Shown piece by piece: positions 1 to 64,000 of a stretch of DNA of 64,000 bases (within the stretch, counting starts at the first letter, position 1; each line of letters starts with the position of its first letter). The position numbers and the translations under genes were made by a program. The notes beneath the pieces were generated by a model, which saw only the letters and a list, made by a program, of their open reading frames with translations, was not told the DNA's origin and did not search any database. Origin of the DNA: Sulfurifustis variabilis (GTDB lineage: Bacteria > Pseudomonadota > Gammaproteobacteria > Acidiferrobacterales > Sulfurifustaceae); NCBI RefSeq assembly GCF_002355415.1, contig NZ_AP014936.1, forward strand, positions 3,100,001 to 3,164,000, in the 5' to 3' direction.

Positions 1-730
1 CCATGAGCGCCCCGCCCAGTGTTATTACGTAAATACCGCTGCGCAACTGCTCGGGGTGAGTGGTGTCGCAGACGATGTAATCGCCGGGTCTGATCGTGGG
101 GTGCAGCGCGTCATCCTGAACCCGAAAGCCCACGCAGCTGTCCGCGGACGCACGAAGCTCGGTTTCCAACAGCTCGCGCGTGAATCCGATTGCCATCACC
201 GGCCGCGCGCCGCGCGCGGGCGGCCAACTCTCGAGCCGCTCGAGCTCATATACAGGCACGGGAATGAGCGCTTCTCCCTCGGCGGATCCGGCCTGATGCT
301 CCGCGTACCAGTACTTCAGCTCGTACGCCGAGATCCGCTCGACCTCCGGTACTCGCAGCTCGAATGCCGCGTTGTAGGCCGCCGCGTAGGCCGCGCGCGC
401 GTCTTCACTGTCGTCGCGATCGTGCCGCAGGAGGTACTGCTCGTAGTTCTGCGCGATCGCCGCTCGTATGACGCGCGGCAGTTCGCGCATGGGCCCGCGG
501 CCGGTCACAAGCCATTCGATGTTGACGCGCACGGCTTCGGCGAGGCGTACAAGATGCGGACGCGACGGCTCCCCGCTCGAAAAGTAGTGGCGCAGCCCCG
601 TCTGTGAGATCCCGGCAAGCTTGGCGAGGTGGTTGACGCTTCCAGCGAGCTCAGCGAGCGCGTGCATGCGCTCGCGAAACTCCGCGAAATCGTGATTTGT
701 GATCAAAATACTGCCGCTGGTCTGCCGCAT
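1..730 (-). CDS. CI/LexA-like (HTH + S24) repressor, SetR-like, partial
   Basis: The gene is open at the left edge; 243 codons are visible from ATG at 730. Residues ~14-75 form a helix-turn-helix region (AKLAGISQTGLRHYF) followed by the usual repressor motif NIEWLVTGRGPM. The C-terminal part is S24/LexA-peptidase-like, with QDDALHPTIRPGDYIV near residue 214. In the family the equivalent motif is GDSMxPTI..GD with a catalytic serine; here alanine stands in that place, so self-cleavage looks lost. The lysine of the dyad would lie beyond the window. It is divergent from the transglycosylase and activator genes, the position held by setR next to setCD in SXT-type elements, so it is probably the maintenance repressor. 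The SetR assignment is inference. Confidence 0.8.
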   Translation of the reverse strand, partial: MRQTSGSILITNHDFAEFRERMHALAELAGSVNHLAKLAGISQTGLRHYFSSGEPSRPHLVRLAEAVRVNIEWLVTGRGPMRELPRVIRAAIAQNYEQYLLRHDRDDSEDARAAYAAAYNAAFELRVPEVERISAYELKYWYAEHQAGSAEGEALIPVPVYELERLESWPPARGARPVMAIGFTRELLETELRASADSCVGFRVQDDALHPTIRPGDYIVCDTTHPEQLRSGIYVITLGGALM

Positions 731-836
731 AATGCCGTTTGTCTGGCTACTATAGCGATATTTAGCTAGTGCCGGCTTAAATCTAGCTTACGTTTCATCC
801 TATGCAATAGGGAAATATCGAGCGGGGAAAACCCTC
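731..836. promoter_or_regulatory. Divergent intergenic region, probable repressor operator
   Basis: This AT-rich 106 bp gap separates the repressor start from the transglycosylase start. It contains TATAGCGATATTTAGCTAG and a second TTAAATCTAGCTTA, a partly inverted repetition of the TTTAGCTAG/CTAGC theme. In SXT the SetR operators occupy the equivalent gap. I cannot define individual operators or promoters with confidence. Confidence 0.35.
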
Positions 837-1433
837 GTGTTTTCAGTCACGGAAGACGGCCGGGCGAAATCAGCGTCGATTGTTGGATTGATCGTGTTGG
901 CAGCCGCGCTTTATAGCACACCCGCCCCGGCCATCGATTTACGCGGCTCCTTGTGGGAGCGCGCCGCAAGAACCTACCAGCTCGACCCCTACCTCCTCTA
1001 CGCCGTGGCGATCGCCGAGAGCCTGGTCGCAAGGGGGGATTCCCGCATCAGCCCGTGGCCGTGGACGATCCGCACCCCCAAGGGGTCGATCTACGCCCGC
1101 ACCCGCGAAGAGGTCGAAGCCAGGCTTCGCCTCGAGCTTGCCCGGTGGGGCGAGCGGGCGAATTTCGACGTGGGCCTGATGCAGATCTCCACTTCCTGGC
1201 ACGCCTGGCGGGTCCGCTCGCCGGTTGACCTCCTGGAGCCCGAGGTGAATCTGCGGATCGCGGCCGAGGTGCTGTCCGACGCGCTGCTGTCGTCCCCGAA
1301 CGACCCGGTCCTCGGCATCGGGCGCTACCACTCATGGCATCCGAATCGCGCTCGCTGGTACGGCGAGCGCGTCTTCGAGATCTATCGGCGGCTGATCGCC
1401 GAAGTCACGGAAGCGCGCACGGTCAAGCCATAG
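837..1433 (+). CDS. Lytic transglycosylase (SLT domain), VirB1-like
   Basis: This exported muramidase would open peptidoglycan for assembly of the conjugation channel. The 198 aa product starts at GTG. Residues 1-32 form a signal peptide ending near PAPA-ID. The SLT fold is shown by AIAES with catalytic Glu61, by GLMQIS at 113-118 and by GRYHS at 162-166. An insertion of about 45 residues lies between the Glu motif and GLMQIS, as is common in ICE-encoded versions. It lies just upstream of the FlhD/FlhC-like pair on the same strand, the arrangement known around setDC/acaDC in SXT and IncC elements. The ribosome site is weak (GGGG). Confidence 0.85.
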   Translation: MFSVTEDGRAKSASIVGLIVLAAALYSTPAPAIDLRGSLWERAARTYQLDPYLLYAVAIAESLVARGDSRISPWPWTIRTPKGSIYARTREEVEARLRLELARWGERANFDVGLMQISTSWHAWRVRSPVDLLEPEVNLRIAAEVLSDALLSSPNDPVLGIGRYHSWHPNRARWYGERVFEIYRRLIAEVTEARTVKP

Positions 1434-1471
1434 AAAGCGCGCACTAAAACACACGAGCAACATGATGGACT

Positions 1472-2119
1472 ATGGAGGGTAGAACAGTGAGAAGCTTCGG
1501 TGCCGCGAATAACAACCGCAAGTACGTCGAGATCTGGCGGGCCGACATCCATATGGCCTTGGTGCACCTGTGGAAGTCGATGCTCGACGCGGCGCAGCAG
1601 ACCGTCAAACGTGAAAAGGAAATGAGGCGATTTTTCGGCCTCGAAAGCGGCGACGTCGAGGCGCTGCTCGTCGCGGGCGAACCGGATCTCATGTGCATCG
1701 CCGGCGGCATGCCCTATCCCTTCCGCCCGGCGCGCCCGCTGACCGAGATTCTGCGTGACGGGCGTCCCACCGAAGAAGAGCGAAGGCTCGCCGGGAGTGG
1801 CGTCTCGCGCACCGCGATCGAGATGCAGATCGTCTGGACCTCGTACCTCACGGTGCTGCGCTCAGTCCTTGAGCGGGACGAGCGTGCGCGAGTCCTTTGC
1901 GGGTTGGCGGTCGCCGAGAGCACCGCGGTCCTTCGTACGTCCATCGCCGCAATCCAGATGGTCGTGTCCGCCGGACCTTACTGCTTTGCCGCTTCGGAGT
2001 CGTTGCGAGGGGTGCTGCGGGCAGGATCTACCTCGGCATTCACGCGCCGCGAGCTCATCCGTCGCACGGCGGCCGATATCGGCCTGATCACCCGGGTCTC
2101 CAAGGGGGACGCGCGATGA
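1472..2119 (+). CDS. FlhD-like transcriptional activator with two tandem FlhD domains (SetD/AcaD-like)
   Basis: The 215 aa product is about twice the length of FlhD (~116 aa). Residues 24-92 follow the FlhD pattern: a helical start, then FFGLESGDVEALL, then an A-G-PYPF turn. Residues 112-182 repeat it without gaps at an offset of 88: GL at 56/144, A at 64/152, L at 66/154 and P-Y-x-F at 81-84/169-172. FlhD normally acts as a dimer inside FlhD4C2, so this looks like a covalently fused FlhD dimer. The stop overlaps the start of the FlhC-like gene (ATGA), which implies translational coupling and complex formation. SetD and AcaD of SXT/IncC elements are FlhD relatives that activate tra genes; that role is inferred here. 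Confidence 0.75.
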   Translation: MEGRTVRSFGAANNNRKYVEIWRADIHMALVHLWKSMLDAAQQTVKREKEMRRFFGLESGDVEALLVAGEPDLMCIAGGMPYPFRPARPLTEILRDGRPTEEERRLAGSGVSRTAIEMQIVWTSYLTVLRSVLERDERARVLCGLAVAESTAVLRTSIAAIQMVVSAGPYCFAASESLRGVLRAGSTSAFTRRELIRRTAADIGLITRVSKGDAR

Positions 2120-2682
2120 ACGCTCGTGTCGAAAACCGCTACGACCGCCTCGCGGCCGCGTTGGAACTGCTGCGCAACGGCTATCGCACACGGATCGTAC
2201 AGGCGGCAACCGGCTTGCCCGCCGGTGCGATCCGCAAGCTTTGCTCGGACGTGCTCGGCAAGCCGGCGACACCGGGGCAGCTGCCCGAGGCGAGCAGCGT
2301 GACGACGTCCTGGGGGCGTTACGCGGACGCGGCGCTCTTCGCCGGCATTTATCACGAGATCGGCGGCGATGACATCTACCGGTATGTCGATCCCTACCTC
2401 GTGCTCCACGCCCACAGCATCTACCAGATCGTGCGTGAACAGATGGATCGGATGCCGACCCGCCGTGGCGACGAGCGCCCCACGGTCATGGATATCAACC
2501 ACGCGTGGGTGATCGCTCGCGACCTGCGTGCGAAAACGGCGGTGCTTGCGGTCTGCAGCAACCTCAGCTGTCGCTACCACAATCTCCTGGTCGTGGGCTC
2601 GCACAAGCAGCTCGCCTGCGCGCTGTGTCATGCGCCGGCGCAGCCCTTTTCTCAGGGTTCGCTTCGACCTATCGTGGTCTAG
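2116..2682 (+). CDS. FlhC-family transcriptional activator (SetC/AcaC-like)
   Basis: The 188 aa product follows FlhC along its length: LRNGYRTRIVQAATGLP near the N-terminus (FlhC has GYRARIV), SWGRYADAALFAGIYHEIG in the middle, and a C-terminal zinc site with cysteines in CSNLSC and CALC. FlhC with FlhD binds promoters and recruits RNA polymerase; in SXT and IncC elements the homologues SetCD/AcaCD are the master activators of transfer. The start overlaps the FlhD-like stop by four bases. With the repressor at 1-730 it forms the probable on/off switch of the element. Confidence 0.88.
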   Translation: MNARVENRYDRLAAALELLRNGYRTRIVQAATGLPAGAIRKLCSDVLGKPATPGQLPEASSVTTSWGRYADAALFAGIYHEIGGDDIYRYVDPYLVLHAHSIYQIVREQMDRMPTRRGDERPTVMDINHAWVIARDLRAKTAVLAVCSNLSCRYHNLLVVGSHKQLACALCHAPAQPFSQGSLRPIVV

Positions 2683-2942
2683 CTTCCGCATCTTGGGGTG
2701 ATCGGGGAAAGAAGGCGCTGAACAACGTGGATGTCCAACTGCAGCCAACCCCCAAGACGATCGCTGTTTAGAAGTCTTTCGTTTCCAGAAAATGTCCACT
2801 TTGCCCCGACCGAACTTGCCGGAGAGAACCAATACGCTTCAAATTGAACCACCCGCCCTCAGCTAGGAAAATGCTTTTTCGGCATGGCAATCCGGTCGAA
2901 CCAAATTAGCCACGTGTGGGCATAGAGAGGTTGAAACAAAAT
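2683..2942. other. Intergenic region, nothing assigned
   Basis: About 260 bp without a supportable gene. GC content falls here compared with the activator genes, marking the start of an AT-richer cargo segment that runs to about 4500. Confidence 0.4.
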
Positions 2943-3393
2943 ATGGCCGAAGCTCCGCGCTTTCACTTTTATTGGGAACGAGTCGAAGACATATCCGTCC
3001 TCACCATGCGTCGGCAGGACTGGAACACGGTCGCTCGGTACCCCAGTCGCCTTCGATGTCCGTTCGACACCGCTGTCGGGCGTCACTCATACCGCCTCGG
3101 TGGTCGCCTCCGTTGCACACCAATATGGGCCCGCTACTGCTCGCGTCCAGGTGTTTCGTTATGATCCCGTGGACGCCCCATTGTCGATTAACCAAGACGA
3201 GTACGATGTTTGGACCGACTTGTCTGCCCATCCAAGGCTCTCGGAGATGATCACCGCCGCATCAACATCCGACAACGAGAACTTTAGGGCCTATTGCCGG
3301 GAGCATGTATTTTCCGTGAAGCGCCCGCCGGGTCTCGACCATTGGCTGCCGACGCTGCCGTCTTCGGTCGTGCTCCTTTTGAAAAGTACGTGA
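2943..3393 (+). pseudogene. Possible frameshifted hypothetical gene
   Basis: From ATG 2943 one frame reads MAEAPRFHFYWERVEDISVL and continues to about 3040. From about 3030 a second frame reads coherently (GTPVAFDVRSTPLSGVTHTA, later INQDEYDVWTDLSAHPRLSE) to the stop at 3393. Neither frame alone gives a complete protein. A single base change near 3037 would join them into a product of about 150 aa. I do not recognise the family. It could be decay, a sequencing error or coincidence. Confidence 0.3.
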
Positions 3394-3522
3394 TCACTTG
3401 AAGCTAGTCGATGACCAAGCTGGCTAGATATCCGCACATCGCACTGTTTGCTGCAGTTTTCTGTTATGCACAACTGCCTATGTGCGGTATCAATACGCTT
3501 AACAGTGACACTAACATTGAAA

Positions 3523-4497
3523 ATGAACGAAGCCGACGCGTATAGGTTCATCCGTGAAAGAGTCAAGGTGACTCCGCAGCTAGTAGCCATTGCCAAAGGG
3601 ATCGTTGCTCGTGCGAGCGAAAATCAGTCTCGGGCTTCAGAGCTCGTGGACAATGTCCTTAAGGTGAATGCCGTATCGATCCCACATCAGGTGGTACTAC
3701 ACCAATCCGTGAATCCCATTCCTTCACTGACGGCCGCCGCGGAGGGATTGTCTTGGCAGCTTGCTGCACAGGAAGCGATCTGGTCACTGATTCACAGTGG
3801 CATCCTTCTGCCGATGGGCGAGCTTCACGGGTCCGCCCCGAATATTGGCTGGACGACTGTCGTGCCAGGAAGCGGTGGTCAGTCAAGCGGCTGGAGGTTC
3901 GAGGACTTGTATGTCCCAGTACCCGCACTCGTCCGGCGGGCCCCATCATTCACTGGTGCAAATGACCAGTTTCTGTCTGAGCCGGATCTCTACTTGAACA
4001 CACTTGGAATGCCCGACATGCACCCTGACGTACGGGCAGCATTCCAGGAAGCGGTGAAGTGCTTTCGCGGCGGACTCTTCGCGGCAGCCGTTGCCATGCT
4101 TGGAAAAGCCTCCGAGGGTGCGTGGCTGGAGTTAGGCGCAGCTTTGCTAGCCGTACACTACGGATCCGATTTCAAAAAACAGAGAGCTGTCCTTGAGGAT
4201 CCTCAGATCGGCACCGGAAAGAAGATCGACGCTGTGCTGGCGATCTTCGACCGTCAAGATATCTTTCGTCCTGTTTCTGAGAAATCTGGAGTGCGGCCTC
4301 AGGAACTCAAGTCTGTTGCTGTATGGAGTGATGCCGTTCGGGACTCTCGAAACACCATTCACTTTGGAGTGACTCCGGCCACACCTAATACATACGAGAA
4401 AGTTGCAACCCTACTAGTCGGTGCTGTCCCGCACATGCGCGTGATTTATGGGGTGAAAGAAGCAGCAGATGCGTTTAGCGGAGGCGCGGCGACCTAA
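3523..4497 (+). CDS. HEPN-like cargo protein, function unknown
   Basis: The 324 aa product begins at ATG 3523; an upstream in-frame extension to 3448 gives an unlikely hydrophobic N-terminus. The central part (AVKCFRGGLFAAAVAMLGKA) has the helix pattern of HEPN/DUF4145-type proteins, and near the C-terminus RDSRNTIHFG provides an R-x6-H motif like that of HEPN RNases. HEPN proteins often act in phage defence or toxin systems, but nothing around this gene gives a partner. Its GC content is lower than that of the flanking core genes, which points to separate acquisition. Confidence 0.6.
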   Translation: MNEADAYRFIRERVKVTPQLVAIAKGIVARASENQSRASELVDNVLKVNAVSIPHQVVLHQSVNPIPSLTAAAEGLSWQLAAQEAIWSLIHSGILLPMGELHGSAPNIGWTTVVPGSGGQSSGWRFEDLYVPVPALVRRAPSFTGANDQFLSEPDLYLNTLGMPDMHPDVRAAFQEAVKCFRGGLFAAAVAMLGKASEGAWLELGAALLAVHYGSDFKKQRAVLEDPQIGTGKKIDAVLAIFDRQDIFRPVSEKSGVRPQELKSVAVWSDAVRDSRNTIHFGVTPATPNTYEKVATLLVGAVPHMRVIYGVKEAADAFSGGAAT

Positions 4498-4575
4498 CCA
4501 GATGTGAGCGAGGGCGCCACCTCGATGGCCAGGCACTCCCGCATTTGTTCGTTGATCACTCAGAGCAAGAGAAAC

Positions 4576-4600
4576 CCCGCCTGCCCCGAAGGCAGGCGGG
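4576..4600 (-). terminator. Rho-independent terminator of the 4608-6205 operon
   Basis: On the minus strand a strong hairpin (CCCGCCTGCC, loop CGGGG-like, GGCAGGCGGG) is followed by GTTTCTCTT. It lies just past the stop of the minus-strand gene at 4608 and would also limit read-through from the convergent HEPN-like gene. Confidence 0.7.
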
Positions 4601-4607
4601 AAAACGG

Positions 4608-4853
4608 TCACGCGGCGAGCTCGGCGCCCGCCTCTTCTGCGATCGCCGCGCGGACCTGGTCGAGGTCCTTGCTCGTGCAGATCGGCTCCCACTTTAAGGC
4701 ATATCCATCATCTTCGTCGTCCTTCCTCGTGGACCGGCGCGCGGCGGTGTAGACCCACTCGCCGCGGACCTGCGCGCGTGACAAGCAGAAGCGCTCCGTG
4801 GTGTCGACCCAGGCGTAGTCACTGATCCGGCGGAATTCTAGTGCACGGATCAC
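4608..4853 (-). CDS. Small hypothetical protein (81 aa)
   Basis: I do not recognise the family. The product is acidic and soluble with no clear domain; it contains SDYAWVDTTERFCLSRAQVR. It starts three bases past the primase stop and is probably the last gene of the operon 6205-4608, followed directly by a terminator. The start is GTG at 4853, closely preceded by AGGAG; the spacing is short, so the true start is uncertain. Confidence 0.55.
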   Translation of the reverse strand: MIRALEFRRISDYAWVDTTERFCLSRAQVRGEWVYTAARRSTRKDDEDDGYALKWEPICTSKDLDQVRAAIAEEAGAELAA

Positions 4854-4856
4854 CTC

Positions 4857-6017
4857 CTATGCCACGCGCCCCAGCGCCAGACGGCTCGGGAAGCCGCCGA
4901 AGCGCAGGAGCGTCCAAGCATCGTTCCAATCGACTCCTTTCGCGCCCGCAGGGATCGGCAGCGGCGGCAGGAACGTCTGGCTTCGGATGCCACACCGCTC
5001 CAGCCGCTCGCTCAGCCTCTTGGCCGCTTCCTCGCCGCGGCGCTTACCCCGATGCTCGCGATCGAGATCCGCCCAGATGAACAGCGTGCGAACGTCATCC
5101 GGCGGAACGAACGACTCGAGCAACGTGGCATTCAGCACCGACCATGTGACCATCCCACTGCCGGTACACACGGCAAGTGCGGTCTCGATGCCTTCGGCGA
5201 CCCCGAGCACACTCTCGGTCGGTTTCCCGAGCTTGATGCTCGCGCCGGTGACGGCCTTGCCGTTCGGCACGGGCATCATCTTCTTCGGGGTCTCCACCGG
5301 CGCCTTGCGCCCATCCACGGTGAGGTAGATGCGCTGCAGGGTCACCATCTCGCCCTTGGGGTCCGTGACTGCGGCCACGATCCCGGGGTAGTCCCCGATC
5401 ACCGTGCCCGCCTCGTCGCGGTACTCGAGCTGCGGATGAAACCGCAACGCATCGCCGAGATCGGTGACCTGCCGAAGCGGGATCCTGCGTCCTTGCAGGT
5501 AGCGCTGCGCCGGCACTGCCTTGTGGTGCAACAGCGATATGCTCTCGCTCCAGATCTTCGCGATCACGGCACACAGCCGTGCATCGGCGTCCGCGTCACG
5601 ATAGATGAGCGGTGCCAGAGGCAGATTCGCCGTGTTCGGTTGCTGCACCGTGGTCTGGCGTGCGGAATGACGCCGCTGCGTTTCGCGCTCGACCCCATCC
5701 CACGGCAGGAGCTTCAGCCACTCGGCAACGGCCGCGAGCGCCTCGGTAAAGCGCCAGTAGTTCACCCACATGAGCAGCCCCAGGCCGTTCGGGACCGGCC
5801 CGCAGGTGTTACAGATGCCACCACCGGTGTCGCGGTAGTCGCGGAAGAGACGGAAACCGTCCCTGCCGCCATGCACCGGGCACGGGACGTGCCGTCCCGG
5901 CCGCTCGAGCGCGAGCTCCAGTGCCGGCGCGAGATCGGTCAGGATCTCGTGCCAGCGCCCGGATGCTGCGCGCCGCACCTCGTCCGCACTGATTCGGCGG
6001 AGATGCTTCGTCGTCAT
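4857..6017 (-). CDS. Toprim primase with zinc-binding N-terminus
   Basis: The 386 aa product starts at ATG 6017, overlapping the upstream small gene by ATGA. The N-terminal part has a primase-type zinc site: CPVHGGRDGFR followed after about 20 residues by CNTC. The C-terminal half carries a Toprim fold: AEGIETALA (catalytic Glu), FIWADLDREHRG (DxD) and VDWNDAW. Such proteins lay RNA primers on single-stranded DNA; on a conjugative element this would help convert the transferred strand into a duplex in the recipient. There is no helicase domain. Confidence 0.8.
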   Translation of the reverse strand: MTTKHLRRISADEVRRAASGRWHEILTDLAPALELALERPGRHVPCPVHGGRDGFRLFRDYRDTGGGICNTCGPVPNGLGLLMWVNYWRFTEALAAVAEWLKLLPWDGVERETQRRHSARQTTVQQPNTANLPLAPLIYRDADADARLCAVIAKIWSESISLLHHKAVPAQRYLQGRRIPLRQVTDLGDALRFHPQLEYRDEAGTVIGDYPGIVAAVTDPKGEMVTLQRIYLTVDGRKAPVETPKKMMPVPNGKAVTGASIKLGKPTESVLGVAEGIETALAVCTGSGMVTWSVLNATLLESFVPPDDVRTLFIWADLDREHRGKRRGEEAAKRLSERLERCGIRSQTFLPPLPIPAGAKGVDWNDAWTLLRFGGFPSRLALGRVA

Positions 6018-6205
6018 ACACCCTCCTTCATCTCGTCTTCGTCTTCCTCGGACATCGGTTCGGCGGACACCGCCCAACCGAGCTCTTTTAGCGCCGCAAC
6101 GGCGGCATCCCCCGGTGAGCACGCCTCGACCGTGAGTGAATCGTTGGGATCGTGCTCGTTGCAGACCAAATACGTCTGCGGTTTGCCATCACGCGCTGCC
6201 ATCAT
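6014..6205 (-). CDS. Small acidic protein upstream of the primase (63 aa)
   Basis: The product is short with an acidic tail (SEEDEDEMKEG). It has no recognised family. It is first in the operon with the Toprim primase and overlaps that gene's start by ATGA, so the primase is probably translationally coupled to it. A ribosome site AAGGAGCA precedes the ATG, and a long structured leader of the repeated family described below lies upstream. Confidence 0.6.
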   Translation of the reverse strand: MMAARDGKPQTYLVCNEHDPNDSLTVEACSPGDAAVAALKELGWAVSAEPMSEEDEDEMKEGV

Positions 6206-6480
6206 TGCTCCTTCGCCTGCTCCGATCGGGCTGTGATTGCGATGCCCGCGCGGTCGGAGACGGAGCTTCCCCTTGCGGGGTCACAGCTCCCCGCACGGGT
6301 CGTCGTCGCTGGGTTGTTTTGCGAGGTACAGCTCCCTCGGTGTCCGATGTGGACACGGAAAATGCGATAGCTGCTTCGTGCTGCGAAGTGCGAACGCTTT
6401 CTCGGTACGGCTGCGGTCTCAACCGCACCGAGAAAGCGCCGCACGGCGACGCTTTCCCCCTTTCGGGACTTCTTTACTGC
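6206..6480 (-). promoter_or_regulatory. Structured leader of the 6205 operon (repeat family member)
   Basis: No gene lies in this gap. On the minus strand there is a long stem (GCTTTCTCGGT pairing with ACCGAGAAAGC, about 6388-6436), then GTGTCC/GGACAC, then CGAGG-GAGCTGTA-CCTCG (6322-6339), then a C-rich nested stem near 6245-6305 ahead of the ribosome site. The CGAGGGAGCTG-type hairpin and the C-rich nested stem recur upstream of other genes in 9-21 kb. Confidence 0.6.
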
Positions 6481-8480
6481 TTACCCGCAGGCCCCGGTGG
6501 CGCCGCAGGCGGTACAGAAATCGCAGCCATCCTTGCGGATGACGGCGTAGTTCCCGCACTCGCCACAGCGCTTGCCGGGCGCCACCTCCATCGCCCCCAC
6601 TGAGCGGGCCTTGATGGGCACGACGTTGTCGGCGTCGTACTGCATCATGCCCGCCTCGATGAGCGGGTAGCCCTCCTCATCGAGAATGCCTAGCATCGCG
6701 TAGCGATGGATCAGGAGCCTCGCGATGTAGGCCACGGTCGATGGGTAGTTCCGCTGCTTGCTCGACCCCGGGGTGCGCGCGAGGAAATCCCCGCGCGGTT
6801 CCGCGTAGTCGAGCAACTGCCGCAGCTTCCCGCCGACCCAGGCCGGGTCAAGCACCCGCATGTCGTAGGAGAGACTCTTGCAGAGCCCGTCCAGGACCTT
6901 CGGGTACTCGCCCGACAGCCACAGCGAATACGGCCGCCGCTGGCCGTCCGGCATGAGCAGCTCCTTCACGCCGGCCACGAAGTCATCCCCCGTGGCCGGG
7001 TTCAGCACATCCACCACCCAGCTCATGGTCCCGTCGGGGCCGGTCTTCGGCTCCTTCGGGCTCATGAGCGCGTTCAGCACCGGCGTGTCGCCGATGTCAC
7101 CGAACGCGCCGAGCTCCGTGCAGCGGTACCACAGCAGCTGCGCGAAGCCCGACACCATGCTCGGCACCCGCTTCGGCTCGCCTTGCGGCGGCATCGCGAG
7201 CTCGAACCCGTCGTCGGCCGAGGCCTGTGCCAGCGACTCGAGCTTGCGCCGGAGCCAGCCGCGGTCGTTGGACCGCATGTCCATCGACAGCGACTTCGCG
7301 AGCGCCCCGAGGCCTCGCGGCTGCTCCGCACCGTTCACCCACACCTCGAACGGATGGTTGCGTCCATTCTCGACGTGCCCGATGAACACGGCGAATTTGT
7401 ATCCTCGCGGGTGATCCACCACGTAGCACCAGGCCGGGTTGCCCGATGGCAGCACGGGGCGCTTGCGCCAGCGCAGGCTTGCGAGAGCCGGCGCCGGCAC
7501 CGACTTCAGCTCGATCCGGCGGTCGGGGTCCGACTCGTCGAACTCGGGCGCCGTTTCGGGCGCCTTCGCCTCCGCTGGCTTGGGCTCGACCGACAACACC
7601 GATCCACGCACCTCGCTCGGGCGGTGCGTCGCCAAGCCCTTCACGCCGAACTTCCAGGCCTCGAGATAGAGATCCTCGAAATCCTCGTACGGACAGCACG
7701 CCGGCACGTTCACCGTCTTGGAGATGCTCGTGTCGACGTACGGCGCCACCGTCGCGACCATCGCGAGATGATCCCTCGCGCTGATCTCCAGCGCCGACAC
7801 GAAGCTTCCCGGCAGCCTGGCCGTGTCACCGCCGCCTTCCCGGTACAGCCGGTAGGCGTGGTCCTCGACCGTGTACTCCTTGACGCTGCCGTCGGGCTCG
7901 CGCTTCTTGCGGGTGTACACCCACGCGAACGCCGGCTCGATGCCGTTGCTCGCGTTGTCCGCGAACGCCAGCGAGATCGTGCCGGTCGGCGCAATGCTCA
8001 ACAGATGGCTGTTGCGGATGCCGTGCTGGAGAATGCCTTCACGGATCTCCGCGGGCAGGCGCTTCGCGAACCCGGACTCGAGATACTTCTCCGGATCGAT
8101 CCGCGCCGGCACGCCCTTCTCCTTCCCCAATTCGATCGAGGCCCGGTAGGCCTGATCGCGCAGCGACTGCGCAACGCTCGCCGCAAACTCACGCCCCTCG
8201 TCCGAGTCGTACCGCAACCCCAGCATGACGAGCGCGTCACCGAGCCCGGTGAACCCGAGACCGACGCGGCGCTTGCTCTTGGCCTCGTCTTTCTGCTGCG
8301 GCAGCGGCCAGTACGTTACATCGAGCACGTTGTCGAGCATACGGACCGCCACCGGCACCAGCCGGCAAAACGCCTCGCGGTCGAACGAAGCCCCCGCAGA
8401 GAAGGGCGCACGCACGAACCTCGTCAGGTCGATGCTGCCCAGGCAGCAGCAACCGTAGTCAGGCAACGGCTGTTCGGCAC
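6481..8480 (-). CDS. nrdJ: nrdJ exon 2: B12-dependent class II ribonucleotide reductase, C-terminal part
   Basis: This exon encodes the C-terminal two thirds of NrdJ. It opens with the rest of the radical cysteine codon (GT), then AEQPLPDYGCCCLGSID, and includes the finger-loop region SHLLSIAPTGTIS. The later part has a repeated TSCPD-like domain (YKFAVFIGHVENGRNHPFEV and a second copy) and ends with a cysteine cluster (CGECG, CDFCTACG) as in other NrdJ proteins. No credible start codon exists at its 5' end (only TTG 8466 in frame, with TAA just upstream), so it is translated only from spliced RNA. Joined to exon 1 the product is 950 aa. The enzyme makes deoxyribonucleotides using adenosylcobalamin. 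Confidence 0.9.
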
Positions 8481-8768
8481 CATGCTGTTACTTTCACCCA
8501 GGTGACTGGGCTACGGACCGCCTTGCGGCGGCGGGGAACACGCTTCGGCGTTCCCTCTGCCGTTTCTTTGCCGACGTCGCCTGTGTCCCAAGCGGCGCCA
8601 GCGCGTTATCCGGCAGCTCAGACTGTTGCATCGCCCCTCGCGGGGCGCCCAACCGCTCAGTCGTTGACGGTCCCTCTCGGGTTCCGCAGCGTAGCCCGCG
8701 TCCGGGCGTCCGCCTCGATCAGGTCGGGTTGTCCACGCCGGATTGCGCCGGCGGGCCGCATGTTGCAT
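8481..8768 (-). ncRNA. Group I self-splicing intron in nrdJ (288 nt, no ORF)
   Basis: The insert splits the reading frame, with stops on both sides. Precise removal restores AAT-CCG-T|GT-GCC-GAA, that is NPCAEQ. The 5' exon ends in U (8769) and the intron ends in G (8481), as group I introns require. P1 is visible: exon CCGU plus intron AUG pair with CAUGCGG (8762-8756), giving a U.G wobble at the splice site and a 3-nt CAA loop. Core strands are recognisable: GUCAACGACUGAGCGG (R-like, 8653-8669) and GAUGCAACAGUCUGAGC (S-like, 8616-8632), with GACU/AGUC forming P7. A GCAA-capped stem (8519-8534) and CACCUGGGUG near the 3' end fit P9 elements. There is no homing endonuclease gene. Confidence 0.88.
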
Positions 8769-9621
8769 ACGGATTCGTTGCCTCTATCGTCTCGCAGTAC
8801 CAGAGGTTGTTCTCGCTGTTCATCCGGTCAACGAACAACACCCCGGGCTCGCTGTGGTCGTAGGTGTTTTTCATCACCTTTTCCCACAGCTCGCGCGCGC
8901 GTATCTTGCGATACACCCACTTGCCGTCCTCGCGGCGATGCACGCCGGACTCGATCAACTGGTCCGACGGCTCGGCCGTATGCACCAGCTCCCACTCCTG
9001 GTCGGCCTCGACGGCGCGCATGAACGCATCCGTCACGCCGATCGAGACGTTGAAGTTGGTCAACCTCCCCCCGGCGCTCTTGGCCGTGACGAAATCCAGG
9101 ATGTCCGGGTGGTCGCAGCGCAGCACCGCCATCTGGGCGCCGCGCCGGGCGCCGGCACTTTCGACCGTCCGGCACATGGCGTTGAACAGATCCATGAAGT
9201 CGAGCGGTCCGGAGGCGGTCGAGCGGGTACGGTTCACGCGCGCGCCGCTCGGGCGCAGGCGCGAGAAGTCGTAACCCACCCCACCGCCGCGGCGCATGGT
9301 CTCTGCCGCCTTGGCGAGCGCGCCCATGATGGACGGCTTGCCGTTTTGCGTGTCCGGCTCCGACATCGAATCCCCGATCGGCTGCACGAAGCAGTTGATC
9401 AGGGTCGCCTCGAGGCCGGCGCCAGCGGCGGACATGATGCGGCCGGCTGGGATGAAGCCCGAGCCCATCGCATCGAAGAAGCGCGTTTCCCAAAGCCGGG
9501 GGTCGCGTTCCACGGATGCGAGCGCCCGGGCGACACGCCGGAAAACGTCCGCATGACTCTGCTCGCCGTCCTTCGCGTACTTCTCGCGCAGCACGACGAG
9601 CGAGATCTCTTGGTCACTCAT
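8769..9621 (-). CDS. nrdJ: nrdJ exon 1: B12-dependent class II ribonucleotide reductase, N-terminal part
   Basis: This exon has 284 codons plus one base, starting at ATG 9621 behind AGGAGG. It encodes the substrate-site half: IPAGRIMSAAGAG, LINCFVQPIGDSM (a cysteine of the redox pair), MRRGGGVGYDFSRLRP and NVSIGVTDAFM, ending EATNP before the radical cysteine, codon 285. In ribonucleotide reductases the N-P-C-x-E stretch carries the thiyl-radical Cys and partner Asn and Glu. If the intron stays in, translation ends 14 codons later and the protein is inactive. The gene sits between a primase operon and small unknown genes in the element's DNA metabolism block. Confidence 0.9.
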
Positions 9622-9781
9622 GGTTGCCTCCTGTCTGTTATGGACCCCGACCGTCGGGATCTCCCAGAACACCCGCGCCGGGCGCTCTCGGAGTCCCCGG
9701 CGGGCGGGGCGGTTCGAAGACCACCCGAAGGAGGCAGGCCACCCCCGGTTGGGAGAGCAGTGCTGACTCCCCCGCGTGGGG
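9622..9781 (-). promoter_or_regulatory. nrdJ leader with C-rich nested hairpins
   Basis: The minus-strand leader has CCCCACGCGGGGG directly followed by GAGTCAGCACTGCTCTCCC and GGGGGTGG, the same order of elements as in the leaders at 10199 and 17144. A further GC-rich hairpin (GATCCCGACGGTCGGGGTC) lies close to the ribosome site. I see no cobalamin-riboswitch box; the element is the repeated leader family instead. Confidence 0.5.
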
Positions 9782-9827
9782 TTGCGTTTTGGGGAAGGTC
9801 CGTTACCCTAGAAACCATGAGTAACGG
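9782..9827 (+). promoter_or_regulatory. Candidate promoter and operator palindrome of the small plus-strand gene
   Basis: TTGCGT (9782-9787) and TACCCT (9804-9809) are 16 bp apart, and the ATG follows 7 bases after the -10, so the transcript may be almost leaderless. CCGTTAC (9800-9806) and GTAACGG (9821-9827) form a perfect 7-bp inverted repeat spanning the -10 and the start codon. Confidence 0.35.
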
Positions 9828-10026
9828 CAACCCCGACATGACAGTTCTCAACGGCGGGCGTGCGGCCCTGGAACGCGAGGTGCTCGAGGCGTTGTTCACG
9901 CCCGGAGCGGAGACTCGCGTCCAGAACCTGAAGGCCCGGCTCGCACGGCGTGGCCGCATCCGTCTGGTTGACATCGGATCGGCCGAGCCGGCTAGCGCAT
10001 CTCCCGACGGCGCTTCATCGCGCTGA
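9817..10026 (+). CDS. Possible small plus-strand protein (69 aa)
   Basis: An ORF of 69 aa opposed to its neighbours. It has a helical middle (AALEREVLEALF) and a basic segment (RVQNLKARLARRGRIR). There is no clear ribosome site, but a promoter-like sequence and a palindrome sit at its start. Its 3' end overlaps the convergent gene at 9992 by 35 bp. No family is recognised, and it could be a chance ORF in GC-rich DNA. Confidence 0.35.
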   Translation: MSNGNPDMTVLNGGRAALEREVLEALFTPGAETRVQNLKARLARRGRIRLVDIGSAEPASASPDGASSR

Positions 10027-10198
10027 CTTCCCACCTGGCCACCAGCTCACGCTCGAGGTCCTTGATGACCTCGCGTGCCTGGCGCACCACCGACGGGTCG
10101 GTGATCAGACCCGTGCGCAGCATCTCGCGCACCTCGTCGATTTTGCAGATGATCTCGGCGCGCGTTGCGGTCGCGGCGTACTTCCTCGAAAAGTCCAT
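9992..10198 (-). CDS. Small helical protein (68 aa), unknown function
   Basis: The ATG at 10198 is preceded by GAGGAGAAC. The product is charged and mostly helical (CKIDEVREMLRTGLITDP, then REVIKDLERELVARWEVSA). It has no known domain. It stands alone with its own long structured leader and its stop lies inside the 3' end of the opposed small ORF. Confidence 0.6.
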   Translation of the reverse strand: MDFSRKYAATATRAEIICKIDEVREMLRTGLITDPSVVRQAREVIKDLERELVARWEVSAMKRRREMR

Positions 10199-10440
10199 GG
10201 TGTTCTCCTCACTGGTTGGTTGATCAACAACCCGCCGCTGGAGACACACCACCCCCGTTGCGGGAGATGTCTCCCCCGCGTGGGGTCTGGCTCGCGGCAG
10301 CAGCATCGCTGCCGGTTTCGGCGCTGCCTCTTGATTACACGGTGCAGCTCCCGTGCCCTTGCGGGGAAAACTTCGCAATGGACTCTGCCGCCAGAATCCA
10401 TTGAGAAGTTCGGAGGCCTCGCGGCCCCCGCCCTTCCCGG
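10199..10440 (-). promoter_or_regulatory. Long structured leader (repeat family member)
   Basis: Read on the minus strand: CCGCAAGGG, then CACGG-GAGCTGCA-CCGTG (10333-10355), TAATCAAGAGGCAGCGCC, a GCAGCGATGCTGC stem, CCCCACGCGGGG, and the nested GAGACATCTCCC/GGGGGTGGTGTGTCTC stem ahead of the ribosome site. The order and most of the bases match the leader at 17144-17379, which precedes an unrelated gene (radC). This is a conserved RNA module rather than gene homology. Confidence 0.7.
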
Positions 10441-10770
10441 TCACGCCGCGCTTGGCTTACCTCCTTGGCCGCGCTGACGCCTCGCCGTGGCGTGGATCGT
10501 CTCGCGCAGCCTGAGGTAGTCGTGACCTCCGACCTCGGCGCAGACCCGGAAGCTGAACGGTCCGATGTCATCGGAGTCGATCCACTTCCAGGTCTTCGCG
10601 CGCCGCTCGGGCGCCACCCGGTTGTCGAGCGCATCGCGCAGGGCCTCGATCAGAATCCCTTCGCGCAGCTTCGCGATGTCTTCCTCGCTCCACTCGCGCT
10701 CGAACCCCGGGCATTCCAATGGCAGCGGGTCCATCACTGCCAGCGGCACGTCGAGTGGTTTCCAGCTCAT
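10441..10770 (-). CDS. Hypothetical protein (109 aa)
   Basis: The start at ATG 10770 follows AAGGAGGGCAC. The soluble product contains PGFEREWSEEDIAKLREGIL and later WIDSDDIGPFSFRVCAEVGG. I do not recognise the family. It belongs to the small-gene cluster between nrdJ and the CobT-like gene, and has its own short leader hairpin. Confidence 0.6.
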   Translation of the reverse strand: MSWKPLDVPLAVMDPLPLECPGFEREWSEEDIAKLREGILIEALRDALDNRVAPERRAKTWKWIDSDDIGPFSFRVCAEVGGHDYLRLRETIHATARRQRGQGGKPSAA

Positions 10771-10847
10771 GTGCCCTCCTTGCCTGCCGAAGGCGCACCA
10801 CGCCCCTGACGGGGCGATTCGGCGCCCCCCGGCAGGGCTCGTTGCCG
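10771..10847 (-). promoter_or_regulatory. Leader hairpin of the 10441 gene
   Basis: The minus strand reads GCCCTGCCGGGGGGCGCC, then CGCCCCGTCAGGGGCG, then GGTGCGCC: an outer GGCGC/GCGCC stem enclosing a C-rich stem, directly upstream of the ribosome site. Confidence 0.55.
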
Positions 10848-11129
10848 TCAACTCTGGACCGTGTCGTCGGGAGGGTCCGCGAACACCTCATCGAGACTGA
10901 TTCGCGGCCGCTCCGTCATGCAGTCGTAGACCCAGGCGTCCGACGTCGATCCGTCGGGCTGCGTGAGGCGAGCGATCTCGCTCTCGTCGCAGCCGTCGGC
11001 GTCGTAGTCGATCACCGCGACCTCGATGTCCTCGGGGCGGTCGGCGACGACCGACTGCACGATCCCGCCTTCGAGGACGACGGCCACACGGTTTCGGGAG
11101 CGACGTGCTCCGCTACGGTTTTCACTCAC
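10848..11129 (-). CDS. Acidic hypothetical protein (93 aa)
   Basis: A GTG start at 11129 is chosen because AAGGAGG lies eight bases upstream. The product is acidic (PEDIEVAVIDYDADGCDESE) and ends RISLDEVFADPPDDTVQS. No family is recognised. It sits just downstream of the CobT-like gene. Confidence 0.6.
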   Translation of the reverse strand: MSENRSGARRSRNRVAVVLEGGIVQSVVADRPEDIEVAVIDYDADGCDESEIARLTQPDGSTSDAWVYDCMTERPRISLDEVFADPPDDTVQS

Positions 11130-11217
11130 GGCTTCACCTCCTTGAGAAAACAAAGACGGCGAAGCCGCAACCCCGGACGGGGTTACGGCTCCCCGTCGGG
11201 GTTGAGTTTGCGATCGG
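11130..11217 (-). promoter_or_regulatory. Leader hairpin of the 10848 gene
   Basis: The minus strand reads AACCCCGACGGGGAGCCGTA, then ACCCCGTCCGGGGTTGCGGC. It is a hairpin followed by a nested outer GCCGTAA/TTGCGGC stem with an inner CCCCG/CGGGG stem, ahead of the ribosome site. Confidence 0.55.
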
Positions 11218-13029
11218 CTACGCGGCCAGGAGCGCCGCGCGTGCGATCTCGAAGAGCGCCGTGCGCAGCTCGCGCACGTCGTTGATGACGCGGTAGCTGC
11301 GGAACAGGCTCTTCACCACCATCGTGGCGATTCCGACACCGTAGATCTCGATGCCGCCACGGCTCTCCAGCTCGCCGACGAGTCGTTTCACGTTGGCGGG
11401 CCGGCTCGGATCACCGTCGGTGAGGACGATGAGGAGCTTCCTCGGCTCCCGCTGCAGCACGAGCTGCGCCGCCACGTACCAGAGCGCCTCGTACATCGGC
11501 GTTCCGCCACGCGGATGCTGGCCGAAGCGGCCGGCAACACGCGCTACCCGCTCGCCATGGCGTTGCAGCACCTGCACGTACGTATCGATGCCCGGGAAGG
11601 CGGTCACGGCCGGATTGACGCCGCGGATGCTCTCCAGGGCCAACGACAGCGCGCAGGCGCTGTCGAGCGCGAGCCGGCAACGCGTCAGGTTCGTTTGGGG
11701 TACCGCCTCGTCCATCGAACCCGACACGTCCACCAGCAGATGCACGGCGGTGTTCGGCGCCTGATGCTCGTTGACTGCCACGAACACCCGGGTATCGCCG
11801 ATCGCCAGACGGTGCAGACGGCTGCGGTCCAGACGCCTGCCAGCACGTTTGGACCAGCGGGCCTCCTCGCGGGCGCTCTGCACCAGGCCCGTGAGCTGGG
11901 CGCGCAGCCGATTGCTGTTGGCGCGCGCCTCGGACAGTACCTTCTGCTTGAGCGCATCGTGGCTCACCGCCACCTCGGCGCTCGGCAGCTGGGTCCAGCC
12001 ATGTTGGCGAATCCCCTCCTGCGCCTTCGCCTCGAGCAGCTCGGCCGCCTTGGCGAACACGTCCTTGGGGACATCGCCGGCGGAGGCCTCAAGCGCCTTG
12101 GCGATCGCATCTGGATCTCCTCCGTAACCATCGCCGGCGCCGGTCCCGATGTTGCCGGATCGCTCATCGTTGATTCGCGATGAACTACCGGCCCCATCGC
12201 CCTGTCCCTGGGTCGGCTCGGAATCGGCCGCCGCGGAACCTTGCGGATCGGTCGAGCTGCCGGCCTGCGCCTGCCCGTCTTGCCGGTCCTGCGCGCCTGC
12301 CTCGGCATCGCTTGGCGCACTGGCCGCTTCCGCATCGTCAGGCGCCTTCTCTTCGCGCTCGACTTCACCGTCGCGCTGCGTTTCGGGATCGGGCTTCTGC
12401 TGCTTCGCCTTTTCCTGTTCTTCCTTCAGCATGCGTATGATGCTGTCGGTGAGTCGCAGCGCATCGGCCGTCATGCGAAGCTCGCGAACTTCCGCAAGCA
12501 AACCGTGTAGGCGAGTGACCACACCTTTCGGGAAGGTCTTGCGCAACGCCTCGTCGGCCTGCTGTGCCAGCGGCGCGAGCGCCTCCTGGTTCAGCACCTC
12601 GCATCGAAGCTTGAGCAGCACGTGCGAGGTCAGTACACCGGCCGGTGAGCTGGTGTCGGGATCGAAACCGCCTTCCTTCAGCACCTGCGCGACCGTCGTG
12701 CCGATGGTCTCGCGCGTGCCGGGATACTCGTGCGCCAGGGCGCTCTCGATCCGCACGTCCTCGACGGAATTCATGAGAGCGCCGCGGAGCGGTGACGTCG
12801 CCGACTTCCGATACGTCTCGAAGTCGGTGTAGCGAACATGCGCCGCCTCGTGCGCGAGATAACCCCACGCCACGTCGCGAACGGCGCTCTCGTCGGGCAG
12901 CACCGGCAACACGATGGTGTTGCCGTCGGTCGCCGCCCGATTGCCCTGGATCGCGACCTGCACGCCGAACTTGCGTCCGAGCGCCGCCGCCACGATCGGC
13001 AGGGCCCTGTGCAACGGGGTCGCCCTCAT
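11218..13029 (-). CDS. CobT-like protein with von Willebrand A domain
   Basis: The 603 aa product starts at ATG 13029, which overlaps the stop of a 12-codon leader peptide. The N-terminal half has a metal-site-like HEAAHVRYTDFE and resembles CobT. A long acidic low-complexity linker (about 240-330) follows. The C-terminal part is a vWA domain with the MIDAS DVSGSMDEA, then a TxxR region and DGDPSRP. Paired with the CobS-like AAA ATPase (15009) it resembles a MoxR/CobS-CobT chelatase, but no CobN is present and SXT/R391 elements carry the same set in their recombination region. Its true substrate is unknown. Confidence 0.8.
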   Translation of the reverse strand: MRATPLHRALPIVAAALGRKFGVQVAIQGNRAATDGNTIVLPVLPDESAVRDVAWGYLAHEAAHVRYTDFETYRKSATSPLRGALMNSVEDVRIESALAHEYPGTRETIGTTVAQVLKEGGFDPDTSSPAGVLTSHVLLKLRCEVLNQEALAPLAQQADEALRKTFPKGVVTRLHGLLAEVRELRMTADALRLTDSIIRMLKEEQEKAKQQKPDPETQRDGEVEREEKAPDDAEAASAPSDAEAGAQDRQDGQAQAGSSTDPQGSAAADSEPTQGQGDGAGSSSRINDERSGNIGTGAGDGYGGDPDAIAKALEASAGDVPKDVFAKAAELLEAKAQEGIRQHGWTQLPSAEVAVSHDALKQKVLSEARANSNRLRAQLTGLVQSAREEARWSKRAGRRLDRSRLHRLAIGDTRVFVAVNEHQAPNTAVHLLVDVSGSMDEAVPQTNLTRCRLALDSACALSLALESIRGVNPAVTAFPGIDTYVQVLQRHGERVARVAGRFGQHPRGGTPMYEALWYVAAQLVLQREPRKLLIVLTDGDPSRPANVKRLVGELESRGGIEIYGVGIATMVVKSLFRSYRVINDVRELRTALFEIARAALLAA

Positions 13030-13064
13030 GGGCCACCCCCGCAGCCATCGAATGACCTCGCCAT
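13026..13064 (-). CDS. 12-residue leader peptide coupled to the CobT-like gene
   Basis: A strong ribosome site AGGAGG sits five bases before ATG 13064. The mini-ORF reads MARSFDGCGGGP and its TGA overlaps the CobT-like ATG (ATGA). The CobT-like start itself has no good ribosome site, so its translation probably depends on this peptide. Confidence 0.5.
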   Translation of the reverse strand: MARSFDGCGGGP

Positions 13065-13140
13065 ACTTCCTCCTTTGGACAAGGCGCACCTCCCCCGCCA
13101 GGGAGGTGCTTGTGGAACACACCTCCCGTGGCGGCGGGAG
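13065..13140 (-). promoter_or_regulatory. Leader hairpins of the CobT-like gene
   Basis: The minus strand shows CTCCCGCCGCCACGGGAG followed by CACCTCCCTGGCGGGGGAGG, two tight GC hairpins between the DUF3150 stop and the ribosome site. They fit the repeated leader family. Confidence 0.5.
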
Positions 13141-14106
13141 TCAGAAGTACAGCGACTCCGAGGGCGTGTCGCGAGCCGGGGTTGTCCTGGCTCTCTCGAC
13201 GGCGACCTCGACTTCCGGGTCGAGCTCTTCTTCGGCGTCCTGCCCGGCCGGCATGCCGGCCGCGTTCAGGCCCGCCGTGGCGTGCCGCCTCACCTTGTCC
13301 GGATCGGACAGGATCAGCACGATCGACAACGCCTGGTCGTACAACGCGTCTTCCAACGGCCCGGTCTTCGGGACCACGGCGAACAGCGCGTCGATGGTCT
13401 TCACCATCGGTGCCACCGCCGAGTCCAAGAAGCCGAGCCCGGCCAGCTTCTCGCGCATGCGCCGGATCGGCCCGAGCGACTTGCGCGAGGCCTTGCGGTC
13501 CGACCCGGCGGATCCCGCAAAGCTCTGCTCGTAGAGCTCGCGTGCCTCCACGGCAATCTCGCGAAGCAGCTGCGACCCGAGCCGGCCCACCTGGTCGCCC
13601 AGATGGCCGGTGGCGGTCGCAGTACCGGCGACGCGGTACATCGCGTACTCGAAGCCGATACGCGTCCGCACCTGCTCGAGCGGGGTGAGCTCCTTGCGAA
13701 GCTGCCGCTCGAAGTCCGGGTACTGCCTGACCCACGCCTCGACCGCGCCGTCGTAACGCTGGAGAAACTCCTCCTTCTCCTTCGTGAACGATTTCGCGAT
13801 CTCGCCCAGGGTCTGCGCGACGGCCTCGGTCTTTTCGCGCGGGACGGCATACCCGCCCAGAAACCGCACGCCGATCGCCTCGCAGGTGCGCTCCGCGCGC
13901 TTCTTGAGCGCGTGGAACACCGACAGGTCCTCGGGGTCGATGATGCGCTTCGACCCCAGGCTCGCCACCTGCGCGGGGGGAAGCTTGCCGCCCGCGCCGA
14001 GCTTGATGTCGTCGGAGCGCAATCGCTTGCGACCCGACCAGATGGAGCAGTCGATGGACACGAGGTCCACCCGCTCCAGCGTCTCGAGCTGGTTCTCGAG
14101 TGTCAT
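13141..14106 (-). CDS. DUF3150-type protein
   Basis: The 321 aa product starts at ATG 14106 behind AAGGAGGTGCC. Early residues SIDCSIWSGRKRLRSDD and the later LGGYAVPREK are typical of DUF3150 proteins, which occur beside CobS- and CobT-like genes in ICEs and phages. The protein is largely helical. It ends with the tetrapeptide SLYF, shared with the WGR-like protein (14185) and the exonuclease (17380). Its biochemical role is unknown. Confidence 0.75.
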   Translation of the reverse strand: MTLENQLETLERVDLVSIDCSIWSGRKRLRSDDIKLGAGGKLPPAQVASLGSKRIIDPEDLSVFHALKKRAERTCEAIGVRFLGGYAVPREKTEAVAQTLGEIAKSFTKEKEEFLQRYDGAVEAWVRQYPDFERQLRKELTPLEQVRTRIGFEYAMYRVAGTATATGHLGDQVGRLGSQLLREIAVEARELYEQSFAGSAGSDRKASRKSLGPIRRMREKLAGLGFLDSAVAPMVKTIDALFAVVPKTGPLEDALYDQALSIVLILSDPDKVRRHATAGLNAAGMPAGQDAEEELDPEVEVAVERARTTPARDTPSESLYF

Positions 14107-14184
14107 GGCACCTCCTTATGGAAATGGGAGGCGCACTGCTCCCCGCGCGCGGGAGCGAGAATGCGCCCCCGGTTACGGGTTACT
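14107..14184 (-). promoter_or_regulatory. Leader hairpin of the DUF3150 gene
   Basis: The minus strand reads CCGTAACCGG, then GGGCGCATTCT, CTCCCGCGCGCGGGGAG and AGTGCGCC: a small hairpin followed by an outer GGCGCA/TGCGCC stem enclosing CTCCC/GGGAG, ahead of the ribosome site. Confidence 0.6.
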
Positions 14185-15012
14185 TCAAAAATACAGGCTC
14201 TCGTCACCGCCCAGGCTCGCGAGGTCGATTCTCTCCTCGGCAAGCCCCAGGGCGACGGCGACCGGGCGAATGGCATCGAGGTCGGTTCCGAACATCGCCA
14301 GCACGTCGTGTTCGTGCCGCAGCTGCTCGCTGATCTCGATGCCATCCTTCCACGCCAAGCCGACCTCAGCCGGCGAGCAGCGCTTCAGGTACAGCAGGAA
14401 CAGAAGCGGGTACACGCCGTCCCGCACATGCATCTGGCCGGCACCCTGCCGGGTCGCGCGGGACACCGTGTTGCGGTAGCCCACCTCGACCCGCCCGCCG
14501 ACCCCGAATTGCCAATCGCCGATCGCGAACTGGAACGCAAGCTCCTCGTTCACCGTTCTCGTGACGGGCACGCCGGCGCCTGCAAGCCGATCGCAGGCCT
14601 CGCGGCACGCGCGCAGGAACTCGGGAAACATCCCCGCGTTCCGCACGCGGATCTCGAAGAAGACCGTCTCTTCTTCGTCCGGCGACGCCTTCGGCCGAAG
14701 CGATTGACTTGCTTCGCTGCCCAGGTCTTCCGTGCTCACCCAGCTGCCGTCGATGTGGATCACCACGCGATCGACGTACTGGTAATCCTTGCGGGTCTTC
14801 TCTCGAACGCGCCGATTCTTCTCGGCGTGCGCATCCGTGAATCGCGCCTCCGGCTTTCCACCATTCACGAGGCTTCCGGCCCTGCCGTAACGCACGTGGA
14901 CCACACCGTCCACGATCGCGACGGCCCATTCCTTGGCATCGCCGTTCGGGTGGCGGTAGCGATAGAGCTCGTAGACCCCGGCGTGTGTCTTACCGGCGAT
15001 CGACGGGCTCAT
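14185..15012 (-). CDS. WGR-like domain protein of the CobS/CobT module
   Basis: The 275 aa product starts at ATG 15012, overlapping the CobS-like stop by ATGA, so it is coupled to the ATPase. Residues ~8-70 resemble a WGR nucleic-acid-binding domain: YELYRYRH, HVRYGRAG, a positively charged helix and KDYQYV. The remainder is unassigned. The last residues are DESLYF. It is likely a partner of the CobS-like ATPase. Confidence 0.65.
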   Translation of the reverse strand: MSPSIAGKTHAGVYELYRYRHPNGDAKEWAVAIVDGVVHVRYGRAGSLVNGGKPEARFTDAHAEKNRRVREKTRKDYQYVDRVVIHIDGSWVSTEDLGSEASQSLRPKASPDEEETVFFEIRVRNAGMFPEFLRACREACDRLAGAGVPVTRTVNEELAFQFAIGDWQFGVGGRVEVGYRNTVSRATRQGAGQMHVRDGVYPLLFLLYLKRCSPAEVGLAWKDGIEISEQLRHEHDVLAMFGTDLDAIRPVAVALGLAEERIDLASLGGDESLYF

Positions 15013-16028
15013 GCCGCAGCCGAGGCCGCGTCGGGCTGCGACGGAGTACCCTTGCCCTTGTCGGCCTTCGCCTGCCAGAGCTCGCCGAACACGTCCTTGG
15101 CGATCCGCAGCATCGCGGTGCGTTCCTCCGGCTGCGCCCGCAACAACACCGTGCGCTCGAGGGCGTACTCCAGGGCGTTCGGCGCGCTCTTGAAATCGAG
15201 CGCGAGACACGCCCAGCGCTGGAGCCCGCGGGTGGAGATCGGTGTCGAGATCGTGCCGGGGTTCTCGTCGTCGCCGACAAAGAGCCGTCTGACCTCGTTT
15301 GCGACCTTCACCATGCGGGCGCGGATCTCATCCGGGATCTCCGGCACGAGACTGCCAAGCAGCGCGACCTCCTCATCGGGCTCCATGTAGCCCGCCTCCA
15401 GGAAGCGGAAGCGGTCGAGGAACGCGATGTTCTGCTGCAGCACGCCCTGGTAGAGACCGGTCTGGTCTCCGCCGCCGGAGGAGTTGCCCGTGACCACGAG
15501 ACGGAACTTCGGGTGCGGGTGAATCACCTCGCCCCCGTTCTCGGGGATCACGAGCGACGCCCCGTCGAGCACCGTGTTGAGCCCGGCGATCTCGCCCGGC
15601 TCGTTGAAGTCGATCTCGTTCAGGATGAGGATGTGCCCATCGCGAATCGCGATCGACGCCGGCCCATACATGTACTGCATGGTGCCGTTCACCAGCTTGA
15701 ACTGCCCGACCAGGTCGGTGAGTTCGAGCCGGCGATGGCAGTTGACCTCCTGCACCGGCCAGTTGAGCCTCGCGGCGGCCTGGCGGATGAGCGAGGACTT
15801 GCCCGCCCCGGTCGGCCCGACGATGTACAGCCCGTCGCCGCGCGGGCGCTCCAGGAAGGCGAGCGCATCGCGCAACTGGTCCTTCCGGAACACGTAGGGC
15901 TTCTTCGGCGGAACGAACGGGTTCTTGTCGTCCACGAACCCTTCCACCGCCAGCCCCTTCGGGGCCTTGACCCCGAACGTCGTCCCAACGGGAAACGGCT
16001 GGGGTTTGCCGACTACATACGTCTGCAT
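15009..16028 (-). CDS. CobS/MoxR-like AAA+ ATPase
   Basis: The 339 aa product starts at ATG 16028 behind AAGGAGGTCGC. Walker A is GPTGAGKS, Walker B is ILILNEID, and the sensor-1 region is LVVTGNSSGGGD; the order matches CobS and MoxR AAA+ proteins. Such ATPases work with vWA partners to remodel proteins or insert metals. It is first of a four-gene series (CobS-like, WGR-like, DUF3150, CobT-like) found, without the WGR protein as far as I recall, in the SXT recombination region. Confidence 0.85.
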   Translation of the reverse strand: MQTYVVGKPQPFPVGTTFGVKAPKGLAVEGFVDDKNPFVPPKKPYVFRKDQLRDALAFLERPRGDGLYIVGPTGAGKSSLIRQAAARLNWPVQEVNCHRRLELTDLVGQFKLVNGTMQYMYGPASIAIRDGHILILNEIDFNEPGEIAGLNTVLDGASLVIPENGGEVIHPHPKFRLVVTGNSSGGGDQTGLYQGVLQQNIAFLDRFRFLEAGYMEPDEEVALLGSLVPEIPDEIRARMVKVANEVRRLFVGDDENPGTISTPISTRGLQRWACLALDFKSAPNALEYALERTVLLRAQPEERTAMLRIAKDVFGELWQAKADKGKGTPSQPDAASAAA

Positions 16029-16244
16029 GCGACCTCCTTGGTTGATGTCCACGAGGCGCATGCACTCCCCCTCGGGGGAGCGATACGCCTCTCCCCCGGA
16101 TGGGGAACTTCACCGTCGCTGCGTCTTGGTTACACGCGGCAGCTCGCGTGGCCTTGCGGCGTGAAAACTGTGCTTTGTCGCTGACCCTCGTGAGCGAAGA
16201 TCCGCGAGAAAGGCCCCCGCGAAGCGAGGGCAAGCTCGGCCATG
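16029..16244 (-). promoter_or_regulatory. Structured leader of the CobS-like gene (repeat family member)
   Basis: Read on the minus strand: GCCCTCGCTTCGCGGGGGC with CTTTCTC (terminator-like, about 16199-16225), a CTTCGCT/AGCGA stem, CCGCAAGG, CACGCG-AGCTGC-CGCGTG (16132-16150), AACCAAGACGCAGC, CCCCATCCGGGG and a nested GAGGCGTA/TGCGCCTC stem with inner CTCCCCC/GGGGGAG. The module matches those at 10199 and 17144. Confidence 0.65.
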
Positions 16245-16586
16245 CTATTCCGTCGTAGCGAACACTGTCGCTAGCATGTCGGTGCGAGCGACGTGCAGCG
16301 CCTCGGCACGGTCCTCGGCCGCGGCGAGCAGATGCTCTTCGCACTGGCGAAGGAGCGCAGCACGCGCCAGACCGAGCGTCGGGTACTCGTGCGGCTGCGC
16401 GTACTCCGCGACGATGCGGGCATCGCCGTCGCCTTTCGCGCGCCAGGTGCAGAGCACCGCGCGATAGACGGAACCGACCATCCGCACCTCGGCTCGCTCG
16501 AAGAGGCGGGCGTCTCCGAACACCCGCTCCCCGTACGGCGGCGTCCGAAACACCGCGACGCCACCGATCGTGCTGTGCTGACTCAT
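16245..16586 (-). CDS. Hypothetical protein downstream of radC (113 aa)
   Basis: The start at ATG 16586 follows GGGAGGTTAAACGC. The soluble product includes FRTPPYGERVFGDARLFERA and a C-terminal helix rich in Ala and Glu. I do not recognise the family. It lies 75 bp after radC and has no separate leader, so it is probably cotranscribed with radC. Confidence 0.6.
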   Translation of the reverse strand: MSQHSTIGGVAVFRTPPYGERVFGDARLFERAEVRMVGSVYRAVLCTWRAKGDGDARIVAEYAQPHEYPTLGLARAALLRQCEEHLLAAAEDRAEALHVARTDMLATVFATTE

Positions 16587-16660
16587 GCGTTTAACCTCCC
16601 GTTTGTTCCCGGCATCGACTCGTGCAGCGGCACACGCGAATGCAGACTTCCGCGCGCCGC

Positions 16661-17143
16661 TCACAATAGCCCCCGCTCGCTGAACGACACGACTTCCCCG
16701 TCCCCGACCACCAGGTGGTCCAGCAGCCGCACGTCCACGAGCTGCAGCGCTTCCCGGACCCGGGTGGTCAGCAGCTCGTCCGCCCGGCTCGGCTCGGCCA
16801 CCCCCGAGGGGTGGTTGTGGACCAGGATCACGGCCGCGGCGTTGTGCTCGAGCGTGCGCTTGATGATCTCGCGCGGGTAGACCGCGGTGCCGTTCAGGGT
16901 GCCGCGGAACAGCTCCTCGAAGGCGAGCACCCGGTGACGGTTGTCGAGATACAGACAGCTGAACACCTCGTGCTCACGTCTCGCGAAGCGGGCGCGCAGA
17001 AACTCGGCGCAGTCCCGCGGCGAGTTCAGGGCCTCGCCGATCACGCGTGCGCCCAGAAGCTCGGCGGCCGCGGCGAGCACCTCGCGCTCCTCGGCCGGGC
17101 GGTAGCGCCTGCCGCGCTTGCGCACATAGAGCGTACTGCTCAT
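16661..17143 (-). CDS. radC: RadC-like JAB/MPN domain protein
   Basis: The 160 aa product lacks the N-terminal HhH part of chromosomal RadC and starts directly before the JAB domain, as ICE-borne versions do. The JAMM-type signature [14 protein letters not shown] is intact, with an upstream Glu in FEELFRGTL. Despite the name, no repair role is proven for RadC; on mobile elements it is a frequent companion of recombination or anti-restriction genes. ATG 17143 follows GAGGAGGCAACC. Confidence 0.88.
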
Positions 17144-17379
17144 GGTTGCCTCCTCGTTGGTTGATCGACAACCCAGCGGCGGAGACGCACCACCCCCGTT
17201 GCGGGAGATGTCTCCCCCGCATGGGGTTTGGCTGGCGGCAGCAGCATCGCTGCCGGTTCTGGCGCTGCCTCTTGATGACACGCGGCAGCTCGCGTGGCCT
17301 TGCGGCACAAAACCTTTGCTACCGACCCTGTCGCCAGGATCGGTAGAAAAGGCTCCCGCATCGCTGCGGGAGCAAAACC
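17144..17379 (-). promoter_or_regulatory. Long structured leader of radC (repeat family member)
   Basis: Minus strand order: the exonuclease terminator, CTACCGATCC/GGGTCGGTAG hairpin, CCGCAAGG, CACGCG-AGCTGC-CGCGTG (17279-17296), CATCAAGAGGCAGCGCC, a GCAGCGATGCTGC stem, CCCCATGCGGGG and the nested GAGACATCTCCC/GGGGGTGGTGCGTCTC stem. It is nearly identical to 10199-10440 in its proximal half. A radC RNA motif upstream of such genes is described in the literature; whether this is the same motif I cannot test here. Confidence 0.7.
17344..17372 (-). terminator. Rho-independent terminator after the exonuclease gene
   Basis: The minus strand reads GCTCCCGCAGCGATGCGGGA followed by GCCTTTTCT: a 7-bp perfect stem and a U-rich tail, just past the exonuclease stop. 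Confidence 0.75.
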
Positions 17380-18393
17380 TCAGAAGTACAGCGACCGTCG
17401 CTCGGCGTCGGTGTCCTGCGTGAAGAAGTCGCCGGTGTCCGTCCTGTCCACGTCGGCCTTGAGCGGCTCGCCGTTCGCGTCGACACGGACACGCTGCGAC
17501 GATGAACGCCGGTACCGCTCCATCAGCTCAGGACCGATCTGCGGCGCCTGCTCTTTCAGGAGCTTCCCGTAGTCCACGTTGCCGCGCTGCAGATAGCGCG
17601 TCACCTTGATCCCGGCCGCGGCGCCGTGGGCGAAGTTGCCCATCAGCGCGAGCAGCCGGTCCTGCAACGCCTTCTGGCGTTCGGCGATCTCGGTGAGCTC
17701 GCGCTCCCGCAGGCCGCGCCGGGTCTCGAGCTCGCGGTAGATCTCGGCGGCCTCGGTCCAAGCCTCGAGCGCCGGCCCGTCCGGGACGTACACATCCCGC
17801 TCGGGGTCCTTGTCGGGTTCGCGCCGCTTCTGGATCACGTCCCAGAAGTCGAGCGCTTTGGCGACCAGCTCCGCGATCAACGCCTCGTCCCGCGGAACCG
17901 GCAACGCGAGCAGCTCGTCCTCGCAGTACAGCGCGAGCACGCCGTGCGGAGCCGCCACGACGTAGACCTGCTGCTGCACCTGCGGGAGGTAGCGCCGGTA
18001 CACCTCGCTTTCCTCCCGCTTCTCCTTGGCGTCCTTGAAGACCCCCGGCGACGGGCACTTGATCTCGACGGGAGCCCCGTCGTCGTCGATCCCATCGCAG
18101 GAGGCGCGAATCACCGGATGCTCTTCCGATTCCCCGCACACCGGCAGCAGCATCGTCCCGCAGGCCTGCTCGTACTTCCTGCGGGCCGTCGGTTCGAGCT
18201 CGATGCCGCGGCGTACATGCGGGTTGCGCGACAGATCGGGCGGTTGCACCAGCCCGACCTTCTCGGCCCACAACTGCCAGAGCGTCTTGTCCGGGTCGGA
18301 CCCGAGGAGCACGCAGGCGTCGGTCGCCGTGACACCCTGGTTGCGCCAGGCATGCCAAGCCGGCGTCCGGGGCACCACGTTGACGCTGCGCAT
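17380..18393 (-). CDS. YqaJ-type recombination exonuclease (SXT Exo-like)
   Basis: The 337 aa product belongs to the PD-(D/E)XK lambda-exonuclease/YqaJ group: [17 protein letters not shown] at the start, [13 protein letters not shown], and the catalytic series ASCDGI...[10 protein letters not shown]. It degrades one strand of duplex DNA to give single strands for RecT. The start codon shares one base with the recT stop (TGATG), so both are made together. The C-terminus is RRSLYF, the tag also seen on two CobS-module proteins. Confidence 0.85.
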
Positions 18394-19352
18394 CAGCCGC
18401 CCCCTTCGGGTGCCGCCTTTCGCTCCTCACGCTCGATTGCGGCGAGCGCGTAGTTGAGCTCGAGCCCGGTCAGCCGCTCGTTGACGTAAGTCTTCGCCGC
18501 CGCCCAGGCCCCGCCGGCCTTCCTCGCCCGCTCGACCACGGTCTGGGTGAGACGGCGCGCCTCCTCGCTCACCTCGGCCTCCGCCGGCACGCGGCCTTGG
18601 GGCTCGAGGACGATCGTGGAGGGTTCACTCGGCCTGCCGTTCGCGAGCTCCGCGAGGCCTTCGCCGTTGTCCTCGTTGAGGATACGCAGCGCTTCGGCCA
18701 GGCGGTTGTCCTGCGCCGTCTTCGGCCAGGTCTTGCTGGCGCGCTTGATGCCGGACTTCTTCGTCTGCTCGCCGAACCACTCGACCCACGGGCCGGCCTT
18801 CTTCTTGACGTAGTAGTCCGAGCAATCGCGCATCTTGTAGATCTCGGACGCCGGCACCGCCTCGACCAGCATGTCGCCGTCGGGGGTCTTGGCGACGCAG
18901 TACACGCCGCGAAACTCCCCGCGCTCCTCGTCGAACGGGTCGAACACGTGCTCGGGCATCTGCGCCGGTCCACGGTAAAGGAACTTGTCCTTCGCGTAGA
19001 CCAGCTCCGCCTTGGCCCACTTGATGCTCCCGATGTCGGTCGCGATCTTGATCAAGCCGCGGTACGACACATCGAGGATCACCTTCCCGTCGCGCGGCAC
19101 GAGGAACGCGTAGCCGAGCGTGGGATTGAGGGTGAGCCCGATGGCCGCCACGTTCGCCACCGCCATCCGCAGCGACAGCGGATTCTTGTTGGCGATGTCC
19201 GCCAGAAACTGGTTGTTCTGGCAGGCCTGCAACGCGAACAGCGCCTCGGCCTGGTAGTCCAGCTGGGCCGCGTTGACCTTCAGGAACCGCTCCTTGGCGT
19301 CCGCGATCGCGAGCGCGTAAGGCGCGTGCTGCTTCTCGGCAGCCTGACTCAT
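18393..19352 (-). CDS. bet: RecT/Bet single-strand annealing protein
   Basis: The 319 aa product starts at ATG 19352 after AAGGAGGCACAG. RecT-family features are LRMAVANVAAIGLTLNP, AFLVPRDGKVILDVSYRGLI, and DPFDEERGEFRGVYCVA. With the exonuclease and SSB it forms a phage-like recombination set, known from SXT as bet-exo, that anneals homologous strands and promotes hybrid ICE formation. Confidence 0.88.
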   Translation of the reverse strand: MSQAAEKQHAPYALAIADAKERFLKVNAAQLDYQAEALFALQACQNNQFLADIANKNPLSLRMAVANVAAIGLTLNPTLGYAFLVPRDGKVILDVSYRGLIKIATDIGSIKWAKAELVYAKDKFLYRGPAQMPEHVFDPFDEERGEFRGVYCVAKTPDGDMLVEAVPASEIYKMRDCSDYYVKKKAGPWVEWFGEQTKKSGIKRASKTWPKTAQDNRLAEALRILNEDNGEGLAELANGRPSEPSTIVLEPQGRVPAEAEVSEEARRLTQTVVERARKAGGAWAAAKTYVNERLTGLELNYALAAIEREERKAAPEGGG

Positions 19353-19484
19353 CTGTGCCTCCTTATATAAGGAATGGAGGCACACTGTTCCCCCTTCAGG
19401 GGCCACAGCGTGCCCCCGGTTGGGGTTGCGATACCGTCCGATCAGGACGGTGTCACGTCGTCCCGTTCAGCAGACCACGTCCGC
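19353..19484 (-). promoter_or_regulatory. Leader hairpins of bet
   Basis: The minus strand reads CAACCCCAACCGGGGGCACG, then CTGTGGCCCCTGAAGGGGGA and ACAGTGTGCCTCC: an outer GGCACGCTGT/ACAGTGTGCC stem of ten pairs enclosing a CCCC/GGGG stem, followed by the ribosome site. A second hairpin near ssb (GTCCTGATCGGAC-like) is weaker. Confidence 0.65.
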
Positions 19485-19943
19485 TCAAAACGGGATGTCA
19501 TCCGAAAAGTCCTGGCCGGGACTGAAATCCTGCCCCACCGCTTTCGCGGCGGGCGCCCGGTTGGACGGTTTGGACGGGGCGGGCTTCTCCGCGCTGCCGC
19601 CGGGGCCGCGCGCGCCGAGCATCTGCATGTCGGTCGCGACGATCTCGGTGGTGTAACGCTCGGCGCCGTCCTTGTCCTGCCACTTGCGCGTCTGCAGCCG
19701 GCCTTCTACGTAGACCTGCGAGCCCTTCTTCAAGTACTCGCCGGCGATCTCGCCCAGCCGCCCGAACAGCACCACGCGGTGCCACTCGGTGCGCTCCTGC
19801 TTCTCGCCGCTGCTCTTGTCCTTCCAGGACTCCGTCGTGGCGAGCGAGACCTTGGCCACGGCGTTCTGGTCCGGGGTGTAGCGCACCTCGGGGTCATTGC
19901 CGAGGTACCCGACCAGAATGACCTTGTTGACACCTCTTGCCAT
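19485..19943 (-). CDS. ssb: Single-stranded DNA-binding protein
   Basis: The 152 aa product has a complete OB fold ([56 protein letters not shown]), a Pro/Ala-rich linker and the acidic tip DDIPF that docks partner proteins. ATG 19943 is chosen over the adjacent ATG 19946 on ribosome-site spacing. It opens the recombination cluster, as ssb does in SXT. Confidence 0.92.
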
Positions 19944-20164
19944 CATGCACCTCCTTCAGGTCATGGCGTTTGCGATAGCCCTTCGGGAGGCGAGACGCCC
20001 CTGACGGGGACGCTTCTCCCCCGCGGGGTTTTCCTTCGCTGGGTTGTACAGGGCCAGCTCCTGCCGCTTGCGCGGAACAGATTCGGTCTTCGCGCGTGAC
20101 TCTCGTATCGAGAGCCACCCGGGAAGACCCCGGAGCCTCGCGACTTCGGGATCTCACCCACCGT
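19944..20164 (-). promoter_or_regulatory. Structured leader of ssb (repeat family member)
   Basis: The minus strand has GCGCAAGCGG, then GCAG-GAGCTGGCC-CTGT (20046-20063), ACAACCCAGCG, CCCCGCGGGGG and a nested GAGAAGCG-TCCCC/GGGGC-CGTCTC stem before the ribosome site. The GAGCTG hairpin and following order match the other long leaders. Confidence 0.6.
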
Positions 20165-20359
20165 TCACGCCGCGGGAAGCATAGCGATCTCATCCTGCGG
20201 CGCGATGCGCTTGGTGATCTTGGCCCACAGGGTCACGACCTCGAGCGCCTCCTCGTTGCCGATGTTACGGATGACCGGCTCAGGGACTCGATCGACACGA
20301 CCGTCGTGGTAGTACACCTCGCACAACGTGGGATCGAAGATGTGGATCTTGCGGGTCAT
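20165..20359 (-). CDS. Small hypothetical protein (64 aa)
   Basis: The product is soluble (IHIFDPTLCEVYYHDGRVDR, then PQDEIAMLPAA). ATG 20359 follows GAGGCGAATGCC. It begins 15 bp after the stop of the small membrane protein at 20375 and is probably translated from the same message. No family is recognised. Confidence 0.6.
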   Translation of the reverse strand: MTRKIHIFDPTLCEVYYHDGRVDRVPEPVIRNIGNEEALEVVTLWAKITKRIAPQDEIAMLPAA

Positions 20360-20374
20360 GGCATTCGCCTCGTG

Positions 20375-20521
20375 TCATGGCGCCGCCCGTTGCACGGCGG
20401 CAGCGGTCGACGACTTGGCGGCGATCAGCGTGAGGGCTCGTTGCAGCCCGAGCATCGCTCCGACTGCAACGAGCATCACGATGGCAACGACGACGGGGAC
20501 GGGTGACTGGACGGGTTTCAT
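20375..20521 (-). CDS. Small single-span membrane protein (48 aa)
   Basis: A strong ribosome site AAGGAGGTCAAC precedes ATG 20521. Residues 8-28 form one membrane span (VPVVVAIVMLVAVGAMLGL), and a short Ala-rich tail follows. No family is recognised. It is one of three tiny membrane proteins in a row (20375, 20706, 20951), each with its own leader. Confidence 0.6.
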   Translation of the reverse strand: MKPVQSPVPVVVAIVMLVAVGAMLGLQRALTLIAAKSSTAAAVQRAAP

Positions 20522-20705
20522 GTTGACCTCCTTCTCTCAGTGAGCAACCCCCAAGACACACTGCGTCGCGCAATGCGTCTTGGCGGGTTGCTCCTGGGAT
20601 CAGGAGCCGGTACGAGCAGCATGTCGCTGCTGGTACCCCCGCCGAGGCCTTCGGCGCGGCGCTTTAGGTCGTGGACCCTGGCGTCGCGCGGAAGGCGCTC
20701 GATGA
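20522..20705 (-). promoter_or_regulatory. Leader hairpins upstream of the 20375 gene
   Basis: Minus strand: a GGCTCCTGATCCCAGGAGC hairpin, then GCAACCCGCCAAGACGCATT, GCGCGACGCAGTGTGTCTTG and GGGGGTTGC, giving an outer GCAACCC/GGGTTGC stem enclosing AAGACGC/GTGTCTT. It has the nested layout of the family with different stem sequences. Confidence 0.55.
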
Positions 20706-20828
20706 CTACCACTCGATGGCGGCGTGGGTGGAATAAATTCCGCCCAGCACCTTGCTGCAGCCCTCGAGACCGAGGGCGATACCGGCAAGCAACTGAATCA
20801 CGATCAACACCGTGATCAGGGCTTTCAT
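20706..20828 (-). CDS. Tiny membrane protein (40 aa)
   Basis: ATG 20828 follows CCAGGAGGCGTGT. Residues 3-22 are a hydrophobic span (ALITVLIVIQLLAGIALGL), then EGCSKVLGG and a short tail. No family is recognised. Its position among other tiny membrane proteins suggests an envelope role, which is inference. Confidence 0.55.
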   Translation of the reverse strand: MKALITVLIVIQLLAGIALGLEGCSKVLGGIYSTHAAIEW

Positions 20829-20950
20829 ACACGCCTCCTGGGAAGGGGCGTGCATGCGCACCCCTCGCGGAGCGTGCAAGACGCCCCGGGAACGGGTGGG
20901 TTGCATCACCGCGCGGTCTCTCTTTCGAGAGGCGCGTGGTGAAGACGGTG
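20829..20950 (-). promoter_or_regulatory. Leader hairpin of the 20706 gene
   Basis: The minus strand reads GGGGCGTCTTGCACGCTCCG and GAGGGGTGCGCATGCACGCC, an outer GGGGCGT/ACGCCCC stem with inner pairing, directly before the ribosome site. A CTCTTTCGAGAG-like hairpin near 20925 may end the upstream transcript. Confidence 0.5.
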
Positions 20951-21175
20951 TTACTGCGGCGCGCCCCTCTGACGTTGCCGGCGAATGAACGCCGGTACGT
21001 CGAACTCGGACCAGTCCGAGCGACGAGCGCGAGCAGCGATACCGAGATTGGCCGCCGTTACCACCGGCGGCGCCTGCAGCCGACCGTCGATGACGGTCGG
21101 TGGGTCCGTCTTCGGCCTGCGGAAGAGCACGTAGGCGACGATCAGGACCACGAGCAGCACGTACAGGCTGAGCAT
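20951..21175 (-). CDS. Membrane-anchored protein ending in an FtsZ C-terminal-peptide mimic (74 aa)
   Basis: ATG 21175 is chosen because AAGGAG ends six bases upstream; an ATG at 21181 abuts the ribosome site. Residues 3-18 form a membrane span (SLYVLLVVLIVAYVLF) followed by RRPK, which places the rest in the cytoplasm. A flexible linker leads to DWSEFDVPAFIRRQRQRG. The core DVPAFIRRQ (59-67) matches the conserved C-terminal peptide of FtsZ (DIPAFLRKQ in E. coli), the site bound by FtsA, ZipA, MinC and SlmA. The motif is seen directly; competition for division proteins is inference. Confidence 0.65.
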   Translation of the reverse strand: MLSLYVLLVVLIVAYVLFRRPKTDPPTVIDGRLQAPPVVTAANLGIAARARRSDWSEFDVPAFIRRQRQRGAPQ

Positions 21176-21360
21176 GTGCATCTCCTTGGTCTGGCAAGTT
21201 GCGAGAGAAGGAGTGGGGCACATGCCCCGCGGGGCGCGAACAGATGCCCCACGAACCAACTGCGCTGGAGCACTCCAGCACAGACCGGCATCGGGATGCC
21301 GGATTTGGCGGCGCTGCGTCTTGATTACACGGTACAGCTCCCGTGGGTGGACCGACTCAT
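21176..21360 (-). promoter_or_regulatory. Structured leader of the 20951 gene (repeat family member)
   Basis: The minus strand has CACGG-GAGCTGTA-CCGTG (21327-21346), TAATCAAGACGCAGCGCC, a GGCATCCCGATGCC stem, and TGGGGCATCTG with CATGTGCCCCA enclosing GCCCCGCGGGGC. The first part matches 10331-10360 almost base for base. Confidence 0.65.
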
Positions 21361-21474
21361 CGTCGGGCACCGATCCCTTCTGCATTACGCAGAGAGGATT
21401 GAAAAGCGGATCAGACGCGCAAGAGCCTATACCGTGGCCGAGCGTCATGCAATAGGCCAACGAGGCTCCGCGCC

Positions 21475-21507
21475 GGGGATAGATGAACGTTTCGCGCGTT
21501 TATCCCC
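21475..21507 (+). promoter_or_regulatory. Palindromic activator-box candidate upstream of the acaB-like gene
   Basis: GGGGATAGATGAACG and CGCGTTTATCCCC form an imperfect inverted repeat about 65 bp before the ATG. Related sequences lie upstream of traL (41964-41994) and traI (50052-50087). FlhDC-type boxes are inverted repeats with AAATAGCG cores, so a SetCD/AcaCD-like site is proposed. Confidence 0.45.
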
Positions 21508-21571
21508 CGCACCCCTGACTTCTGCCCCAGTAGGATCGTTCCGGGACAAATCCGAGCGAGGATCGCAGGTC

Positions 21572-22330
21572 ATGGCGAAGAACAAGCCGAAGCCCCAGTA
21601 CTCCGACGCCTTCTTCGTGGACAACCTGGTGCTGCGCCACGAGCGTACCCAGCACGTCTACGATCGGTGTGGCGACAAGGTGATCGACGCGCTGTTCGGC
21701 ATCGCGGTGATCCTGCCCAACTTCAGCAGGACCGCCGAGATCGACGAGGTGTCGGCGATCGTGAAGAAGACCATCGAGAGCATCTTTGCCGAATTCCAGG
21801 GCGAGATCGCGCGGGTCGACAAGCTCGTCACCGACAACGGCATCACCCTCTCCCCCAGATACTCGAACCCGAAGAATCTCGCGGTGCGCATCACCTCGCC
21901 GCGCGCCGGGTCCTTCGTCGGTCTGTTTCGCAAGCTCGATGAGCTGCTCATGGGCATCGATAAGCTGTGGTTCGCGGAGGTCTGGGACGAATCCCAGAAG
22001 CGAAAGGCGGTGCGCGAGGCGAGTAACCGCGTGCTGGCGGCGGCGACGGAGATCTTCAAACTGCACAAACGCGCGCACCTGGCGCGCCAGCGCAAGGAAA
22101 GTGCCGCCCAGGGAAATGCCCCGAAAACCGAAACGGCGAAGGCGGACACGAAGGATATCGAGGCGATCGCGCCCGCGCAGGATGCTGTCACCGCCTCGGA
22201 CGCATCGCCCGTCGACAGCGCCGCTCCTACCCCCGCCGCCGCGACGTCCACTCCCGCGGCGGAAGCTCCCGAAACCGCCGCCACCGACACTCCGCAGCCC
22301 GCACGGCGCAAGAAGACGGTTGCCGTTTGA
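21572..22330 (+). CDS. AcaB-like ICE transcriptional regulator (DUF1845 type)
   Basis: The 252 aa product starts at ATG 21572. Residues 1-165 follow the DUF1845/AcaB-like pattern: LVLRHERTQHVYDRCGDKVI, ILPNFSRTAEIDEVSAIV, VTDNGITLSPRYSNPKNLAV and LFRKLDELLMGIDKLWF. The C-terminal 80 residues are a low-complexity Ala/Pro/Thr tail ending RRKKTVAV, probably disordered. In IncC plasmids AcaB activates the acaDC activator genes. Here it faces away from the recombination cluster with a palindromic box upstream; regulation of the FlhDC-like pair is inferred. Confidence 0.7.
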   Translation: MAKNKPKPQYSDAFFVDNLVLRHERTQHVYDRCGDKVIDALFGIAVILPNFSRTAEIDEVSAIVKKTIESIFAEFQGEIARVDKLVTDNGITLSPRYSNPKNLAVRITSPRAGSFVGLFRKLDELLMGIDKLWFAEVWDESQKRKAVREASNRVLAAATEIFKLHKRAHLARQRKESAAQGNAPKTETAKADTKDIEAIAPAQDAVTASDASPVDSAAPTPAAATSTPAAEAPETAATDTPQPARRKKTVAV

Positions 22331-22562
22331 GTTCCTGCTCGCCGATCCATCTCGGTCCCCGGGCGTGCGGCCGCGCTGCTATTGTGCCCAAGAACGGCGG
22401 CCGGTTCCTTCTCGGGGCGGCTCAACCGTACGCAAGTGACACTGCCCCCGGCTAAAGGATTGAGTTCAAGCCGATGCGAGTTGCGTAGCAGTGAAACCAT
22501 GACACAATCGGGAATAGATGCCGCTACTCACAACTTGAGTCTGCACACCTCAAGGAGGTCAT
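22331..22562. other. Intergenic region, nothing assigned
   Basis: About 230 bp between the AcaB-like gene and the lipoprotein. I see no clear terminator. The end carries AAGGAGG, the ribosome site for the lipoprotein start at 22563. GC content drops towards the cargo. Confidence 0.4.
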
Positions 22563-23568
22563 ATGCGGACACGGAATTCCTTATATAATAGGTATCGCGC
22601 TCGCAGTAAGCAGCGGCCTGGCGGCTTGTGCCACCGCCCCTGCCCCTTACCCCTATAACCCCAAGCAATCCGAGGCGCTCAACATCGCCCGGGCAGCGAA
22701 GCTCTCCGACCTGAAAGATATTCCCTGGGACCGGTATCAGCAGGCGCGCGATGAGGCGCTCGCGAAAGGAGTAAGGCTCGACCGACCGTCGCTGGCCGGG
22801 CCGGCCATTTCCGGCGTGGCGACGTATTTCAGCCATGTGCGGCCGCTGCCGGGACTCGGCTCCGGTGCGGCCGCGACAGTCGATACGGCCCTGATGTGGC
22901 TTGGCAAACCCGACAGCGCCTCCGCGCAGTCGCGACTGATCGCCTGGATGCCGCGCGACATGGCCCGAACCCCGCAAGAGGCGCAGGCAAAGATGACCGA
23001 GATCTTGAACTCGGCTATACGTAGCGCCGCTGCCGAGACGAAATGGCCGGCTGGAATGCGTGTGGCGCCAGAGAACATTCAGGTCCAAAAGGATCCGAGC
23101 AAGCGCGTCATCCTAGTGCCGATTTCCGGCGGGGAATGCGAGCGCGAGCTGATACGGTGCATGTATCCGTTCTTCTTGGGAAACAAACTCCCGCGGGCAT
23201 CGCGTGCGCCGGAGTTATTGGGCGGGGGCGACGCGTATGAGTTCACCGCCGCCAGCTCAATCGACTCGGCAACCTGGTCTTCCGAGGGCCGAAGCTACCG
23301 GGAGCTGAGTGGCCCAAAACGCGAGATTCCGGCCCTCGACAAGGTCAAGACCTGGCGCCCCGTGCTGCCCGACGTGGAGTTCTACAGCGCCATCTCCAGC
23401 CGTCTGCCGAAATGGGCGTATCTCTACCTCACGCCGGCTGACGATCGCGTGTCAATCCCAACGGACGATGTACGCCGGGCGTTCTTGCGCTTCCCCGTGA
23501 TGCTTCATCAAGGGCAGGCGATGTTCTTCATCGAGCCCGATCCGGGGAGGCGGATCACCGCTATGTAA
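22563..23568 (+). pseudogene. Putative lipoprotein with a frameshift in its signal peptide
   Basis: AAGGAGG stands before ATG 22563, but that frame stops after 31 codons. The downstream frame reads PYIIGIALAVSSGLAAC, a clear lipobox, then a coherent ~325 aa protein to 23568. Deleting one A near 22575 would join MRTR to IPYIIGIALAV. The mature part includes SHVRPLPGLGSGAAAT, VILVPISGGECERELIRCMY and a C-terminal AFLRFPVMLHQGQAMFF; no family is recognised. An in-frame GTG at 22816 would give a 250 aa protein without export signal, which is unlikely to be the intended form. Confidence 0.55.
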
Positions 23569-23777
23569 GAAGTCACGGTAACAGCCACAATCATGAATTT
23601 GTTTCACTCAACGGGATGTCAGCGAAAGACAAATCCTTATAGGCAATAAGTTTGGAAGCCCGGGCATTAGAGGCCGAACGCTACACGGGAAGTAAAGCGG
23701 GGGGTCGACGGAGAAAGAGCTTCTTTAAGATCTAGAGCGCAACAGATCGGCCGGCCAACCCAGTCGCTGGTACGGCG
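23569..23777. other. Intergenic region between convergent genes
   Basis: About 210 bp of lower-GC DNA between the lipoprotein and the convergent TIR gene. I see no hairpin-plus-U-tract terminator and no gene. Confidence 0.35.
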
Positions 23778-24728
23778 TTAATCTTGCAGTGGTCGAATGA
23801 ACAGACTCCAGTAGTACTCGGCCGCCCCTTGCTGGGATAACGCGCCTTCGCGCCGGTCGCCGAAAGTCTGCAGCCCGAGCGGCTTCAGCTGCAGTGTGTA
23901 GCCATCGTCCACCACGCTCAGCGATTCATTGAAGCTATTCCGCTGCAGCTCGCCGGAATGGGAGTACGCGATGCCCCGCGAACCGAATGTCTCGCTGCCA
24001 TACCAAACTGTGCATTGCGCAACCCTTTCACCCTTGTCGTAGATAAAGGCTGCAAAGCTAGTTTCGCTCAGGCGCTTGAAGCGCGTTTTGATCTGAGAAT
24101 TGCGCGCCGCTAGCTCCTCTAACGACCCCTCGAAATAACGCGCAATGTATTCGTAGGCGTCTTCCAAAAACGCATCTCGCTCGTGGTCATCAAACTTGCG
24201 TTTGATACGCAAATTGCTCGAACGCTCCACGGAAGACGGCACTACGTCGGAGGCGCTCTCAGCAACCTCATGCGGTGACGCTTCGCGCCTCCGGAACGCT
24301 TCCGCCGCTTCGCGCACGTCCTTGGCGACGATAGCGAAGGCCTCGTGCTGATTGGCGTACATCGAGACGGGTTTTCCATCCGTCGGCGTCGCTCTCAGAT
24401 GTCCGAAGGGCGCGGAGTGCCAATCGCAGGGGTGCAGGATAACCGGGATCACGATGGCGCTGCCGTCGTTGTGCTTTTCGAGCGCTCGAGTCATCTCCTT
24501 CTCAAAGCAGTAATCAGAGGCAAGGAAATGCGCGCTGACGAGAAGGAGAATGATCTGCGCCGATTCAAGCTCCGCGCTGATCGTTTTACCCAAGTCGCTA
24601 CCCGCCGTAATCCGGCGATCGTGCCAGGACGAAATCACGCCCTGCCGCTTCAGTAACGCCAGGTGCGTTTCGAGCTCGTTACGCAGCTCCTCGTCCTTAT
24701 GCGAATAGGAAAAGAACAGCTTGACCAC
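23778..24728 (-). CDS. TIR-domain protein, probable defence effector
   Basis: The 316 aa product starts at GTG 24728 with GGAG nine bases upstream. Residues 1-140 form a TIR domain: KLFFSYSHKDEELRNELETH, GVISSWHDRRITAGSD and SAHFLASDYCFEKEM, where Glu78 fits the NADase catalytic position. Residues ~175-316 form a second domain found behind other bacterial TIR domains (KRKFDDHERDAFLEDAYEYI, later NESLSVVDDGYTLQLKPLG). Bacterial TIR enzymes cleave NAD in anti-phage systems. The 101 aa gene just upstream (24744) is the probable partner. Confidence 0.78.
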   Translation of the reverse strand: MVKLFFSYSHKDEELRNELETHLALLKRQGVISSWHDRRITAGSDLGKTISAELESAQIILLLVSAHFLASDYCFEKEMTRALEKHNDGSAIVIPVILHPCDWHSAPFGHLRATPTDGKPVSMYANQHEAFAIVAKDVREAAEAFRRREASPHEVAESASDVVPSSVERSSNLRIKRKFDDHERDAFLEDAYEYIARYFEGSLEELAARNSQIKTRFKRLSETSFAAFIYDKGERVAQCTVWYGSETFGSRGIAYSHSGELQRNSFNESLSVVDDGYTLQLKPLGLQTFGDRREGALSQQGAAEYYWSLFIRPLQD

Positions 24729-24743
24729 GTTCAGATCGCTCCA

Positions 24744-25049
24744 TCACAAATAGGATTTCAGCTGACGAAGGAAAGCAATTAGATTTCCGCCGGCAAAAGA
24801 AGCATCGTTCAAACCGCGCTGATCCCATAGCTCGAACACTTGCTTCTCTTGGGGCCGCGGCTGCCGGCCTCCCCCGCCTGTTGCACAGGTGGGCGTCGAC
24901 AATACCATGTCGAGGCCAGCCTCCCGGACGGTCACTCTCACGCAAACCGCCTGTCCATCCGCTCGCCGACGGTTTATCTGCTGGTTAATCCAGTGTTCAT
25001 CGGCACTCGCGTAGTCGCGCTCCTCTTCACCGATTCGAATCCTGATCAT
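24744..25049 (-). CDS. Small protein encoded upstream of the TIR gene (101 aa)
   Basis: The start at ATG 25049 follows GGAGGGTTC. The product has an N-terminal beta-rich half (VCVRVTVREAGLDMVLSTP) and a conserved-looking tail: CATGGGGRQPRPQEKQVFEL then WDQRGLNDASFAGGNLIAFL. I have a sense of this tail from proteins next to conflict-system effectors but cannot name the family. It ends 15 bp before the TIR start, so the two are likely made together. Confidence 0.6.
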   Translation of the reverse strand: MIRIRIGEEERDYASADEHWINQQINRRRADGQAVCVRVTVREAGLDMVLSTPTCATGGGGRQPRPQEKQVFELWDQRGLNDASFAGGNLIAFLRQLKSYL

Positions 25050-25194
25050 GAACCCTCCTAATGCGGCGATCGACGAAACAGGCATGTGGCAGAGCGTTTT
25101 CGTAAACAAGGCCTGTGTGTTGTTCGATTCCAATATTCACTGTTCCCGCCCATAGTCAGCAGTCGTACGCGTCAGTCAGTTCAGCATTCCCTTC

Positions 25195-25596
25195 CTATTT
25201 CTCAAATAGACTACTCACCCACTGCAAAAATCTCTTTAGGACACCGGCGCGTTGACGATAGAGCGCATCATAGTACGCACGCCGGCGCTCTTCCTCGGCA
25301 CGACGGCCAGCGGCGATCTGCTCCGGCGTCCACTTATCAGCCCATCTAATTTCGCCACGATATATCCAGTAGTGCGATTGGCAAGCTTGCTGCCAATTCC
25401 CTATCGATGGGTAAAGTGTCGGGCCGGCATCGGTTTCCTCGAGGCTCCACTCTGTCGGGCCAAGCGGTGTCCGGACCTTTGATCCGCATCCACACGCACA
25501 CAAGTGCGCGACAGCACCGAACTCCTCCGCAACGTACAGCACGCCCGGCTTCAGCTCCTTTGGCATGTAGTGGACGCGTTGCAGCCCAATCTTCAT
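25195..25596 (-). CDS. DUF6527 family protein of the ubiquitin-like operon
   Basis: The 133 aa product overlaps the E1 stop by ATGA. It has the DUF6527 signature: HLCACGCGSKVRTPLGPTEW with clustered cysteines 33, 35 and 37, and PSIGNW followed by CQSHYWI with Cys72 and His75, a likely metal site. A basic helical tail follows (GRRAEEERRRAYYDALYRQR). DUF6527 genes are known next to E1-like and ubiquitin-like genes in bacterial conflict loci; whether it acts as a ligase, target or effector is unknown. Confidence 0.78.
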   Translation of the reverse strand: MKIGLQRVHYMPKELKPGVLYVAEEFGAVAHLCACGCGSKVRTPLGPTEWSLEETDAGPTLYPSIGNWQQACQSHYWIYRGEIRWADKWTPEQIAAGRRAEEERRRAYYDALYRQRAGVLKRFLQWVSSLFEK

Positions 25597-26783
25597 TCGA
25601 GTTCCGATTCTCCGACTATTTTTAGGTCGCCTATCTCGAACAGCAGATGATAGTGTGGAAGCTCTTCAAAGTAGAAACCACGCAACTGTTTAAACCGAAT
25701 AACCGCCAAACACGCGTTGAGCGCATTGAGCTCGCTAATCTGGATATTAGTCCGATACAGATCGTTCGGATCATCCGTCAGCTCGGCCAGCCCTTTGTCG
25801 CGCAGCTTCTGCGCGTGCTCGGATGGGTAATAGGTGACGCGCAACATACCGTTGAGAGGGCCTTTCTTGCGGCTGAGCCCCATGCCGACGTCGATGAAAG
25901 GGATGCCCTTAGCGATGAGTAGATCGAAAATTGCCGCTCTGGACGGCCCCTTGTCGACGCAAACGAAAGCGAAGGTCACCCCATCGAGGTCCTCCGCACA
26001 GGAAGCGTCAATGAACTTGGGGACGATCGTGAGCCCCGTCCGAAAGTTGTCGTAGCGCGACCGGTACACGTCCGCCTTGGTTTTACCAAGCTCCGTTGGA
26101 TCCAGTCTTCCCGGTGAGCGAAACGCGTTGTGTACGTGAAACGGATCCAGATCAAACCCCCGGATCTCGCGCACCGGCATCTTTACCAGGAAGTCGAGTA
26201 CGTAGGCACCCGAGCCGCCGAGACCGATTACGGCGACGACATCATTCTTGAACTTCACCGACAGGTCCGTGATCTCTGCGCGACTCGTCAGCGTGTCGTG
26301 AAACTTAAAAACAGACTCTTCGGCGACGACCTCCTTTATTACACGGAACGTATACGGGTTCGCGCCATGCAGCTCGATCGCCGGTCCGGATATGATGCCG
26401 ACGTAGCTTTCGATCTTTTCGAAGAAATCCTGAAACGCTCCGGTTGCTTTGGGCTTGTTTGAGAAGGAGCGCTCCACCACCACGTCCTTGCTTGCGTCGC
26501 TCAGCGCAATCTGAGCAGGTCCGCCGCCCAGATTCGGCATCGGTTTCCCGTCCAAGCCATGCGGCATAGACCCAGCAAAGAAGATCTGATGGTCTGTCTG
26601 TTTGACGTGTTCATTATCGATGAACTCCAACTTCGCGACGATCGCACCGATCCGCAATTCGCGGTTATGGTCCAGGTACGGGATGTCACGTACGACAAGG
26701 CAGTTGCTGTCGAAGGCAACCGCGTACCCCTTCTCGACCAGACGCCGTAAGTCGTCGTTATGACTGACCAGTTTGTGAAACAC
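25593..26783 (-). CDS. E1-like ThiF-family adenylyltransferase with N-terminal extra domain
   Basis: The 396 aa product begins at GTG 26783 inside the end of the ubiquitin-like gene. Residues 1-175 form an N-terminal domain of the kind called DUF6791 (YAVAFDSNCLVVRDIPYLDH, IFFAGSMPHGLDGKPM). Residues ~180-396 are a ThiF/E1 domain: VIGLGGSGAYVLDFL (187-192 glycine loop), FDLDPFHVHNAFRSPGR and FVCVDKGPSR. E1 enzymes adenylate the C-terminus of a ubiquitin-like protein. No separate E2 or JAB gene is present in the operon, so the N-terminal domain or the DUF6527 protein may substitute. Confidence 0.82.
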   Translation of the reverse strand: MFHKLVSHNDDLRRLVEKGYAVAFDSNCLVVRDIPYLDHNRELRIGAIVAKLEFIDNEHVKQTDHQIFFAGSMPHGLDGKPMPNLGGGPAQIALSDASKDVVVERSFSNKPKATGAFQDFFEKIESYVGIISGPAIELHGANPYTFRVIKEVVAEESVFKFHDTLTSRAEITDLSVKFKNDVVAVIGLGGSGAYVLDFLVKMPVREIRGFDLDPFHVHNAFRSPGRLDPTELGKTKADVYRSRYDNFRTGLTIVPKFIDASCAEDLDGVTFAFVCVDKGPSRAAIFDLLIAKGIPFIDVGMGLSRKKGPLNGMLRVTYYPSEHAQKLRDKGLAELTDDPNDLYRTNIQISELNALNACLAVIRFKQLRGFYFEELPHYHLLFEIGDLKIVGESELE

Positions 26784-27009
26784 TGAAGATCATGCCTTCC
26801 TTAACTTTGACGGAACCGCCGGGCGAGAGCGTCCCCTCCGGCTTATTGCCGTGGCCGTTCTTGTACTTCACGGAATACGTGATTTCGGGGTGCTGCGCGA
26901 AATCCGGCACCTCAAGCACGACCACCTGCGCGTAGGTGATCTCGCCCTTCGGCCACTCATGAGGGCTGCCTTCGACGATGATAGTGACCGTCTTCTTCTC
27001 TTCTGCCAT
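26758..27009 (-). CDS. Ubiquitin-like beta-grasp protein (83 aa)
   Basis: The start at ATG 27009 follows GGAGGTCGTTCCC. The sequence KKTVTIIVEGSPHEWPKGEI, VVLEVPDF and TYSVKYKNGHG fits the short ubiquitin-like proteins (DUF2604/multi-ubiquitin type) encoded next to E1-like genes. It ends SVSQTGQS without a terminal GG, so either processing or non-canonical chemistry would be needed for conjugation. The gene overlaps the E1-like gene by 26 bp. Confidence 0.7.
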   Translation of the reverse strand: MAEEKKTVTIIVEGSPHEWPKGEITYAQVVVLEVPDFAQHPEITYSVKYKNGHGNKPEGTLSPGGSVKVKEGMIFSVSQTGQS

Positions 27010-27113
27010 GGGAACGACCTCCACGTGTTGATATGCATCGCCGCAAACCATACGGCGAATTGCCAACCGATATGGGGTTGGCCGGGTTTCTTTTCTCCTG
27101 GACGATCCCTCAC

Positions 27114-27290
27114 CTATTTATGTTTGGTGCGATCGACCAGGCGGTACTGCGAACCGGCCGATGGCGTCGGCGGGAGCGGTTCGCCCCGCGTCACGGTTCG
27201 CTCGGGTCCCTTGCCGCCTTTGGGACCCACGATCTGGTACTGCCCGGACGCCGGAGCTTTCTGACCCGGCCGGTACTTCTTACTTGCCAT
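27114..27290 (-). CDS. YjzC-like small protein (58 aa)
   Basis: ATG 27290 follows TTGGAGGTTAAGCT. The product begins MASKKYRPGQKAPASGQYQI and has a second repeat-like half GEPLPPTPSAGSQYRLVD, resembling YjzC-type proteins. It heads the Ubl-E1-DUF6527 operon and may be another modification target or carrier; that is speculation. Confidence 0.6.
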   Translation of the reverse strand: MASKKYRPGQKAPASGQYQIVGPKGGKGPERTVTRGEPLPPTPSAGSQYRLVDRTKHK

Positions 27291-27352
27291 AGCTTAACCT
27301 CCAAGGTTTCGTTTATCCGCGGATACGCGGATGTGCGTATCTTGCACCGAAA
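27291..27352 (-). promoter_or_regulatory. Promoter region of the ubiquitin-like operon with candidate operator
   Basis: The segment contains ATCCGCGGATACGCGGAT (27315-27332), an inverted repeat of ATCCGCG, and a direct repetition of ATCCGCG/GCGGATG. The adjacent XRE-ImmA pair could bind here. The promoter itself is not clear. Confidence 0.35.
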
Positions 27353-27379
27353 CAAAAAGGGGCGCAACCCCCTTTTTTT
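27353..27379. terminator. Bidirectional-type terminator after the ImmA gene
   Basis: AAAAAGGGG, loop CGCAAC, CCCCTTTTTTT: a GC stem flanked by A- and T-runs. On the minus strand it ends the XRE-ImmA transcript and isolates the ubiquitin-like operon. Confidence 0.8.
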
Positions 27380-27382
27380 GTT

Positions 27383-28117
27383 TTACGCCGGAAACAACGA
27401 CACGTTTTGCGATCGTTCGTGTATCAGTCCGAGCCGAAGCAACCGTACGCGCGCCGCCTCGCGGGATACCGCGTACGTGTCGACCACCGCCTGAATAAGG
27501 CGCTCACCGAGCAGCGAACCGGGTGTGACGGCGGCCAGACCGATTTCGCCCTCGAACCTCTCTTTCAGCATGTGTTTCAGATGATTCGCCGGCATTAAAA
27601 TCGCCCCGCAGACATGACCTGCCTGCCATTCCATCCAATCTGAGACCGGCGCATCGATCAAGGACTCTCGCTTGCAGATCTGGCGATTATCCTCCGGCCG
27701 CTTAAGGGGCGCACCGGTGCCGCCGAAATCCAATTCCATTACGCCCACATTCCAAAGATAAGCATGGAAGTGCACATGCCCCCATTCGTGCGTGAGCGTT
27801 GTGCGCAGTCGGTTCTCACGATGTGGGTCGTTTGCTAGAACAGAGGTGATGCGCACGGAGGGCTTACCTTTAGAACTGAAGATCGTCACGCCTTCGACGC
27901 TCTGTCCGAATTCCGAGAGGTCGGCATAGAGATCAAGATCGGCGACATCCTTTTCCAAGAAGGTGGTCAAGTCGTCGGTGCTGATGGGAAAATGGATCTC
28001 GCCGTACTTCTTTCGCAGGAAGGTCGTGATGATCGACTCGCACTCCCGATCCAGTTCAGCAGGCTCGTAGTGCGGCCGGGTAGCGAATCTTCCTGTTCTG
28101 TCCGGCACAGTTTTCAC
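27383..28117 (-). CDS. ImmA/IrrE-family metallopeptidase
   Basis: The 244 aa product starts at GTG 28117, 11 bp after the XRE stop. It has the zinc protease motif THEWGHVHFHA (HExxH) with a downstream Glu in WMEWQAGHVCGAILMP. ImmA-type enzymes cleave XRE repressors in response to DNA damage or phage infection. Its partner is the XRE gene just upstream. The pair probably controls the neighbouring cargo. Confidence 0.82.
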   Translation of the reverse strand: MKTVPDRTGRFATRPHYEPAELDRECESIITTFLRKKYGEIHFPISTDDLTTFLEKDVADLDLYADLSEFGQSVEGVTIFSSKGKPSVRITSVLANDPHRENRLRTTLTHEWGHVHFHAYLWNVGVMELDFGGTGAPLKRPEDNRQICKRESLIDAPVSDWMEWQAGHVCGAILMPANHLKHMLKERFEGEIGLAAVTPGSLLGERLIQAVVDTYAVSREAARVRLLRLGLIHERSQNVSLFPA

Positions 28118-28128
28118 GATCGTATTCT

Positions 28129-28449
28129 CTAGCTCTTTATCTGCCTTCGAAAGGCGACCATAAGCTTTTCGACTTTTTCGGGTGGCAGATTCTTGCTTAG
28201 GATATCTGTCGGTATCCTCCCGGCAAGGTAATAAAGATAATCCGAATTCAAATCGAGCACTTTGGCGAATTGCTGAACCATCAAGTCAGATGACGGGCTA
28301 CGTCGATCATGCTCGATATCATTGAGATATTGAGGTGAGATCGGCTCCCCATCTTCGCGCTTAATCTTTGCTGCGAGCTCTTTTTGGCTCATGCCCAGCT
28401 CTTTTCGCTTTTGGGAAATTGCTTGGCCAAACGTAACAGGATCTAACAT
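28129..28449 (-). CDS. XRE-family repressor paired with ImmA
   Basis: The 106 aa product has an HTH_3 domain: FGQAISQKRKELGMSQKELA, then PISPQYLNDIEHDRRSPSS. ATG 28449. The C-terminal 40 residues are probably the ImmA contact or cleavage region. It is the first gene of a two-gene operon ended by the terminator at 27353. Confidence 0.82.
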   Translation of the reverse strand: MLDPVTFGQAISQKRKELGMSQKELAAKIKREDGEPISPQYLNDIEHDRRSPSSDLMVQQFAKVLDLNSDYLYYLAGRIPTDILSKNLPPEKVEKLMVAFRRQIKS

Positions 28450-28671
28450 GGTAACAAGCGCCCTATATTCGCAAATCTGCGGAACTGCGTAGTATAGTCA
28501 ATTTATCCCAAGCGCAACGTACGGTCAAACAGTCCCGGCGGGTCCATGAGATGGGCTGTCTGGTAGCTTCGGCGCGCGCGCTGAGAAACACGCACGGCAC
28601 CATGTAAGCAATAAGTGCGCAAGAACTCGCTGCGCGACCTAGACATTCATGATGGGGATCGACTGCACCTT
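28450..28671. promoter_or_regulatory. Promoter of the XRE-ImmA operon and 3' end of traN
   Basis: On the minus strand TTGCGC and TATACT are 15 bp apart near 28490-28516, with the inverted sequence CGCAGATTTGCG nearer the start codon, a possible autoregulatory site. The rest of the gap (28520-28671) holds no gene or clear terminator. Confidence 0.35.
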
Positions 28672-31281
28672 CTACCGTAGCTGCTGCCCGGCCTCGATTC
28701 GGGCCCCTGTCGTATCGAGCCCGTCGATGCGCTGAACCGCCCGCGTCTGAGCGTCCGGGCGGTTGCCGTCGATGTTCAGGAAGTTTCCCGAGCCCGTGAC
28801 GCGGTCGAGAGTCAGGTTGCCCGCGGTCGGCAGTTTGCCGGCGAGATTCAGAATCCCGATCCACTCATCGAGATTGACGGTGCTCCAGTCCACCAGTCCG
28901 ATCTGGTCCAGTGACAGGCCGTTGCACGACGGGTTCTGCGCACTACCCCAAGTCATCGCGAGCTGTGGCCGTACCTGTGCCTGGATGATGCGCGACAGAG
29001 GCGAGCTGAAGCAGCAGTAGCTTTCGCGTTTCTCCACGCAGCTTCCGAGAAGCTCGCTCGCGCAGTACGACCCCACGTGGGTGCAGAGCTTGAGCTCGCG
29101 TTTCGCACCGAGCTCGAACTCTCGTTCCTCGCACTCCCAGATGAGATTGATCACCAGGATCACGATCGTGTAGATCATGTACGCGGTCGCGATCCATTGC
29201 AGCGCCGCCCCCACCGATTCGTTGAGCACGACGCTGCCGCCTGCGTCCGTGAAGAGCGCGTTGGCCGCGTCCGTCCCGAACAGCTGGTTCACCCAGTCGT
29301 AGGCGGCCTGCATCATCTGCTGCTTGAACTGCTCGAGCGAGAAGCTCGCCGCCTGCTCGCTGGCCGCGGCCGTGGTCGAGCCGGAGAGATTGTTCCAGGC
29401 GCTGGCGAACCAGTCCTTGACCGACGACCAGCTGTTCACGACCGGGTCGCGCAGCGTCTCCCACGCGCCACGCAGGGGGCTCGCGCTCAGCCAGTCGGCG
29501 GCTGTGTCGAAGGCCCCGACGTCGTTCAGCTTGAAGATCAGATTGATGTACTCTGCGAGCGACACGCCGTCCGGCGTCTTGCAGCAGTCCACCACCCCGC
29601 CCACGGCCTTCTTGCACTGGTAGGCCTCGCCGGCGAACACCGTGCAGGTGTTGACTTCGTAGTGGCCCCCGCCCTGGCTCGCCTGCGCGCAGCTCGAGTC
29701 CATGGACATGAACTGCGCCGTGTTGAGCGCGGCGACCGCGCGCGCGAAATCAGGGTTCTGTTCGGCCGGCTGCGTGACGCAGTCGTTTCCCATGCAGCGG
29801 ATCGGGCCGACGCAATCGTAGGTTGTGCCAGTGCGCTCGGTCGGCACCGTAGTGGTCACGCCGCAGTCCCAAGTCTCCTCGTAGACGTAGCAGGAGCCGG
29901 ATGCGCCCTGCGCCCCCTGCAGGCAGCGGGAGGAGATGAACCCGCAGTTCGGGTTCGTTTCGTACTGCGCGCAACTGTTCGGGTTGTCGCCGGTGTTCTG
30001 CGGGCACTGGAGATTTCCGCTCGCGTCGGTGTAGCACGTGAGCCCGCCCTGGTTGAAGCCGCAGTTCGCCTGCACCTCGGCCTGCAAGCAGCCGTTGGGT
30101 ATGCCCTGGACCGGCGCTGGCGGCGGCTCGAGCTGCGTCCCGCAGAGCGTCACGCCGTTGACGTCCGCGCAATCGCTGTTGTTTTGGGTGCATTGCAAGG
30201 TGCCGGTGCAGAAGCCGTCCTGGACCGCCTGGAGGAGGTCCGGACATTGCGGCGACGACCATTGCCAGCTGTCGCTTGCCTTCCGCCATAGCCGGACCTG
30301 CTGCTGGATGCCGGAGTAGTACCACGCCCATCCGCCCACGTCGGTGAGCTTGATGCGGGCGATGAGCCCGTTGGCGCAGCTCGGTTCCTGCAGGACGTTC
30401 CAGGTGAAGGAAGCGTCGTACGGACCCGCGAACGGCCAGTCCCAAGTTCCCAGCGTCTGGTAGGTGTAGGGCGCGCCCGATCCGCAAATGGCGTCGTAGT
30501 TCAGGGTCGGAGTGACGTCGCCGTAGGGGACGGCCCCGGGATCAGACCCCGACGGGTCGAGCGTCACGCTGCCGGTCTTGAAGTCCGCGACGAGCACCGC
30601 ATCGTGCGGGAAGTACACCCCCGCTCGGAGCGTCACGAGGTACTGGTCCACGTCGATTTGATGCGAGAGCGTGCACAACTGCGGGGCCTGGTAGAGCCGC
30701 TCGCAGGTGCGGTAGTCGGGCACGCGCGTGGTGATGCTTCCGGGGACGGTCGTGGTGGTGGCCGTGCAGTCGGAGAACTCCGGAGCCAGCGTGGCGAGAT
30801 TGTTGAGGGTGTCGTCGGTCTGCACCCACACCGGGTCGCTGCGCATGTCAGGGATCGAGAGCAGGCGGCTGTCGATGATGGTGCGATAGGCCTCGCCCGG
30901 GTACGACGGCTGCGTCTCGAGGATCGCCTGCGTGTCAGTGCCGAGCGTCTGCATCGCGGCATCGTTGCCATAGGTGCTCGTGTAGGTGCTGAAGTCCCCG
31001 GTCGCGCCGGGGAACAGCTCGCTGGCGGGGATCGACTGGGGCGCGGCGCCGTTCGGGTACAGCGTGATGTTGCCCTGGCTGTCGGCGGTGGCGATGTCGG
31101 GCGACGGCACGAACGCCTGCCCGGCGCTCTGGCCATGGGCGGCGGCGTCACTGATCGGATCGGCGAGGTGTTGGGCGAGCGCGGTAGTCGCGGGCACCCA
31201 GTAGACGGCGGCCGAGAGCAGGAACGCAAGCGGGCGCGCGAGCCAGGGGCCGCGCAGGAACGACATCAGTCCGTGCTCCAT
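28672..31281 (-). CDS. traN: TraN mating-pair stabilisation protein
   Basis: The 869 aa product is exported (signal peptide to about residue 36, TTALA-QHL) and very rich in cysteine, as F-type TraN outer-membrane proteins are; clusters such as CGFNQGGLTCYTDASGNLQC and CSTPD-like turns fill 340-560. Later segments carry VVDCCKTPDGVSLAEYI and SRIIQAQVRPQL, typical of the SXT/IncC type. TraN recognises the recipient surface. It is the last gene of the tra operon here. Confidence 0.88.
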   Translation of the reverse strand: MEHGLMSFLRGPWLARPLAFLLSAAVYWVPATTALAQHLADPISDAAAHGQSAGQAFVPSPDIATADSQGNITLYPNGAAPQSIPASELFPGATGDFSTYTSTYGNDAAMQTLGTDTQAILETQPSYPGEAYRTIIDSRLLSIPDMRSDPVWVQTDDTLNNLATLAPEFSDCTATTTTVPGSITTRVPDYRTCERLYQAPQLCTLSHQIDVDQYLVTLRAGVYFPHDAVLVADFKTGSVTLDPSGSDPGAVPYGDVTPTLNYDAICGSGAPYTYQTLGTWDWPFAGPYDASFTWNVLQEPSCANGLIARIKLTDVGGWAWYYSGIQQQVRLWRKASDSWQWSSPQCPDLLQAVQDGFCTGTLQCTQNNSDCADVNGVTLCGTQLEPPPAPVQGIPNGCLQAEVQANCGFNQGGLTCYTDASGNLQCPQNTGDNPNSCAQYETNPNCGFISSRCLQGAQGASGSCYVYEETWDCGVTTTVPTERTGTTYDCVGPIRCMGNDCVTQPAEQNPDFARAVAALNTAQFMSMDSSCAQASQGGGHYEVNTCTVFAGEAYQCKKAVGGVVDCCKTPDGVSLAEYINLIFKLNDVGAFDTAADWLSASPLRGAWETLRDPVVNSWSSVKDWFASAWNNLSGSTTAAASEQAASFSLEQFKQQMMQAAYDWVNQLFGTDAANALFTDAGGSVVLNESVGAALQWIATAYMIYTIVILVINLIWECEEREFELGAKRELKLCTHVGSYCASELLGSCVEKRESYCCFSSPLSRIIQAQVRPQLAMTWGSAQNPSCNGLSLDQIGLVDWSTVNLDEWIGILNLAGKLPTAGNLTLDRVTGSGNFLNIDGNRPDAQTRAVQRIDGLDTTGARIEAGQQLR

Positions 31282-31290
31282 GGCTCGCCC

Positions 31291-32406
31291 CTAGAACGTG
31301 GCGCAGCAGTCGTGCCAGCGCCACAGGACGTAGATCGCGTCCTCGCCCACCCCCGGTATCACGCGCCACTCGCCCCATATAAAGGTGGTCTGTCCGATCG
31401 GGTGGCTGCCCGCGGTCGTGCGGCTGCGGGTTTCGGTGGTGGTGTTCCCCGCGGCGTCCGTGGCCTCGGCCGTGTAGGTGAACGAGTCGCCGGCCTCGGG
31501 GACCGGGAAGAACATCGACATGCGGTACTGGGACTTCGGGAACATCGGCTCGATGCGGCCGCGACAGAGGGCGTCGTCGCCGAGCGTCCGCCAGGCGAGC
31601 CCACGGCGGTGCAGGCCGGCGACCGCGCGCGTCGCGAGCAGGCTCGTGTTCTCGGGCATGGAGCCGGCCGCGAAGTCGATCCCGGAGATCGGATAGATCG
31701 TCCCCCACGACCCCGCACACCACCACAGCGACTCGATCGGCCGGCCGACCGCGGCGGCGGCCGCATCGGCGGCGCAGGCCGCGATCGCGAGCGGATTGGC
31801 GACGGCGGCCGACTCGGGGTTGACGAAAAAGGCGATCAGCTCGTCGCTCCAGCTCGGGTCGAGCTCGGACATGTAGGCGAGATCGAGGTCCATGTAGGCG
31901 TCGGGGTTGCAGCGCTCCTCGACGAACAGGTCGAGCATCACAACGAGCGGGAAGGTGTAGTAGTGGAAGTGGTAGAACCCGGTGTCGCCCGCGTCCCAGT
32001 CGCCCTCGCCCGACGTCCCCTGCTGGCGCCAGTCGCTGAGCGGCAGCTTGATGCCACCCAAGGTCGCGGAGCAGCCGGGGGCACGCACGAGCTCGATGAG
32101 CTTCGCGGGCTCCCACATCGACACGATGAATCCGGGCTGCGGCACGCCGAGCGCGTCGTCGCACACGCAGAGCGAACCCGAGGCCGCGCCGCTCGGAACG
32201 TTTGACGGGTCGCCGCCCAGCGAGACACCGGCCACCCGGATCGGGAACATGCAGCTCCAGCAGAGGTCGGTGATCAGGCGGCCGGAGATCACGTTGCCGT
32301 CCGGGCAGGACGGGTCGTCGGTCATCGCCGGCATGTTCGCCGCCGCGAGGCAAGACCATATAGTAAGAATGAACAGCGCGATCGCTCTGGCGCACATGGT
32401 CGTCAC
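31291..32406 (-). CDS. traU: TraU conjugative pilus assembly protein
   Basis: The 371 aa product has a signal peptide (LFILTIWSCLAAA) and the TraU landmarks GRLITDLCWSCMFPIRVAG, CVCDDALGVPQPGF and FLVNP-like FFVNPESAAVANPLAIAACA. GTG 32406 overlaps the traW stop (GTGA); an ATG lies at 32397. TraU is periplasmic and needed for DNA transfer and pilus assembly. Confidence 0.9.
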   Translation of the reverse strand: MTTMCARAIALFILTIWSCLAAANMPAMTDDPSCPDGNVISGRLITDLCWSCMFPIRVAGVSLGGDPSNVPSGAASGSLCVCDDALGVPQPGFIVSMWEPAKLIELVRAPGCSATLGGIKLPLSDWRQQGTSGEGDWDAGDTGFYHFHYYTFPLVVMLDLFVEERCNPDAYMDLDLAYMSELDPSWSDELIAFFVNPESAAVANPLAIAACAADAAAAAVGRPIESLWWCAGSWGTIYPISGIDFAAGSMPENTSLLATRAVAGLHRRGLAWRTLGDDALCRGRIEPMFPKSQYRMSMFFPVPEAGDSFTYTAEATDAAGNTTTETRSRTTAGSHPIGQTTFIWGEWRVIPGVGEDAIYVLWRWHDCCATF

Positions 32407-33614
32407 TCCCCGGCCGGCGGCGGGATCTCGCGAACGACGATGTCCCTGCCCTCGGCGTCAATCAGCGCGGGCACGCGTTCGATGTGGAAGCGCGCGCGGA
32501 TCGGCTCGTTCAGCAGGTAGACCGGCGCGCGGAAGCCGTCCTGCATCTGCTTGAACCCGTCCCAACCAGCCGCACGGTCGAGCCCCGAGGCGATCAACAC
32601 CAGACGGCGGTCGCGGTAGCGCGCCGCGAGCTCGCGCGCGAGCGCGACCTGCTCCGGCCGCGACGCGTCGAACACCAGCAGTCGTTCGTGGAACGGCATG
32701 AGGTCGAGCGGGTTGATGCGGCTCCCCGCCGGGGCGATCACGTTCCCGCGGGCGTTCTTGATGTCGGCGGTCACCATCAAGCTCGGATCGAAGCGCCGGC
32801 TGCGCGGCTCGGTGGCCTGCGGAAGCTCGAGATACCGGAGCTTGCCCCAGTAGCGTTCGGCGGCCCGCTGCTGGGAAGCGGTCAGGTCCAGCGACGCGAG
32901 CCGTTGCTTCAGCACCTCGATCAGGTTGGGCTCGGTCGCAGTCACGGTCGGGCCGATGGCTCCGAGGTCGCCGCGCGCGCCGGCACGCACCCGGGCGAGC
33001 ATGTGGCGGATGCCATAGGTGCCACGGGCCTGCGCGATCGGCTCGCCACCCGCATAGACCGCGATCGCCGGCACCTCGTCGGTGCCGAGCCGCTCGAAGC
33101 GCGGCGGGTCGATCGTCACGGCGGGCACCGGGTCGAGACCGGCCAAGAGCGCGTGCAGGCGCTTGATGGCGTCGCGGAATCGCTGGCCCTCCGGGATGCC
33201 GCGGAAGATCATCACGGCGTTCGGGTACGAGGACACTTCGGCCGCGATCTCGCGCAGCGCCTCCTCGCCCAGCGCCCAGGAGACCAGGATCTCGACGCGG
33301 TAACCCGACGCGGTGGAGGCAGCCCCGCTCGCTTCGCCGGCGGGATCGACGCCGAGCATCTCGGCGGCGTCGCCCGTGCGCGCGGAGCCCTCGATTCTCG
33401 CGGCGTCGCGGGCGATGGACTCGACGCCTTCGCGCTGCGCGGGGGTCAACGGCGCACCTTCCAGCCAGGCCGGGTACGGTGCTTGTTCCGCCTGTTTCTC
33501 GATACGCTGAGCCTGTTCGACGATGGCATCGATGCCATCGAGCACGGCGTCGGACGCGGACACGCCGGCGGAGGCGATGAGCAGCGTTGCGGCTAGCGTA
33601 GCGGCGCGCGGCAT
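32403..33614 (-). CDS. traW: TrbC-TraW fusion protein
   Basis: The 403 aa product has a signal peptide (TLLIASAGVSA). Residues ~105-250 match F-type TrbC (YRVEILVSWALGEEALREIA, AIAVYAGGEPIAQARG) and residues ~280-403 match TraW (YWGKLRYLELPQA, NARGNVIAPAGSRINPLDL). In F plasmid these are separate interacting periplasmic proteins; SXT-type elements have the fused form. Confidence 0.85.
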   Translation of the reverse strand: MPRAATLAATLLIASAGVSASDAVLDGIDAIVEQAQRIEKQAEQAPYPAWLEGAPLTPAQREGVESIARDAARIEGSARTGDAAEMLGVDPAGEASGAASTASGYRVEILVSWALGEEALREIAAEVSSYPNAVMIFRGIPEGQRFRDAIKRLHALLAGLDPVPAVTIDPPRFERLGTDEVPAIAVYAGGEPIAQARGTYGIRHMLARVRAGARGDLGAIGPTVTATEPNLIEVLKQRLASLDLTASQQRAAERYWGKLRYLELPQATEPRSRRFDPSLMVTADIKNARGNVIAPAGSRINPLDLMPFHERLLVFDASRPEQVALARELAARYRDRRLVLIASGLDRAAGWDGFKQMQDGFRAPVYLLNEPIRARFHIERVPALIDAEGRDIVVREIPPPAGE

Positions 33615-33622
33615 CGCGCATC

Positions 33623-34153
33623 CTAAAGAAGCTTCATGGCGCGACCCACGATCTGGTCGGCCGCCACGTACCCCCAGTAGCGCCCGTCGTAGGAGTCGTG
33701 CGAGCGCCCCATGAAGAAGTAGTGGCCGTCCGGCACGTGTTCGCTGCGCGCGAAGGCCGAGGCCTGACGCCCTAGGGTGCGCGCCAGTGCGAGCCCCTCT
33801 CCCACGGCAGCGCCGTTGACGGTGGTCCGCTCCCGGGTCACCTCGACCTCATCGCCCGGCAGGCCGGCGACCTCCTTGGCGATCAGCGTGCCGTCGGTGA
33901 AGAACGTGTGTCCTCCGATCTTCACGACGATGCCGCGCGCCGCGAACGCGTAGATCCCGCCGCGTTTCGGCGCGCGGTCTCCGAGGTCGACCAGGAACAC
34001 CCGCCAGCCGGGCAGGCAGGTCGAGGCCTGGGTGGCGATGCCGATTCGGTAGTGCGTGCGGAACCAGGCCGTCGCGCCGAGCAGCGCGACCGTGATCAGC
34101 GCCGCCTTGATGAGAAACCGCCTGCGGCTAGCGAACCAGTTCCGCGGGGACAT
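33623..34153 (-). CDS. TrhF/TraF-type S26 signal peptidase
   Basis: The 176 aa product has an N-terminal membrane anchor (LIKAALITVALLGATAWF), the catalytic serine in TQASTCLPGW and the lysine in AKEVAGLPGDEVEV, plus the FMGRSHDSYDGRYWG box of conjugative S26 peptidases. It probably processes pilin or other tra proteins. It overlaps trbI by 26 bp. Confidence 0.85.
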   Translation of the reverse strand: MSPRNWFASRRRFLIKAALITVALLGATAWFRTHYRIGIATQASTCLPGWRVFLVDLGDRAPKRGGIYAFAARGIVVKIGGHTFFTDGTLIAKEVAGLPGDEVEVTRERTTVNGAAVGEGLALARTLGRQASAFARSEHVPDGHYFFMGRSHDSYDGRYWGYVAADQIVGRAMKLL

Positions 34154-34457
34154 AGTTCGCTTCCGGGGCGCCGAGCACCGCCTGTCCGTCCAGGACGAGG
34201 TAGCCGGCGTCCGTGAGCTTTTTCACCGCCTCGCGCACGCGCGCCATGCGGTGGTTGACGGTCTGCGGCGCGCTGTCGTCCTTGGGAAGATCGGCGACCA
34301 CCTGGCCGAAATCGACCACCGCGATCGGCGGCGGCGCGCTCGCGGGCTCGAAGCGCTTCAGCGCGTAGTGCGCGCCGGTGGCAGCGATGGCCCCCGCCAC
34401 CGCACCGGCGATCGCCGCCGCGCGCCAGACGCGCCCGGCTTCAAGCGGCGCGGCCAC
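34128..34457 (-). CDS. trbI: TrbI-like (F-type) conjugation protein
   Basis: The 109 aa product has one membrane span (AAIAGAVAGAIAATGAHYAL) and IAVVDFGQVVADLPKDDSAP, resembling F-type TrbI, which influences pilus retraction. It overlaps both traC and the peptidase gene. Assignment rests on position and the VDFGQVV motif. Confidence 0.65.
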   Translation of the reverse strand: MAAPLEAGRVWRAAAIAGAVAGAIAATGAHYALKRFEPASAPPPIAVVDFGQVVADLPKDDSAPQTVNHRMARVREAVKKLTDAGYLVLDGQAVLGAPEANYVPAELVR

Positions 34458-36903
34458 GCGCCTGCTCCCGCTGCTTGAGGATGTCGCGGATCGCCTCGGC
34501 GAGCGTGAGCCCCCGGCTCATCCGCTCGTGGATCGCGTGGCGGTCCTCGGGGTGCGTCGAGTACAGCAGTCGGCGGAAGGGCTCGATCACGAGGTAGGCG
34601 ACCCCCATGCCGTTCGGCGTGATGACGAACGCCTGCGAATAGCGGCCGGGCGCGGTGTGGATCTCTTTCATCAGCTCGTAGGCGCCGTCGGAGACCGGGA
34701 GACGCCGGTCCTTCTTGATCTCGTCGATCGCGGAGGCCTGCTGCTTCAAGAGGATCTTGGTCGCCGAGTTCTCGGTGATCGCGAGCCCGACCGGGCTCGA
34801 GTACAGGTCGTTGATGCCCTGCGAGATGAACACCCCGGCGGCGTTCATCTTGCGGAACCGGCGCCAGCCCGTCTCGAGGAAGCGGGTCACCGCCTCGCCC
34901 GCGTTCTTGAGGATGTCCCAGCCCTCGTCGCAGAGCACCATGCGGTAGCGGTTGTCGCCGCTGCGCGCCGAGGCGACGAAGATGTTGTACTGGATCTGGT
35001 AGATGAGCTGCAGGAGCACGACCTGCTGCAGGTGCGGACGGCTCTTCAGCTCCTCGAGCTCGATGACCGTGAAGTTGTCCTGGAAGGTGACGTTGTTCTC
35101 GCCAACGAAGTAGCGGCCGTACTCGCCCCGCGAGGTAAAGGCGTAGAGCTGGTGACCGATGTCCTTGACGCGCTGGTCCGGTTCAGCCTTGCAGCGCTCG
35201 GCGATGTCGTCGACCTGCATCGCCCGCCCCTTCTCGTCCCAGATCTCGCGCATCACGCGCTTGAGCGAGGCGGTCTGGAAGTCGCTGAGGGGCTGGGTCG
35301 GCGCCGCCATCGCCGCGACGATCCCGACCAGCATGTCCGACTCCTCGCTGTAGTCGACGACGAGCGGGAACGGGTTCAGGCAGACGTTGGTGTTCTCCCC
35401 GAAGTGGACGAACGCGCCGCCGTGGCGCTCGGCGCTGTTCTTGTACGACTTGCCGACGTCAATCACCCAGATCTGGGCGTTCACCGACAGGAGCGACGTG
35501 CAGAGGTCGTTCGCGAAGTTGGACTTGCCGGCGCCGCTCTCCGCGCAGATCACGGCGTTGTAGTTGGTGCTCGAATCGAACAGGTTGAAGGACACCGGCT
35601 GACCTTGGCGCGAGATGAGGCTCATCACCGGCGTGCCGGTGCCGGTCCAGTCGCCGAAGATCGGCAGCATCGGGATGACGTGGCGGGTGGCGAAGGTCTT
35701 GTAGCGGAACAGGTCGCCCACCGCGCGCCGGTCGGCCCCGAGGGGCAGGTTGTTGATGAAGAGCGGCAGCGACACGAAATCGTCCGCCATGAGGTGGAAG
35801 CCGAGCTCGCCCCAGTAGGAGATCGTGTTCGCGACGGCGGCGGTGGCGGCGTCCTCGTCGGGCGCGAACAAGGCGATGCCGAGGTACATGCGGCACGGCC
35901 GGTCGCCGTCGTCGAGCGCCTGGAAGAGCACGTCGAAGCCCTTTTTCTTCAGGCCGAGCATGGGCTCGAACTTAAGCAGCGGGCCGTAAGCCTGGTTGGT
36001 CACCCAGGTGCGCTTGGTACTGAGCATCGCCTTGGAGTGCTGGGGGTCGGGGAAAAACAGGGTGGCCGTGATCAGCACGTTCTCGAACACGCCGCGCGCC
36101 CCGGTGCGCGGCTCGCAGAGATAGGCGACGGCCTGCCCGAAGGAGACGCCGTCCGGATAGCGCTTGACCGAAAGCGTCCGCACCCGCGTCGAGCCGAGCC
36201 ACACGCCCTGGCGGTCGCGCCGGATCTCGTTGTCCCAGTCGATCACCTGCTCGCGCAGCGGCTTGTCGGCATCGGCCGAGACCGGGCCGCGGCGCCAGGA
36301 GGCGTTCGGGCCATGGTTGAACAGCGTCGAGAGCGTGTGGACGTAGCCGTCGACCGTGAGCTCGCGCGGCGCGAGCCCCACGGTCTCGAGGGCCTGCCGG
36401 ATGTCGACGCGCAGGGCGCTGCACGCGGCGACCTCCTTCTCGCTCGGGGTGGCGGCGGTAAGCGGCAGCTTGACGGTGACGATCACCCGGATGTGGCGGA
36501 GGCGCAGCCGCATGCCGTCGATGATCGGCTGCTGCGCGCCGCCGGCGATGAACTGGGCGCGCTGCTCGGCCGAGGCGCGCAGATCCGGGTCGCGCTGCCC
36601 GATCCGCAGATCCCGGAAATGCGTGACGAAGTCGCCGATGTCCGGTCCGGCCCAGAGCGCGATCGAGACGAGCGTGTCGGCCGGCCACTCGCGGTTGAGC
36701 AGGACTTTCAGGCGCTCGGCGACGCTGTCGTCGGCGCCCGGCAGTGGGCGGCACACGAACCCGAAGCCGAGCGCGGCGTCCTCGTCGGTGTTGGCGACGC
36801 CGTCGAACCTCGACGGCACGCAGTAGAAGAGATGCGTCTCGTCGCTGTACGACACCGGCGACAGCATGCGCGTCGCGCGCTCGTACTGGATGAGAGTTGT
36901 CAT
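34441..36903 (-). CDS. traC: TraC type IV secretion ATPase
   Basis: The 820 aa product is a VirB4-type ATPase. Walker A is ESGAGKSNFAND near residue 456 and Walker B is RMVLCDEGWDIL. N-terminal features ETHLFYCVPSRFDGVANTDE and LGFGFVCRPLPGADD are typical of F-type TraC. It powers pilus assembly at the inner membrane. ATG 36903. Confidence 0.92.
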   Translation of the reverse strand: MTTLIQYERATRMLSPVSYSDETHLFYCVPSRFDGVANTDEDAALGFGFVCRPLPGADDSVAERLKVLLNREWPADTLVSIALWAGPDIGDFVTHFRDLRIGQRDPDLRASAEQRAQFIAGGAQQPIIDGMRLRLRHIRVIVTVKLPLTAATPSEKEVAACSALRVDIRQALETVGLAPRELTVDGYVHTLSTLFNHGPNASWRRGPVSADADKPLREQVIDWDNEIRRDRQGVWLGSTRVRTLSVKRYPDGVSFGQAVAYLCEPRTGARGVFENVLITATLFFPDPQHSKAMLSTKRTWVTNQAYGPLLKFEPMLGLKKKGFDVLFQALDDGDRPCRMYLGIALFAPDEDAATAAVANTISYWGELGFHLMADDFVSLPLFINNLPLGADRRAVGDLFRYKTFATRHVIPMLPIFGDWTGTGTPVMSLISRQGQPVSFNLFDSSTNYNAVICAESGAGKSNFANDLCTSLLSVNAQIWVIDVGKSYKNSAERHGGAFVHFGENTNVCLNPFPLVVDYSEESDMLVGIVAAMAAPTQPLSDFQTASLKRVMREIWDEKGRAMQVDDIAERCKAEPDQRVKDIGHQLYAFTSRGEYGRYFVGENNVTFQDNFTVIELEELKSRPHLQQVVLLQLIYQIQYNIFVASARSGDNRYRMVLCDEGWDILKNAGEAVTRFLETGWRRFRKMNAAGVFISQGINDLYSSPVGLAITENSATKILLKQQASAIDEIKKDRRLPVSDGAYELMKEIHTAPGRYSQAFVITPNGMGVAYLVIEPFRRLLYSTHPEDRHAIHERMSRGLTLAEAIRDILKQREQARGRAA

Positions 36904-36933
36904 GGTCCGTGTCCCGGGCAGCAGGCGCCGCGG

Positions 36934-37782
36934 CTACTTCTTGGCGACGCCGGCACCGACCCGCCTTTCACCCGCAGTCCTCGAACCCGTGTCCCCGCCG
37001 TCCCGCGCAGGATGGGTCCGATCGGCGACGAGCCAGCCGGCCCAATCCGCGGGCAGGCCACGGCTCACCATGCTGTCGGCGCGGATGGTGTACGGCACGC
37101 CGTGGATGCCGAGGAGTTGAGCGGTCACCATCGCCTTCTGGATCGGCTTGAGATCGCAGGGCTTCTGCTGCTCGAGTGGCTTTCCGTAGTCCTCGCTCAT
37201 CAGGGCGTTGAGCGCAGCCTTACGATCCTTGGCGCAGCCGAGCTCGCGCACCAGGCGCTGCGACTCCGGGCCGAGCACCGGGATCGCGATGAAATCGAAC
37301 GCGTACCGCTTGGCGAGCTCAGGTTTGTCCGTGACCTGCTTCATGAGCTTCGCGCACCACGGGCACTTCGGGTCGGCGAAGACCGTGACGCGCTCCTTGC
37401 CGGTTCCGTAAGTGAGCGGCCCGAGCTCCGCCACCGCGATGCCCATCCGCTCGAGATTGACGTGGGTGACCGACTCGCGCACCTCGTCGATGGACTTGAG
37501 CGGCTTGCGCTCCCAGGCGTCGAACAGCGTGCCACGCAGGACGTAGCGGCCGCTGTCGGAGATGTAGAGCAGCTCGCCGTTGCTCACCACCGCCTTGAGC
37601 GCGCCGATCGGCATCGCGACGATCGATTCGATCCTCGGAGAGGCGGCAGCCGGATCGGTCACCTGAGAAGACGCCGCCGGCATCGCCGGCCCGGCGGCCC
37701 CCGTGTCCGCGGCGCTGACCGCCGCCGGCGCGGTGGCCGCGAGCAAGATCGCACCGAGACGCTTCGCGCGCCCGTTTCGCAT
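36934..37782 (-). CDS. dsbC: DsbC-like disulfide isomerase of the tra operon
   Basis: The 282 aa product starts at ATG 37782, overlapping the traA stop (TGATG). After a signal peptide (LLAATAPAAVSA) it has the DsbC dimerisation region (LLYISDSGRYVLRGTLFDAW) and a thioredoxin fold with CPWC in FADPKCPWCAKLM. It would help fold the cysteine-rich TraN and TraU in the periplasm. SXT has dsbC in the same place. Confidence 0.88.
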   Translation of the reverse strand: MRNGRAKRLGAILLAATAPAAVSAADTGAAGPAMPAASSQVTDPAAASPRIESIVAMPIGALKAVVSNGELLYISDSGRYVLRGTLFDAWERKPLKSIDEVRESVTHVNLERMGIAVAELGPLTYGTGKERVTVFADPKCPWCAKLMKQVTDKPELAKRYAFDFIAIPVLGPESQRLVRELGCAKDRKAALNALMSEDYGKPLEQQKPCDLKPIQKAMVTAQLLGIHGVPYTIRADSMVSRGLPADWAGWLVADRTHPARDGGDTGSRTAGERRVGAGVAKK

Positions 37783-38102
37783 CACAGCACCGGCAGGGTG
37801 GCGGTGAAGATCGAGTTGATCACGGTCGGCGCGTTGTAGAGGCCGATGCCGGCGCCGATGCCGACGGCGAAGGCCATCAGCGACTGGCGCGCGATGCCGG
37901 CCACGATGCCGACCAGGATCAGGGCGCCGGCGATGATGCGGCCGAGGGCGCCCTGCGACCAGTCGGTCAGCATCGTCCACACCGGGTCGAAGGCGCCGCC
38001 GCCGGTGCCGGCGAGCGCGGCCTCGGGGAGCGTGGTCGCGGCGATCGCGACGAGCGCCGTCAATACCATAAGAACATGTTGCTTGCGGTTGTTGCCCATC
38101 AT
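37782..38102 (-). CDS. traA: TraA propilin
   Basis: The 106 aa product has a long leader with a hydrophobic stretch (VLMVLTALVAIAATTLPEAA) likely cleaved near ALA-GTGGG, then two membrane spans (IIAGALILVGIVAGIA and SLMAFAVGIGAGIGL), the layout of F-type pilin. ATG 38102 with CGGAG eight bases upstream; an ATG follows at once. It is followed by dsbC. Confidence 0.85.
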   Translation of the reverse strand: MMGNNRKQHVLMVLTALVAIAATTLPEAALAGTGGGAFDPVWTMLTDWSQGALGRIIAGALILVGIVAGIARQSLMAFAVGIGAGIGLYNAPTVINSIFTATLPVL

Positions 38103-38118
38103 GATGGTTACTCCGGAG

Positions 38119-38763
38119 TTAGCGTGTTGGGGTGCCGCTCGTCGCGGCGGGTTTCGTGCCGGATGCGGCTGGCACGTTCGTGGCCGCCGCCGGGCTGCTC
38201 GCGGTGGTGCTCTTGGCGCCCGACGGACGTGTCGCTGGCTGGACGACCGGTTGCATCGTTGGTCCGGTCGGTCCCGACTGCAGCGGCGTGATCTCCCGAG
38301 CGCGGGTGCGCGCGGTTTTGCCGATCGTCCAGCGACGCGGCTCGATCTCGGTGTAGATGAGCTTGGTGAGGTGCAGATCCGAGTCCTCCGCCTCCCAGGG
38401 GGCGACCCAGATGCGCATCACGCGCGACGGCGTGCGCAGCGGCAGGGCGCCGTCGGTGATCTCCGGCACCATCCCCGGCAGCGGCTTGGGTGCGGCGCTG
38501 GCGGGTCCCTGCTGCTCCTGTTGCTCGCGCTTCTCGGGGTTGCCGGTCACCGGCCCGTCGGTGTGTTTCGAGGCCTCGTAGACCTCGGAAGCCGACAGGC
38601 ACGAGACCCCCTCGGGTATGCCACTGCACGTGAACTCCGACTTGCCGATCGCGCAGCCGGTGAGTGCGAGAACGCCCATGAGTATTTGCACGTAATGCAT
38701 GGGTCGGGATGCTAGGTTGCGCGACGCGACCGTGCGCAATCGATAGATGGCGGTTTCGAGCAC
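38119..38763 (-). CDS. traV: TraV outer-membrane lipoprotein
   Basis: A lipobox VLALTGC is followed by AIGKSEFTCSGIPEGVSCLS, the cysteine pair typical of TraV. The C-terminal half includes RTPSRVMRIWVAPWEAEDSD and a Pro/Ala/Thr-rich tail. The start is GTG 38763 with GGGGG upstream; ATG 38700 (MHYVQILMGVLALTGC) gives a more usual signal peptide and may be the true start. TraV with TraK and TraB forms the envelope-spanning core complex. Confidence 0.85.
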   Translation of the reverse strand: MLETAIYRLRTVASRNLASRPMHYVQILMGVLALTGCAIGKSEFTCSGIPEGVSCLSASEVYEASKHTDGPVTGNPEKREQQEQQGPASAAPKPLPGMVPEITDGALPLRTPSRVMRIWVAPWEAEDSDLHLTKLIYTEIEPRRWTIGKTARTRAREITPLQSGPTGPTMQPVVQPATRPSGAKSTTASSPAAATNVPAASGTKPAATSGTPTR

Positions 38764-38794
38764 TTAGTCCCCCGGATCTGTTATCGGACCGCCG

Positions 38795-39991
38795 CTACTC
38801 GTCGCGCAGGCGCATGCGCAGCGGCCCGGTCAGGATGAAGTCGATCTGGCGGCCGCTGTCGATCTCGAGCACCGGTTGGATCGCATCGGTGAGCTTCATG
38901 TAGTACTCGGCGAGGCGCTCGAAGCTCTTGCCCGCCCCGCCGTAGGCGGCGGCGCGGACTGCGTCGCTCGAGTAGTTCTGCTGGTATTGCACCGACTGCG
39001 CCGGCGTCGTGGCGATGACGGGGACGGGCTGGTAGCCGAAAACCTTGGACATGCCCTCGAGGAACCCGGCGAGCGCGGCCCGCGCGATCACCGTGCCCGA
39101 ACGGCTGACCAGGCGACCGCGCAGCCCGTTCTTGCCGTCGCTGCCCGACATGAAGCCCTCGAGCTTGGTTTCGATCACCTTGCCGTCGGTGCGCACGCAC
39201 GACAGCGTCTCGCCGCGGCCGAAGACGCGCTCGGAGCTCAAGTCCCCGTAGGTGCCGACGATCATGAAGCACTCGCGCACGTCGGCGCGGAAGTCGTTCG
39301 GCAGGATGGCCTCCTTGTTGGCGCGCGCCATGATCGGAAACGGCTCGCGGCGCGCGGCCAGTCCGGTCGGCGCGTCGACGCCAGTAATGAGCACGGCCGA
39401 GAGGATGCTGCCGGCGGGGAGGTACACGTCGTAGTCGCGGCTGTCGCGTTCGGCGCCGGCCAGCCGGATCGCGTCGCCCGCCGCTGCGTCCTCGCCGATG
39501 ACGCGCACCTCGAAGCCACCCGCACCAGCCTCCCGCGTGGTGCGCGGCGGCCGGGGATAATCGGCGAGCGGGGTCTGCGCGAACGGATTCGGCGTCGCGG
39601 CGGCGGGTCTGGCGCCGGCCGGCGTGGTCGCCGGGCCACGCTCGGCGGCCTCGCGCAGTCGCTTCATCTGATCGGCGATCGCATCGGTGGTGCTCTTGCG
39701 GGCGTCCCCGAGCTCTCGTTCCAGCCGCTCGATCTTGTGTTTGGCCTCCTCGTTGCCGCGCTGCAGGAGCTGGATCTGCGCGCTCAGGGAGTCGAGCGAC
39801 ACCTTTCGGGTGTCCGTGTCGGTGAGGACATGGCGTACCGTCTCGCGCTCCTTGCGCTCCTGAGCGCGCTTCGAGCCCGGGTCGGCGGGCGCGACGACGT
39901 AGACGAGCGCCCCGAGCACCGTGACGGCCACGCCCACGGCGAGCCAGCGCTGGGTCTTGGGCGAGAACTGCCGCCAGCTGTCCTTGAGCAT
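38795..39991 (-). CDS. traB: TraB core channel protein (VirB10-like)
   Basis: The 398 aa product has one membrane span (WLAVGVAVTVLGALVYVVA), a coiled coil (about 60-100: AQIQLLQRGNEEAKHKIERL), a Pro-rich segment, and the TrbI/VirB10 domain with SILSAVLITGVDAPTG, FMIVGTYGDLSSERV and RASRSGTV-like RGRLVSRSGTVIARAAL. A GTG at 40000 overlaps the traK stop and may be the true start. Confidence 0.88.
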   Translation of the reverse strand: MLKDSWRQFSPKTQRWLAVGVAVTVLGALVYVVAPADPGSKRAQERKERETVRHVLTDTDTRKVSLDSLSAQIQLLQRGNEEAKHKIERLERELGDARKSTTDAIADQMKRLREAAERGPATTPAGARPAAATPNPFAQTPLADYPRPPRTTREAGAGGFEVRVIGEDAAAGDAIRLAGAERDSRDYDVYLPAGSILSAVLITGVDAPTGLAARREPFPIMARANKEAILPNDFRADVRECFMIVGTYGDLSSERVFGRGETLSCVRTDGKVIETKLEGFMSGSDGKNGLRGRLVSRSGTVIARAALAGFLEGMSKVFGYQPVPVIATTPAQSVQYQQNYSSDAVRAAAYGGAGKSFERLAEYYMKLTDAIQPVLEIDSGRQIDFILTGPLRMRLRDE

Positions 39992-39996
39992 TTGCT

Positions 39997-40971
39997 TCAC
40001 TGCGCAGTCCCGAGCAGCGATGGTCGCTCGGTCACGTTCGGCTTCGACGGCTGGCGCTGGAAGGCGACGTAGACCTCGGTCGCCTGCCCGGGCTCGAGCA
40101 CGACCTCGGGCCAGAAGGCGACGCCGGCGACGTCCTCGGCGGCGCACCACGTCTCCTTCAGTTCGACCGGTTTCGCTCCGGTGTTGCGCGCGACGCCGAC
40201 CGCCACCTCGATCCGGGCGCCGGTCAGCAACTGTCCCCGGTCGAACGAGAACCGCACGCCCGCGCGTTCGGCCTCGGGGCCCAGGCAGCTGCGGCGCGCC
40301 GCGGGCACCGCCGGGCGCAGCGCGTAGCCCTGCGGCAGTTGCCCGAGGGCGATCTGGCGAAAGGTCTGCCGCAGCATGTCCTCGTAGGGATGCGCGCGTT
40401 CCCATTTCGTCGCCTTGTCCTTGCTGTAGCGACCGACCACCGCCAAGTCGCTCTTGAGGGTCAGCGTGATGTCGCGCGGCGGGATCTTCTTCGGCACGAA
40501 CGTGACCGAGATCGCGACCGACTCGTCGCCCTTCTCGGTGATGTAGAGCCCGACCGGCGTCTCGGACTTCGGCGCCACGTAGAGGACGTTGCCTTCGCGG
40601 TGAATCGCGGCGGTCGAGGTCGTTTTCGCCACCGGATGATCGAAGGGCGTGACGATCCGGTTCAGGTGCCCCAGCGCGATCGGCACGATCTCGGTCACGC
40701 CCGGCTTGACCAGCAAGTGATTCGCCTCGGTGGTCACCTTGAGCGGCGGCGCCGCGATCTCCGCTGGCGACGCCGTCGCTGCGGCCGGTAAGTCCGGTGT
40801 GGACGGCGCTGCGAGCGACGCACCGGGACTGACCGGCACGACCGGCGGTGGCGGAGTCTGCGAAGCCGAGCCCAGCACCGATGCCGGCACCGTCGGCAGC
40901 TCCACGGCCTGCGCGCTGCCGAGCGCGGCGAGAAGCAGGAGCGCCGCGCGGGCGGGTGCGTTCGTCTTCAT
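39997..40971 (-). CDS. traK: TraK secretin-like core protein
   Basis: The 324 aa product has a signal peptide (ALLLLAALGSAQA) and TraK features: ANHLLVKPGVTEIVPIALGH, LNRIVTPFDHPVAKT and PVGLYITEKGDESVAISVTF. VirB9-like. It overlaps traE by four bases and traB follows. Confidence 0.88.
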   Translation of the reverse strand: MKTNAPARAALLLLAALGSAQAVELPTVPASVLGSASQTPPPPVVPVSPGASLAAPSTPDLPAAATASPAEIAAPPLKVTTEANHLLVKPGVTEIVPIALGHLNRIVTPFDHPVAKTTSTAAIHREGNVLYVAPKSETPVGLYITEKGDESVAISVTFVPKKIPPRDITLTLKSDLAVVGRYSKDKATKWERAHPYEDMLRQTFRQIALGQLPQGYALRPAVPAARRSCLGPEAERAGVRFSFDRGQLLTGARIEVAVGVARNTGAKPVELKETWCAAEDVAGVAFWPEVVLEPGQATEVYVAFQRQPSKPNVTERPSLLGTAQ

Positions 40972-41615
40972 CGCGCGGCCTCCCTGGCGTCAGCGGCCGC
41001 CTCCGCCGTCGCGGCGGGGCTCGTGGTCTTCTCCAGACGCGCGAGGTTTTCGAGCGTGCGCGGCTGGCCGCGGTAGGTTTCGAGGTGCGTGACGTACGGC
41101 TGGTAGGCGCGCACCTTGACGATGAGCTCGTAGGTGCGCGCATCGCGGTCGTCGCGCCCCATCGGCCCGGAGACGATCGAGTTGCCGACGACGAACACCT
41201 TCTCGGTCTTCGGCTCGAAGATCACCTCGCGCGGCTCGAAGCGCATGGTCACGCGATCGAGCTTGATCTGCTCGACCTGGCGCGCGAGGGCGTTGACGAC
41301 GTCTTGGTAGACGCTCGGCGCGAGCAGCGGCGTGATGAGGCGCTTGAGGTCGTCGGCGTTGCCGGGGGTCACATTGCCGAGCAGTCCCGCCACCACGAGC
41401 GACCACGACTCCGCGAACGACTGGTCGGCGCGGTCGCGCGCGACCTTCATGGGCTGGGTGAGCTCAGGCGGCGTCAGTACCACCACCTCGCCGCGCGTGA
41501 AGGCCGCCAAGCCGACGACGACGTTGGAGGCGATCAGGCCGAAGATCACGTAGCGCTGCACGCGGTTCTCAAGGCGCATGCCGTCCCAGGTGGCAAAGAA
41601 CTTCCCCCAGTTCAT
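40968..41615 (-). CDS. traE: TraE inner-membrane assembly protein
   Basis: The 215 aa product has an N-terminal span (YVIFGLIASNVVVGLAAF) and TraE features: QSFAESWSLVVAGLLGNVTP, TMRFEPREVIFEPKTEKVFV. VirB8-like. The C-terminal Ala-rich segment follows EKTTSPAATA. Confidence 0.88.
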   Translation of the reverse strand: MNWGKFFATWDGMRLENRVQRYVIFGLIASNVVVGLAAFTRGEVVVLTPPELTQPMKVARDRADQSFAESWSLVVAGLLGNVTPGNADDLKRLITPLLAPSVYQDVVNALARQVEQIKLDRVTMRFEPREVIFEPKTEKVFVVGNSIVSGPMGRDDRDARTYELIVKVRAYQPYVTHLETYRGQPRTLENLARLEKTTSPAATAEAAADAREAAR

Positions 41616-41623
41616 GGCCGGCC

Positions 41624-41905
41624 TCAGATGTGGAACTCGCGCGCGAAGGGATTCGGGATGGTGCGCGCGCTGGTCGGCAACGCGCCGAGCCAGTACAGGA
41701 CGTGCAAGAAGTAGCCGTCCGGCTTGCCGTCGCGGTAGCGCGCATACGCCTTGGTCAGGACGAGCCCGATCAGCGTGAAGATCAACGCCTGCGAGAGCAT
41801 CACGCCGATCACAAGCCCGATCGCGAGCGGCGCGATCTCGTCAGCGCTCCAGAGCAGCAGGTGCGGCGGATCGTCCACGAACCGCGGCAACTCGATGTGA
41901 CTCAT
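41624..41905 (-). CDS. traL: TraL pilus assembly protein
   Basis: The 93 aa product starts at ATG 41905 with CGGAGG upstream. It has IELPRFVDDPPHLLLWSADE, two membrane spans (ALAIGLVIGVML-like and ALIFTLIGLVLTKAY) and the short tail typical of TraL. It is the first gene of the traLEKBVA series and lies beside a cargo insertion. Confidence 0.88.
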   Translation of the reverse strand: MSHIELPRFVDDPPHLLLWSADEIAPLAIGLVIGVMLSQALIFTLIGLVLTKAYARYRDGKPDGYFLHVLYWLGALPTSARTIPNPFAREFHI

Positions 41906-41963
41906 GCGAACCTCCGAAGGTCTTGGCTCGCGTGACACTACCTGCGCTGCCGGGTGTCGATGC

Positions 41964-41994
41964 GGGGGATAGATGCGCTATTTGCGCGTTTACC
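41964..41994 (-). promoter_or_regulatory. Palindromic activator-box candidate upstream of traL
   Basis: The minus strand reads GGTAAACGCGCAAATAGCG then CATCTATCCCCC; it contains AAATAGCG, the core of FlhDC boxes, and resembles the sites at 21475 and 50052. It lies about 60 bp before the traL start. Confidence 0.5.
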
Positions 41995-42040
41995 GTCAGC
42001 TGGGCATCATGTGCATGCGATTATTTGATAGTTAGCGGCT

Positions 42041-42553
42041 ATGGAGATAATGCGTGCGACATCCGAAGATGCTCACGACATTGCTCAGGTGCACGTCCTG
42101 GCATGGCAAGCCGCATATGAAGGTATCGTTCCCGCAGAACACCTTGCAATACAGTCAGTCGCGAAGCGCGAAGCAGCGTGGAGGGAAGCCATTGCGACAG
42201 GAACACCAGAGATTTTGGTTGCCAAGGCAGATGATCAGCTCGTCGGCTGGATCGCCTTTGGGCCATCCCGCGACAAGAACGCCGGTTCCAAGGCAGCCGA
42301 GGTGTGGGCCATATATGTTGCGCCGTCCCACTGGTCACGCGGTGTAGGGCGCCTTTTATGGCTCCACGCCCGAGAACGGCTCGCCGAACAGGGCTATGAG
42401 AGCGTCAGTGTCTGGGTGCTAGCTGAAAACACCAGGGCCATGAAATTCTATCGCGCCGCAGGGTTTGTGGCCGAGCCAACGGGTCAAAAAGAGGTCATGA
42501 TGGCAGGCAAGTCGTTGCAAGAGCTGCGCTATGAGACTGCACTCAACGGCTAA
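42041..42553 (+). CDS. GNAT-family acetyltransferase (cassette-like cargo)
   Basis: The 170 aa product has the GNAT core: VWAIYVAPSHWSRGVGRLLW with the acetyl-CoA loop (SRGVGR), and NTRAMKFYRAAGF. The substrate cannot be told; it could be an antibiotic, peptide or small metabolite. It is on the opposite strand to the tra genes, between traL and traJ, the hotspot 1 position of SXT-type ICEs, and is followed by an attC-like segment. Confidence 0.82.
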   Translation: MEIMRATSEDAHDIAQVHVLAWQAAYEGIVPAEHLAIQSVAKREAAWREAIATGTPEILVAKADDQLVGWIAFGPSRDKNAGSKAAEVWAIYVAPSHWSRGVGRLLWLHARERLAEQGYESVSVWVLAENTRAMKFYRAAGFVAEPTGQKEVMMAGKSLQELRYETALNG

Positions 42554-42637
42554 CTACGTTTTCAGCCGGGCGCGGTAACGCGCTGCGGCTACATCCGATA
42601 TCTTTGGTCCACGCCAAGCTAAAACAACGTTATGCCC
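42549..42637. repeat. attC-like segment between two cargo genes
   Basis: It begins GGCTAAC at the GNAT stop and ends CAACGTTATGC, where the next gene's ATG is embedded, as in many integron cassettes. Inside are an AGCCG/CGGCT pair and GCGCGGTAACGCGC. The outer boxes GGCTAAC and GTTATGC match as inverted repeats in five of seven positions. Confidence 0.45.
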
Positions 42638-43291
42638 TACACCACGGTCCATCACATCAGCCCAAGCCACACGCACGAAAAGCTCGAGTCACCGAGCTAC
42701 TCCGACTTGGTGGACGTGTTCGAGGATCGGATGCGCAAATGGCTCCTCGAGCCAGCCTTGCATCTACTGACACTTGAGCATGGCGATGCTCCCGCGGTAT
42801 CCCTGGTCCTCGGCTACTTTGAGGGCATCGAAATCTACTGCTCTGGCAAAGACAGCAAGGGCGCCTCAAAGGAGTCCTTCCGTCGGGGATTCCAGCGCGT
42901 GTTCCGCACAAAGCCGGAGAATTCGCACCTATACGATGAAATTGTTGACAGCCTTTACGTGCAAGCCAGGTGCGGCTTCGTGCACGATGGACTATTTCGC
43001 AACCGTGTGTTCTTTAGCGACGCACGCCCGGAGGCTCTCAATGTCACTTGGCCAAGGAAAGACGGAGAGTTCGTAAAAGATGGGCACTTGGAGTCAGTCG
43101 TTATCAACGCCGCTCGGTTTGTTGACGGCGTAGTCGTACACTTCAACAGCTATATTTCGGACCTGCGGGCTGAGAGCGACCCTGACCTCAAGGCCAACTT
43201 TCTTGCTGCCGTTGAGCTCAAGTGGGGGCTCAATGAGCCGGATAGAGTCATTGGCATGTCAGAGAGTGAGTTCTTCAGCAATGGGGCATAA
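42632..43291 (+). CDS. HEPN-like cassette protein (219 aa)
   Basis: The product starts at ATG 42632 within GTTATGC. It is helical, with YVQARCGFVHDGLFRNRVFF giving an R-x4-H motif as in HEPN RNases. Otherwise no family is recognised. A terminal GCATAACGATTCATTCACG at 43286-43304 resembles the start of an integron attC site. It is probably an orphan gene cassette. Confidence 0.6.
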   Translation: MPYTTVHHISPSHTHEKLESPSYSDLVDVFEDRMRKWLLEPALHLLTLEHGDAPAVSLVLGYFEGIEIYCSGKDSKGASKESFRRGFQRVFRTKPENSHLYDEIVDSLYVQARCGFVHDGLFRNRVFFSDARPEALNVTWPRKDGEFVKDGHLESVVINAARFVDGVVVHFNSYISDLRAESDPDLKANFLAAVELKWGLNEPDRVIGMSESEFFSNGA

Positions 43292-43331
43292 CGATTCATT
43301 CACGCCGCTGCCTTCTGCAACAAGGTAGGCA
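43286..43331. repeat. Second attC-like segment
   Basis: GCATAACGATTCATTCACGC is very like the 5' part of many attC sites, and GGTAGGC at 43325 could be a degenerate closing box (GTTAGGC). The site looks short or decayed. Confidence 0.35.
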
Positions 43332-43357
43332 CTTTACGCCGAATTCGCGCATTCCCC

Positions 43358-44695
43358 GTGAGAGAGCGTAGCCAGAAAATCGAATGGGCATACTTTGCCG
43401 ATACGCTCGAAAGCATTGATGCCGCGCTGTTGGTAACGGACTTGTCGGGAGAGTTTCATGCGCTTCGCGCGCGCGTGGACCGGGCCACGGTAAGCGCGCG
43501 ACATGCGGAAGGCGGTGGTCGACTGCTGTGCGGGCAGTGCAGTGTACCTGTGCGCATAACCGGCCATAGGGACGGCTCATGGCGTTGGTTCTATCACGTT
43601 CGGAACTCACCCCGCTGCCCGTGGTATTCGGGGAAATTCGTTGCGCCCGACCTGCTCGCTGCGCGAGTGCATCGTGGCCGACAAGAAGGTGCTCGACACA
43701 CGCGGCTCAAGCTCGCGATTGCCGATGCGCTCGCGCGTGATCCGCGAAACAGCGAAATAAAGATCGACTGTGTGCGGATGGGGCGAATACTGCTAGGTGA
43801 GCGCCGCAAACCCGACGTGGCATTTGTCCGGGACGGACAAGAATGGGCGATCGAGCTGCAAGTAAGCTGGCTGCCTGGGACAGAAGCCGCGGGACGCGAT
43901 CGCTATTACGAGCGCGAGGGTGTGCGCTTGCTGTGGCTATTCCCCGGGCGCGCGCGGGGACAATTCACGCAAGAAGATGAAGCCGCCAAGAACGTGCGCA
44001 ATGTCTTCACTTTCAGCGATATCGAAATTGCCGCAAGTCGGGAGCGGGGCGAGCTGTTACTGCTTTGCCACTACAAGTCACCCGCGTTGCGGGGCGGCGC
44101 GATTGTGGATGAGCCCGCTACCGCTCTGATTTCGCTGGCCGACCTCAAGAACGATAATCTGCGGCCTTTCTATTTCGATTACGACGCCGCATGCGTGCAC
44201 CTGCGTTCCCCAAGCGAAGAACGCTCCCGGAAGGCGGCAACCGAGTATTTGCGCGCGGCGCTTCGCTACTTCGAATCAGATTTTGCTAGCACGACAAGTG
44301 ACGCCTTTGTGAACGCGCGCGACAATTTGGCCGACGCGGGGTTTCCCGAAGTCCGGGAGTATTTCTTCGAGGCACAAATGCGTCGGCTGCTTTCCATTCG
44401 CGTGGGGCGTCCAGTGGGGTACAAGGTCGCAACGGTTTATCAAGTAGTAGATGCCAGCCTTCTGCAACCATCGGCTACGCAACAACGCCCGCTCATGCAC
44501 GTATTCGCCGCCGCGTTGCTCGCGTGGCGCCCACCGATGGAGACCCGGCATTGGGCGCGGATCAAGGAGGTATGCCGCCGCCCCACGGCGCTGGATCGGC
44601 GCTTTGATCGTCTCGCCTCGTTCTTATTCCCCGAGCTTGCCCCCTACCTCGCGGCTGAGCGGCGCGCGGATCTGGAGCTCTCCGCGACGCCCTGA
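43358..44695 (+). CDS. CoiA/DUF6035-like nuclease-domain protein
   Basis: The 445 aa product starts at GTG 43358. It has a zinc-ribbon-like CGQCSVPV with a later CPWYSGK, and a PD-(D/E)XK-like core: RHTRLKLAIADAL then RKPDVAFVRDGQEWAIELQV, the layout of CoiA-type proteins. Such genes are frequent in mobile-element hotspots and may act on foreign DNA. The role is inferred. It closes the hotspot before traJ. Confidence 0.65.
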   Translation: MRERSQKIEWAYFADTLESIDAALLVTDLSGEFHALRARVDRATVSARHAEGGGRLLCGQCSVPVRITGHRDGSWRWFYHVRNSPRCPWYSGKFVAPDLLAARVHRGRQEGARHTRLKLAIADALARDPRNSEIKIDCVRMGRILLGERRKPDVAFVRDGQEWAIELQVSWLPGTEAAGRDRYYEREGVRLLWLFPGRARGQFTQEDEAAKNVRNVFTFSDIEIAASRERGELLLLCHYKSPALRGGAIVDEPATALISLADLKNDNLRPFYFDYDAACVHLRSPSEERSRKAATEYLRAALRYFESDFASTTSDAFVNARDNLADAGFPEVREYFFEAQMRRLLSIRVGRPVGYKVATVYQVVDASLLQPSATQQRPLMHVFAAALLAWRPPMETRHWARIKEVCRRPTALDRRFDRLASFLFPELAPYLAAERRADLELSATP

Positions 44696-44757
44696 TCGTT
44701 TCTTTGCTTCACATGCACAACCGGCTGACAGCGGCCAAATAACGTTTTCGCGTACGG

Positions 44758-45405
44758 TCAGACGCGCTTCTGCGTGTGGGCAGCGACCTGTCCCAGCGCG
44801 ATCGGTATGACAACCCCGAAGAGCGGGAGCACGGCCGGGCTGATCGGCACCGGGGCGATCAGCAGGCTCACCAGCGCCACGAGCGACCACAGCACGGTCT
44901 GCAGGGCGACACGATGCACGACGGGGCTCGCGTAGGCAAAGCCCGCCTGCTTGATCTTCCAGGCCATCATGCCGTCGAGCACCGCGGGAGCTGCGGTGAT
45001 GGCGAAGAACGGCAGCCACGCGGTGATCAGCGCCAGGCGCACGAACATCTGGTAAATCGTCGCGAACGTGGCCTGGAGCCGATTCTCGACGAGGGGAAAC
45101 CACCCGGTCTGGCCGAGCTGTTCCAGGCCCTGCGATCGCCGTCGCTGCGATTCCGTCGGGATGAGATGGTCGTAGGTGGCATCGAGTGCGCCGCTTTCGA
45201 CGATCGCGCCGTTGTACCAGCCGATCGCCTTGCGCTCGACCCAGGTGGCGGTCTCGGGGCTCAGGTCGCGCCACAACCACGCGTGTTCGGTGGCGCTGAC
45301 CCGCTGCATCCACTCGCCGGGGACAAGCAGCAAAATCACAAGCAGCTGCGCGAGGCACAGCCACATCACCACCGGCAGCGGTTTTCTAGCCGCCCGCGTC
45401 GACAT
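44758..45405 (-). CDS. DUF4400 membrane protein (TraJ-like of SXT)
   Basis: The 215 aa product starts at ATG 45405, overlapping the upstream gene by 20 bp. It has a span near the N-terminus (VVMWLCLAQLLVILLLVPG) and three more in the C-terminal half (LALITAWLPFFAITAAPAVL, VALQTVLWSLVALVSLLIA, AVLPLFGVVIPIALGQVAA). This matches the DUF4400 proteins encoded after traD in SXT-type elements. Confidence 0.75.
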   Translation of the reverse strand: MSTRAARKPLPVVMWLCLAQLLVILLLVPGEWMQRVSATEHAWLWRDLSPETATWVERKAIGWYNGAIVESGALDATYDHLIPTESQRRRSQGLEQLGQTGWFPLVENRLQATFATIYQMFVRLALITAWLPFFAITAAPAVLDGMMAWKIKQAGFAYASPVVHRVALQTVLWSLVALVSLLIAPVPISPAVLPLFGVVIPIALGQVAAHTQKRV

Positions 45406-45958
45406 GGCCAAGCTCCGGCAGGAACGAGCGCAGGTGGCCGTCGAAGGCCGCGCGGTTGCGGGCGGTGATGGCGGCGAGCACCCGGTAGTTCTGGCTCCGG
45501 AGGCTGCGCCCGCCAAGGCGCGCGCGGCGCACGCGCAAGACGCCCGGATCGCGTGCTGCGGACCAGTACCAGCCGATGAATGGCTCCGCACCCAGCCGCC
45601 AGGCGTCGTCGCCGTCGAGGATCGCCACACCCCCGACCTCCTGCACGCACCGCGCGGCGATCTCCCGCACCAAGCGCACGAAGCGGGCGAGCTCTTCGCC
45701 TTCGGCGTCAGCGACATAGCCGTGCACCGGCGGCGCGATGATCGTCGCGAGCACCGGCGGATGGCCGCGCGTGGCGTGCCGCAGCGCATCGCCCACCAAG
45801 CGCGCGGCGCGCTCCAGCAGGTCGGTCGCGGTCGGCCAGTCGAACTCGAGGCAGCTCAGGTCGCGCGCCAATGACCGGCTGCGCGCGCGCAGGCCGCGCA
45901 GCGCCTCGGCGCCACTTCGCGACGGCTTGCCCAGCAGCAGACCCGGGGTCGTGCTCAC
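45386..45958 (-). CDS. Conserved conjugation-region protein of unknown function (190 aa)
   Basis: GTG 45958 overlaps the traD stop (GTGA). The soluble product includes CLEFDWPTATDLLERAARLV and FIGWYWSAARDPGVLRVRR. SXT has an unassigned gene in the same slot between traD and traJ. Its role is unknown. Confidence 0.7.
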   Translation of the reverse strand: MSTTPGLLLGKPSRSGAEALRGLRARSRSLARDLSCLEFDWPTATDLLERAARLVGDALRHATRGHPPVLATIIAPPVHGYVADAEGEELARFVRLVREIAARCVQEVGGVAILDGDDAWRLGAEPFIGWYWSAARDPGVLRVRRARLGGRSLRSQNYRVLAAITARNRAAFDGHLRSFLPELGHVDAGG

Positions 45959-47793
45959 CCGGTCCCGCGCGGCGGGATCTTCACAATCGGCAGCCGTCCT
46001 TTCATGATCTTGCCGTTGGCGAGCTTGGCGAGGTACTCGCGGTTTGGCAGCAGGCCGAGCAGCGCCGGCGGGAACAGGTCGGCCTCCTCCTCCATCAGGC
46101 GCTCGCCGCTGTTGCCGGTGAAATTCATCGGGTCCTGCGCCTGCGTGCCGCTCCCCTGCGTGCGCAGCACGTGGCGCACGACGGTCTTGGGCAGGCCGTC
46201 GGTGATGGTCTGCTGCGACTCGGCGTCGAGCACGCGGAGCGTCACGGTGTTGTTGAGGTTGCCGACCACCTGGCGGGCCTTGGCGGCGCTGCCGAGCTTG
46301 GCCTCGACGTCACCGTAGGTCTGGATGCAGAGCGTGAGGCGGAAGAGCGAGCCGCGCGACTTGTTCAGGAGCTGAATGGTGGGGTCGTGCAGGCACTCCG
46401 GGGCCTCGTCGATGAAGACGTTCACCGGTCGCAGGCCGACGCCGTAGTTGTAGCGGTCGCCCGCGACCGCCGCGAGGTCAGCGAGCAGGATCGAGCCCAC
46501 CGCCTGGCCGACCATCTGGTCGGTCAGCGTGTCGAGCCCGATGTAGGCGACCTGGCCGTTGCGGATGATGCGCGCGGAGTCCGTGATCGGACGCGCATCG
46601 GTCACATCCGCGGTATCCGGCGAGAGCAGCCTCCCGAGGTGACCAGAGGTGAGCATGGCCATGAGCGGCATCAAGCCGGCAATCATCTTCTGGTGGTGCT
46701 CGCGGTTGTGGGTGAACATCTGGATCAGGCCCTCGAGATCGGGCGAGGCGTGGTCCGGCTGGACGCGGTCGTAGTAGAAACGCACGAAGGCGTGGGCGCG
46801 CGCGTCATCGTTGGCGGCGCGCTCGAGGTAGCCGCGTACGGCGCTCCTCCAATCGGGTACGTGCTGCGCGGAGTACGCTTCGATCGCGTCGATCACCAGG
46901 CGCGTCGGGTTGTTCAGGTGGCGGTTGATCTCGATCAGGCTCGGCTGGCGGCCGCAGAGGATGTTGCCCTGGATGACGTTGTTGAGCGCCATGTGCGAGT
47001 ACGCCTTGAATGGGTCGGCGCCCTCCTCGGTCGCCATGTTCGAGGCGACGCGCGAGGCCAGCTCCGTTGGGCGCACGAAGTTGCGCATCGGATCGATGCG
47101 CGCCGAGCGCTCGGGGAAGCCCGGATGGAAATAGACGAAGCGCTGGGGATCGCCGGCGAGCGCACAGGCGAGCTCCGCGACCCCGCGCAGCGTCTTGTCC
47201 GACTTCGGGTCGAGGATGATGACCGCCTCGCCGCGCAGGATGGCCTGCATGACGAGGAGCGCGAGGAGCGTCGTCTTGCCGGAGCCGGTGGTGCCGACGA
47301 TGAGCGTGTGCCCCTCGGCGAGCGCGATCGGCAGATAGATGTCCTCTTCCCTGAGCGACACGCCGTGGATCCACGGGCAGCCGCTCCCGTCGTGGGTGGT
47401 CGCGAGCTTGGCGCGGTCGCTCTTCAGCAGCTCGTGGACGAGCTGGGTGTGCGGCTGGTCCCACTCGAACCCCCAGCCGAGCCACACGTCCTCCGGGTGC
47501 GCGCGCATCTTTCGCTGCAGCGTCTTCGGCTCGATGAAGGCGACGTCGTGGCCGCGCAGGGCCCGCTTGCGGCTCGCGATGCGCGAGGCGCCAAGCGAGC
47601 GGTACGCCGCCATCACGGCGCCGACGCCGGCCATCCAGGTGAACGGCGCGCGCGGCAACCCGCTCCACTGCATGGCCGCGAGCGACGCGGCGATGCCGGC
47701 GAGCCAGCCCGCGGCCGCGACGGCCTCGTAGTTCCCGCGGAACGCGAGCTCGTATTCGCGCGGGCTCGGACCGCCGGCGAACGGCCACTTCAT
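45955..47793 (-). CDS. traD: TraD coupling protein (T4CP)
   Basis: The 612 aa product starts at ATG 47793, overlapping the traI stop by ATGA. Two N-terminal spans lie near 25-65; Walker A is VGTTGSGKTT (166-175), Walker B region VNVFIDEAPE, with FRLTLCIQTYGDVEAKLGSA typical of T4CPs. It couples the relaxase-DNA complex to the channel. The SXT/IncC TraD is the closest type by order and features. Confidence 0.9.
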   Translation of the reverse strand: MKWPFAGGPSPREYELAFRGNYEAVAAAGWLAGIAASLAAMQWSGLPRAPFTWMAGVGAVMAAYRSLGASRIASRKRALRGHDVAFIEPKTLQRKMRAHPEDVWLGWGFEWDQPHTQLVHELLKSDRAKLATTHDGSGCPWIHGVSLREEDIYLPIALAEGHTLIVGTTGSGKTTLLALLVMQAILRGEAVIILDPKSDKTLRGVAELACALAGDPQRFVYFHPGFPERSARIDPMRNFVRPTELASRVASNMATEEGADPFKAYSHMALNNVIQGNILCGRQPSLIEINRHLNNPTRLVIDAIEAYSAQHVPDWRSAVRGYLERAANDDARAHAFVRFYYDRVQPDHASPDLEGLIQMFTHNREHHQKMIAGLMPLMAMLTSGHLGRLLSPDTADVTDARPITDSARIIRNGQVAYIGLDTLTDQMVGQAVGSILLADLAAVAGDRYNYGVGLRPVNVFIDEAPECLHDPTIQLLNKSRGSLFRLTLCIQTYGDVEAKLGSAAKARQVVGNLNNTVTLRVLDAESQQTITDGLPKTVVRHVLRTQGSGTQAQDPMNFTGNSGERLMEEEADLFPPALLGLLPNREYLAKLANGKIMKGRLPIVKIPPRGTG

Positions 47794-50018
47794 CCTTCGG
47801 CCCCAGTTTCCCTGACGTAGAGGTAATCGACATCGAGGCGGACGTCGTGACGCTGCTCTATCGCCTTGCGCAACTGGGCGAGCGAGGCGGCACCCGGGTG
47901 CGTGTCGAGAAACGACGACAGCACCGAGCGCGGCAGGCGCAGCCAACCGCCCTCCTCGCTCATCCCGCCCCCGATCTGCGGGTCGCGAGCGCGCACGAGT
48001 CGCACCAGGGTCTCGGCCTGGTCAGCAACCTCCTCCGTCGCGGTCTCCCGCCCCCGGTGCCCGGCTGGCTGGTCGCCGGTGGACGACGCGTGCGGCGGCG
48101 TGGCAGACAGGTCATTGCGCGGGTCAGCCGTGCGCGCTGGTAGCGTGCGGGCGAGGGCGATCACGGCTGCAGCCGGCTTCTGCGCGAGGACCAACCCGCG
48201 TATGCCCTCCCGCTCCCGCACCTTCTTAACGGGCGATATCGGATCGAGCACGATCCAGTCGGCCTCGCTCAATGCGTTCAGGATCTCGGTCGGGTTGCCG
48301 TAGGCCGCGACCGCATCGGGGTAGCGGACGATCACGTCGGAGCCGACGAGCGCCAGTGCCTCGCCCCACGCCCGTTTACCCGCCGCGATGTCACGGGCCA
48401 TCGCGGTCAAGATCTCGCTGGCGCGGCCCGGCAGTGTGGGGCCGATGTTGGCCTGGGCGCCTTGCGCAGTACGGCCCTCACTCGCCTGCGCTTCGTCAGA
48501 CCCGGACGGCAGCGGCGATGCCTCCGATCCTTTGTCGCGTGCTGACGCGGACCGCGGCGCCGCGCGCCGCGCGCGCGGTCTCGCCCGCTCCCGTGGACGC
48601 CCGGACGATGCCGTCGCGTCTGCCGTCGACGGTGGCGGTGCCGATCGCGAAGGCGCATCGGACAGGATCACGGTGCGTCCGTCGCCTTCGGCGCTCGGTG
48701 CATCCGGGCGGGCCGTGGGTTCGACCGCCGTCTCCTCGGCGCTCAGCGGACCCGATGTTTTCGTCGGCGCAAGCGACGCATCGTCGATATACGCCGGCAC
48801 CGGCGCCGGGGGTTCTGATCCAAAGAGCACCTGTGGTCCCTTGAGCCTCAGCATTTGCAGCACCACGCGCTCGCCGTCAGGAGTATCGAGCGGTTGCGGC
48901 GCGACCGGCCACATCGGGTGCTTCTCGCCGCGGCGATCAACATGGGGGATGGCGAGCTCGCGCTCGAGCAGGATCTCGGCGAGCGTCGCTGCGTCACGCG
49001 GAATGCCTTGAGCGCCACCGTGCGCGAGCAGTCTGTGGATGTCCTCGCAGGCGTGTTTCCAGACGATGAACAGCCCGTGGTTCGTGTTCCAGACGCGCGC
49101 GCCGCGCTGGTTGACGGACCACTCCCCGCTCGTGAGCAGGCGGCGCATTGCGTCGAGAAGATACTGGTCGGCGGGCACCCCGTGCGGGTTGTCGTCACTG
49201 CCGCCGTAATGCGGGGACTTGAGGTCGCGCTGCATGCTTTCGCCATCCGCGGCGTTGACGAGACGGGCGAAGCGGTCTTCGGGGACGGCCGTGCTGCCGA
49301 TCGCCTCGAAGAGCGCTTGCACGATCGCCGGTCCGGGTTCGTTCAACCAATCAACAGCGTCCTCGGTGAGGATGTAGTGAGCGAGAAAGACGGAGAAATT
49401 CTCGTGGCGCCCATGGCGGTCGGGACGCCAGTGGAGAAAGTAGCGCGTCAGCTTGTGAGCTCGCGCCCAGTCGTAGAGCGCGCCGCGGTGCGGGTTCCAT
49501 CGGTGCGCGCCGTCGTTGCTGGTCACGGACACGTCGGCGCCGGCCTTGCCGACGTCGTGCAGCAGGCCCGCCAAGCACACGGCTATGCGCCAGCGCGGTT
49601 CCAGGCTCTTTCGCTCGAGCGGCGTGCCGCCACCGACGAACACCACGCCCTCCGCCGCGCGCGCGGCCCAGCAGGCGACTTCGAGCCCGTGGCGCAGCAA
49701 CCCCCCGGCCAGACGATGATGATGGCGCTCCGAAGCCGGCAGCAGGTGCACGAAAGCGGCGTAGCGTTCGATGACGGGGAGGACGAGCCGCTCGAACTCA
49801 CCGCGCTCGAGGGCGAGTGTGTGCTGGATCGATCGCACGATGTCCCACTGCGGAGCGAGCAGCCGCCGCGGCTCGGCGGCCGGCAGGCCCTGCTGGAAAG
49901 GCGGGTAGCGCGGGACCTCGGTGTCGTCGGCTCGTGAGGGTGGCGATACGTAGACGGTTCTCGAGACCTGATCGCCCTTGGTGCTCGCCCGCAATCGCCG
50001 CAGCATCGTCCTCAGCAT
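47790..50018 (-). CDS. traI: TraI relaxase, MobH family
   Basis: The 742 aa product has the MobH/TraI_2 N-terminal domain: HHHRLAGGLLRHGLEV (His99-101, His110) and GLLHDVGK (HD at 154-155). The middle is a low-complexity basic stretch (about 430-520) and the C-terminal 200 residues form a TraI_2_C-like domain (WLRLPRSVLSSFLDTHPGAA). It nicks oriT and pilots the strand. ATG 50018; an ATG at 50006 is also possible. Confidence 0.9.
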   Translation of the reverse strand: MLRTMLRRLRASTKGDQVSRTVYVSPPSRADDTEVPRYPPFQQGLPAAEPRRLLAPQWDIVRSIQHTLALERGEFERLVLPVIERYAAFVHLLPASERHHHRLAGGLLRHGLEVACWAARAAEGVVFVGGGTPLERKSLEPRWRIAVCLAGLLHDVGKAGADVSVTSNDGAHRWNPHRGALYDWARAHKLTRYFLHWRPDRHGRHENFSVFLAHYILTEDAVDWLNEPGPAIVQALFEAIGSTAVPEDRFARLVNAADGESMQRDLKSPHYGGSDDNPHGVPADQYLLDAMRRLLTSGEWSVNQRGARVWNTNHGLFIVWKHACEDIHRLLAHGGAQGIPRDAATLAEILLERELAIPHVDRRGEKHPMWPVAPQPLDTPDGERVVLQMLRLKGPQVLFGSEPPAPVPAYIDDASLAPTKTSGPLSAEETAVEPTARPDAPSAEGDGRTVILSDAPSRSAPPPSTADATASSGRPRERARPRARRAAPRSASARDKGSEASPLPSGSDEAQASEGRTAQGAQANIGPTLPGRASEILTAMARDIAAGKRAWGEALALVGSDVIVRYPDAVAAYGNPTEILNALSEADWIVLDPISPVKKVREREGIRGLVLAQKPAAAVIALARTLPARTADPRNDLSATPPHASSTGDQPAGHRGRETATEEVADQAETLVRLVRARDPQIGGGMSEEGGWLRLPRSVLSSFLDTHPGAASLAQLRKAIEQRHDVRLDVDYLYVRETGAEG

Positions 50019-50148
50019 GCCGGCATTGTTTCCGCTGCCGAGGGCGTTGATGGGGATAGTAAATGCGCAAAACTGCCATCTATTGCCGACCGCAGCCGCC
50101 GCGGGCCATGACTAGAATGCGCTCCTTGCATCTCGGGAGGACCAAGCC
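50019..50148. promoter_or_regulatory. Divergent promoter region traI / lipoprotein with palindromic box
   Basis: The palindrome at 50052-50087 (GGGGATAGTAAATGCGC with GCCATCTATTGCC) resembles the boxes upstream of traL and acaB and contains the GGCAG-like bases of FlhDC sites. The other half of the gap leads to the lipoprotein start. Confidence 0.45.
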
Positions 50149-50703
50149 GTGAGATATTCGCTGCTGCTCGTGTTGCCACTCGTGCTTGGCGCCAGCGGAT
50201 GTGCATCCACAGCTGAGCCGCCAACGACGCAAGATCGGTCGGTAGACGCGACGGTCATCTGGGGCAACTGGGGACACCGCGGAGCGGCCGGGCGCGTGCC
50301 GGGTTATGTGCACGCCCTCGCCAAAGAGGCAACCTTCCGGCCAGGATTCGAAGCACCGGCAAAGCTCACGTCTGCCGTGCATCACGCTCCCGCGACGCCA
50401 CCTATCGTGGCGCCCCCAACGCCGGAGCAGATCACGCTTGTGCGCGACCCAATAGTCGAGGCGCTGGCAGCGGCGATGAAACAGCCGGCGCCAGAAGCTG
50501 CGCCGCTGCCGGCACAATCCAGGGCGCAGTCACAAAGCCCAGCCGCTGCCGCAAATGCCAACGATCGCTTGCGAGATGCCTGGGAAAAGTACTGCCGCGG
50601 CGGGGCCGACATGAGCGATGAAGAGTGGCGTCTGGTAGGCCCGGCCGGGGCGCCCCAGAACGTCCCGGCTGATCTTGCGGAAGGCTGCGTTCACGCAAAG
50701 TGA
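50149..50703 (+). CDS. Putative lipoprotein divergent from traI
   Basis: GTG 50149 follows CGGGAGG. A lipobox LGASGC stands at residues 13-18. The mature part includes VIWGNWGHRGAAGRVPGYVH, a Pro/Ala-rich linker and RDAWEKYCRGGADMSDEEW. No family is recognised. A gene of this type lies beside traI in related elements (s-numbered in SXT), but I cannot name it. Confidence 0.65.
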   Translation: MRYSLLLVLPLVLGASGCASTAEPPTTQDRSVDATVIWGNWGHRGAAGRVPGYVHALAKEATFRPGFEAPAKLTSAVHHAPATPPIVAPPTPEQITLVRDPIVEALAAAMKQPAPEAAPLPAQSRAQSQSPAAAANANDRLRDAWEKYCRGGADMSDEEWRLVGPAGAPQNVPADLAEGCVHAK

Positions 50704-50974
50704 CTGTTCAGGCCGCATTGCCCAAACAACGAAACATCCACCGGACATTGATCCACGCCTCGAGCCTTTCCTTGAGGCGCTGGCCGAGCTGATCGCGCGG
50801 CAGGTGCTACGTGAGCTGGAGAAGGAGAACAAGAGCGAAAGTGGCGGCGTTGAAGGTCGTGACATAACAAGTGCGAAGGCTGGGAGAAGAAGAAGCCGAA
50901 GAAATAGCGACGCCAAGCGGGGTCCGGGCAGAAAGTCCGGAAGCGACAGAAAGGGCTCCACCGCCCGTCCGTGA
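50675..50974 (+). CDS. Small basic-tailed protein (up to 99 aa)
   Basis: The frame has RLEPFLEALAELIARQVLRE, a strong helix, and a highly basic tail (RRRSRRNSDAKRGPGRKSGS). The start is unclear: TTG 50675 lies within the lipoprotein's end. It may bind nucleic acid. No family is recognised. Confidence 0.5.
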   Translation: MRKAAFTQSDCSGRIAQTTKHPPDIDPRLEPFLEALAELIARQVLRELEKENKSESGGVEGRDITSAKAGRRRSRRNSDAKRGPGRKSGSDRKGSTARP

Positions 50975-51012
50975 TTACGGGCTGCGGGAGTACTTCCTGC
51001 GACTAACAGCGG

Positions 51013-51336
51013 TTAATGAAGCGCCGCCTGCAGCACGCGCATGATCAGGCGGAGCTGCTCCTCGTCCTTGGTCTGCTCCAGCAAGCGCGCGACCTTGCTC
51101 CGCAACGCCTGGCTGTCGAGCCCCTCCTGCTCGAGCATGAACATCTCCCACGGCTCCACCTTGAGCGATTTGCCGAGCCGGAGAAGCGTATCGAGGGTGG
51201 GATTCTCCCGGCCGCGCTCGATGTTGCTCAGGTACTTGGGGCTGATATGGACCTGCTCGGCTAGGGCGTCCTGCGTCAGCCCCAGGCGGGTGCGGAGCCG
51301 CTTGATGCGTCGGCCCAGAAGCTCTTTGTCTTTCAT
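51013..51336 (-). CDS. XRE-family regulator
   Basis: The 107 aa product starts at ATG 51336: LGRRIKRLRTRLGLTQDALA, VHISPKYLSNIERGRENPTL is a clear HTH_3 domain, followed by a leucine-rich helical tail (EQTKDEEQLRLIMRVLQAAL). A perfect 9-bp inverted repeat just upstream is its probable operator. It diverges from csrA. A decayed copy of its 3' end is seen at 57295-57385. Confidence 0.82.
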   Translation of the reverse strand: MKDKELLGRRIKRLRTRLGLTQDALAEQVHISPKYLSNIERGRENPTLDTLLRLGKSLKVEPWEMFMLEQEGLDSQALRSKVARLLEQTKDEEQLRLIMRVLQAALH

Positions 51337-51385
51337 AGGGCGCCGACTATAGCGACGCCTAGCCCGTGTGATGACCGCCTGCTGC

Positions 51386-51410
51386 ACGGTATTTTTTTGA
51401 CAAATACCGT
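51386..51410. promoter_or_regulatory. Operator palindrome between XRE gene and csrA
   Basis: ACGGTATTT and AAATACCGT, 7 bp apart, form a perfect inverted repeat about 50 bp upstream of the XRE start. A TTGACA within the spacer could be a promoter -35 element, so binding would block it. Confidence 0.6.
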
Positions 51411-51514
51411 CCCACACACTACCTTTCAGCCTGGTACACGGAAAATCAGCCAATCTTTCATGTTGTCGGCATTACTCGGGCCGCGCATGACGGGAGCTAT
51501 ATCAAGGGGGGATC

Positions 51515-51706
51515 GTGCTAGTTCTGACGCGGCGCATCGGCGAGACCCTGAACATCGGCGACGATGTTCAAGTGACAATCATCGGAATCTGCGGCAGCCG
51601 AGTGCGCATCGGCATCGCGGCGCCCAGAGATGTTCCCGTTCACAGGGAAGAAATCCGCCGACGGATCGCACAGGAGCGGCAAGCCGTTGCTGCTCGCAAA
51701 GGATAA
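51515..51706 (+). CDS. csrA: CsrA-family RNA-binding regulator
   Basis: The 63 aa product starts at GTG 51515 with AAGGGGGG upstream: [20 protein letters not shown], then [20 protein letters not shown], the complete CsrA fold including the RNA-contact residues at both ends. ICE-borne CsrA paralogues are known, for example in Legionella. It could act on host or element mRNAs. Confidence 0.88.
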
Positions 51707-51866
51707 ATGCTAGGACCGCCGAATTCTTCGGATCAGGTTCGAGGATCGTAGTCGCAAGGAACTACTCCCTGAGCGGCCTACTCACTGCAAACGGCGCTGC
51801 GCATGGTCGCGTTTGTGCCAAACGCGTTCGGTCGCTGAAGAACGCTTGTTCAGCAAGCCCCAAGCG
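51707..51866. other. Intergenic segment, probable junction of inserted DNA
   Basis: About 160 bp after csrA with no gene. The following UPF0016 remnant lacks its 5' part, so an old insertion or deletion junction probably lies here. I see no obvious target duplication or att repeat. Confidence 0.35.
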
Positions 51867-52097
51867 CTTGGACTGCGCGCGCTTTTAGCAACGGTCGCGC
51901 TCGCCGCGAAGTACGAGGCGCTCGCCGTGGTCGTGCTCGGCACGACGCTCGGGATGATGATCGCGAACGTTCCGGCGGTGCTTCTCGGCGAGGCCGCGGC
52001 GCAGCGTCTCCCCGTCAGGACCCTGCGGGCCGTCGCCGCCGCGCTGTTCGCCGCGCTCGGGCTCGCCGTTCTGACGGGGATGCGCCTCGGCCTTTGA
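51867..52097 (+). pseudogene. 3' remnant of a UPF0016/GDT1 family membrane protein
   Basis: The frame reads LLATVALAAKYEALAVVVLG, then TTLGMMIANVPAVLLGEAAA and a last membrane span, which is the C-terminal third of UPF0016 proteins (putative cation transporters). The preceding EIGDKTQ motif and the N-terminal repeat are absent; the sequence upstream is unrelated. An in-frame ATG at 51813 would give 94 aa, but the fragment is unlikely to function. Confidence 0.65.
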
Positions 52098-52706
52098 TCA
52101 GGGGTTGATGAAGAAGCTCGACTTCGCGACGTTCGAAGCAAGGCCGAAGGCCTTCAGGTCCTTCGCATCGCACACCCCGTTGCCGTCGGCGTCCGGGAGC
52201 ACGGCCGGCGCGTCGTTGAACACGCCGTCCCCGTCGCGGTCCGCGGCGACGGCGGCGTACACGGTGCTCTCGGTGTTCACGCCGAAGTTCGGCGCTCCGA
52301 TGATCCAGGTGTCCCACAGCTGGGCCGAGTGATCTTCGACGTCCGTCACGCCGGTCACGTTGAACAGGTTCGCGACGTTCTGACAACTGCCCGCGCCGAT
52401 GCCGGTCGTGCTCACGAGCACGACGAGGCCGGGAAGCCGATCGTCGACCCCCGGCGAAAAAGTACCCGGAAAGGGCGCGACGCTGTTGTGGCCGGCAGGA
52501 CCCGTGAGCTGGAAGCCGGTGAAGCCCGTCTGCGCGAGCGGGGTTCTGAACTCGACGGCCAGATCGACGAACCACCCGCGTCCACCTATGCCCGCATGGC
52601 TGCCGTTCTCCGGAGCGAACATCTTCACTTTCACGTCATCCGCCTGAACCGGCAGGCTGAGACAGCCGAGCACGGCCGCGATCCATAACCCACGTCTCGT
52701 TTTCAC
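52098..52706 (-). CDS. Secreted protein of unknown function
   Basis: The 202 aa product has a signal peptide (LWIAAVLGCLSLPVQA-DD). It has a spondin-like feel (APENGSHAGIGGRGWFVDLA) and two calcium-loop-like stretches (DRDGDGVFNDAP and DADGNGVCDAKDLKAF). I do not recognise the family with certainty. It is convergent with the UPF0016 remnant and precedes the metal-resistance region. Confidence 0.6.
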   Translation of the reverse strand: MKTRRGLWIAAVLGCLSLPVQADDVKVKMFAPENGSHAGIGGRGWFVDLAVEFRTPLAQTGFTGFQLTGPAGHNSVAPFPGTFSPGVDDRLPGLVVLVSTTGIGAGSCQNVANLFNVTGVTDVEDHSAQLWDTWIIGAPNFGVNTESTVYAAVAADRDGDGVFNDAPAVLPDADGNGVCDAKDLKAFGLASNVAKSSFFINP

Positions 52707-52887
52707 GCGTCTTCTCCTTCTCGATTATCAGTGTGGACTCGGGGGCGACTCCCGCGAGTCCTGTGCGATAAACACGCAAGCGACCGCGTTATTCCCGGAC
52801 ACCGCGGGGAATAAATGTCTGCCGCGGCGCGTTTATATGTGAATGGGCAATGCGCAGCGCCAAGGAAAAACACCCGGAGGAAGAAGA

Positions 52888-54255
52888 ATGAATTGGTCGA
52901 GACGGGAAGTCCTGAAGCTCGCGGCAATGGGGGCCGTGGCGGCCGCCGCTCCCCGGTTCGCGGCGGCGCAGCGGGAAGGATCGGTGTCCTCTGCCAGCCG
53001 TGATCGCGTGCTCCTCTGCAACGAGGATTCGAACACGCTTTCGGTCATCGATCCGGCGACGAACAGCGTCAGGGCGACGATCAACCTCACGAGCTTCGAT
53101 GAGGACCCGCGCCCTCCGTTTCGCTTCGTCACGGGCGGCGTGGTTCCCGCGCACGCCGCGATGATCAACAAGCCGCTCTACCACGGCGCGATCGCCATCC
53201 ACGGCGCGGCGCCGTCCCCCGATTCTCGGCTCATCGCCACGACGGGCCGGGGCACGAGCAACGTCTACCTGATCGACACCGAGACGCTGAAGGTGATCGG
53301 CAACGCGCCGAACCCGCAGGCCAAGGACGACACGAACCCGGAGCGACTGACGACCGGAATCCTCGTGGGGCGCGAACCTCACGAGCCCACCTTCACGCGC
53401 AACGGCAAGGAGCTCTGGGTGACGGTGCGCGGCGAGAACCGCATCGCGATACTGGACGTGGAGCGCGCGAAAAGACGGTCGGCGGGCACGGCCGGCGATG
53501 CGATACGTGGCTATCTCGAGACCGTGAGCGGGCCGGCGCAGGCGTGGTTCTCGGCCGACGGCAGGCTCGCCTTCGTCGTCTCCCAGAAAGAACCGCGGCT
53601 CGACGTCTTCGAGGTGCGCGCGGACGGCCAGGGCTTCAGCCGTCCGAAACGCGCCACGACCGTCGATATCAAGGCGCAGGACCCGTTCGCGTTCACGCCG
53701 TTCGAGAAGACCAGCCCGGACGGCAGGGAGATCTGGCTCTCACACAAGCTCGCCGACAGCGTCTCGGCATGGTCGATCGACCGCAACCCGAAGCTCCTCG
53801 ATCACGTGAAGCTCGGCGACAAGGCCCGCCCGAATCACATCGAGTTCGTCGAGAACACGAACGGCAAAGCGGTGTACGTGAGCCTCGCCCGCGTCGACGA
53901 CGGCGGCCCGGGCGGAATCGCCTCGAGCCGGATCGCCATCATCGACCGCGGCGTTGCTCCGGGCGGGCGCACGGTGGCGGGCAGCTTCTTCACGCATGGG
54001 CGCGAGGCCCACGGGCTGTGGACCAACCCGGAGGGCACGCGGCTCTACGTCGCGCACGAGCAGGACGAGCTCCCCGGCACGCCGAACGAGGGTCAGACGG
54101 TGTGCAGCGTGTTCGATGTGACCGATCCGTTGAAGCCCGGCTTCGTCGCGCAGATCCCGCTCGGCCACCTCGACCTGCCGTCCGGCAAGCTGCGCAACAA
54201 GAAAAGCATCAACCTCGTGTACGTGCGCCCCGGCGCACGCAGCCAGGCCGGCTGA
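52888..54255 (+). CDS. Tat-exported YVTN-type beta-propeller protein
   Basis: The 455 aa product starts at ATG 52888 behind GGAGGAAGA. The Tat signal SRREVLKLAAMGAVAAAAP is clear. Repeats such as NTLSVIDPATNSVRATINL, NVYLIDTETLKVIGNAP, NRIAILDVERAK form beta-propeller blades of the YVTN/lactonase type. It is likely periplasmic. It heads a set with the DUF305 protein in a copper-resistance region; its role there is inferred. Confidence 0.75.
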   Translation: MNWSRREVLKLAAMGAVAAAAPRFAAAQREGSVSSASRDRVLLCNEDSNTLSVIDPATNSVRATINLTSFDEDPRPPFRFVTGGVVPAHAAMINKPLYHGAIAIHGAAPSPDSRLIATTGRGTSNVYLIDTETLKVIGNAPNPQAKDDTNPERLTTGILVGREPHEPTFTRNGKELWVTVRGENRIAILDVERAKRRSAGTAGDAIRGYLETVSGPAQAWFSADGRLAFVVSQKEPRLDVFEVRADGQGFSRPKRATTVDIKAQDPFAFTPFEKTSPDGREIWLSHKLADSVSAWSIDRNPKLLDHVKLGDKARPNHIEFVENTNGKAVYVSLARVDDGGPGGIASSRIAIIDRGVAPGGRTVAGSFFTHGREAHGLWTNPEGTRLYVAHEQDELPGTPNEGQTVCSVFDVTDPLKPGFVAQIPLGHLDLPSGKLRNKKSINLVYVRPGARSQAG

Positions 54256-54266
54256 GCCGAGGAGGA

Positions 54267-54707
54267 ATGATGAAGCGTGCAGGGCGCGCGGCCGCGCTTT
54301 CGCTCGCCGCGCTGGGGCTCGTCGTCGGCGTCCTCGCATCGCCCGAGGACGACTTCGCACGCGCGATGCACGAGGGCATGACGAACATGACGGCCGAGAT
54401 GGAACGCGCGGGCATGAGCGGCGATCCCGACCGGGATTTTCTGGCCATGATGATCCCCCACCATGCCGGCGCGGTGGAAATGGCGCGGCTCGAGCTCGTG
54501 CATGGCCGCGATCCGCTCGTGCGCCGCCTGGCCGAGGAGATCATCGCGAGCCAGGCCGCCGAGATCCAGGCCATGCGCGCCCGGCTCGCCGTGCTCGAGA
54601 AGGGCCAGGATGCGGATCCGGGCGGCTTTCCCGCGATCCACGGCACGCGCGGCGCACCCCCCGCTCACAGTAACGGGCAAGCAGGGAGCGGCGCACTTGG
54701 CCCATAG
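54267..54707 (+). CDS. DUF305 family periplasmic protein (CopM-like)
   Basis: The 146 aa product has a signal peptide (ALSLAALGLVVGVLA). DFLAMMIPHHAGAVEMARLE is the DUF305 signature with metal-binding Met and His residues, followed by a helix ending QAAEIQAMRARLAVLE. DUF305 proteins bind copper in the periplasm. It begins 11 bp after the beta-propeller gene and is cotranscribed. Confidence 0.82.
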   Translation: MMKRAGRAAALSLAALGLVVGVLASPEDDFARAMHEGMTNMTAEMERAGMSGDPDRDFLAMMIPHHAGAVEMARLELVHGRDPLVRRLAEEIIASQAAEIQAMRARLAVLEKGQDADPGGFPAIHGTRGAPPAHSNGQAGSGALGP

Positions 54708-55281
54708 AAGTCGGTGGATCCCGCGCTCGAACTCGGGAGGAGAGGCCGAGTAGCGCCGTGCCGGCGCGATCACGTCGACGGAGCGGACGCGAAAGGGCCT
54801 AGCGTCACTTCTGCGCTGCCCCTGTCGCTGGCGCCGCGGACGCGCCGTGCAAGTACACGATATGCCCCACCGAGCCAGCCGGAGACGGCGAGCGCGGCGA
54901 CACAGACGACCGAGAGCCGTACCGGGCCGGTCTCATTCGGGTGCACATTTGTTTTGCGCCGCAGGGATTGCGCGCGTAGAACAGGACCGCGCTCTGTTGA
55001 TTGCCATGCCGATCAGGCCGAGGGTTTGGTCGCCTGGCTCTCCATCAATTGCTCTCGGGGTCGCGCCTCCGGCGCCCCCGATGAATGCCCACGGCATCCG
55101 TGGAATGCGACCTCGTTCCACCCCTGCATTTCCGCCGGTGAGAAAAATGAGATCGGCGATGAGCGAGAATTCGGCCCGACTTGAAGAATGCCGCCCATTT
55201 TCGCCAGTCCGTACGCTCCCCGATTTACGGGGAGCCGTCGTACTACTAGCCTCCCATGGCTCAACTGCAGGGTAAACCTCC
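54708..55281. other. Intergenic region with no supportable gene
   Basis: About 570 bp. Several ORFs exist on both strands but none has a ribosome site or family-like composition; they look like chance ORFs. GC and codon pattern suggest a decayed segment. Confidence 0.4.
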
Positions 55282-56769
55282 ATGGACGCACCTCTGCTGT
55301 TACGGGCAGCGCCCGCGTTTCTATCGGCTTTGATCCTGACCATGGGTTTGGCCGGCTGCTACACGATGCGCTTCTCCCACGGCGGCGGCCAGACGGAGTT
55401 CAGCCCACCGCGCAAGATTGACTCGAACGATATCGCCGTCCCGGCCGGCTACCGCATCGAGCCGGTCCTGACGAACCTCACGTTTCCCACGGCGGCGATC
55501 TTCGATGACCGCAATCGCCTCCACGTGATCGAGGCGGGCTATTCGTACGGCGAGGCCTTCGGCACGTCGCGGCTCCTGCGCGTCGAGCCCGACGGTCGCA
55601 CGACCGTCGTCGCGAGCGGCGACAATCCGCCGTGGACCGGCGGCAGCTTTCACGACGGTGCGTTTTACGTCTCCGAGGGCGGCACCCCGGGCCGGATCCT
55701 GCGCATCGCGCCGGACGGCCGAATGGCGGCGCTGGTCGATAACCTCCCGCCCCGGACCGATCACTTCACCAACCGTCCGGTCGTGGGACCGGACGGCATG
55801 ATCTACTTCGGCCAGGGCACGGCGACCAACTCGGGCGTGGTGGGCGAGGACAACCTGAAGATGGGCTGGCTCGAGCGCCTGCCGGACGCCCGCGACATTC
55901 CGTGCGAGGACGTCACGCTCGCCGGCAAGAACTACACGACCCGTCATCTCCTAAAGCCCGAGGCGGGCGAGGTACGAACGGGCGCGTATGTCCCCTATGG
56001 CACGGCCACCCGCGAGGGGCAGACGATCGAGGGCCAGGTGCCGTGCACCGGAGCGATCATGCGCGTCCCGCTCGAGGGCGGGAAGCCCGAGCTCGTCGCC
56101 TGGGGCCTGCGCCATCCCTACGGCCTCGTGTTCTCGCCCGAGGGCCGGCTCTATGTCACCGACAACGGCTACGACGACCGCGGCAGCCGCCCGGTCTGGG
56201 GAACGGGCGATTATCTCTGGGCGATCGAGCGCGGCACCTGGTACGGGTGGCCGGACTACGCCGGCGGCGAGCCGCTCAATCGCGAGCGCTTCAAGGTCCC
56301 GGGCAAGTCGCAGCCGGATTTTCTCCTCGCGCGGCACCCGCAGAAACCGCCCCGGCCGCTCGCCGAGTTCGGCGTGCATTCCTCGACGAACGGCCTCGAT
56401 TATTCGCGCAGCGAGGCATTCGGCCACGTCGGACAGCTCTTCGCCGCGCAGTTCGGCGACATGGCGCGCGACACCGGCAAGGTCCTGCATCCCGTCGGCT
56501 TTCGGGTCGTGCGCGTCGACCCGCGGACCGGCGTGATCGAGGAGTTCGCGGCGAACAAAGGGAAGTTCGTCGGGCCCGCCTCGTGGCTCAAGCGCGGCGG
56601 GCTCGAACGGCCCGTGGACGTGCGCTTCGACCGTGACGGAGAAGCGCTTTACATCGTCGACTTCGGCGTCATGACGATGGGGCCGAAGGGCGCGGCGCCG
56701 CGCGCCGGGACCGGCGTCGTCTGGCGCGTGATGCGCAGCGAGCGTCAGCCCGCGAGGAGGACACCATGA
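55282..56769 (+). CDS. PQQ-type sugar dehydrogenase-like lipoprotein (six-bladed propeller)
   Basis: The 495 aa product has a lipobox (LTMGLAGC). The rest resembles glucose/sorbosone dehydrogenases: DNAVPAGYRIEP-like start, LTFPTAAIFDDRNRLHVIEA, VAWGLRHPYGLVFSPEGRLY, DYLWAIERGTWYGWPDYAGG. A soluble electron acceptor is suggested by the cytochrome c that follows with a 4-bp overlap. The substrate is unknown. Confidence 0.78.
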   Translation: MDAPLLLRAAPAFLSALILTMGLAGCYTMRFSHGGGQTEFSPPRKIDSNDIAVPAGYRIEPVLTNLTFPTAAIFDDRNRLHVIEAGYSYGEAFGTSRLLRVEPDGRTTVVASGDNPPWTGGSFHDGAFYVSEGGTPGRILRIAPDGRMAALVDNLPPRTDHFTNRPVVGPDGMIYFGQGTATNSGVVGEDNLKMGWLERLPDARDIPCEDVTLAGKNYTTRHLLKPEAGEVRTGAYVPYGTATREGQTIEGQVPCTGAIMRVPLEGGKPELVAWGLRHPYGLVFSPEGRLYVTDNGYDDRGSRPVWGTGDYLWAIERGTWYGWPDYAGGEPLNRERFKVPGKSQPDFLLARHPQKPPRPLAEFGVHSSTNGLDYSRSEAFGHVGQLFAAQFGDMARDTGKVLHPVGFRVVRVDPRTGVIEEFAANKGKFVGPASWLKRGGLERPVDVRFDRDGEALYIVDFGVMTMGPKGAAPRAGTGVVWRVMRSERQPARRTP

Positions 56770-57131
56770 AGAAGCTCGTCCGGGTGCTGCTCCTCCTCGG
56801 CCTCGCGGCGGCCGCATGCGCTTCGCCGCGCCGCGGCGAGAATCTGGGCAATGCCCCGGTGCTCGATTCAGCCTCCGAACAGCGCGGACGCGCGGTGTTC
56901 ATGCGGCACTGCAACGCCTGCCACGTCGGCGGCGCGGGCGCGCTCGGCCCGGCCATCAACGACAAGCCGCTCCCGGTGTTCCTCGTGAAGTTCCAGGTGC
57001 GCCGGGGCCTCGGGGCCATGCCGCGCTTCTCGAAGAACGAGCTCGGCGACGCCGAGCTCGACGACCTCATGGCCTATCTCCTCGCGCTGCGGCGGGCGGG
57101 TGGGCGAGAGAGCCGGACGGCCGGGCGCTAG
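56766..57131 (+). CDS. c-type cytochrome lipoprotein
   Basis: The 121 aa product has a lipobox (LAAAACAS), one haem site CNACH (residues ~47-51) and an axial methionine candidate in LGAMPRFSKNEL. It overlaps the dehydrogenase-like gene by ATGA and is probably its electron acceptor. Confidence 0.82.
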   Translation: MKKLVRVLLLLGLAAAACASPRRGENLGNAPVLDSASEQRGRAVFMRHCNACHVGGAGALGPAINDKPLPVFLVKFQVRRGLGAMPRFSKNELGDAELDDLMAYLLALRRAGGRESRTAGR

Positions 57132-57294
57132 ACGCTCGTCGAGACGGACGCCTGGAGCTCGATGCCAGCTGCAAGGAGCGCACGAGAGGCCGAAGAAGGC
57201 GGGCGACGTTGAATGCCTGAGCAGGGGGACAGGCATCTATAAAAATAAGTCGCAATGCAGCGGCGGCGACCAGCCGGTGATACAGCAGTTGCAG

Positions 57295-57385
57295 CCCGCT
57301 GGCTGATGACTGTAACGCCAAGCCGCTCCTCGTCCTTGGTCCGCTCCATGAGGTGTCCTGCTCGCTGAACGCGTCAGAGCCTCGT
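57295..57385 (-). pseudogene. Decayed copy of the XRE gene 3' end
   Basis: On the minus strand the sequence around 57315-57350 (GAGCGGACCAAGGACGAGGA) matches the 51013 gene (GAGCAGACCAAGGACGAGGA) over more than 20 bases, and flanking bases (LDDEAL against LDSQAL) also align. The reading frame is broken. Confidence 0.45.
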
Positions 57386-57741
57386 CGTCGAGCAGGTAAC
57401 TCGAATCGGGGCGCCCGCCTGTCGCCGGCTCGCATCTTGCCCTCTCAGTCTTCGGGTCCGGAGCGCACGTACAACGGCATGAGATCTCTGCAACTTCGTA
57501 AACGAAGGCTAAATGAGCTCTACGTCGACTCACCTTTCCGCCATTCTGCGGCTACATTGCATTCGACTCCGCCGGCATTTCACGTCCTGATCCTCGCCTC
57601 GCCGACGGGGGGCGCCTTGTCCCACTTCGGAACTCGAAATGCCCTACGAGGCCCCTGGGCAGAGCCGCCATTGGAAGGAGCGAGAGAGGAGCATGGTTTC
57701 GCGCCGCGGCTTCAGGGGAACTTTTGACGGCCGCCTGGTTC

Positions 57742-57793
57742 TTGACAAAGATCAAACTTGCCAGCGCCGCGTACTGAGTACAATATTGTTGTC
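57742..57793 (+). promoter_or_regulatory. Probable promoter and operator of the cus operon
   Basis: TTGCCA (57758-57763) and TACAAT (57779-57784) are 15 bp apart, and the palindrome GTACTGAGTAC (57771-57781) overlaps the -10, a likely site for a metal-responsive regulator. No regulator gene is seen in the window. Confidence 0.4.
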
Positions 57794-58171
57794 ATGTCTT
57801 TCTACCCGAGGTCGCGTCGAAGATCGATTGCCCGGGGGCTTTTCGTTGCCTTCGTCGGGCTTTGGCTGTACGCGGCGGTCTCGCCCTGTTTGATGGCTGC
57901 CGCCGCCCATTGCCCAGCCTGCGGTTCGACTCAAAACGAGGCGGATCAGGACTGTGCGGGAGGTGCGCAAGCGAACTGCGAGCTTTCGAGCCCCTCGCGA
58001 GTCTCGTTCGACTGGCTGTCGAACACCCAAGTCCCGGCGCCGTTGCTGCTCGCCGTACTGCCTGCCGCGGCCGCCCTGCCGCCAACTGCTGCGCCTCGGC
58101 AGCACATCAAGAATGCCGCTCTTCGGGCACCCCCTCCCCTTGCTCTGAGACCCGCCGTCCTCCTGATCTAG
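57794..58171 (+). CDS. Cys-rich exported protein at the head of the cus operon
   Basis: The 125 aa product starts at ATG 57794 with a signal-like segment (LFVAFVGLWLYAAVSPCLMA) then HCPACGSTQ and spaced cysteines, and a C-terminal hydrophobic stretch (LLLAVLPAAAALP). Short proteins of this kind often lead metal-efflux operons. No family is named. Confidence 0.6.
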   Translation: MSFYPRSRRRSIARGLFVAFVGLWLYAAVSPCLMAAAAHCPACGSTQNEADQDCAGGAQANCELSSPSRVSFDWLSNTQVPAPLLLAVLPAAAALPPTAAPRQHIKNAALRAPPPLALRPAVLLI

Positions 58172-58218
58172 ACCTCTTCCTGCTCGTCGCGTCCCCCGGC
58201 CCGACTGAGGAGAGGTTT

Positions 58219-59556
58219 ATGCCCGTTTCGCGTTTGGCGTCCCTGACCGGGACCCTTCTTATAGCAGCATGGGCGGCCGCACCGGCCGCCGAACCGCCCG
58301 CTTCGCAGGTGAGCGAACTCTTGCTCGACGCCGCCGTCGAGCAGGCGCTCGCGGAGAATCCCGAGCTCGCGCAGATGCGCTCGCGCGCCCGCGCCGCCGC
58401 CGAGATGCCCTCCCAGGCCGGCGCCCTCCCCGATCCCCGGATCGGCCTCGACGTCATGGAGGACCGGGCCGTCGACATGCGCGAGTACCGCTACCGTATC
58501 GCCCAGGAGTTTCCCTTCCCCGGCAAGCGCGGCTTGAACCGCGAGGTCGCGGCGCACGACGCGCTCGCCATGGCGGACGAAGTGGAAGAGATGCGGCTCA
58601 CGCTCGTGCGCGACGTGAAAAGCGCCTGGTGGGGCCTCTACTATCTCGACCGGGCGCTCGAGACCGTGGCGCGCAACCAGGCGCTGCTGCGCCAGTTCGT
58701 GACGATCGCGCAGACCAAGTACACGGTCGGTACGGGCCTGCAGCAGGACGTGCTGCTCGCGCAGCTCGAGCTCTCGAAGCTCCTCGACATGGAGCTCATG
58801 CTCCAGGGCGAGCGCCGCGACCGCGAGGCGGAGCTCAACATGCTCCTGAACCGGCCGACCGACGAGAGCGTGCGCCTCCCGCTCTCGGTGAGCGAGGAGC
58901 TGCCGCCGGTGCCGGGCGAGGAGCGGCTGCTCGCGCGCGCGGAAACCGCGCGCCCGCTGCTCCAGGCCGCGCGCCGGCAGGTGGACGCGGCGCAGTCCCG
59001 CCTCGCCCTCGCGCGCCGGGACTATTACCCGGACTTCATGCTCGGGCTGCGCTACGACGACCGCGAGATGATCCGGGAACAGATCATGTTGGAGTTCTCC
59101 ATGACCGTGCCGCTGTACGCGGCGTCGAAGCAGAGCCGCATGGTCGAGCAACGCAGCCAGGAGCTCGGCGGGCGCACGGACGCGCTCCAGGCGAGTCGAC
59201 AACGCGCGCGGCGCGAGATTTCGCAGGCGCTCGCGAACCTCCGGCGCAGCCGCGGCCAGGCGCTGCTCCTCAAGACCGGCATCCTCCCGCAGGCGCGGCA
59301 GACCGTGCAGTCGATGCTCGCCGGCTACCAGGTCAACAAGGTGGATTTTTTGAATCTCGTGAACGCGCAGGTGTCGCTCTACGACTACGAGACGCGCTAC
59401 TGGAAGAACCTGAGCGAGACGAACCAGGCGCTCGCGGCGCTCGAGGCGGCCGTAGGACAGCCGATCGGCAACGACACCCTGGCGCTACCCGACCCGCGCG
59501 CGCGGGCGGAGGACGCCCGGGTCGAACCTGCACACGAAAGGGGAGAACGCCCGTGA
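58219..59556 (+). CDS. cusC: TolC-family outer-membrane factor of a copper/silver pump (CusC-like)
   Basis: The 445 aa product has a signal peptide (LLIAAWAAAPAA). Two TolC-type repeats of coiled helices are visible (AVEQALAENPELAQMRSRAR, QEFPFPGKRGLNREVAAHDA and again ARRQVDAAQSRLALARRDYY). It ends the pump at the outer membrane. ATG 58219 follows GGAGAGG; the stop overlaps cusB (GTGA). Confidence 0.85.
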   Translation: MPVSRLASLTGTLLIAAWAAAPAAEPPASQVSELLLDAAVEQALAENPELAQMRSRARAAAEMPSQAGALPDPRIGLDVMEDRAVDMREYRYRIAQEFPFPGKRGLNREVAAHDALAMADEVEEMRLTLVRDVKSAWWGLYYLDRALETVARNQALLRQFVTIAQTKYTVGTGLQQDVLLAQLELSKLLDMELMLQGERRDREAELNMLLNRPTDESVRLPLSVSEELPPVPGEERLLARAETARPLLQAARRQVDAAQSRLALARRDYYPDFMLGLRYDDREMIREQIMLEFSMTVPLYAASKQSRMVEQRSQELGGRTDALQASRQRARREISQALANLRRSRGQALLLKTGILPQARQTVQSMLAGYQVNKVDFLNLVNAQVSLYDYETRYWKNLSETNQALAALEAAVGQPIGNDTLALPDPRARAEDARVEPAHERGERP

Positions 59557-60941
59557 ACCGTCCCGCATCGATTGCCCTTGTCCTGACCCTCGTGGCCGCC
59601 GGCGCCGGCGCCGGCTACTGGTGGGGCGCGCAGCGCCCCTCCTCCGACCACAACACGGCCTCGGCCAATGAGACGGCGGGCCGTGAGACTCTGAAGAAGG
59701 AGCGCAGGATCCTCTTCTACCGCAACCCGATGGGGCTGCCCGATACCTCGCCCGTCCCCAAGAAGGACCCCATGGGCATGGACTACATCCCGGTGTACGA
59801 GGGCGAGGAGGAGGCACCCGCCGTGGAGGGCGCGGTGAAGATCAGCGTCGACAAGGTGCAAAAGCTCGGCGTGCGCACCGAGCCCGCGGCCGAGCGCACA
59901 CTCGCGCGCGCGGTGCGCGTGGTCGGCACCATCGAGCCGAACGAGCGCCGCACCTATACCATCTCGCCCAAGTTCGAGGGCTGGATCGAACGGCTGTACG
60001 TGAACGCGACCGGCGAGCCGGTGCGCGCGGGGCAGCCGCTGCTCGACGCCTACAGCCCGGAGCTCGTGTCCACCCAGGAGGAATACCTGATTGCGCTCCA
60101 GGGCGCGCAGGCGCTCGCGGGCGCCGACCCCGAGATCCGGAGGCAGGCCGAGCAGGTGATCCAGGGCGCGCTCAAGCGGCTCGACTACTGGGGCATCTCG
60201 GACAACGAGCTCGAGGCGTTGCGGCGCACGGGAAGCGCGAAGCGCACGCTCACCTTCCGCTCGCCGGTCAACGGCGTCGTTCTCGAGAAGCTGGCGCTCG
60301 AGGGCATGCGCTTCATGCCCGGCGAGATGCTCTACAAGATCGCCGACCTTTCGACGGTGTGGCTGATGGGGGAAGTCTATGAGCAGGACCTGGCGCTCGT
60401 GCGCGTGGGGAGCCGCGCGCGCATCCAGGTCACGGCCTATCCCGAGAGAGAGTTCGACGGCCGCGTCGTCTTCGTCTACCCCACGGTCAACCCGGACACG
60501 CGCACGGGAAAGGTGCGCATCGAGGTCCCGAACCCCGCCGGCCGGCTCAAGCCCGGGATGTACGCCGCGGTCGAGATCCTGAGCACCTTCGGCAAGGGCA
60601 AGACGGTCTCCGTGCCGGACTCGGCCGTGCTCGACAGCGGCACGCGCCGGGTCGTGCTGGTCCAGCGCGGCGAGGGGCTGTTCGAGCCGCGGGAGGTGAA
60701 GACCGGCCGGCGCGCCGACGGCTACATCGAGGTGCTCGAAGGCGTGCAGTCCGGCGAGCAGGTGGTGGTGCGCGCGAACTTCCTGATCGACGCGGAGAGC
60801 AACCTCAAGGCGGCGCTCGGCGCGTTCGGTCACGGCGGCCACGGCGGCGGGCCGGCGGCCGAAGAGTCGGCCGGGGCTGCCTCCGCGGCGAGCCCGCCGC
60901 CCGGGCCGAGCGACGGCGCGGCCGAGCACCGGGGGCACTGA
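59553..60941 (+). CDS. cusB: Membrane-fusion protein of a copper/silver pump (CusB-like)
   Basis: The 462 aa product has a membrane anchor (ALVLTLVAAGAGAGYWWGA), a heavy-metal-binding domain with FYRNPMG and KKDPMGMDYIPVYEGE, then the barrel-sandwich, hairpin and beta-barrel parts typical of CusB (TISPKFEGWIERLYVNATGE, EEYLIALQGAQALAGADPEI). A His/Gly-rich end (GHGGHGGG) may also bind metal. GTG 59553. Confidence 0.88.
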   Translation: MNRPASIALVLTLVAAGAGAGYWWGAQRPSSDHNTASANETAGRETLKKERRILFYRNPMGLPDTSPVPKKDPMGMDYIPVYEGEEEAPAVEGAVKISVDKVQKLGVRTEPAAERTLARAVRVVGTIEPNERRTYTISPKFEGWIERLYVNATGEPVRAGQPLLDAYSPELVSTQEEYLIALQGAQALAGADPEIRRQAEQVIQGALKRLDYWGISDNELEALRRTGSAKRTLTFRSPVNGVVLEKLALEGMRFMPGEMLYKIADLSTVWLMGEVYEQDLALVRVGSRARIQVTAYPEREFDGRVVFVYPTVNPDTRTGKVRIEVPNPAGRLKPGMYAAVEILSTFGKGKTVSVPDSAVLDSGTRRVVLVQRGEGLFEPREVKTGRRADGYIEVLEGVQSGEQVVVRANFLIDAESNLKAALGAFGHGGHGGGPAAEESAGAASAASPPPGPSDGAAEHRGH

Positions 60942-60942
60942 C

Positions 60943-63900
60943 ATGCTGAACCGCCTGATCGAGTGGTCGATCCGCAACGTCTTCCTGGTGCTGCTGGCGA
61001 CGGTCTTTATCGTCGCCTGGGGCGTCTACGCCGTGGTCAAGACGCCGGTCGACGCCATCCCCGACCTCTCCGACGTCCAGGTCATCGTCTACACCGAGTA
61101 CCCGGGCCAAGCGCCGCAGGTGGTCGAGGACCAGGTCACCTTTCCCCTCTCCACCGCGATGCTCGCCGTGCCCAACTCCAAGGTCGTGCGCGGGCTCTCG
61201 GTCTTCGGCGCCTCCTTCGTCTACGTGATCTTCGAGGACGGCACCGACATCTACTGGGCGCGCTCGCGGGTGCTCGAGTACCTGAGCTTCGCCGCGGGGA
61301 GGCTGCCGCCCGGGATCAAGCCCGCGCTCGGGCCCGACGCGACCGGCGTGGGCTGGGTCTACCAGTACGCGGTCACGGGCGCGCAGCGCACGCTCGATGA
61401 ACTGCGCGCGACTCAGGACTGGTTCCTGCGCTACCAGCTCACCGCGGCCGAGGGCGTCGCCGAGGTGGCGAGCGTCGGGGGCTTTGCGCGCACCTACCAG
61501 GTGACGCTCAACCCCCGCGCGCTCCAGGGCTACGCGGTGCCGCTCAAGCGGGTGATCGACGTCATCCGCGAGAGCAACCGCGACGTCGGCGGGCGCGTGG
61601 TGGAGATGGCCGAGACCGAGTACATCATCCGCGGGCGGGGCTACTTGCGCGGCACCCGCGACCTCGAGAACCTCGTGGTCAAGGCCGAGCGCGGCACGCC
61701 CGTGCTGCTGCGCGACATCGCGCGCGTCGAGCTCGTGCCGGACGAGCGCCGCGGGATCGCCGAGCTCAACGGCGAGGGCGAGGTCGTCGCCGGTATCGTC
61801 GTCGCGCGCTACCTGCAGAACGCGCGCGACGTGATCCACAACGTCAAGAGCAGACTCGCCGAGATCGCGAGCGGGCTGCCCGAGGGCGTGTCGGTCGTGC
61901 CCGTCTACGACCGCTCCGACCTGATCCACCGCGCGATCTCGAACCTCACGCGCACGCTCATCGAGGAGAGCGCGATCGTGGCGCTCGTGTGCATCGCCTT
62001 CCTGCTGCACGCGCGCAGCGCCCTGGTCGCGATCCTGATGCTGCCGGTCGGCGTGCTCATCGCCTTCATCGCCATGCGCTACCTCGGGCTCAACTCCAAC
62101 ATCATGAGCCTCGGCGGCATCGCCATCGCCATCGGCGCGATGGTGGACGCGGCCATCGTCATGATCGAGAACGCGCACAAGCACCTCGAGAAGGCCGAGC
62201 CCGGGACGCCGCGCGTGCAGATCCTGATCAATGCCTGCCGCGAAGTGGGCCCGGCGCTCTTCTTCAGCCTGCTCATCATCACCGTGTCCTTCCTGCCGGT
62301 GTTCACGCTCGAGGCGCAGGAAGGACGGATGTTCAGCCCGCTCGCCTACACCAAGACCTTCGCCATGGCGGGCGCGGCGCTGCTCTCCGTCACGCTGGTG
62401 CCGGCGCTCATGCTGATCTTCATCCGCGGGCGCGTGCCGCCCGAGCACAGGAACCCGATCGTGCGCTTCCTCATCTGGTCGTACCGGCCGATCATCGAAG
62501 CGGTGCTTCGCTGGAAGAAGCTCACGATCCTCGCGGCGGTCGCCCTGCTCACCCTCACCGCCTACCCGGCGCTCCGGCTCGGCACCGAGTTCATGCCGAC
62601 GTTGAACGAAGGCACGCTCCTGTTCATGCCCTCGACCCTGCCGTCCATCTCGGTGACGAAGGCGGCCGAACTGATGCAGGTGCAGGACAAGATCATCAAG
62701 AGCTTTCCCGAGGTGGAGTCGGTGTTCGGCAAGGCCGGCCGCGCGGCCACCGCGACCGATCCGGCGCCGATCGAGATGATGGAGACGGTCGTGAACCTGA
62801 AGCCCGAGAGCGAGTGGCGAGCCGGCATGACCGTCGACAAGCTCATCGCCGAGATGGACCAGGCGCTCCAGATCCCGGGCGTGGCGAACGCCTGGACCAT
62901 GCCGATCAAGGCGCGCATCGACATGCTCTCGACCGGCATCCGCACGCCGATCGGCGTCAAGGTATTCGGCAAGGACCTCGCGGTCATCGAGCGGCTCGCC
63001 AGGGAGATCGAGGCGGTGGTGAAGACCGTGCCCGGCACCACCAGCGCCTACGCCGAGCGCCTCACCGGGGGCTACTACCTCGACATCGAGCCGGACGCCA
63101 TCGCGCTCGCCCGCTACGGGCTCGCGGTCGGCGACGTGCAGGAGGTAATCAGCATGGCCCTCGGGGCCGACATAGTGACGACCACGGTCGAGGGACTGGA
63201 GCGCTACGGGGTGGCGGTGCGCTACCCGCGCGACCTGCGCAGCGACCCCGACGCGATCGCGCGCCAGGTCCTGGTGCCGACGATGAACGGCGCCATGATC
63301 CCACTCGGGCAGCTCGCGAGCATCAAGCTGGTGAAAGGCCCGCCGAACATCCGCACCGAGAACGCGCTGCTCGCGGCCTACATCTACGTCGACATCCGCG
63401 ACCGCGACATCGGCGGTTACGTCGCCGAGGCGCAGCAGGCGGTGCGTGAGCGCGTCGACTTTCCGCCGGGCTACTACGCGACCTGGAGCGGCCAGTTCGA
63501 GTACATGGAACGGGCGAAGGAGAAGCTCAAGGTGGTCGTGCCGCTGACGCTGCTCATCATCTTCGTGCTGCTCTATCTCAACTTCCGGCGCTTCACCGAG
63601 ACGCTGATCGTCATGCTCTCGGTGCCGTTCGCGCTGGTCGGCGGCATCTGGCTCATGTACCTGCTCGGCTACAACCTGAGCGTGGCGGTGGCGGTCGGGT
63701 TCATCGCCCTCGCCGGCGTCGCCGCGGAGATCGGGGTGGTCATGCTCATCTACCTCGACCAGGCGCTGCTGCGCCTCGCGACCGAGCGGCAGCTCGCGGG
63801 CGAGCAGCTCACGGTCGCCGACCTCTACCAGGCGGTCGTGGAAGGCGCGCTGCTGCGCGTGCGGCCGATCATGATGACCGTGCTTGCCATCATCGCCGGG

Positions 63901-64000
63901 CTCCTGCCGATCATGTGGAGCGCGGGCGCCGGTTCGGAAGTGATGCGGCGGATCGCGGCGCCGATGGTGGGCGGGATGATCTCGGTCACGGTGCTCTCGC
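60943..64000 (+). CDS. cusA: HME-RND copper/silver efflux pump (CusA-like), partial
   Basis: The gene runs off the right edge; about 1019 codons are visible from ATG 60943. RND landmarks: VDAIPDLSDVQVIVYTEYPG, GGIAIAIGAMVDAAIVMIEN (proton-relay aspartate region), RIDMLSTGIRTPIGVKVFG. Methionines in LLFMPSTLPS and RIDMLSTG match those lining the CusA metal path, which favours Cu(I)/Ag(I). It exports metal from the periplasm through CusB and CusC. Confidence 0.9.
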   Translation, partial: MLNRLIEWSIRNVFLVLLATVFIVAWGVYAVVKTPVDAIPDLSDVQVIVYTEYPGQAPQVVEDQVTFPLSTAMLAVPNSKVVRGLSVFGASFVYVIFEDGTDIYWARSRVLEYLSFAAGRLPPGIKPALGPDATGVGWVYQYAVTGAQRTLDELRATQDWFLRYQLTAAEGVAEVASVGGFARTYQVTLNPRALQGYAVPLKRVIDVIRESNRDVGGRVVEMAETEYIIRGRGYLRGTRDLENLVVKAERGTPVLLRDIARVELVPDERRGIAELNGEGEVVAGIVVARYLQNARDVIHNVKSRLAEIASGLPEGVSVVPVYDRSDLIHRAISNLTRTLIEESAIVALVCIAFLLHARSALVAILMLPVGVLIAFIAMRYLGLNSNIMSLGGIAIAIGAMVDAAIVMIENAHKHLEKAEPGTPRVQILINACREVGPALFFSLLIITVSFLPVFTLEAQEGRMFSPLAYTKTFAMAGAALLSVTLVPALMLIFIRGRVPPEHRNPIVRFLIWSYRPIIEAVLRWKKLTILAAVALLTLTAYPALRLGTEFMPTLNEGTLLFMPSTLPSISVTKAAELMQVQDKIIKSFPEVESVFGKAGRAATATDPAPIEMMETVVNLKPESEWRAGMTVDKLIAEMDQALQIPGVANAWTMPIKARIDMLSTGIRTPIGVKVFGKDLAVIERLAREIEAVVKTVPGTTSAYAERLTGGYYLDIEPDAIALARYGLAVGDVQEVISMALGADIVTTTVEGLERYGVAVRYPRDLRSDPDAIARQVLVPTMNGAMIPLGQLASIKLVKGPPNIRTENALLAAYIYVDIRDRDIGGYVAEAQQAVRERVDFPPGYYATWSGQFEYMERAKEKLKVVVPLTLLIIFVLLYLNFRRFTETLIVMLSVPFALVGGIWLMYLLGYNLSVAVAVGFIALAGVAAEIGVVMLIYLDQALLRLATERQLAGEQLTVADLYQAVVEGALLRVRPIMMTVLAIIAGLLPIMWSAGAGSEVMRRIAAPMVGGMISVTVLS

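Follow-up and report, generated by a model that had tools for sequence, protein, structure and literature searches.

The interrupted nrdJ gene of a conjugative element

The window, a stretch of 64,000 nucleotides from the genome of Sulfurifustis variabilis, carries on its minus strand an nrdJ gene made of two open frames of 284 and 665 codons, parted by an insert of 288 nt (Table 1). The insert (8768-8481, minus) breaks the gene after the first base of the Cys285 codon, with T on one side and GT on the other. Once it is removed, the motif NPCAEQ is regained and the joined product reads EATNP-C-AEQPLPDYG; the boundaries and splice point given in the initial annotation are exact by the reading frame. 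Exon 1 matches profile positions 2-211 of the barrel domain of ribonucleotide reductase (RNR; PF02867) and exon 2 matches positions 214-522, so that little or no domain sequence was lost to the insert. Exon 2 also shows 57-59% identity over 99-100% of its length in three Pseudomonas plasmids. As the initial annotation had it, the split codon is that of the radical cysteine: Cys285 aligns with residue 322 of Thermotoga maritima NrdJ (1xje; residue counted from the alignment), which we take to be the thiyl-radical cysteine. With an RNR barrel and the radical cysteine in an NPC motif, the host gene has the features of a class II RNR (NrdJ). Unspliced, the insert gives in-frame stops, with two TGA and one TAA inside the family match.

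Table 1. Features of the nrdJ locus and of the surrounding conjugative element (positions in the window).
Feature	Position	Strand	Description or basis
nrdJ exon 1	9621-8769	minus	284 codons ending ATNP, plus T of Cys285; PF00317 and N-part of PF02867
nrdJ exon 2	8480-6481	minus	GT of Cys285, 665 further codons, stop; PF02867 positions 214-522
Group I intron, 288 nt, no recognisable ORF	8481-8768	minus	Frame, alignment with two relatives, covariation, leave-out model
First in-frame stop (TGA) for ribosomes passing exon 1 into the unspliced intron	8721-8719	minus
P1	8756-8772	minus	5' strand 8772-8766 (exon CCGU + intron AUG), loop CAA, guide 8762-8756 (CAUGCGG)
P2 hairpin	8753-8748/8741-8736	minus	Alignment of relatives, folding
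P3	8728-8722/8654-8648	minus	7 pairs
P4	8714-8711/8691-8688	minus	Covariation alignments
P5	8707-8703/8698-8694	minus	Covariation alignments
P6	8686-8684/8670-8668	minus	Covariation alignments
P6a	8681-8679/8674-8672	minus	Covariation alignments
P7	8662-8658 (GACUG)/8625-8621 (CAGUC)	minus	Expected guanosine site; pseudoknot with P3
P8	8646-8642/8637-8633	minus	Covariation; region holds endonuclease ORF in phage relative L080
P9	8616-8611/8562-8557	minus	Part of 3' domain 8497-8616 with P9.1, P9.2, P9.3
Primase/Toprim gene adjoining nrdJ	4857-6122	minus	Pfam
CobT/VWA	11218-13122		Pfam, gene of conjugative element
DUF3150	13141-14106		Pfam, gene of conjugative element
RadC	16661-17308		Pfam, gene of conjugative element
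YqaJ	17380-18393		Pfam, gene of conjugative element
RecT	18393-19406		Pfam, gene of conjugative element
TraN	28672-31281	minus	Pfam, F-type conjugation
TrbC_Ftype	32403-33614	minus	Pfam, F-type conjugation
TraC	34441-36903	minus	Pfam, F-type conjugation
TrbI	38795-41143	minus	Pfam, F-type conjugation
TraI_2	47790-50018	minus	Pfam, F-type conjugation

The conjugative setting proposed for the gene is borne out by the homologues of the F-type proteins TraN, TrbC, TraC, TrbI and TraI_2 found in the window. These conjugation genes (28.7-50.0 kb) lie further from nrdJ than the YqaJ, RecT, RadC, DUF3150 and CobT/VWA genes, and in a Polaromonas plasmid nrdJ likewise stands beside MoxR, DUF3150 and VWA genes. 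Near the conjugation genes, a ThiF-like protein with a DUF6791 domain is encoded at 25593-26783.

The intron is single-copy in the 3.96-Mb single-contig genome. The same genome encodes two further RNR large subunits with open frames, an intact NPC motif and no intron, so that total dNTP supply need not depend on the splicing of nrdJ. The earlier suggestion that splicing could control dNTP supply therefore holds at most for the NrdJ of the window, and not genome-wide.

Secondary structure, covariation and intron class

The sequence 8772-8756 (minus) forms a P1 with a U.G pair at the 5' splice site and a CAA loop, and the last intron base, 8481, is a G in the transcript at a position fixed by the reading frame; these marks, already named in the initial annotation, are present in the sequence. 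At other loci the terminal G was a criterion demanded by the splice-site script, and the GCGG guide is present in 25 same-site loci, but these were selected with a pattern requiring GCGG. Among three plasmid/ICE introns, the strands of P3 read CCCGACC/GGUUGGG, CCCGAUC/GAUUGGG and CCCUCUC/GAGAGGG, P4, P5 and P9 are altered on both strands, and P9.3 is not conserved in the Rhodanobacter alignment. A putative P10 can be drawn from the sequence, as GUG, the first three bases of exon 2, could pair with CAU of the guide strand.

In an alignment of 43 distinct sequences, the helices P3-P8 covary: 95.8% of the cells were paired, whereas 500 shuffles gave 69.4% (sd 0.8) and slid controls no more than 47.5%, and 27 of 31 pairs showed double changes. 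Since the model used to fit this alignment contains P3-P6 and P8, the pairing figures lean towards that model. The same limit applies to P3, with 99.7% of cells paired and double changes in 6/7 pairs. An unfitted MAFFT alignment of 6 sequences gave 83.1% paired against 65.3%, with double changes in 5/7 pairs of P3; the P7 columns were misplaced in it, and three of the five paired in no row. P7, which lies outside the model, was still 95.5% paired in the 43 rows, although rows with endonuclease inserts are partly misaligned there. Its last pair is G-C in 26/43 rows and A-U in 13/43; the GACTGAG/ACAGTC pattern imposes P7 on the rows retrieved with it, but the A-U rows are not among these. In L071, a bacterial locus described below, C-G replaces U-A in the penultimate pair of P7. 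Folding energies prove nothing here, since the free minimum-energy fold (-149.7 kcal/mol) differs from the group I fold and lies 4.6 kcal/mol below the nested group I helices computed without P7 (-145.1 kcal/mol).

A covariance model (R2) was built from 29 introns, leaving out the window and all bacterial and plasmid nrdJ introns. Searched over 165,189 bases at E ≤ 10, it matched the window intron at 99.4 bits (E = 3.7e-21); the E-values are rough, and the training alignment was made with a model (R1) whose own training included the window intron. The other matches were Rhodanobacter denitrificans (115.5 bits), Thioalkalivibrio (95.2), L071 (84.7) and L034 (79.8). Thus, all five intron-bearing bacterial and plasmid loci were matched at E ≤ 10, and none of the 10 intronless nrdJ loci.

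On the other hand, Rfam gave nothing on the insert, neither at gathering level nor at E ≤ 10, and RF00028 run over the source genome at E ≤ 10 listed two other places and not the nrdJ insert. The initial annotation had expected a covariance-model hit and had named its absence as refuting a group I intron; literally, this absence is what was found, and we ascribe it to the insensitivity of RF00028. At gathering level this model found the family intron in 0/31 loci, its matches in L046 and L080 being other introns. Across the phages T4, Twort, SPO1 and SPbeta, it reached its cut-off in only 5 of 16 matches (below cut-off: T4 2/3, Twort 6/9, SPO1 1/1 at 25.6 bits, SPbeta 2/3). As most matches in these control phages also fall below the cut-off, a miss by RF00028 does not exclude membership, and Rfam was dropped as arbiter. 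The window intron falls outside RF00028, which is a matter of database usage and not a property of the RNA.

The insert has the P3-P8 and P4-P6 core, the P3-P7 pseudoknot, the P1 U.G pair and the terminal G of group I introns. By its boundaries, its covarying core and the homologues at the same codon it is a group I intron, in agreement with the initial annotation, and one that very probably splices itself out after transcription; we infer that the window copy splices in vivo. It could be asked whether the silence of Rfam points to some other element, such as a group II intron, an intein remnant, an IS-derived insert, a recoding signal or an assembly error. We regard this as extremely unlikely, since the covariation and the leave-out model contradict it, the terminal G and the P1 U.G pair are group I marks, and the in-frame stops argue against an intein. 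An assembly error is itself very unlikely, because related inserts stand at the identical base in independent records.

Same-codon introns in plasmids, bacterial genomes and phages

The initial annotation considered the intron unusual. It is less isolated than was thought, as introns recur at this codon in the class II reductases of phages. A split at the codon is seen in two plasmids, in two other bacterial genomes, in the Roseobacter phage CRP-118 and in 21 viral contigs. A sensitive DNA search with a 361-base query matched plasmid pTK9001 of Thioalkalivibrio sp. K90mix and a plasmid of Rhodanobacter denitrificans with 66% identity over 91-94% of the query, besides three more short matches. 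The inserts of pTK9001 and of the R. denitrificans FW104-R5 plasmid, of 293 and 267 nt, interrupt the same codon in the same phase and share their helices with the window intron, although their NrdJ hosts belong to another subfamily. The gene tables of both plasmids, with pseudogenes and RNA genes left out, list no gene across the intron.

A core pattern derived from the three plasmid/ICE introns was found at 4 loci in 84,980 species genomes and in 30 viral contigs. Among the 4 loci, L034 (Rhodanobacter sp. 67-28) belongs to the nrdJ site; its contig breaks off within the intron, so that only the 3' part of the site is visible. A model search of 371 relatives added L071, which comes from a different family within the class and has its intron at this codon too, and among 398 genomes sampled across the phylum only the window's own genome matched the model at E ≤ 1e-4; both searches used stricter filters. 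A DNA search of 145 relatives with the insert (E ≤ 10) gave, among the matches listed, only short chance ones besides the window; it missed a real relative in genome G144, which the model search recovered.

The intron was absent from all 10 other plasmid nrdJ genes compared, out of 830 matching records. The hexamer CCGTGT stands at the site in 4/4 intron-bearing bacterial and plasmid nrdJ genes against 2/10 intronless ones (Fisher p = 0.015), which in so small a sample is only a hint of a fit between guide and exon. In two Pseudomonas plasmids (L023, L024), the nrdJ frame changes away from the intron site, and no gene is listed there.

Viral contigs were searched with a pattern based on P1, which was found in 46 of them. 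Twenty had a match to R1, and in 20/20 the upstream frame ended in NP at the split codon; the 26 others, without an R1 match, were discarded as chance. A control pattern with AAC in place of AAT was found in 19 contigs, 0 of which matched R2. As the AAT is imposed by the pattern, it is no evidence alone; the contrast of 20/46 with 0/19 is evidence, read with the difference in models (R1 for the 46 contigs, R2 for the 19). A pattern joining the 3' motif and the exon was found in 12 viral contigs, of which L076, L080 and L078 hold same-site introns and nine were chance matches. A protein search of the viral contigs with NrdJ exon 2 gave no match. The 20 contigs of the P1 pattern together with L078 make up the 21 viral contigs. 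Two pairs of loci are duplicates or nearly so: L094 and L124 are identical over 850 nt, and L087 and L097 differ at one of 189 positions.

Exon 1 matches RNR families of Pfam in 18 of the 22 phage loci. The insertion domain of B12-dependent RNRs was recognized in 15/22 (L110, L117 and L103 below its curated cut-off), and a match to the RNR barrel in L084, L076 and L101. In 4/22 loci the exon 1 fragments, of 40-93 aa, had no Pfam match; in L104 the open frame spans no more than 40 codons, even though the contig extends beyond it. Both splice sites could be assigned in 20 of the 25 same-site loci, with no 3' site in L107, L104, L094, L124 and L088.

In CRP-118 the RNR is annotated as gp44 and gp45, which flank the intron. 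The paper on CRP-118 gives a class II RNR for 9 of its 10 phages, and the word "intron" is absent from it (PMC11092137). The introns of CRP-118, L080, L092, L105 and L119 resemble that of the window in codon, guide strand and P3-P8 core. Many phage same-site introns have GAGAGACU before P7, whereas the form in the window is GAACGACU. Ten phage loci have introns of 167-189 nt without an ORF, and others measure 747-876 nt with a GIY-YIG ORF; Pfam matched this family in the intron ORFs of L080, L103, L105, L119 and L124. The intron of L101 contains a 134-aa Cys/His-rich ORF with no Pfam match. In L078 (6886-7192) the same-site intron has 307 nt, a divergent core, 28 bits with R2 and no R1 match, and it is perhaps a second intron lineage at the Cys codon.

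In the phage locus L076 (1-5700), LAGLIDADG domains lie within the nrdJ exon 1 frame, perhaps as an intein, and other interruptions follow downstream of the Cys-codon intron. L080 carries a second group I intron away from the nrdJ Cys codon (3839-4082; RF00028, 88.8 bits). In L128 (MW202674.1, 2001-2170), from an uncultured podovirus, the gene for a P22-like coat protein is interrupted by an intron of the family; the annotation has a hypothetical protein there, flanked by two coat-protein ORFs. Loci L036, L053 and L035 each have at least two matches to the intron-core model, 0.4-1.8 kb apart, a third match in L035 being weak.

RNRdb is described as containing over 100 curated group I introns of RNR genes (PMC2795772), and the nrdJ Cys-codon site may thus be recorded there. 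Split nrdJ genes have been reported in two phages, and the Twort introns described as lying near functionally important residues (PMC3653736). Introns of phages Twort, SPbeta and T4 and of Bacillus nrdE/nrdF sit in RNR genes of class I or III, not class II. In Twort (E = 3.9e-5 at best) and in SPbeta (7.8e-5), R2 gave weak matches to places called group I introns by RF00028; it gave none in SPO1. RNR inteins occupy conserved, functional positions (PMC8772380, PMC2814812). In this they are like the nrdJ intron, but they splice as protein and need an open frame, whereas the nrdJ insert breaks it. In openly licensed full texts we came across no account of a group I intron placed in the radical-Cys codon of nrdJ, nor of this host range.

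As Rfam overlooks this family in each of the 31 loci tested, nrdJ looks broken, or like two genes, at its catalytic codon, as in CRP-118 and the plasmids. Recognising the family turns apparently broken plasmid and phage reductases into probably working ones, and makes the Cys codon a recurrent intron site of B12-dependent reductases. Also, endonuclease-bearing, 167-nt minimal and GC-rich ORF-less forms at one codon constitute a natural series for studying the movement of introns between phages and conjugative elements.

Mobility, splicing and the fate of the host gene

As first described, the window intron has no endonuclease ORF: Pfam recognizes nothing at E ≤ 0.1 in its longest frame (85 aa), and endonuclease families were absent from the 10 further window ORFs tested. 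On a tree of 19 RNR proteins, the 7 intron-bearing rows need 6 label changes, at least 3 of them forced by well-supported branches. The label is not clustered (342/500 shuffles were equally low), within the limits set by the long phage branches. Such scattering at one fixed site is as for a homing element. In a tree of the intron core (127 columns), 19 viral same-site rows form one group (support 0.88), whereas L076 joins introns from other loci (0.95) and L107 joins L128, the coat-gene intron (0.91), so that the Cys codon was probably reached more than once. The window, L071, L022, L021 and L034 are placed with weak support, and the tree gives no direction of transfer. Given the endonuclease-bearing relatives at the same codon, the simplest account is that the intron came in by homing and then lost its endonuclease gene, or that the endonuclease of another element drove the homing. 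On this view, endonuclease-driven homing would have brought the intron in, either from a phage or from a different conjugative element, and its own endonuclease gene would have been lost or never present.

From the P1 U.G pair, the terminal G and the P3-P7 pseudoknot, the intron is expected to follow the two-step pathway usual for group I. After transcription, P1 would hold the 5' exon (CCGU) on the guide strand, and exogenous GTP bound in P7 would attack after the U of the U.G pair. In the second step, the freed 5' exon would attack behind the terminal G, so that T is linked to GT and the codon of Cys285 is whole again.

Translation may interfere with this reaction. In 20 of the 25 same-site loci the unspliced split codon reads TAA or TAG, as it does at once in the plasmid relatives, unlike in the window, where the first stop comes 16 codons on. 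Translation of these 16 codons crosses P1, P2 and the 5' strand of P3 and might hinder splicing. In-frame stops after the upstream exon have been linked in a review to ribosome stalling that may aid intron folding (PMC3984707). This in-frame translation into P1-P3, together with a GC-rich RNA with competing folds and two intact RNRs elsewhere in the genome that would permit the loss, could suggest that the intron is dead or decaying, with a fold still recognisable and the nrdJ of the element a pseudogene. We consider this improbable: exon 1 is open over 284 codons and exon 2 over 665, the RNR barrel is intact, the window copy still forms pairs in P7 and in the core helices, and its boundaries still give back the Cys codon exactly.

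GTP is the cofactor of the group I splicing reaction, and the enzyme cannot work without the split codon. The intron may then have been kept as a conditional switch, in which splicing efficiency, set by GTP, translation or folding, determines NrdJ output; the link drawn in the review between in-frame stops and better folding (PMC3984707), and the stop at the split codon in 20/25 loci, are in favour of such a role, which can hold together with a homing group I intron. It is nevertheless unlikely, although somewhat less so than decay: a selfish homing element would leave just such a sporadic presence of the intron on the NrdJ tree, the 10 compared plasmid nrdJ genes (of 830 records) are intron-free, and the genome has two other RNRs. 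Just as doubtful is the wider idea that the class II Cys codon would be a common homing site of guide-fixed introns in lytic phages, plasmids and integrated conjugative elements, and that on conjugative elements the ORF-less form would be kept for the control that GTP-dependent splicing would exert over B12-dependent dNTP synthesis during transfer.

Elsewhere in the source genome, RF00028 matched 2512470-2512732 (L147) with 37.6 bits, below its cut-off; SmpB-like and LAGLIDADG-like ORFs, recognized by eye, adjoin it, and the place is perhaps an intron in a tmRNA gene, although ARAGORN finds no tmRNA in it. At 185476-185734 (L146) RF00028 reached 53.7 bits, above its cut-off, and this place is flanked by an RpoD-like ORF and a 127-aa Cys/His-rich HNH-like ORF, both recognized by eye.
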